From Hyphomicrobiales bacterium (GTDB lineage Bacteria; Pseudomonadota; Alphaproteobacteria; Rhizobiales; Xanthobacteraceae), in the NCBI GenBank assembly GCA_003133345.1, contig PKXB01000021.1:1-22537 (forward strand): 22,537 bases of DNA, in the 5' to 3' direction. The first letter of the stretch is position 1, and the number at the start of each line of letters is the position of its first letter. Positions 1 to 22,537 of the stretch are shown here, in pieces. The notes below the pieces were generated by a model that was not told the origin of the DNA, made no database searches, and saw only the letters and a list, made by a program, of their open reading frames with translations. A program made the position numbers and the translations under genes.

Positions 1-107
1 ACGCGCCGTTCCATCGCGCGATCGAGCGCCTCGGTGCCATCACGTCATACCCAGTTCTCGGTGGCCTTCACTACCAATATTGCAGAATCTAATTTTCGGT
101 ACACACA
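1..107 (+). mobile_element. Right end of an insertion sequence, cut by the window edge
   Basis: The first 107 bases look like the 3' end of an insertion sequence. They encode a transposase C-terminus ending at 92 and finish in a terminal repeat, of which the 17 bp at 91-107 (AATTTTCGGTACACACA on the plus strand) recur exactly, inverted, at 22487-22503. Matching extends over 85-113 against 22481-22509 with 26 of 29 positions paired. The transposase stop codon lies inside the terminal repeat, a compact arrangement usual for insertion sequences. The exact outer base and the family are not certain, because most of the element lies outside the window. Confidence 0.65.
3..92 (+). CDS. C-terminal fragment of an integrase-core (DDE) transposase
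   Basis: An open frame enters from the window edge and stops with TAA at 90-92, giving 29 residues that start APFHRAIERLGA and end GGLHYQYCRI. I recognise a closing phrase of the type GGLHHxYxRI after a proline/arginine-rich stretch as the usual C-terminus of a family of integrase-core transposases. The catalytic domain is outside the window. The adjacent terminal repeat supports the call. Too little is visible to name the family or to tell whether the copy is intact. Confidence 0.55.
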   Translation, partial: APFHRAIERLGAITSYPVLGGLHYQYCRI

Positions 108-113
108 GCCGGT
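85..113 (+). repeat. Terminal inverted repeat, left copy
   Basis: Pairs in inverted orientation with 22481-22509: 5 matches, 1 mismatch, 17 matches, 2 mismatches, 4 matches. The inner 17 bp are identical. Read outward from the island this is the right end (IRR) of the element lying to the left. Confidence 0.75.
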
Positions 114-196
114 AAATTGGGTCCGAGGAAGAATTAGGCGCAGAGTCCCTCCCTCGAGGCCCCTTTTGACGCGCTCAATCACCACTACGTTCGGGC

Positions 197-1912
197 TTAG
201 GTTTTCGGGACATTCAGCAAGCGGTGGCGCGCCAAATGCAGCGGCGTGCGCGCGATCGGCTCGCGGGTAATGAAGCGCCAGCGCGCCACGTGATAGCTCG
301 GATCGAAGCCGTAGAAGCCGAGCCGCATGCGTTCCAGTTCTTCGGCCCGATAGGCCTCGAGCGGTTTCTCAGCCTCCTCGCGCTCGCGCCGCGCTCGTTT
401 CTGCGCGAGCAGGCGATCGAACGCCGGATCGGCGGCAAGTCGTTCGGCATGTTCTTGCACGGCCGCACGGAAGGCGGGCCGCGCATTGGGCAACACGGCG
501 TCGGCCAGGCCAAGCCGCTGCGCTGCCGCCGCCCCCATGGGCAGGCGCGATCCGATGACCGCCTCGACGCGATCCGGCCCGACCCGCCGCGGCAGCACGT
601 AGGTCCAGTATTCCGATCCGAAGAGATTGCCCATGTTCTTGTAGTGCGGATTGAGCACGATGCCATTGCGCATGAGCACTTGGTCCGCGGCGAGCGCGAG
701 GAAAACACCTCCGGCGCCTGCATTGCCTTCCAGCGCGGCAATCACGAGCTTATCGGCCGTGAGCAACACCGCGCACGCGACATCGTCGATGGCATTGATG
801 TTCGCCCAGCTCGCGTCGCCCGGGCTTGCCGCTGCCTCGATGACGCCGAGATGCATGCCGTTCGACCAGAATTCGCGTCCGCCGGCGAGCACGATTACCT
901 TCGTGGGCCTCGCCGCCGCGTATCGGTAGGCCTCCAGCAGCCGGCGGCACTGGTCGACCGACATCGCCCCGTTGAGGAACTCGAACGAGAGCCAGCCGAC
1001 GCCATTCGTCTCGCGGTACGAGACTTCGCGATAGGTGTTCGGCCCTTCTCCGGTTCCGAGCCCGATCGGCTGCTCAGGAATGCCGTCGAGGCGGCCCGCC
1101 AATGCCAGCGTCGCCGGGATTTTGAACCGGCGGCTGCCCGTCGCGGGTTCGGGGGTGATGGCAGTGATCCACACCGCGCCGTCGACGGTTGCCCGGCAGA
1201 TCGCGCCGTCGCGCCAGGCGATGACTGCTCCCGCTGGCCCCCGCAAAACATCCTCCGGCCAGGGATCGTGCAGCCGCCCTGAAAGCCCAAGTGTAATGTC
1301 CGGAATGCCGGGCTGGCCGGACGCGGCATGCAGTTTGCGCATCACGGTCCCGGTCTCGTTGCACGACCAGTCGATCTCTCGTTCCTCGATCTTAATGGCC
1401 GGTCGCCAGCTGCCGCCGCCCGGGCTTGCGTCCGACAAAGGCCGGCCGGTGGTGCCGCCGCCTTCGATTCTGCCGATTGCCTCAATCACGCAGGCAACCG
1501 CGGCCTCGGTGACTTCGTCGCGATAGAGGCTCGATTTCGCGGCCGCACGCAGGTCGAAATTGCGCGTCGCCCAGATGTTGCCGGCGTCGAACGTGGCATT
1601 CGCCTCGATCAACGTGGTGCCCCACGCCGCGTGGTCTTCGAGGATTGCCCAGTCGAGCGCCGCCGGGCCGCGGTCGCCGACCGGTCCAGGATGGACAATC
1701 AGGCACTGCACCGTGCGCCAGACTGCCTCCGGAATGGCGCGGCGCAGGAACGGCGCGACCACGAGATCTGGCCGAAACAAACGCACGGCTTCGGTCACGC
1801 TGTCGTCGTTCACGTCGAGCTCGACGGAGAGCTCGTGGCCGCGCTCGGCGAGCTCGACGTGGATGCGCTGGGTCAGCGCGTTGAAGCTGGTGGCGAGCAA
1901 CAGGATGCGCAT
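197..1912 (-). CDS. hypX: HypX/HoxX, CO-ligand-forming hydrogenase maturation enzyme
   Basis: A 571-residue bifunctional maturation protein. Known HypX/HoxX enzymes make the carbon monoxide ligand of the [NiFe] site from a formyl group under aerobic conditions. The N-terminal third is a formyltransferase-like domain with the signature HPGPVGDRGP at residues 74-83. The C-terminal half (about 290-540) is an enoyl-CoA hydratase/crotonase-like domain with the oxyanion-hole-type stretches GGREFWSNGMHLG and LEGNAGAGGVFLALAAD. Length matches the family. The ATG at 1912 has GAGGG upstream, and the gene lies 7 bp behind hypE, closing the maturation operon. It is notable because the hydrogenase encoded here looks like the oxygen-sensitive type. 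Nothing appears broken. Confidence 0.93.
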   Translation of the reverse strand: MRILLLATSFNALTQRIHVELAERGHELSVELDVNDDSVTEAVRLFRPDLVVAPFLRRAIPEAVWRTVQCLIVHPGPVGDRGPAALDWAILEDHAAWGTTLIEANATFDAGNIWATRNFDLRAAAKSSLYRDEVTEAAVACVIEAIGRIEGGGTTGRPLSDASPGGGSWRPAIKIEEREIDWSCNETGTVMRKLHAASGQPGIPDITLGLSGRLHDPWPEDVLRGPAGAVIAWRDGAICRATVDGAVWITAITPEPATGSRRFKIPATLALAGRLDGIPEQPIGLGTGEGPNTYREVSYRETNGVGWLSFEFLNGAMSVDQCRRLLEAYRYAAARPTKVIVLAGGREFWSNGMHLGVIEAAASPGDASWANINAIDDVACAVLLTADKLVIAALEGNAGAGGVFLALAADQVLMRNGIVLNPHYKNMGNLFGSEYWTYVLPRRVGPDRVEAVIGSRLPMGAAAAQRLGLADAVLPNARPAFRAAVQEHAERLAADPAFDRLLAQKRARREREEAEKPLEAYRAEELERMRLGFYGFDPSYHVARWRFITREPIARTPLHLARHRLLNVPKT

Positions 1913-1919
1913 CGTGCCC

Positions 1920-2978
1920 TCAGCAGATGCGTGGCAACTGCTCGCCGGCGAGCCAGTCGATCATGCGCTCACCGCCGATCCGGGTCGCCATGCGCACGAA
2001 GCGCGCCGGGTCGGCGGTCACTTCGCCGATCACCATGGCATCGCGACCGAGCGGATGGCGGCGCAGGACGCCGAGCAGACGCCCGGCATCTTCGGCCGGC
2101 GCGATCGCGATGAGCTTGCCCTCGTTGGCGACGTTCAAGGGGTCGAGACCGAGCAACTCGCAGGCCCCGAGAACTTCAGGCCTGACCGGTATGGCAGCTT
2201 CGTCAAGCCGCATCCCCACGGCCGACTGGTGGCAGATCTCGTTGAGAGTCGCCGCAAGACCGCCGCGGGTCGGATCGCGCAATACGCGGATGGTCGGCAC
2301 GGAGGCCACCATGTCGGCGACCAGGCCGTTCAGCGCCGCGGAATCCGAAACGATGGTGGTCTCGAATTCGAGGCCGGCCCGGTGCGCCATGATGGCGACA
2401 CCGTGATCGCCCATGCTGCCCGAGATCAGGATCGCGTCGCCAGCGCGCGCGCGGTCGCCCGAGATCTCGATCCCGGGCGGCACGACGCCGATGCCAGCGG
2501 TGTTGATGAAGAGGCCGTCGGCCTTGCCGCGCTCGACGACCTTGGTGTCGCCGGTGACAACCGCGACTTCGGCGGCGCGAGCGGCCTCGCCCATCGAGCG
2601 GGCGATTCGCTCTAGATCGGCGAGTGGAAAGCCCTCTTCGATGATGAAGCCGGCCGAGAGATAGAGCGGGCGCGCGCCGCTCATGGCGACGTCGTTGACG
2701 GTGCCGTGGACGGCGAGCGAGCCGATGTCGCCGCCCGGAAAGAACAGCGGAGAGACCACGAAGGAGTCGGTCGACATCACCATGCGTCCGCCCACAACCT
2801 CGAAGGCGGCCTGGTCGTCGCCGCGCGCCAGCATCGGGTTGTCGAAGGCCGGGCGGAAAATCTCCTCGATGAGCTGCTGCATGGCGCGTCCGCCAGCCCC
2901 GTGCGTGAGATCGACGCGGCCGGCCGCAAGGTCAAGCCGGCGCGAAGCCGAACGTGATGCACGGGACGCGACGTTCAT
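1920..2978 (-). CDS. hypE: HypE, carbamoyl dehydratase (cyanide ligand donor)
   Basis: A 352-residue member of the PurM/ThiL-like ATP-binding family. HypE takes the carbamoyl group that HypF places on its C-terminal cysteine and dehydrates it with ATP to a thiocyanate, the source of the two CN ligands of the active-site iron. The N-terminal GAGGRAMQQLI motif, the TDSFVVSPLFFPGGDIG and VVTGDTKVV stretches, and the C-terminal PRIC with the essential last-residue Cys352 are all present. The start is the ATG at 2978, preceded by GGAG, and shares ATGA with the hypD stop, so translation is probably coupled. The frame stays open further upstream, but that stretch overlaps hypD and is not HypE-like. 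Confidence 0.96.
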   Translation of the reverse strand: MNVASRASRSASRRLDLAAGRVDLTHGAGGRAMQQLIEEIFRPAFDNPMLARGDDQAAFEVVGGRMVMSTDSFVVSPLFFPGGDIGSLAVHGTVNDVAMSGARPLYLSAGFIIEEGFPLADLERIARSMGEAARAAEVAVVTGDTKVVERGKADGLFINTAGIGVVPPGIEISGDRARAGDAILISGSMGDHGVAIMAHRAGLEFETTIVSDSAALNGLVADMVASVPTIRVLRDPTRGGLAATLNEICHQSAVGMRLDEAAIPVRPEVLGACELLGLDPLNVANEGKLIAIAPAEDAGRLLGVLRRHPLGRDAMVIGEVTADPARFVRMATRIGGERMIDWLAGEQLPRIC

Positions 2979-4105
2979 TGCGTCCGCTCCCGCATCCGGC
3001 CGTAACTGTAATAGGCGGCGCACGCGCCCTCCGAGGAGACCATGCAGGACCCGAGCGGCGTTTCCGGCGTGCAGACGCTCCCAAACAGCCGGCAGTCGGT
3101 GGGTTTTTTGGCGCCGCGCAGGATCGCCGGGCAGGCGCAGGCCTTGTTGCCCTCGCTCGCGATATAGGGCTCGTCGAAGCGGCGCTCGGCATCGAAGGCC
3201 GCGTAAGCATCCTTGAGGCGGAGAGCCGAATACGGGATGTGGCCGAGGCCGCGCCATTCGAAGTCGCGCCGCAGCTCGAAGATGCGCGATACCGCCTGCT
3301 TGGCCCGGAGATTGCCGTCGCGAGTGACCGCTCGGATATACTGGTTCTCCACCTCGGCGCGGCCCTCGTTGAGCTGCCGCACCAGCATCAGAATCGATTG
3401 AAGGATATCGATCGGCTCGAAGCCGGAGATCGCGACCGGCTTGCGGTACTCCTCGGCGAAGAACTCATACGGTTGGCTCCCGATGACGACTGAGACATGC
3501 GCGGGCCCGAGGAATCCATCGATCTCGACGGCACCGAGGTCGCGTACCGCTGGCGCCTCGAGGATCGCAGCGATCGCCGACGGGGTCAGCACGTGATTGC
3601 AGAACACCGAGAAGTTCCCGAGCTTTGCTTTGGCAGCGGCCTCGATCGCAAGCGCGGTCGGCGGGGTCGTGGTCTCGAATCCGATGGCGAAGAAGATCAC
3701 CTCGCGGCCCGGATTGGCTTCGGCGAGCTTCAGCGCGTCGAGGGTGGAATAGACCATCCGGATGTCCGCGCCGTCCGCCTTGGCTTTCATGAGGCTCTGA
3801 CCTTTGGAGCCGGGCACCCGCAGCATGTCGCCGTAGGAGGCGAGAATTACGCCGTCGCGCTTGGCGAGGCGGATCGCCATGTCGAGCCGGCCGGTGGGCA
3901 GGACGCAAACCGGGCAGCCGGGGCCGTGCACCATCTCGATATTCGCGGGCAACAGATCCTCGATGCCGTAGCGGAAGATCGCATGCGTGTGTCCGCCGCA
4001 GAATTCCATGAGGCGATAGCGGCGATCGGTGTCCGCCTCGCGATGGATCGATGCGGCGAGGCGGCGGGCAGTCTCGGCGTCCCGGTATTCGTCGAGGTGC
4101 TTCAT
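2975..4105 (-). CDS. hypD: HypD, Fe-S scaffold for Fe(CN)2CO assembly
   Basis: A 376-residue protein that, with HypC, holds the iron while cyanide and CO ligands are attached. Visible motifs are EFCGGHTH (Cys36), GPGCPVC (Cys64, Cys67) and a C-terminal cysteine-rich stretch (CACPAIL, DCRLFGSVC, GSCMV, GACAAYY) that binds the [4Fe-4S] cluster in characterised HypD proteins. The start at 4105 (ATG, with GAGG about 10 bases upstream) shares ATGA with the hypC stop. Length and motifs are standard and nothing is missing. Confidence 0.96.
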   Translation of the reverse strand: MKHLDEYRDAETARRLAASIHREADTDRRYRLMEFCGGHTHAIFRYGIEDLLPANIEMVHGPGCPVCVLPTGRLDMAIRLAKRDGVILASYGDMLRVPGSKGQSLMKAKADGADIRMVYSTLDALKLAEANPGREVIFFAIGFETTTPPTALAIEAAAKAKLGNFSVFCNHVLTPSAIAAILEAPAVRDLGAVEIDGFLGPAHVSVVIGSQPYEFFAEEYRKPVAISGFEPIDILQSILMLVRQLNEGRAEVENQYIRAVTRDGNLRAKQAVSRIFELRRDFEWRGLGHIPYSALRLKDAYAAFDAERRFDEPYIASEGNKACACPAILRGAKKPTDCRLFGSVCTPETPLGSCMVSSEGACAAYYSYGRMRERTQ

Positions 4106-4368
4106 GGCGGTGCCTCGGTCGCCTCGCCGGCCGCCGAAAATTCTGCCAGCGCGTCGGAGCCTTCCGCCGCCAGCAATGCCAGCGTGCGCTCTGCTTCCGC
4201 CTCGTCGATCCTGGCGAGCGCGTAGCCGACGTGAAGCACGACGTAGTCGCCGGGCTTCGGATCGTCGATGAGCGCGATCGAGATTTCCTTGACGATGCCG
4301 CCAAGCGACACCTTGGCGGTTTCGGGTCCGGTCAGGGCGACGATCTTCACCGGAAGTGCGTGACACAT
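4102..4368 (-). CDS. hypC: HypC, hydrogenase maturation chaperone
   Basis: An 88-residue chaperone of the HypC/HybG/HupF family. It shuttles the Fe(CN)2CO unit from HypD to the large-subunit precursor. It starts MCHALPVKI; Cys2, exposed after Met removal, is the essential residue. An acidic, alanine-rich C-terminal extension follows the core. The start lies 22 bp inside the end of hypF and the stop overlaps hypD. A second family member (10637-10891) lies in the structural operon, so the locus has one HypC for the core machinery and one probably dedicated to the hydrogenase. Confidence 0.95.
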   Translation of the reverse strand: MCHALPVKIVALTGPETAKVSLGGIVKEISIALIDDPKPGDYVVLHVGYALARIDEAEAERTLALLAAEGSDALAEFSAAGEATEAPP

Positions 4369-6671
4369 GAATCCGTTTCCCTATGCATTCCGTCGTTCAA
4401 GAGCGCCGACGCGGCGATAAAAGCCTGACCAAGCGACAACCCGCCGTCGTTCGGCGGCACGGCGTGGGCGACCAGGGGCTCGATCCCTCTCGCGGCGAGT
4501 CCCTCGACGAGGCCTTCGGTAAGTACTTTGTTGAGGAAGCAGCCGCCGCTGAGCGCCACCGCGCGCAGGCCGCGCGCCGAAACCGCCGCCGCCACCAATT
4601 CGACCAAGCCGGCGACGAGCGTGCCGTGGAACAGCGCCGCGCCGGCCGCCGGCTCGAGACCATCGGCGAGCCGGCCGAGCAGCGGCAGAAAGTCGAGCAC
4701 GCCGCCGTCGATCCGCCAGCCGTCGGCCAGCACGGCCGTCTCGGTCACGAGGCCTTCGAGCCGCATTGCCGCTTCGCCCTCGAAGGCCTGGCGGCGCGAC
4801 ACGCCGAGCAGCCCGGCCGCAGCGTCGAACAGACGTCCCGCGGAGGTGGTCGGTTCGCACGCGATTCCAAGCGCCAGCATGTTACGGACCGAGCGAGCCA
4901 AGGGCTCATCCGCAAAGCGTCGCTCGATAGTCTCGCCACGGCCCAGCGCATGGAGCGCGGCGGCTGCCATGCGCCACGGCTCGCGCGCGGCCCGGTCGCC
5001 GCCCGGCGCCGGCAGCGGCGCCAGATGGCCGAGCCGCTCGAACTGCTCGCCGTCGACGCAGAGCAGCTCGCCGCCCCAGGCGCTGCCGTCGGAACCGAGC
5101 CCGAAGCCGTCGAGCGAGAGCCCGAGCAGCGGTCCCTCGATATGATGCTCGGCCGCCAGCGCGGCAATATGCGCGTGATGGTGCTGCACCGGAATCACCG
5201 GTGGCCCGAGCCGATTAGCGAGCCGCGAGGTCGGAAAATCGGGATGCAGGTCGCAGGCAATCGCCACCGGTTCGACTTCGAGGATCGACAGCATGTGCCG
5301 GAGGGTTTCCTCGAGAAATGCGACGGCTACCGGCGTGTCGAGGTCACCGACATGTTGCGAGACGAACGCCTCGCAGCCGCGCGTGACCGTCACCGTTGTC
5401 TTAAGCTGAGCCCCCAAGGCGACGACGCAAGGCACCTCATGCGCCAGACGGATCGGCACCGGCGTGAAGCCGCGCGCGCGGCGCAGGAAGGAGGGCGCCC
5501 CGGCCACGACGCGAACCACGCTGTCGTCGGCGCGCGTCACGATTGCCCTATCATGGTCGACGACCGCGTCGGCGATGCCGGCGAGGCGGCTCCGCGCATC
5601 GGTTCCGTCGATGACGATCGGTTCGCCGGCGATGTTGGCCGAAGTCGCAACCAGCACAAGATCGGTTGCGTTGGAAATCCAGTCGAGGCCGGCGGGGCGC
5701 CCGAGCAGTTCCCAGATCACCAGCCAGTGCAACGGTGTATAGGGCAGGAACAGCCCAACGGTCGGCAGTCCGTTGGAGATACCTTGCGCCAGCCGTGCCT
5801 CGTCGCGCGCCGGCACGATGACGATCGGCCGCTCGCGAGCCGCGAGCAGCCGCGCGGAGACGTCATCGAGCGCCGCAAGGCGGTGAGCCGTCGCAAGGTT
5901 CCCCACCATGACGGCGAACGGCTTGCCGTCGCGGCGCTTGCGGGCGCGCAGCCGCTCTACGGTCACTTGGTCGCGCGCGTCGCAGACGAGATGGAAGCCG
6001 CCGAGACCCTTGAGCGCTACAATCTGGCCGGCGCGGATACGGGCGCCGATTTCGTCAAGCGGGGTGTCGAGTTGCGGACCGCAGGTCGGGCAGCACGTGG
6101 TCTCGGCATGGAAGCGCCGGTCGGCGGGATTGGCGTATTCGGCCGCGCAGGCATCGCACAAGGGAAATTCCGCCAGGGATGTCGTGGCGTGGTCGTATGG
6201 CAGACGCCGGGTCACGGTGAAACGCGGCCCGCAATGCGTGCAGGTGATGAACGGATAGAGGTAGCGGCGGTTGGACGGATCGAACAGCTCGGCGAGGCAG
6301 GCCTCGCAAACCGCCGCATCGGGCGTGATCGCGGTGCGTGCCGGACCGTTCTGCTCGCTGTCACGAATGACGAAATCGCTCTCGCCGGCAACGAGCGGAC
6401 GCGGCTCGGATTCGACGTCATCGATGCGGGCGAGCGGCGGCGCCTGCGCGACGAGGTCGTCGATGAAAGCGTCGACGTCGCCCTGCACCTCGATCAGCAC
6501 GCCCTCCTGGTCGTTCAAGGCAAAGCCGGTGAGATCGTGGCGCATCGCGAGCCGCCAGACATGCGGGCGGAAGCCGACCCCCTGCACGAGACCGCGGATG
6601 CGCAGACGCAGGCGACGCGCAGCGACGGCAGCAGCGCTATGGCCGATGTCGAAGTCCACGCGCGCGTCCAT
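4347..6671 (-). CDS. hypF: HypF, carbamoyltransferase
   Basis: A 774-residue enzyme that converts carbamoyl phosphate and ATP to carbamoyl-AMP and transfers the carbamoyl group to HypE. Domains in order are: an acylphosphatase-like domain (about 20-107, motif VQGVGFRPHV); two zinc fingers (CEACLAEL, CTHCGPR, CDACAAEY, CCPTCGP, about 120-200); a YrdC-like domain (about 205-390, with LKGLGGFHLVCDA); and a Kae1-like C-terminal domain with the metal-binding HHHAH near residue 495, SLDGFGLGSDGSAWGGE, and ALSGGCFLNK near the end. ATG at 6671 has CAGGAG 7 bp upstream; 20 bp separate it from hypB. Full length, with all catalytic motifs visible. Confidence 0.96.
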   Translation of the reverse strand: MDARVDFDIGHSAAAVAARRLRLRIRGLVQGVGFRPHVWRLAMRHDLTGFALNDQEGVLIEVQGDVDAFIDDLVAQAPPLARIDDVESEPRPLVAGESDFVIRDSEQNGPARTAITPDAAVCEACLAELFDPSNRRYLYPFITCTHCGPRFTVTRRLPYDHATTSLAEFPLCDACAAEYANPADRRFHAETTCCPTCGPQLDTPLDEIGARIRAGQIVALKGLGGFHLVCDARDQVTVERLRARKRRDGKPFAVMVGNLATAHRLAALDDVSARLLAARERPIVIVPARDEARLAQGISNGLPTVGLFLPYTPLHWLVIWELLGRPAGLDWISNATDLVLVATSANIAGEPIVIDGTDARSRLAGIADAVVDHDRAIVTRADDSVVRVVAGAPSFLRRARGFTPVPIRLAHEVPCVVALGAQLKTTVTVTRGCEAFVSQHVGDLDTPVAVAFLEETLRHMLSILEVEPVAIACDLHPDFPTSRLANRLGPPVIPVQHHHAHIAALAAEHHIEGPLLGLSLDGFGLGSDGSAWGGELLCVDGEQFERLGHLAPLPAPGGDRAAREPWRMAAAALHALGRGETIERRFADEPLARSVRNMLALGIACEPTTSAGRLFDAAAGLLGVSRRQAFEGEAAMRLEGLVTETAVLADGWRIDGGVLDFLPLLGRLADGLEPAAGAALFHGTLVAGLVELVAAAVSARGLRAVALSGGCFLNKVLTEGLVEGLAARGIEPLVAHAVPPNDGGLSLGQAFIAASALLNDGMHRETDSCVTHFR

Positions 6672-6691
6672 GCGTAATCTCCTGCTCAGGC

Positions 6692-7603
6692 CTAGTCAGT
6701 CGCGAGGCGGAGCGCCCGCGCGGTTTCGAGCCAGTGCAGCCAGCGATCCATGCCTTCGCCCGTCTTGGCCGAGAGCTTCAGTACGCCGATCGTCGGATTG
6801 ATCCGCCGCGCATTGTCGATCAGGCGGTCGACGTCGAAGTCGAGATGCGGCAGCAGGTCGGTCTTGGTCACGACCATCAATGCGGAGGCGGCGAACATGC
6901 CGGAATATTTCAGCGGCTTGTCCTCGCCCTCGGTCACCGACACGATGACGACCTTGTGGGCCTCGCCGAGATCGAAGCCGGCCGGGCACACCAGGTTGCC
7001 GACGTTCTCGATGAACAGGGCGCCATTCGCCGGCGTGCCAAGGCGGGACATTGCGGTGCGCACCATATCGGCGTCGAGATGGCAGCCCTTGCCCGTGTTG
7101 ATCTGGATCGCCGGCACTCCGGTCGCCCGGATGCGGTCGGCGTCGGCGGTCGTTTCCTGATCGCCTTCGATCACGGCGACCGGATACTTGTCGCCGATCC
7201 GCTTCAGGGTTTCCACCAGCAGCGCTGTCTTGCCCGAACCTGGGCTGGAGACCAAGTTGAGCGCGAGGGTTTTCGTGGCCTGCAGATCGCGCCGGTTCTC
7301 CGCCGCAATGGCGTCATTTCTAGCGAGAATGTCGCGCTCGACGCTCAACAGCCGCGTTGCACCGGCGCCGGCCGCGGCATCGAGCGGATGATCATGCGCA
7401 TGCTCGTGGGCGTGGGCATGCCCAGGCGCGTGGCTATGCGAATGCGAGTGGGTGGTGCCGTCCGAATGCGTGTGGCTGTGCTCGTGCGCATGGTCGTGTT
7501 CATGCTCGTGGCTATGGGCGCCGTTGGCATGCTCATGCGTGTGGTGGTGAGAAATATCCTCGACCCCCTTCTCGCCCTGGCCGCAACCGCAGGTGCTGCA
7601 CAT
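6692..7603 (-). CDS. hypB: HypB, nickel-binding GTPase
   Basis: A 303-residue GTPase that delivers nickel to the hydrogenase large subunit with HypA. The N-terminus MCSTCGCG is the high-affinity nickel site type known from E. coli HypB. Residues 19-72 form a low-complexity tail with 24 histidines, as in rhizobial HypB proteins that also store nickel. The G domain follows, with P-loop SSPGSGKT at 119-126, the [12 protein letters not shown] switch region, the metal-binding GKGCHLD stretch, and TKTDLL for guanine recognition. The start has GGAGG about 7 bp upstream and shares one base with the hypA stop (TGATG). Confidence 0.97.
7385..7550 (-). repeat. Low-complexity His-codon tract within hypB
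   Basis: A run of alternating CAC/CAT and GAG, GCG, AGC codons encodes the histidine tail (residues 19-72). The short near-repeats make it prone to slippage, so the number of histidines may vary between strains. Confidence 0.7.
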
Positions 7604-7944
7604 CAGACGACCTCCATCTCTTTAAGTCGCATCTCATCGCCGCTTTGAACCAGAAGCTTGACGCCGCCGCAGCGCGGACATGGTGCTCCGCGCGCCGAGA
7701 TCGCCACCGAGGTTTCGCAATCGAGGCAATAGGCGGTCCCCTCGGGCTCCTGAATTTCCAGCGTGGCGCCTTCGGCCGGCCCGCCGAGCGCCGCTGCATC
7801 GACCGCAAAGCGCAGCGCATGGGCGTCGACATGGGAGAGCGTGCCGATCTCGAGCACGAGGCGGGTGACGCGGCGAGCGCGTGCGGCCGCGGCCTGCTCG
7901 TGCACCAGGTCGATCAGCGCCGTGGCGAGCGAAATCTCATGCAT
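7603..7944 (-). CDS. hypA: HypA, nickel metallochaperone
   Basis: A 113-residue nickel chaperone that works with HypB. The start was placed at the ATG at 7944, because it gives the invariant N-terminus MHEISLA (nickel ligands at the N-terminus, with His2) and has GGAGG upstream. The frame is open for six more codons, but those are not family-like. The zinc site consists of Cys73-x2-Cys76 and Cys89-x2-Cys92 (YCLDC, CPRCGG). It overlaps the hupK end by 8 bp and hypB by one base. Confidence 0.96.
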
Positions 7945-9193
7945 GAAGCGCAACCTCCGCATGGCTCGGCGGTCGATGGTCGCCCAACATCTCGATCCTG
8001 AAGGGCACGCATGGATCGAAGCTCGCGGCGAGCAGTCGGGCGGCGAGCACCGGATCCGCGACCCGGGGCGCGGCGTCGAGCGCGGCCATGAACGGCCCCT
8101 CGGGGTGGAAATTCCACTCGGTCGGCGCGACGCTGCGCAGCATCCGCACGCGACCGAAGGCCACGTCGACGAAATAGGCGAGGGGGCCGCGCGCGGTCTC
8201 CACGACGCCGGCGCCGCGTCCCGGTCGCGTCAGATCGACCTCGACCGGATCATCGTCCGCCAGCTCGTCGAGCGCGCGACACAGACGCCCGGCCACCACG
8301 GGAGCATCGAGAGCTGCGGCCAGCAGTCGCGTCGCGAGCGTCGGGCCCCAATGCGAGACGGCTTCGGCAATCAGCGGATGTCGCTGCGCCGCGAGCGGGC
8401 CGACCTCGGCCGGAGTGCCGTCGAGGGTCGGTGCATTGCAGAAAACGGGGTCCGCCGCGAGCCGGGCCGCGAACCAATCTGCGGCCATTGACGGGAGCAG
8501 CGGCCGATCATGGCGGCCATAGTCTGCCGGCATGTCGGCGCGTGCGGTGTTGATCAAACGCGCCGGTGTGCTGGCGCCACCTTGTATCGCGGGCCACAGC
8601 TCGCGCCAGGACAACGCCGGATCGGCCGCTTCCGGAAACAGCTCGATAAGCAAACGGGCAAGTTCGGACACGGCGCGGGCTAGATCATCGCGGTCCGGCC
8701 GCAGCCTAGCTCCGCCGATCCGCGCCCACGCACCATGCTCCGCGACGGTACTTACGGCGGCGGCGGCGCGACGGATATCCGCGCAGGCACGCACATTGGG
8801 CGGTCCGCCGACGAGCGGTGGCCAATCCATCAAGATTCGCCAGCCCAAGGCAGCGCCATGCTCGGCGAGCAGCATCAGCTCTCGGAACGCGAGTTGGGCC
8901 GGCGACACTTCGATCCCCTGGGTCGCCTCGATCGCCGCGAGACTGGCGATGGCGTGGGCCGTGCCGCACAGCGGGAAAAGCCGCGCCAAGACTTGCGGGA
9001 CGTCTTCTACGGGCTGCGCCGCCAAGACGCCTGCAATGCCGCTGGCGCGAGTCGTGACCAAGCTCTTCGCCACCAGACGCCCGTCGATCGTAAAGGCATC
9101 GAGGCGAATCCGTTGTTCGAGCGTTGGCCAAGCCAGCGTTGCCACTAGCGTTTCCTCCCGAAGCATGAGTGCAACGATGTCTAGCCACCCCAC
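7937..9193 (-). CDS. hupK: HupK, large-subunit-like hydrogenase assembly factor
   Basis: A 418-residue (GTG start) protein that resembles a degenerate hydrogenase large subunit. The L1 motif RxCGxC is reduced to LCGTAH, which keeps one cysteine, and the C-terminal DPCxxC is reduced to FDPCVPF. It therefore cannot bind the Ni-Fe site normally and has no cleavable tail. In rhizobia, HupK acts with HupF as a scaffold or chaperone for the large subunit. The start is uncertain: GTG at 9193 or ATG at 9166 (409 residues), neither with a convincing ribosome site. It is the first gene of the maturation operon, followed by an 8 bp overlap with hypA. A putative FNR-type operator lies about 85 bp upstream. 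Confidence 0.85.
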   Translation of the reverse strand: MGWLDIVALMLREETLVATLAWPTLEQRIRLDAFTIDGRLVAKSLVTTRASGIAGVLAAQPVEDVPQVLARLFPLCGTAHAIASLAAIEATQGIEVSPAQLAFRELMLLAEHGAALGWRILMDWPPLVGGPPNVRACADIRRAAAAVSTVAEHGAWARIGGARLRPDRDDLARAVSELARLLIELFPEAADPALSWRELWPAIQGGASTPARLINTARADMPADYGRHDRPLLPSMAADWFAARLAADPVFCNAPTLDGTPAEVGPLAAQRHPLIAEAVSHWGPTLATRLLAAALDAPVVAGRLCRALDELADDDPVEVDLTRPGRGAGVVETARGPLAYFVDVAFGRVRMLRSVAPTEWNFHPEGPFMAALDAAPRVADPVLAARLLAASFDPCVPFRIEMLGDHRPPSHAEVALHA

Positions 9194-9274
9194 TCCGGCG
9201 CCGCGCGACCGGAACGGCCCAATCAGTTATTGGCAAGACATCGCAAATTATCGGGAACAAACCACTGATCGATG

Positions 9275-9288
9275 TTGATCTAGGTCAA
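9275..9288. promoter_or_regulatory. FNR-type operator between hupK-hyp and hupE
   Basis: TTGATCTAGGTCAA matches the FNR consensus TTGAT-N4-ATCAA at 9 of 10 arm positions and sits in the 246 bp divergent gap. Class II spacing would suit either direction: leftward a TAATTT hexamer (complement of 9245-9250) is about 34 bp away, and rightward AAAATT (9313-9318) is about 34 bp away. The arms are identical to those of the site at 18235. Assignment to the regulator at 16547-17278 is inferred. Confidence 0.7.
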
Positions 9289-9439
9289 CACTCGCGGAGG
9301 AGTTTGAGCCCAAAAATTCAAAGCTGCGGGGGATTGTCCAGTTCACGACCATGCGACGGAAGTCATAGAAGAAAACAAACGCGCAAAAAAGATTAGGTCG
9401 TCGCCTTAGCCGCAGCGGGAGATTTCGAAGGAGAAAGCC

Positions 9440-10039
9440 ATGTCCCGAACGGCATTTCGTCTGCTTGTGACGGTCGCCTTACTGCTCGCGCCCAGCGTCG
9501 CGTTTGCCCATCCCGGGCACGGTGAGGGTGGTAGCCAGTTGGCCGGGTTCATCCATCCATTTAGCGGTATCGATCATCTGCTGGCGATGACAGCCGTCGG
9601 CCTGTTCGCGGCCCATCTTGGCGGGCGTGCGCTGTGGGCAGTCCCGGCGACCTTCGTCGCCATGATGGCGCTCGGCGGTGTCTTCGGCGCAGCCGGCGTG
9701 TCGCTGCCCTTCGCCGAGACCGCCATCGCATTGTCGGTTCTGGTATTCGGGTTCGTGATTTTCTCCGGAATGACGCCGCCGGTTCTCGCCGCCATGGCGC
9801 TCGTCGGAATCTTTGCGATCTTCCACGGCCACGCGCACGGGACCGAAATGCCGGTCGGCGGCTCCGGGGTCGTCTATGGCATCGGCTTCATGGTCGCAAC
9901 CACGTTGCTGCACGGCTTCGGTATCACGCTTGGCCTGGCAATACGGTGGTTCGACGATGTGCCTAGGCGTCGCGCCATGCAGGCCTGCGGCGTCGCGATC
10001 GCGCTGATCGGGGCGGGTCTTACGATCGGTCTTGTGTGA
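9440..10039 (+). CDS. hupE: HupE/UreJ-family nickel permease
   Basis: A 199-residue inner-membrane protein for nickel entry to hydrogenase maturation. A cleavable signal peptide (residues 1-23, ending AFA) precedes a mature N-terminus beginning HPGHGEG. The family signature HPFSGIDHLLAM is at 39-50, and a second histidine motif FHGHAHGTE is at 128-136. About six hydrophobic segments follow the usual pattern. The ribosome site GAAGGAG lies 8 bp before the ATG. It is the only hydrogenase gene on the plus strand, diverging from hupK and converging on hybE, so it needs its own promoter; the operator at 9275 is well placed. Confidence 0.93.
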   Translation: MSRTAFRLLVTVALLLAPSVAFAHPGHGEGGSQLAGFIHPFSGIDHLLAMTAVGLFAAHLGGRALWAVPATFVAMMALGGVFGAAGVSLPFAETAIALSVLVFGFVIFSGMTPPVLAAMALVGIFAIFHGHAHGTEMPVGGSGVVYGIGFMVATTLLHGFGITLGLAIRWFDDVPRRRAMQACGVAIALIGAGLTIGLV

Positions 10040-10091
10040 TCGGGCGCAGAGCGCTTGCTAGGAAATTGAACGCATCTTCCGCGGCGGAGTT

Positions 10092-10107
10092 GCGGACGAT
10101 CGTCCGC
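10092..10107. repeat. Perfect 16 bp palindrome in the convergent hupE/hybE gap
   Basis: GCGGACGATCGTCCGC is its own reverse complement and can fold into a 6 bp GC-rich stem with a GATC loop. It lies in the 80 bp between two converging genes, where a bidirectional terminator would be expected, but no T-run follows on either strand, so a terminator role is only a possibility. Confidence 0.4.
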
Positions 10108-10119
10108 TAGGCGCCGGGT

Positions 10120-10626
10120 TCAGGCGTTCCGGTTCCCGAACAGCAGCGCGCGGCGATCGAGGCTGCTCGCTGCGTCGGAGCGGTTTTTTGCCGCGGTTTC
10201 CGACGTCACCTCAGGCAGTGTCATCAGCAATCCAAGCATCCGCCGTGCCTCGGCTTGTGCTTGACCCGGCAGCGTAAAGTTCAGCACCGGCGAATGCAGC
10301 GAATGGGCCTTATAGAGCCCGATCGTCCCGTCGCCGCCGACCACGAATGCTCGCTTGCCCGCGGGCAGTTCAATGGAAACGGTCCTGCCGATCTCGGCCA
10401 TGTTCATCGGCACCGGCTCGATCGGCAGCGTGATCATGTTCATGAACCAGGGCGTGAGCACGACGCCCAACAGTTCGCCATCGCTAAAGGGGAGGAAGCC
10501 GGTCGCCTCGATGACGATTTTGTCGTTGTAGATCGGCAGATCCCGCATTCCGGCATCGATGCGCTGAAATAGCTCGATCAGTGCCTGTACGCGGGGATGA
10601 TCGTCGGGATCGCCAGAGGGTTTCAT
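10120..10626 (-). CDS. hybE: HybE/HupJ-family hydrogenase assembly chaperone
   Basis: A 168-residue protein of the [NiFe]-hydrogenase assembly chaperone HybE family (HupJ in rhizobia). In E. coli, HybE works in the Tat proofreading and assembly of Hyd-2. Recognisable segments are LPIYNDKIVIEATGF, the conserved VVLTPWFMNMI, LPAGKRAFVVGGDG, and YKAHSLHSPV. It carries no rubredoxin domain. The ATG at 10626 was chosen because family similarity starts there; the open frame runs 30 codons further but into hupF. It lies 10 bp after hupF and ends the structural operon. The ribosome site is weak. Confidence 0.9.
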   Translation of the reverse strand: MKPSGDPDDHPRVQALIELFQRIDAGMRDLPIYNDKIVIEATGFLPFSDGELLGVVLTPWFMNMITLPIEPVPMNMAEIGRTVSIELPAGKRAFVVGGDGTIGLYKAHSLHSPVLNFTLPGQAQAEARRMLGLLMTLPEVTSETAAKNRSDAASSLDRRALLFGNRNA

Positions 10627-10636
10627 TGCGATGGAT

Positions 10637-10891
10637 TCAAGCGACGCGCGCGGTCTGGGCCCGGTCGGCGAGCTCGGGGAAGAGATCTTCAAAGAACCGC
10701 CTGGCCGCTTGGGCATCCTCCCGCGCGATCTTGGTCACTGCATAGCGCTGCGCCTGCAGGGCGACGAAATCCCCCGGCTGCACCGTTTCCGACATCATCA
10801 TCAGGCTAACGGTGAAGCGCTCGCCATAGACATCGACGACCGCCATCGGCCCATCGATTGAAATCACCTCGGCTGGAACGGCGATGCACAT
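10637..10891 (-). CDS. hupF: HupF/HybG, hydrogenase-specific HypC-type chaperone
   Basis: An 84-residue HypC-family protein starting MCIAVPAEVISIDG, with the essential Cys2. The C-terminal half (QPGDFVALQAQRYAVTKI, then FFEDLFPEL) resembles HupF more than the HypC at 4102. By position, between the protease and hybE, it corresponds to hybG in the E. coli hyb operon. Its expected job is binding the large-subunit precursor; rhizobial HupF also protects the precursor from oxygen and cooperates with HupK. It starts 12 bp after hybD. Confidence 0.9.
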   Translation of the reverse strand: MCIAVPAEVISIDGPMAVVDVYGERFTVSLMMMSETVQPGDFVALQAQRYAVTKIAREDAQAARRFFEDLFPELADRAQTARVA

Positions 10892-10903
10892 TCTTGCGAT
10901 GAC

Positions 10904-11386
10904 CTATTGCAGCCGCAGCGTTGGCGCAGCACCGAGACGGGTGAGTTCATCGACGATCATGGTCACGGCCGCATCGCGGCCGTCGGCAGCTGCCGGCGAC
11001 AGCTCCAAGCCGAGGCTCAGATTCTGCGGAACGACACCGATGATGACGACCCGGCGTGGTGCCTTGTCGATGAGGCACAGCGCGGCAAGCATGTCCGAGA
11101 GGCCCAATTGGTGCGGCGAAAACCGGGTCTCGAACAGCATCCTGATGTTCTCGTTTTCGAGCCGGATCAGGCGACCGGCCGGCCCATCGGCGTTCACGGC
11201 GTCGGCGACGATCAGGCAGTCGCGGTCGGCGACCATGTCGAGCAGATCCATGCCCGAGGTGCCGCCATCGAGCAATTCTACGCCATCCGGCAGATCGTGC
11301 GAGGCATCGAGCGCTTCAACGATGCGCACGCCGACGCCTTCATCCGACAGGAGGATGTTGCCGAGGCCGAGGACCAGAATGCTCAC
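10904..11386 (-). CDS. hybD: HybD, hydrogenase maturation endopeptidase
   Basis: A 160-residue nickel-dependent protease that removes the C-terminal peptide of the large subunit after nickel insertion. The nickel-sensing residues of HybD are in place: Glu16 (LSDEGVGVR), Asp62 (LIVADAV) and His92 (SPHQLGLSD). The start is a GTG at 11386 giving MSILVLGLGNILL, the conserved N-terminus; AGAAGG lies about 8 bp upstream. The open frame reaches much further 5', but that part overlaps hybC and is not family-like. It lies 14 bp behind hybC, its substrate. Confidence 0.94.
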   Translation of the reverse strand: MSILVLGLGNILLSDEGVGVRIVEALDASHDLPDGVELLDGGTSGMDLLDMVADRDCLIVADAVNADGPAGRLIRLENENIRMLFETRFSPHQLGLSDMLAALCLIDKAPRRVVIIGVVPQNLSLGLELSPAAADGRDAAVTMIVDELTRLGAAPTLRLQ

Positions 11387-11400
11387 GATCGCGCCTTCTT

Positions 11401-13107
11401 TCACATCGCCTTGATTTGAACGATCGGCCGCTTCTCGGCGTCGACCATGTGGACCGCGCAGGCGATGCAGGGGTCGAACGAGTGCACGGTGCGCAGCACC
11501 TCGAGCGGCAGGTTTGCATCGGCAACGGGGGTATCGATGAGCGAGGCCTCGTAGGGGCCGGGCTCGTCGTTCTGGTCGCGCGGGCCGGCGTTCCAGGTCG
11601 AGGGCACGACGCACTGGTAATTGTCGATCTTGCCGTCCTTGATCACGACCCAGTGCGAAAGCACGCCGCGCGGCGCCTCGTGATAACCGAAGCCGCGCAC
11701 CTCGCCCTTGGGGAATACCGGCCGATTGAAGGTGCGGGTATCGCCCTTGGCGATGTTGTCGAGCAGCAGCTGCCACTGGTTCTGCAGCGCTTCGTGCAGC
11801 ACCGCGCAGCGCACGGCGCGGGCCGCGATGCGCCCGATTGTCGAGTGCAGCGCGCTGAGCGGGATCGGCGCACCGGCGACCTTGCTCGCGACCTCGACCA
11901 GCTTGGTCAGGTGCCGCTTGGTCGGCTCGTGGCCGGCGGCGTACATGCCCAGCACGTTGGCGAGCGGACCGACCTGCGCGCGCTTGTCGAGGAAGGTCGG
12001 CGCCTTGATCCAGGAGTATTTCCCGTCGTCGTGGAAATCGTCGTATTTCGGCGTGGTCTGACCGTCGAAAGGATGCAGCGCGGCGTTCGTGCCTGAATAC
12101 TCGTACCAGGAGTGCTTGACCGCTTCCTTGACGCCGTCGCGGAAAAAGGCGTCCTGATAGCTTTTGATCGCTTGGAACTTCGACAGGTCACCTGCCGGGA
12201 TGTAGCCGCCGGGAAGCTCGAACACCGTCCCTTTGGTATCGAGCGGGAGATCGGGCACCGACAGATAGTTGGTGACGCCGGCGCCGTATTTCGTCCAATC
12301 CGCGTAGAGCGCGCCGACCGCGGCGACGTCGTTCATCATCGCGTTGTTGATGAAGTCGCCGAGCTGGTCGATTAGCGCTTTGATGGCGTACAGCCGTTCC
12401 AGGGTCAGGGTCGACTGGCTTTCGGGATTGATCGCATTCGCCACGCCACCGACCGCGAGGTTCTGGATGTGCGGCGTCTTGGAACCCAGGATGGTGACGA
12501 TCTTGTTGGCGATGCGTTGCACTTCGAGTGCCTGAATGTAATGCGTCGCCGCCAGCAGGTTGACATCCGGCGGCAGCTTCATGGCCGGGTGGCCCCAATA
12601 GCCCGAGGCGAATACGCCGAGATTGCCGCTGTCGACGAAGGTTTTCAGCTTGTCGCGCACCGACCGAATGTTGGGGATACTGTTGGCTTTGTAGTCGGAC
12701 AGGGTCGCGCCGAGCTTGGACGCACCCTCCGGATCACCCTTGAGCGCCGAGACGATATCGACCCAGTCGAGCGCGGCGAGATGATAGAAATGCACGATAT
12801 GGTCGTGCACGCCGTGCGCCGTGATGATCATGTTGCGGATATACTGGGCGTTGAGCGGAACTTCGAGATTGAGGGCGTTTTCCACCGCGCGTACCGAGGT
12901 GATGGCGTGCACCGTCGTGCAAACGCCGCAGATCCGTTGCGTGAAGATCCAGGCGTCGCGCGGGTCGCGATCTTTGAGGATGAGCTCGATACCCCGCCAC
13001 ATCTGACCCGACGACCAGGCCTTTGTCACCTTGCCGCCGTCGACTTCGCAGTCGATACGCAGATGCCCCTCGATGCGGGTGATGGGGTCGATCGTTATGC
13101 GAGTCAA
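11401..13107 (-). CDS. hybC: HybC-type [NiFe] hydrogenase large (catalytic) subunit
   Basis: A 568-residue catalytic subunit, close along its whole length to E. coli HybC (group 1c, periplasmic-facing uptake hydrogenase). Nickel ligands are Cys60/Cys63 in RICGVC and Cys547/Cys550 in DPCIACAVH. HybD would cut after His553 and remove a 15-residue tail. GHPAMKLPP, GGVANAINPES, and APRGVLSHW are also typical. The start codon is TTG at 13107: it gives the expected N-terminus (TRITIDPITRIEGHLRID) and has AGGAGG 5 bp upstream; no ATG fits. Together with HybO it oxidises H2 and passes electrons through the Fe-S chain to HybA/HybB and quinone. The gene lies 12 bp after hybB. Confidence 0.97.
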   Translation of the reverse strand: MTRITIDPITRIEGHLRIDCEVDGGKVTKAWSSGQMWRGIELILKDRDPRDAWIFTQRICGVCTTVHAITSVRAVENALNLEVPLNAQYIRNMIITAHGVHDHIVHFYHLAALDWVDIVSALKGDPEGASKLGATLSDYKANSIPNIRSVRDKLKTFVDSGNLGVFASGYWGHPAMKLPPDVNLLAATHYIQALEVQRIANKIVTILGSKTPHIQNLAVGGVANAINPESQSTLTLERLYAIKALIDQLGDFINNAMMNDVAAVGALYADWTKYGAGVTNYLSVPDLPLDTKGTVFELPGGYIPAGDLSKFQAIKSYQDAFFRDGVKEAVKHSWYEYSGTNAALHPFDGQTTPKYDDFHDDGKYSWIKAPTFLDKRAQVGPLANVLGMYAAGHEPTKRHLTKLVEVASKVAGAPIPLSALHSTIGRIAARAVRCAVLHEALQNQWQLLLDNIAKGDTRTFNRPVFPKGEVRGFGYHEAPRGVLSHWVVIKDGKIDNYQCVVPSTWNAGPRDQNDEPGPYEASLIDTPVADANLPLEVLRTVHSFDPCIACAVHMVDAEKRPIVQIKAM

Positions 13108-13119
13108 AGTAGCCTCCTA

Positions 13120-14259
13120 TTAGCGACGCGCGGCATCGCCGTGCAGCACTGGCAAGGTCTTGATGAAGATGAGGTAGAGAAGCACTTCGAGCGCGACGAC
13201 GCCGATCGACACCATCAGCTCGGGTACGGAAGGGAAGTAGGACCAATTGTTGAGCGGCTGATAGCCGATCAGATAGGCATCGAGGCGGTAGAGCGATCCG
13301 CCGGCGAGCAGCGCGACGGCGCCGAGGAACGAAGCCCGCTGGCTCGCGCGCCCGGCCGGCGTGATGAACACCAGGGCGGCAGCGAGGAACATGGCGTTCT
13401 CGACCCAGAACAGGAAGACACTGATGCTGCCGATGAAGGCCAGCGGCAGGGCGTTGCGCGCGACCAGATCGCCAAAGCGCAGTACGAGCCAGGCGACGGT
13501 GATCCAGCCGACGACGATTGACATCTTCGAGATCAATGCGTGTTCGGACGGCAGCGAGAAGGTCTTTGAAACGACCGTCGCCTCGAACATCACCACGGCA
13601 TAGCCCATGGCCAGCGCGCTGATGACGAACAAGGCCGGCAGCCAGAGCGTGAACCACAGCGGGGAGAGTCTGTATTCCATCACCAGCAGCATCGATCCGA
13701 GCGAGGACTGGTGCATGGTCGGCAGTAGGACGCCGAGCGCGACGATCACGAACATCCAACGATCGAGAACGCGCTTGATTGCGGCGAAGCCCCAGCGTTC
13801 GAGGAACGCCGGCGAAAACTCGATCCACAGCACTACCACGTAAGCCATCACGCAAAGCGCGACCTCGAACATGACCGAGTTGAGCTGGGCGTGCCACGGC
13901 AGCAGCAGATTATAGGCCTGCCAATAGCGGCCGAGATCGAAAATCACGGCAAAGCCGCCGAGTGTATAGCCGAACAGCCCGCTGAGCAGCGCCGGCCGCA
14001 TCAACGGATGGTATTGGCCGCGATTGAAGATATAGACCAACAACGCCATGGCGAAGCCGCCGCAGCCGAACGCGGTGCCGATGATGACGTCGACGACGAC
14101 CCAGATTCCCCAAGGGTAGCCGGGGTTGATGTTGGCGACCGCGCCGAGCCCGAAGAGGAATCGCTGAAGCAGGAAACAGAAGGCGATGACGACCAGCGCG
14201 ACGAGCACTAGCGTGGTCGGCGTTACCAGGCTTCTGCGCAGCGGTGCTGCCGTGCTCAC
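13120..14259 (-). CDS. hybB: HybB, NrfD-type integral membrane subunit
   Basis: A 379-residue, highly hydrophobic protein with about ten predicted membrane helices, of the NrfD/HybB family. In Hyd-2 it carries electrons from HybA to the quinone pool without haem. Typical parts are the first helix followed by NINPGYPWGIWV, the loop LLPWHAQLNSVMFEVAL, and LPTMHQSSLGSMLL. The start is a GTG at 14259, chosen because AAGGAGG ends 7 bp upstream, at the very end of hybA, and the next residues match the family; only 2 bp separate it from the hybA stop. No HupC cytochrome b is present, so this is the only visible membrane electron outlet. Confidence 0.94.
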   Translation of the reverse strand: MSTAAPLRRSLVTPTTLVLVALVVIAFCFLLQRFLFGLGAVANINPGYPWGIWVVVDVIIGTAFGCGGFAMALLVYIFNRGQYHPLMRPALLSGLFGYTLGGFAVIFDLGRYWQAYNLLLPWHAQLNSVMFEVALCVMAYVVVLWIEFSPAFLERWGFAAIKRVLDRWMFVIVALGVLLPTMHQSSLGSMLLVMEYRLSPLWFTLWLPALFVISALAMGYAVVMFEATVVSKTFSLPSEHALISKMSIVVGWITVAWLVLRFGDLVARNALPLAFIGSISVFLFWVENAMFLAAALVFITPAGRASQRASFLGAVALLAGGSLYRLDAYLIGYQPLNNWSYFPSVPELMVSIGVVALEVLLYLIFIKTLPVLHGDAARR

Positions 14260-14261
14260 GA

Positions 14262-15272
14262 TCAACCCTCCTTGGACGGCGGCGCGTCGTCGTCGTGGTG
14301 CAGTGCCAAGTTGCGACGAGCCAGGAACGCGAACCCCACGAAGGCGACGAGCGGCGCGATCAGCCACTGATAAATTGTGTGCTGCATGCCTTCGGAGAGC
14401 GAGGCGGGAGACTGCCGTCCGACGGTCGGCAATCCGAGTTTTGGGAACGGCACGCCGGCGAGATAGCGCACTTGGGTGCCGCCGGCTTCGTGCTCGCCGT
14501 AGACGCCTTTGACGTAGGTCGGAATTGTCGCCGCATTGGGCGGACGGTTCTCGCCGATCTTGCCGCGCGGGAACTGATAGGGAGTACCGGGAGCCGCGGC
14601 GGTCCTACGCTCAATCTCCCGTTCAAGCTCCTTGACCGGCCCGAACAGCGAGGCCCCGGTTGGACATACGTCGCAGCAGGCGGGAATCTTGCCGTCCTTC
14701 TGCAGATGCCTGCAGAACTCGCACTTGGCGATTTTTCCCAAGGCGCTACTGAAATCGAATTGCGGCACGCCGAACGGACAGCCGTAGACGCAGTAGCGGC
14801 AGCCGATGCAGACATCCGGGTCATAGCTGACGATGCCGGTTGCCGCGTCCTTCTGCATGGCGCCGACTGGGCAGACCGAAACGCATGACGGGTCGACGCA
14901 ATGCAGGCAATGCCGCTTGACGAAGGCGAAACCGTTAATCTCGTGGTCCTTCTGCTCCGCGGTGCCGTTGCGATAGACCTTGATGACGTTGAGCGTGCGG
15001 CCCGACAAATCCTCCGCAGAATCCCAGGTGTTCTCGTTCCAGCCGGTCAGGGTCGCCGGGACCTCAGCCGGCATCTTGTTGGCCTCCTTACAGGCGGCCA
15101 CGCACGCCTTGCAGCCGATACAAAGGGTCGAGTCGTAAAGCATTCCGACCGCCTGCGGCGATATCTGCTTCGGCGGCCGTGCGATGGCGGCCGATGCCTC
15201 GGTGGGCACGGCCGCCGCCGCGGTGGCGAAACCGGCGCCCCTCAGGAAATCCCTGCGGTCGACCTCGGTCAT
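14262..15272 (-). CDS. hybA: HybA, Tat-exported four-cluster ferredoxin subunit
   Basis: A 336-residue periplasmic ferredoxin that links the small subunit to HybB. A Tat signal starts the protein (DRRDFLRG, Arg6-Arg7). Four cysteine groups follow: CIGCKACVAAC (51-61), HCLHCVDPSCVSVC, CIGCRYCVYGC, and a divergent one (CEFCRHL, CCDVC), enough for four [4Fe-4S] clusters. A C-terminal hydrophobic helix (WLIAPLVAFVGFAFLA) anchors it, as in E. coli HybA. The ATG lies 2 bp after the hybO stop. Presence of hybA and hybB between the two catalytic subunits is the hallmark of the Hyd-2 operon. Confidence 0.95.
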   Translation of the reverse strand: MTEVDRRDFLRGAGFATAAAAVPTEASAAIARPPKQISPQAVGMLYDSTLCIGCKACVAACKEANKMPAEVPATLTGWNENTWDSAEDLSGRTLNVIKVYRNGTAEQKDHEINGFAFVKRHCLHCVDPSCVSVCPVGAMQKDAATGIVSYDPDVCIGCRYCVYGCPFGVPQFDFSSALGKIAKCEFCRHLQKDGKIPACCDVCPTGASLFGPVKELEREIERRTAAAPGTPYQFPRGKIGENRPPNAATIPTYVKGVYGEHEAGGTQVRYLAGVPFPKLGLPTVGRQSPASLSEGMQHTIYQWLIAPLVAFVGFAFLARRNLALHHDDDAPPSKEG

Positions 15273-15274
15273 GG

Positions 15275-16441
15275 CTAGACCCGCTCTTTCGTCTCGTCCG
15301 GTGCGCTCTTCTTGCCGTCGCCCATCTGCTTGAGCAGCATCGCGCCGGCGCCGACCACGAGGCCGCCCACCACGCCGACCGCTGCCGCGGCGCCGACGCT
15401 GACGCCCTTACCCTTCTCGGCGTCGACCTGCGGGAAGGCAGTCGGCGGCGTCAGAGTCTTGACCGTCGAGAGCGCATGCAGCGGCTTGCGGAACGCCGTT
15501 TCCTTCTCGACGCAGCCGAAGCATGGGTGTCCGGTCCCCACCGGCCACGAGCCGAAGCCGACGTCGCCGAAACCGATCGATGGGCAGTTAGCGTAGGTCT
15601 CCGGACCCTTGCAGCCGATCTTGTAGAGGCAGAAACCCTGACGGTGGCCTTCGTCGCCGAACTCGAGGGCGAAACGCCCGGCATCGAAATGCGGCCGCCG
15701 CTCGCAGTTCTCGTGGATCAATCGGCCATAGGCGAATTTGGGCCGATTCTGTTGGTCGAGCTCGGGCGGACGACCGAAGGTCAGCAGGTAGAGGACGGTC
15801 GACAGAAAATTGTAGGGGCTGGGCGGGCAGCCCGGAATATTAATCACCAGCTTGCCGGGAATGACCTCGTGCGTGCCGACTGCGCCTGTCGGGTTTGGAT
15901 CGGCCGATTGGATGCCACCCCAGGATGCGCATGAGCCTATAGCAATGACGGCGGCCGCGCCCTCGGCGGCCTCGCGGATGAGTTCGACTTGAGTCTTACC
16001 GCCGACCTTGCAGTAGATGCCGCCATCCTTCATCGGCGTTCCGCCCTCGGTCACGAGCACGTACTTGCCTTTGTTTTTCTCCATCATTGCGTGTTTGTAA
16101 TCCAGTGCCTGCTTTCCGGCGCCGATGCACAGCGTGTCGTGATAGTCGAGCGAGATGACATCCAGAAGGATCGCCTCCAGCGTCGGGTGGTAGGATCGCA
16201 GCAGCGATTCCGTGCAGCCGGTGCATTCCTGCCCATGCAGCCAGATCACCGGCGGCCTTGCCGGCGCTGTCGCCGCCTCCGCCATGCGCACGCCTGCGGT
16301 CGCCGAGAGCCCCATCGTGGCGGCTATCCCGGCGCAGAACTGCAGCATCTGCCGGCGGGTCAGCCCTCCGTATACCGGTTCATCGGGGTTAGGCCCCAGA
16401 CAGGCCTCGAAATCGATGTCGGGATTGCAGGTAGCGTCCAT
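15275..16441 (-). CDS. hybO: HybO-type [NiFe] hydrogenase small subunit
   Basis: A 388-residue Fe-S subunit with a Tat signal (LTRRQMLQFC, Arg29-Arg30), which also exports the bound HybC. Proximal cluster ligands are Cys73/Cys76 in ECTGCTES, plus Cys in GSCASWGG and PGCPP. Both extra cysteines of O2-tolerant enzymes are glycines here (ECTGC, SWGG). Distal ligands are in LIHENC and GFCLYKIGC; the medial [3Fe-4S] ligands are in ANCPS and HPCFGC. A C-terminal helix (about 350-375) anchors the protein. ATG at 16441 with CAGGGG about 8 bp upstream. First gene of the hyb operon, 105 bp after the regulator gene. Confidence 0.96.
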   Translation of the reverse strand: MDATCNPDIDFEACLGPNPDEPVYGGLTRRQMLQFCAGIAATMGLSATAGVRMAEAATAPARPPVIWLHGQECTGCTESLLRSYHPTLEAILLDVISLDYHDTLCIGAGKQALDYKHAMMEKNKGKYVLVTEGGTPMKDGGIYCKVGGKTQVELIREAAEGAAAVIAIGSCASWGGIQSADPNPTGAVGTHEVIPGKLVINIPGCPPSPYNFLSTVLYLLTFGRPPELDQQNRPKFAYGRLIHENCERRPHFDAGRFALEFGDEGHRQGFCLYKIGCKGPETYANCPSIGFGDVGFGSWPVGTGHPCFGCVEKETAFRKPLHALSTVKTLTPPTAFPQVDAEKGKGVSVGAAAAVGVVGGLVVGAGAMLLKQMGDGKKSAPDETKERV

Positions 16442-16501
16442 GGGCCGGCCCCTGTGAGATTCCTACGTAAGACGCGCTACCAGGGGCGCCGGAAAACGGC
16501 G

Positions 16502-16515
16502 ATGACGATTGTCAA
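16502..16515. promoter_or_regulatory. Candidate weak FNR/CRP-type operator upstream of hybO
   Basis: ATGACGATTGTCAA contains the perfect dyad TGAC-N4-GTCA and matches the FNR consensus at 7 of 10 arm positions. It is centred 67 bp upstream of the hybO start codon, between the regulator gene and the hyb operon. At class II distance the minus strand offers only TAGCGC, a poor -10. It is the weakest of the four related sites in the window. Confidence 0.45.
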
Positions 16516-16546
16516 TTTTTTCGGATAAGGCTGACGCTGCGACGAC

Positions 16547-17278
16547 TCACGCCGAGATCAGCCTGTCGATTTCGCCGGCGAGCGCTTCCACGCTGGGGAT
16601 CGTGACCTGACGGCCGGAAAAGTGTGCCACTCCATCGGTCTCGAGCCGTCCAATGATACGAGAGATGGTCTCGTGACGCGTGCCGACCATCGAGGCGAGG
16701 TCCCGGCGCGACACAGGCAGGTCGATCGATTGCGAGCCGTTTGAGTGCCGACGCCCGTGCCGTTGGACTAGGACGAGCAGAAGATGCACGAGCTTATGGC
16801 GGTTCGACAGTGTCGCCTGACGAAACATCATGTCGTGAGCGTGTTCGAGCTCGCCGATCGAGCGTTTGAGAAAACGCAGGCCAAGCGCCGGGTTGCCGGC
16901 AAGCAGAGCCGTAATCGCCGCGCGGTCGATGTGACACACTACGCTCGGACCCAGCGCTTCGGCACTGGTCTTGTGTTCGCTGCCGGTGAGGAATGAACGG
17001 TATCCGATTGTGTCGCCCGGATAGGCCAGTTCCAACAGTACCGAATTACCGTTGTCATCGAGCCGACGGATTCCAACGGTGCCGCCGGAGACGCAGTGCA
17101 CGCCGTCGTTCTGCTCTCCCTGGACGAAGACAACCTCGCCGGAACCATATTCGCGTCGCCGCCGTCCACCGGCCAGCAAGGCGCTCGCGGTTTCGTCAAG
17201 ATCGTGCCAAACGCTCCGCGGCCCGACGTGGCAGACAACGCAGGCATGATTCTCGTGCTTCGTGCAGCTTTGCGCCAT
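16547..17278 (-). CDS. FNR/CRP-family regulator with probable Fe-S sensing cysteines
   Basis: A 243-residue regulator with a cyclic-nucleotide-binding-like beta barrel (about 25-140), a dimer helix and a C-terminal winged helix (about 190-240). The recognition helix HETISRIIGRL has Glu203, Ser206 and Arg207, the FNR/FixK E-x2-S-R pattern that reads TTGAT half-sites. Cys5, Cys13 and Cys16 at the N-terminus and Cys115 (SVVCHID, aligned to E. coli FNR Cys122 in SMVCEIP) suggest an oxygen-sensitive [4Fe-4S] cluster, though the C-x7-C-x2-C spacing differs from E. coli FNR (C-x2-C-x5-C). Oriented towards hyb, it may be partly co-transcribed. A strong hairpin lies just before its start codon. I do not assign a specific name (FnrN, FnrL, or other). 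Confidence 0.9.
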   Translation of the reverse strand: MAQSCTKHENHACVVCHVGPRSVWHDLDETASALLAGGRRRREYGSGEVVFVQGEQNDGVHCVSGGTVGIRRLDDNGNSVLLELAYPGDTIGYRSFLTGSEHKTSAEALGPSVVCHIDRAAITALLAGNPALGLRFLKRSIGELEHAHDMMFRQATLSNRHKLVHLLLVLVQRHGRRHSNGSQSIDLPVSRRDLASMVGTRHETISRIIGRLETDGVAHFSGRQVTIPSVEALAGEIDRLISA

Positions 17279-17288
17279 GGTCTATGCC

Positions 17289-17310
17289 GCGCCTCGGGCG
17301 TCCGAGGCGC
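17289..17310. repeat. Hairpin in the leader of the regulator gene
   Basis: Arms GCGCCTCGG (17289-17297) and CCGAGGCGC (17302-17310) pair perfectly with a 4-base loop. In the regulator mRNA the stem ends 10 bases before the ATG and contains the only GAGG in reach, so it could mask ribosome binding. Read on the plus strand the stem is followed by TCTTTC. Confidence 0.6.
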
Positions 17311-17351
17311 TCTTTCGATCTGGTCGCGCTAAAATTCGACTGGCATGATGA

Positions 17352-17373
17352 CCCGGCCCAGGCCGGGGGTTTT
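17352..17373 (+). terminator. Possible terminator-like hairpin, plus strand
   Basis: CCCGGCC (17352-17358) and GGCCGGG (17361-17367) form an inverted repeat, in practice a 5-6 bp stem, followed by GG and four T. No plus-strand gene ends here, so if real it would shield the cytochrome/pao side from transcripts coming from the left, or it may belong to the regulator leader. Confidence 0.25.
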
Positions 17374-17379
17374 AATATA

Positions 17380-17429
17380 CCGCAATTAAACTGGCGGCCT
17401 CCATCCAAGGTAGTAGCCCCTAATTGCGG
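17380..17429. repeat. Spaced inverted repeat upstream of the regulator
   Basis: CCGCAATTA (17380-17388) and TAATTGCGG (17421-17429) are perfect inverted copies, 32 bases apart, in an AT-richer patch of the 334 bp gap between the regulator and the cytochrome gene. It could be a pair of protein-binding half-sites or a stem-loop in a leader; no known element is recognised. Confidence 0.45.
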
Positions 17430-17507
17430 CACTCGGCCGGTCTTGCGAGGCCCCCGACGATCTCAGTCCGCCGGGGCGAGGCGCTCGACGGACGATATCG
17501 AGCAAAA

Positions 17508-17521
17508 TTGACGATCATCAA
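17508..17521. promoter_or_regulatory. FNR-type operator upstream of the cytochrome c gene
   Basis: TTGACGATCATCAA matches TTGAT-N4-ATCAA at 9 of 10 arm positions. GCTAAT at 17542-17547, about 30 bp from the site centre, could be the -10 of a class II promoter for the cytochrome gene at 17613. The site is 230 bp from the divergently read regulator gene, so autoregulation is possible but less direct. Confidence 0.65.
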
Positions 17522-17612
17522 CGACGATTGACGTGCTTCCGGCTAATTGCCCAATGGTCCGCAGGATCGGCAGGAAGCCGCGGAGGCGGGCGTCGTTATC
17601 CGGGTGCAAGCC

Positions 17613-18050
17613 ATGCAGCGGTCTGGTTCTTATGTTGCGGCTGCCGTCGTCATCGTGGCTGTTGTGGCGGCCGTTGCTTGGGTGCTTACCACGCAACCAC
17701 AAGCGTTCCCTGGCCTGCAGACGGTCGGTCTCTATAAGTTCAAGGCGATGCCGGTCGGTGCCGATGGACCGCTGAAGGAATGCGTCGTGTGCCACAGCGT
17801 CGAGACCGGCGGCCCGCTTCGCGTGGGGCCCCCGCTGCACGGTATCGTGGGGGCACGCAAGGCGCGGACGGAATGGTACGGCTATTCGGCGGCGCTGCGG
17901 AAGGCCGAGGGCAACTGGACCGAAGCCGATCTCGACAAGTTTCTGACTTCGCCAAGCAAGTTCCTGCCGGGTACCTCGAAAACCCTCATCGGCATTCCCG
18001 ATGCCAAGCAGCGCGCAGACATTATCGCGGCTCTGAAGAAGGCGCCGTAA
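17613..18050 (+). CDS. Membrane-anchored class I c-type cytochrome with Met-to-Lys change
   Basis: A 145-residue monohaem cytochrome. An uncleaved N-terminal helix (residues 7-25) anchors it on the periplasmic side. The haem motif is CVVCH (Cys57, Cys60, His61), followed by GPPLHGIVG, a WYGYSAAL helix and a C-terminal ADIIAAL helix, the usual small class I layout. The axial methionine expected in PGTKMxF is replaced: the sequence reads PGTSKTLIG, with Lys123 at the Met position, and there is no other methionine after the haem motif. The ATG at 17613 was chosen because the frame upstream offers only TTG/GTG starts and lacks sense as a signal; no clear ribosome site is seen. It stands alone between the hydrogenase and pao operons and may accept electrons from either. 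Confidence 0.85.
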   Translation: MQRSGSYVAAAVVIVAVVAAVAWVLTTQPQAFPGLQTVGLYKFKAMPVGADGPLKECVVCHSVETGGPLRVGPPLHGIVGARKARTEWYGYSAALRKAEGNWTEADLDKFLTSPSKFLPGTSKTLIGIPDAKQRADIIAALKKAP

Positions 18051-18400
18051 TAGGCCCCGGTTTGCGGAGCTAGAATTACATCTACGCCGACGGCACCGAT
18101 TTTGTGCTTTTTGAAAATATGATCCGGCAACTACTCGCGGTCATGCAACAATCGTGCATTGCCACGCGGATCGACTACATTGCGCTCCGCAAGTTTGCCG
18201 CAAAGCAATGACGAACAAGATTTGATTCTTCCTATTGATCCTCGTCAAAGCGGAGCAATGCAAATTGTTCAACATATAAACTTGTAAGCGCATCCTTGAC
18301 CCCTGCAAAGAACGATTGTCGCTCAAGCAGAGATAATAATTCGACTGGAAACTCGATGGGTCGGAGCCGGCACCATAAAAGCGATCATGGCAGGCATTCC
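18051..18400. other. Intergenic region before paoA
   Basis: About 350 bases without a convincing gene. It is AT-richer than its surroundings and holds the FNR-type site at 18235-18248 and a TATAAA at 18275-18280. The frame of paoA is open from 18296 and contains an in-frame ATG at 18356, so the transcript leader may be shorter than 120 bases if that start is used. Confidence 0.6.
18235..18248. promoter_or_regulatory. FNR-type operator upstream of the pao operon
   Basis: TTGATCCTCGTCAA has the same arms as the site at 9275 and matches the FNR consensus at 9 of 10 positions. TATAAA at 18275-18280 is centred 36 bp downstream, a few bases more than ideal class II spacing (CATATA at 18273 gives 34). 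It is the best promoter-like arrangement in the window. Confidence 0.72.
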
Positions 18401-18997
18401 ATGTCGCGCCGATCATTCTTGAGAGGTTCGGGGATTGGCGCCGCGAGTACGGTGATGCTCGATACAACGTTGCCAGATTTTCTCGCTTCAGACGCGCAGG
18501 CCGCGGAACGGGATGCCGTCGGTCCGGGGCCGGTTCCGCTGACGCTCGACGTGAACAATGTGTCGCATTCGCTATTCATCGAGCCGAAAACGACGTTAGC
18601 CGAAGCATTGCGCGATTCGCTCGATTTGACCGGAACCAAGGTCGGTTGCGACCGCGGCGCTTGTTCGGCTTGCACTGTCTGGCTCGACGGGAAGCCGATC
18701 GCAGCTTGTATGATGCTGGCAATCGATGTCGGCAGTCGCAAGATTACGACGATCGAAGGATTGGCGCACGGTGACGAGCTGCATCCCGTGCAGTCTGCTT
18801 TCATCGCGCATGACGCCGTGCAGTGCGGGTTCTGCACGCCGGGTCTCGTGATGAGTTGCGCGGCGCTGCTCGAAAGCAATCCGACCCCCACGATCGACGA
18901 TATCAAAGCAGCAACCAGTGGCCATCTCTGCCGCTGCGGCACCCATCCGCATGTACATGACGCGATGCTGGATGCGTCCCGGATTAGGAAGACCTAA
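18401..18997 (+). CDS. paoA: PaoA-like [2Fe-2S] subunit of periplasmic aldehyde oxidoreductase
   Basis: A 198-residue small subunit of a xanthine-oxidase-family enzyme. A Tat signal (MSRRSFLRG, Arg3-Arg4) opens it; in E. coli PaoABC only PaoA carries a Tat signal and the folded trimer is exported with it. The plant-type ferredoxin cluster uses GCDRGACSACTVW and the following AAC; the second [2Fe-2S] cluster uses QCGFCTPG and CRCG. TKVGCDRG, KITTIEGLAHGDELHPVQ and AFIAHDAVQCGFC closely follow PaoA. ATG at 18401 was chosen for the Tat signal; an upstream in-frame ATG at 18356 (213 residues) is possible. It is separated by 2 bp from paoC. Confidence 0.88.
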   Translation: MSRRSFLRGSGIGAASTVMLDTTLPDFLASDAQAAERDAVGPGPVPLTLDVNNVSHSLFIEPKTTLAEALRDSLDLTGTKVGCDRGACSACTVWLDGKPIAACMMLAIDVGSRKITTIEGLAHGDELHPVQSAFIAHDAVQCGFCTPGLVMSCAALLESNPTPTIDDIKAATSGHLCRCGTHPHVHDAMLDASRIRKT

Positions 18998-18999
18998 TC

Positions 19000-21381
19000 A
19001 TGACGTCCGCCGATACGCGCTTGCAAAAATATCCCGTCGGAATCGACAGCGTGTCGATGGCAGAGATCGAGCGTCGCGTTCCCGCCGGCGAGGCGCCGCC
19101 GCTTCCGCCAAATCCACAGCTGGCCGTGATCGGAAAATCAATTCCGCGCATTAATGGCCGCGCCAAGGTCACGGGTGCGGCCCCGTTCACGGTCGACGTG
19201 AAACTGCCGGGCATGCTGTACGCACGCCTATTGCGATCGCCGTTGCCGCATGCCCGTGTCATGTCGATTGATATAGGTGCCGCAGAACGGCATCCGGGGG
19301 TACGCGCGATCCACGTCATCAACGACGTGGTGGGACGTGCCGTCGAGACGACCGGACAGAATACGCCTGCCGGGACAAGCGGTCGTCGCGTTCTCTATGT
19401 TGGCGATCCGATCGCCGCGGTCGCCGCCGTCACGCCGGAGGCGGCGCAGGCAGCGGTGGATCTAATCAAAGTCGATTATCAGCCGCTTGCATTCGTGGTT
19501 GATCTCGAGGATGCACGGAAGCCCGACGCGCCACGCGTCTTCGCGCATCCGGTACATGGTGAGAGCTTTGCGGGCGGAAACCCGGCGGGCACCGCGCTGC
19601 CGCAACAGGGCAATGTCCGCGGCCCGAATAAAAGCGGCTCGCGCGGCGATGCCGCAGCCGGGTTCGCGGATGCCGATGTCGTCATAGAGGGCGAGTTCCG
19701 TACCCAGGTGCAGACCCATTGCTGCCTCGAGCCGCACGGTCTGGTGGCCGATTGGCGAAAGGATGGGCTCACCGTCTACATGTCTACGCAATTTACGGCC
19801 GGCATACGTGCCGAACTTGCCGCAGCCTTCGGCCTGCCGCTCAGCCGCGTGCGTGTGATCGTCGATGCGATGGGCGGCGGCTTCGGATCGAAGTCCAGCG
19901 CCGGCAATTATGCGCGTGCGGCGGTCACGCTGTCGCGCCAAGCCAATGCTCCGGTCAGGCTCGTGCTTGACCGGCACGAGGAGCAGATCGACAGCGGCAA
20001 TCGCCCGGCGACGGTGCAACGGCTGCGCGTCGGGGCGCGGCGCAATGGCACGCTCACAGCGATTGCCATCGACACTTACGGGACGTCCGGCGTCGGGCTC
20101 GGCGCCGGCATCGGCAACTTCGCTCAAGCAATTTACGATTGCGCCAATTTCGAATTGGTCCAGTCCGATGTCTTCATCAATGCCGGCCCGGGCTGTGCGA
20201 TGCGCGCGCCCGGCAATGTTCCAGGCGCCTTCGCGCTCGAACAGACTATCGATGAGCTAGCCGAGAAACTCGGCATGGATCCCTTGACGTTGCGCGGGCG
20301 GATCGATCTGAGCGCGGTGCGCCGCGAGGAACGGCGCATCGGGGCCGCGCGCTTCGGCTGGAACCGCCGGCGGGCGCCCGGCAGCGATAGCGGTCCCATC
20401 AAGCGCGGCCTTGGCATGGCGCAATCGCTTTGGGGAGCCAACGTACGAACCAATTCGGCCTGCGAAGTTCGCATATTCCGCGACGGCTCCGTCGAGGTGC
20501 TTTCGAGCGTCCAGGACATCGGGACCGGCATCGGAACCGTGCTGGCGCAAGTCGTTGCGGAGGAACTGGGCTTGCGGCCCGAGGACATCACGGTTCGCAT
20601 CGGCGACACGGAATATCCTGCGGGCCCGCCATCGTATGGAAGTCTGACAACGGCGTCGATCACGCCGCCGGCCAGAAATGCCGCGTATCAGGTGCTGCGA
20701 AAACTTATCGAGATTGCGGCGCCGTCCTTCGCGGCGGCTGCCGGAAACTTAGCGGCGCGTGCCGGTCGAATCAGCACTGCCGACAACAGTCGCAGTATCG
20801 GTTTTCGGGAGGCGGCGGCGCAATTGCCCACCGATCAAATCGGCGTCGTCGCGAGCCGCTCCGACGATTATGCCGACTTCGCTCGCAAGATGGGCGATAT
20901 GGCCTCGGCGCAAAACGCGCTGGGCGGCGTGCAATTTGCCGAGGTTGCGGTCGACACCGAAACCGGGATCGTTCGCGTCGAACGCGTCGTCGCGGTGCAA
21001 GACTGCGGTCGCCCGATGAACCCCCTGCAAATCGAGAGCCAGGTTCAGGGCGGAATCCTGCAAGGGATTTCCTATGCCTTGTTCGAGGAGCGCATCCTCG
21101 ACCGGCACACCGGCCATATGCTCAATGCCAATCTAGAACAATACAAGATCCTGCGCTCGCGCGAGACACCTGCGATAGAAGTGCACCTGCTGGAAAATTA
21201 TCAGGGCATGAGCGCGACCGACGCCTATGGCATCGCCGAGCCGTCGAATATCGCCACCGCTCCTGCGATCGCAAATGCCGTCTACAACGCGATCGGCGTG
21301 CGCCTGCGGCAGTTGCCGATGTCACCCGCCGCCGTTCTTGCCGCGCTCGGCCGAATTCCACAGCGGAGCGGACCGACATGA
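19000..21381 (+). CDS. paoC: PaoC-like molybdopterin-binding large subunit
   Basis: A 793-residue catalytic subunit of the xanthine oxidase family, expected to bind molybdenum-MCD and oxidise aldehydes. The aldehyde-oxidase/XDH N-terminal domain covers about 45-170. Molybdopterin motifs are GGGFGSK (292-298), MRAPGNVPGAFALEQ and QDIGTGIGT; the base-catalyst Glu is Glu747 in YGIAEPSN. It lacks the AYxCSFR loop of true CO dehydrogenases. It has a linker of about 45 residues at the N-terminus and is longer than E. coli PaoC (about 730). No signal peptide: export would be with PaoA. AGGAAG lies 9 bp before the ATG. The substrate cannot be read from the sequence; isoquinoline 1-oxidoreductase-like enzymes are the main alternative. 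Confidence 0.87.
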   Translation: MTSADTRLQKYPVGIDSVSMAEIERRVPAGEAPPLPPNPQLAVIGKSIPRINGRAKVTGAAPFTVDVKLPGMLYARLLRSPLPHARVMSIDIGAAERHPGVRAIHVINDVVGRAVETTGQNTPAGTSGRRVLYVGDPIAAVAAVTPEAAQAAVDLIKVDYQPLAFVVDLEDARKPDAPRVFAHPVHGESFAGGNPAGTALPQQGNVRGPNKSGSRGDAAAGFADADVVIEGEFRTQVQTHCCLEPHGLVADWRKDGLTVYMSTQFTAGIRAELAAAFGLPLSRVRVIVDAMGGGFGSKSSAGNYARAAVTLSRQANAPVRLVLDRHEEQIDSGNRPATVQRLRVGARRNGTLTAIAIDTYGTSGVGLGAGIGNFAQAIYDCANFELVQSDVFINAGPGCAMRAPGNVPGAFALEQTIDELAEKLGMDPLTLRGRIDLSAVRREERRIGAARFGWNRRRAPGSDSGPIKRGLGMAQSLWGANVRTNSACEVRIFRDGSVEVLSSVQDIGTGIGTVLAQVVAEELGLRPEDITVRIGDTEYPAGPPSYGSLTTASITPPARNAAYQVLRKLIEIAAPSFAAAAGNLAARAGRISTADNSRSIGFREAAAQLPTDQIGVVASRSDDYADFARKMGDMASAQNALGGVQFAEVAVDTETGIVRVERVVAVQDCGRPMNPLQIESQVQGGILQGISYALFEERILDRHTGHMLNANLEQYKILRSRETPAIEVHLLENYQGMSATDAYGIAEPSNIATAPAIANAVYNAIGVRLRQLPMSPAAVLAALGRIPQRSGPT

Positions 21382-22409
21382 ATAGCTTCGAATGGAGCAG
21401 CCCGCGCGACATCGCGCAAGCGGCAGGCGTCGCCACAACGACAGTGGCGGCGGCGATGGTCAGCCAGAGCGGGCGGCTTTCGACCGACGGCGTGGTCTTC
21501 AAGGCCGGAGGCATCGACCTGCTCGATTTAATGAAGGAAGGCCTGCTGGTGCCGCGCGGCATCGTGAACTTGCGCGAGATTCCCGATCTTGCTGTCATTG
21601 CGCAGGCGGACGATGGCGGCGTGCATATCGGGGCGAATGTTACGCTCGCGCAGCTCGCCGCCGATCCTGTCATACGCACGCGTTTTCTCGCCTTGGCCGA
21701 TGTCGCGGGCAATTCCGCCAGCCCGCAGATTCGCCAGGTGGCGACGATTGGCGGGAATCTGCTGCAGCGCCCGCGCTGCTGGTATTTCCGCTCGCGCGAT
21801 CACCACTGCGCCCGCAAGGGCGGCGAGGTCTGCTTCGCATTCGCCGGGGAGAATCAATATCACGCCATTTTCGACCACAACGGTTGCGCGATGGTGCATC
21901 CCGAGACCTCGGCGACCGCATTGGTTGCGCTCGGTGCCAAGCTTGAGCTCACCAATGCGGCGGGAACCAAGCGGGTCGTGGGTTTGGAACAATTCTTCCT
22001 GCTGCCCGAGGTCGACATTCAGCGTGAGAATGATCTGACACCGGGCGAAATTCTTACCGCGATATTGCTGCCGCCGCCGGCGCCGACGTCGCGATCGATC
22101 CACATCAAGCAAGGCGAAACCGATTCGTTCGATTGGCCGATCGCCGATGTCGCGGTCGCGCTCGACACGGCGCCGGGTGGAGCATGTCGAGCCGCAGCGG
22201 TCATTCTCGGCGCCGCTTCACCGGTGCCGCATCGTGCCAAAGCGGCCGAGGCATTGCTGGTCGGAAAGACGATCGATGCGGATGTCGCTCGCGCCGCCGC
22301 TCACGCCGCCTTGCAGGGCGCCGCGCCGCTGACCAAGAACGCCTACAAGCTTCCGATTTTCGAGACGCTGGTCCGCCGCGCGATTCTTGCCGTTGTCCGC
22401 GGAGGATAG
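21378..22409 (+). CDS. paoB: PaoB-like FAD and [4Fe-4S] subunit
   Basis: A 343-residue FAD-binding subunit of the molybdopterin dehydrogenase family, passing electrons from the molybdenum subunit to FAD. The FAD-binding stretch ASPQIRQVATIGGNLLQ (114-130) leads into RCWYFRSRDHHC and two further cysteines: Cys134, Cys144, Cys152 and Cys170. This cysteine insertion marks the PaoB type, which carries an extra [4Fe-4S] cluster. The C-terminal CO-dehydrogenase-flavoprotein-like domain spans about 230-340. The start shares ATGA with the paoC stop. In E. coli the order is paoA-paoB-paoC; here paoB comes last. Confidence 0.88.
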   Translation: MNSFEWSSPRDIAQAAGVATTTVAAAMVSQSGRLSTDGVVFKAGGIDLLDLMKEGLLVPRGIVNLREIPDLAVIAQADDGGVHIGANVTLAQLAADPVIRTRFLALADVAGNSASPQIRQVATIGGNLLQRPRCWYFRSRDHHCARKGGEVCFAFAGENQYHAIFDHNGCAMVHPETSATALVALGAKLELTNAAGTKRVVGLEQFFLLPEVDIQRENDLTPGEILTAILLPPPAPTSRSIHIKQGETDSFDWPIADVAVALDTAPGGACRAAAVILGAASPVPHRAKAAEALLVGKTIDADVARAAAHAALQGAAPLTKNAYKLPIFETLVRRAILAVVRGG

Positions 22410-22459
22410 CGCAAGAATTAAAAGGGCGAGCTCCGCCGCGAAGTAAAGGAGTCGATTTC

Positions 22460-22486
22460 ATGGTCACACGAAGAGAAGCGACCGCT
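22460..22486 (+). pseudogene. Start of a further pao-operon gene, apparently cut by an insertion sequence
   Basis: AAAGGAG lies 7 bp before an ATG at 22460, the strongest ribosome site in the pao region, 50 bp after paoB. Nine codons read MVTRREATA, with a TRRE motif that could begin a Tat signal. At 22487 the insertion-sequence terminal repeat begins; the frame continues open to the window edge, but its residues (CVYRKFDSG onward) would be encoded by the element. Product unknown. Only the first nine codons are available, so both the gene and its interruption are inferred. Confidence 0.45.
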
Positions 22487-22509
22487 TGTGTGTACCGAAA
22501 ATTCGATTC
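22481..22509 (-). repeat. Terminal inverted repeat, right copy
   Basis: Inverted partner of 85-113, 26 of 29 positions matching, with TGTGTGTACCGAAAATT (22487-22503) identical. Reading rightward it starts with TG, as the left end of an element lying beyond the window would. Confidence 0.75.
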
Positions 22510-22537
22510 AGGATGGACGCGGAGAACAGACGGGATA
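22487..22537 (+). mobile_element. Left end of a second, related insertion sequence
   Basis: Starts with the terminal repeat shared with 85-113 and runs off the window. An ATG at 22513 could be the start of its transposase, but only eight codons are visible and no clear ribosome site precedes it. Relative to the element at 1-107 this would be a copy in the same orientation (right end of one, left end of the other). Bases beyond 22509 show no match to the left element's end, as expected for opposite ends. Confidence 0.55.

Follow-up and report, generated by a model that had tools for sequence, protein, structure and literature searches.

A hydrogenase-2/cytochrome c module in an alphaproteobacterium probably has its own FNR-lineage activator and operator

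Introduction

FNR, FnrN and FnrL of the Proteobacteria have in common with the regulator considered here a CRP fold, a conserved E..SR helix and class II promoter spacing. The consensus of the FnrN/FixK box is given as TTGANCNNGATCAANG in the available part of PMC4999443, and that of FixK2, TTGA/C-N6-T/GCAA, leaves position 6 free according to an excerpt of PMC6710368, which also holds a putative FixK2 box of B. diazoefficiens, TTGATGTCCGTCAA, whose centre resembles that of the private operator described below. As far as excerpts of PMC4999443 and PMC7713065 go, FixK2 of Bradyrhizobium belongs to the FixK proteins without N-terminal cysteines, whereas the regulator in our window has them. In R. 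leguminosarum, accessible sections of PMC3534401 place hyp genes under an FnrN-type promoter and describe hupSL as NifA-dependent. Our locus is alike in that an FnrN-type promoter precedes hydrogenase maturation genes (hup/hyp), and differs in that an FNR-type operator and a linked regulator go with the structural genes.

Homologues of hybO, hybA, hybB, hybC, hybD and hybE of the E. coli hydrogenase 2 operon are present here, but unlike in E. coli a regulator and a cytochrome c gene are linked to them and hup/hyp genes lie alongside. An oxidoreductase (AOR) encoded at the same locus is a three-subunit Mo/FeS/FAD enzyme, as is E. coli PaoABC. We found no account of a hyb-linked FNR of this kind in the open-access literature.

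Results

The window, the whole stretch of 22,537 nucleotides that we analysed, comes from a Bradyrhizobium-like bacterium and encodes the following.

1920..9193, minus strand: hupK, hypA, hypB, hypF, hypD and hypE
9440..10039, plus strand: hupE, HupE/UreJ-type nickel permease (PF04955)
10120..11776, minus strand: hybD (maturation protease), a small ORF and hybE; starts provisional
11401..13107, minus strand: hybC, large subunit (PF00374, 700.2 bits)
13120..14367, minus strand: hybB, membrane subunit (NF008133, 475.6 bits, cut-off 450); start may be further in
14262..15272, minus strand: hybA, ferredoxin-type subunit (NF008134, 426 bits, cut-off 263)
15275..16441, minus strand: hybO, hydrogenase-2-type small subunit (NCBIfam TIGR00391, 478.3 bits, cut-off 179.5)
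16547..17278, minus strand: CRP/FNR-family regulator, 243 aa (C5, C13, C16, C62, C115; recognition helix RHETISRIIGRL)
17604..18050, plus strand: cyc, c-type cytochrome with a hydrophobic N-terminal segment and a CVVCH motif; start placed from relatives
18296..22409, plus strand: AOR, molybdenum oxidoreductase of the aldehyde/xanthine type with three subunits (FeS at 18296-18997, Mo at 19000-21381, FAD in the frame 20430-22409)

The hydrogenase-2-type subunit set is present; HybA and HybB score above their own cut-offs, and HybO and HybC do not reach those of the hydrogenase-2 equivalogs. The cytochrome scores 41 bits against NF043008 (cut-off 240). The likeness of AOR to PaoABC stops far short of the PaoA and PaoC equivalog cut-offs (167.7 vs 322 and 398.8 vs 1180 bits), and the TAT-signal match on its FeS subunit is weak (20.6 bits, cut-off 22.7).

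The control elements that concern us are these.

9247..9252, minus strand: candidate -10 (GATAAT) of the hupK-hyp operon; the hexamer starts 22 nt after the box, with TA at 24, not 22
9275..9288, no strand assigned: FnrN/FixK-type box of the hupK/hupE gap, with a C..G centre like most boxes of the genome
16474..16479, minus strand: candidate hyb -10 element (TAGCGC), 22 nt past the operator
16502..16515, minus strand: putative private operator of the hyb promoter (TTGACAATCGTCAT on this strand)
17508..17521, plus strand: putative private operator of the cyc promoter (TTGACGATCATCAA)
17544..17549, plus strand: candidate cyc -10 element (TAATTG), 22 nt past the operator
18235..18248, plus strand: FNR-type box ahead of the AOR genes, with a mixed centre; the first TA follows it by 26 nt

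The first-pass annotation had described four dyads of one kind. Dyads do begin at 9275 (hupK/hupE gap), 16502 (fnr/hybO), 17508 (fnr/cyc) and 18235 (cyc/aorA), all of them intergenic and all with TTGA...TCAA-like arms, but their centres are of two types: those of 16502 and 17508 are fixed, GATC/AATC, with a purine at position 6 in each half-site, whereas position 6 is a pyrimidine in both halves of 9275 and in one half of 18235. The reported 9 of 10 arm positions against TTGATNNNNATCAA are indeed found for 9275, 17508 and 18235; the dyad at 16502 has 7 of 10, counted by eye, and is absent from the list of matches with at most two mismatches. A chance origin had been called unlikely, and shuffle counts now bear this out, since TTGATNNNNATCAA with at most two mismatches occurs 13 times against 4.05 expected, a number reached in 0 of 100 shuffles, and exact TTGAYNNNNRTCAA occurs three times against 0.038 per shuffle, a number reached in one of 1000. 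The dyads were also said to be confined to the right gaps, which does not hold: a fourth 9/10 match, at 22095 (TCGATCCACATCAA), lies inside the AOR FAD-subunit frame.

Upstream of hybO, TTGACGATCGTCAA is found with zero to two bases changed in all ten non-redundant clusters with a regulator of 50% identity or more (the hyb sites of the window and of G820 are each two bases off), and in nine promoters aligned without gaps the mean identity is 97% within the site and 63% outside it. A TA follows the site by 22-23 nt in 10/10 hyb and 8/8 cyc promoters, 18/18 together, while the mean count per other offset is 0.10 (hyb, n=10) and 0.07 (cyc, n=8). FNR-activated promoters of class II have the site centred near -41.5, which puts the -10 about 22 nt beyond the end of the site, and this is the spacing of all ten hyb and all eight cyc promoters if their transcription starts are placed by the TA, which likely marks the start of the -10 element. 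Purines occupy position 6 of both half-sites in all 18 hyb/cyc sites and, among 36 other intergenic boxes of the genome, in 2, although the 18 are homologous rather than independent, so that a Fisher value for this contrast cannot be read as a probability. None of the 18 shows the pair that marks the FnrN/FixK box, C at position 6 with G at position 9, and in its fixed centre the hyb/cyc operator differs from that of FNR, FnrN and FnrL. Since the arms are common to both box types, cross-binding is possible.

The site co-occurs with the regulator. It lies 74-109 bp before the hybO match start in 5/5 genomes that have the regulator and a hybO of 78-100% identity, and is absent (0/4 genomes) where hybO is 60-64% identical and no regulator is found at E<=1e-40; nor does it precede other [NiFe] small subunits in regulator-carrying genomes (0/4). 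In L049 and L050 we found no cyc-type site, and no cyc match beside the regulator either. A cyc homologue lies directly upstream of hybO in two of the four regulator-free clusters. G855 has a second box by fnr (L217, 10244) without the private centre. Boxes near regulators of 35-46% identity vary (TTGACGGTTATCAA, TTGATGATCGTCAA, TTGACGTTGGTCAA, TTGATCCACGTCAA, TTGATCAACATCAA), and three genomes with such a regulator (G593, G687, G765) gave no hybO at E<=1e-30.

The site counts leave out L046, which hardly differs from the window, the additional box of G855 and, for cyc, L049 and L050; 72 of the 80 loci (L054-L125), with distant CRP/FNR proteins, were excluded from the footprint and used for cysteines and helix only. 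L047 and L046 belong to one MAG, and hybO of L047 is a 7-codon start only. That the four regulator-free hyb genomes and four AOR genomes belong to the searched sample was read from handle numbers. A genome-wide search for TTGACGATCGTCAA with at most two mismatches gave 18 places and the reversed pattern 2, a comparison on which we rest nothing, since the background frequencies of CGATCG and GCTAGC may not be the same; three of the 18 places were followed, namely both window sites and C23:16165.

The regulator has the cNMP-binding-like and Crp-like HTH domains of the CRP/FNR fold, and the predicted structure of P0001, identical to the window protein except at residue 150, has a mean pLDDT of 86.9. 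E203, S206 and R207, which the annotation had named, are present; of the 122 sequences in the alignment (the listed 120 of 292 homologous proteins plus two loci), 120, 120 and 121, respectively, retain them. C62 and C115 occur in 122/122, and C13 and C16 in all 113 sequences with letters at both positions, one of the other nine having V at 16. The third N-terminal cysteine is C5 in 92 of the 113, as in the window protein, C25 in 4 and neither in 19; compared with FNR, FnrN and FnrL, then, C13 and C16 are kept in this lineage and the third cysteine is not. The cysteine of the SMVCEIP motif in A. fischeri FNR, presumably C122 in E. coli numbering, aligns with a cysteine of our regulator, while the conserved C62 is extra, with alanine there in A. 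fischeri FNR. Among the distant CRP/FNR loci, L060, L081 and L095 have a cysteine at the C62 position. On the alignment, the invariant set (C13, C16, C62, C115) differs from the canonical FNR set. The signal would most likely be low oxygen, perceived through a cysteine-bound iron-sulfur cluster.

Read on the minus strand, the box at 9275 agrees with all 14 core positions of the FnrN/FixK consensus and looks like an ordinary box of that type; the AOR box looks less cleanly so, agreeing at position 6 on one strand only. The same 14-mer is present in G018, which carries the regulator too and has GATAGT in place of GATAAT. For hupE, no TA occurs on its own strand 8-39 nt after the box in the window, whereas G018 has one at 23. 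A box on the cyc strand is followed by relatives of hup/hyp or hupE genes in G590 and G855. AOR homologues have an FNR-type box in 4/4 genomes where the regulator was not found, and both half-sites carry purines in one of six AOR boxes, that of G120 (TTGAGGCACATCAA). The G018 cluster has no AOR gene next to it; weak AOR-like matches occur in L050 (32-40%, at a distance of about 4-6 kb from the regulator there) and, once, in L053 (27%).

By pattern search the genome holds 67 FNR-type boxes, against 1 for the reversed pattern. Among the 50 boxes listed, 39 are intergenic, a fraction that is approximate because the ORF caller was rough and trained on window genes. Further CRP/FNR proteins with E..SR helices are encoded in the genome, and at G000:C57:34400 there is a FixK-like paralogue without the N-terminal cysteine cluster.

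Discussion

The single FNR-type regulon of the first-pass annotation survives for hydrogenase and cytochrome c, where operator, promoter geometry and co-occurrence with the regulator agree. Its extension, as stated, to AOR and the nickel/maturation genes is not supported: both of their sites lack the private centre, FNR boxes stand at AOR homologues in genomes where the regulator was not found, the G018 cluster has no adjoining AOR gene, and the genome has 67 such boxes and other E..SR CRP/FNR proteins. The four dyads are probably not one regulon. We consider it rather likely that a dedicated FNR-lineage activator with the private operator TTGACGATCGTCAA serves hyb and cyc, and that the hupK-hyp and AOR boxes are under global FixK/FNR-type regulators. 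Points against it are the arms common to both box types, the free position 6 of the FixK2 consensus and the private-like centre of TTGATGTCCGTCAA, the purines of the G120 AOR box, the variable boxes near regulators of 35-46% identity, the two-base departures of the window and G820 hyb sites, and the second box of G855.

How might such an arrangement work? Under the inducing condition, most likely low oxygen, the regulator dimer would bind TTGACGATCGTCAA, and with the bound site ending 22-23 nt before the -10, hybOABC(DE) and cyc would be activated in class II fashion. Global FixK/FNR-type regulators of the cell would switch the hupK-hyp operon and the AOR genes through more ordinary FnrN/FixK-type boxes. 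The local and global layers would converge on low oxygen, yet not form one regulon, and H2 and aldehyde oxidation may share one low-oxygen condition under different regulators. We infer this binding, activation and signal, and the readers of the hup and AOR boxes, from the sequences: hydrogenase and cytochrome c most likely have the local regulator as their activator, AOR is most likely under the global network, and hup/hyp perhaps likewise.

The shared TTGA...TCAA-like arms, the presence of E203, S206 and R207, the unchanged hup site in regulator-carrying G018 and the maturation or nickel genes behind a cyc-strand box in G590 and G855 would also agree with one regulon, in which the local regulator reads all four sites and the inner bases are free as in the classical FNR consensus. 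But the inner bases are fixed at hyb and cyc and not elsewhere, AOR boxes exist without the regulator, and the first TA comes 26 nt after the AOR box; we regard this reading as unlikely. Alternatively a global FixK/FNR protein, for example that at G000:C57:34400, could read all four sites, the local regulator acting elsewhere or being redundant. The genome-wide abundance of boxes over the reversed pattern, the FixK-like paralogue itself and, in the part of PMC3534401 at hand, the FnrN-type promoter of hyp genes in R. leguminosarum speak for this; it is nonetheless highly improbable in our judgement, as the hyb/cyc centre is rare among other boxes (the 2 of 36 with purines in both halves) and the site is found in 5/5 hyb genomes with the regulator and in 0/4 without.

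The dedicated activator thus remains our preferred reading, and in it an FNR-type regulator has apparently shifted off the common box at the inner bases, with the E..SR residues kept, among dozens of ordinary boxes. How FNR paralogues separate their regulons could then be tested with two promoters and two proteins. More tentatively, and with greater doubt, we suggest that a separate FNR lineage accompanies the hydrogenase-2/cytochrome c module in Alphaproteobacteria, with its own operator (GATC, purine at position 6) apart from the FnrN/FixK boxes of the host and a changed cysteine set (C13, C16, C62, C115), the third FNR ligand being dispensable. With such a set, the cluster may be ligated and tuned differently from that of FNR, and an FNR that can do without its third ligand and conserves C62 would, if true, offer a test of cluster requirements.

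Results

The four dyads that the first-pass annotation had read as one FNR-type regulon, joining hydrogenase, nickel uptake, cytochrome c and aldehyde oxidoreductase, are all present at its coordinates. Its chance estimate, left uncalculated, can now be supplied: the window has three exact copies of TTGAYNNNNRTCAA where dinucleotide shuffles predict 0.038, and one shuffle in 1000 had as many. From left to right, with genes assigned by profile searches, the features are:

197-1912, ORF adjoining hypE
hypE, hypD, hypF, hypB, hypA, hupK (-)
9275, site in the hupK/hupE gap
hupE (+)
hybE, hybD, hybC, hybB, hybA, hybO (all -), the hydrogenase-2-type operon (hyb)
16502, site before hybO, one base from TTGAYNNNNRTCAA
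16547..17278 (-), CRP/FNR regulator
17508, site before cyc
cyc (+), c-type cytochrome
18235, site before the oxidoreductase genes
three-subunit molybdenum oxidoreductase (AOR) (+)

Two further sequences one base off TTGAYNNNNRTCAA, at 18626 and 22095, lie within the FeS-subunit and FAD-subunit frames respectively. In the ORF at 197-1912 the N-terminal part resembles a formyltransferase (Pfam Formyl_trans_N, slightly under cut-off) and the C-terminal part an enoyl-CoA hydratase (ECH_1, above cut-off), a pairing found in HypX/HoxX-type proteins. The source draft genome is 3.43 Mb and 83% complete; among named matches, a MAG labelled Bradyrhizobium sp. ranks first, its 16 kb contig L046 encoding proteins 94-100% identical and keeping the AOR-to-hypA gene order.

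The regulator is rare: counting its own genome, it is found in 2 of 391 genomes of the family sample (E<=1e-40), 3 of 397 of the order sample (E<=1e-60) and 5 of 385 of the class sample (E<=1e-40). Ten non-redundant hyb clusters have a regulator 50-100% identical (the window, L047 to L051, and L143, L144, L217 and L222 in genomes G018, G590, G855 and G820), and all ten carry before hybO a site 0-2 bases from TTGACGATCGTCAA, the L047 contig holding just the first 7 codons of hybO. In G820 the regulator lies about 11 kb from hyb on the same contig, and the site is TTGACGGGCGTCAA. In an ungapped alignment of nine promoters, mean identity is 97% at site columns vs 63% at others. The site is absent (<=3 mismatches, 500 bp) from all four genomes with hybO 60-64% identical and no regulator in the class sample search; three of these have ordinary-type boxes 229-263 bp upstream of hybO, two with one mismatch and one exact. 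It is likewise absent at 4/4 other [NiFe] small-subunit genes of regulator genomes. No hybO was found (E<=1e-30) in the class genomes G593, G687 and G765, whose regulators are 35-43% identical, and thus only the closer regulator lineage accompanies hyb.

Of the 10 hyb promoters, 7 have a TA 22 nt past the site and the other three have it at 23 nt; of the 8 cyc promoters, 6 have it at 22 nt and two at 23 nt. TA is scarce at all other offsets within 8-39. By our own conversion of -41.5, the box centre given for class II FNR promoters in PMC7713065, to 22 nt, this is the class II spacing. On the hupK side of 9275 the hexamer GATAAT begins at 22 in the window (GATAGT in G018), with TA at 24; on the hupE side TA is at 23 in G018, and the window has none at 8-39. 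The earliest TA past the AOR box is at 26, inside TATAAA.

Several observations lie to one side. At 17360-17385, ahead of the regulator gene, an AT-rich stretch (- strand, GGTATATTAAAA) that looks similar by eye in L047, L048 and L143 may be the promoter of the regulator itself, one lacking an FNR box. At G000:C23:16165-16178, elsewhere in the genome, TTGACGATGGTCAA is one base off the hyb/cyc site type and 43 nt ahead of a + strand ORF (rough gene call), a possible further target. The C62-position cysteine also occurs in the distant CRP/FNR proteins L060, L081 and L095, the first two having in addition the C115-position cysteine and N-terminal cysteines, and the C62 feature may be wider than the regulator lineage of the window.

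Discussion

The observation behind the single-regulon reading is borne out, and for hyb and cyc it is stronger than claimed; as one regulon the reading holds for these two but probably fails for AOR, whose boxes also occur in genomes without the regulator. An FNR-type box lies upstream of all five other AOR homologues (60-66% identity; four exact, one with one mismatch), four of them from family-sample genomes in which no regulator was found and one a second copy in the window's genome; over seven sequences, boxes (<=1 mismatch) number 0.07 per 350 bp. A purine centre is seen in one of six AOR boxes (genome G120). G018 has no AOR gene within 8.6 kb past cyc, and, L046 aside, AOR-like matches occur at just one further cluster, L050 (32-40%, 4-6 kb away). 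The simplest view is thus that the AOR box belongs to AOR and that a global FixK/FNR protein reads it. The second AOR FeS-subunit gene of this genome, at G000:C234:10752-11327 (locus L177), is 66% identical and has its own FNR-type box, TTGATCTCGATCAA.

Across the whole genome exact TTGAYNNNNRTCAA occurs 67 times, the window's three included, against one copy of the reversed pattern. Of the 50 boxes listed, a rough gene call places 39 between genes, including three within the window; the box is therefore part of a genome-wide network. Other CRP/FNR proteins are encoded, including a FixK-like one at contig C57 without the N-terminal cysteine cluster. At position 6, the 36 intergenic boxes outside the window have C or T at 54/72 half-sites, and purines in both halves are found in 2/36 of them vs 18/18 hyb/cyc sites of the window and related clusters, a contrast that is description rather than test because the 18 sites are homologous. 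The ordinary class fits the FnrN/FixK consensus TTGANCNNGATCAANG given in PMC4999443. Against a split into two kinds of site count the FixK2 consensus quoted in PMC6710368 (TTGA/C-N6-T/GCAA), which leaves position 6 unconstrained, and TTGATGTCCGTCAA, with a centre like that of the hyb/cyc type, given there as a putative FixK2 box. Of the window's other two sites, 9275 falls in the ordinary class and 18235 is mixed.

The cyc site accompanies cyc: L049 and L050 have neither beside the regulator. A cyc homologue (39-46% identical) lies immediately upstream of hybO in two of the four regulator-free hyb clusters, which argues that cyc is a hydrogenase partner. In G590 the box TTGACGTCTGTCAA is followed on one strand by an ORF (L144:8401-8838) that we take to be hemerythrin-like, cyc, hupK, hypA and hypB, and in G855 hupE comes after cyc; hence the cyc box may, in certain relatives, govern maturation or nickel genes as well. 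In the window these genes lie behind an ordinary box; for hup/hyp either the local regulon or the global network may apply, with that box favouring the latter.
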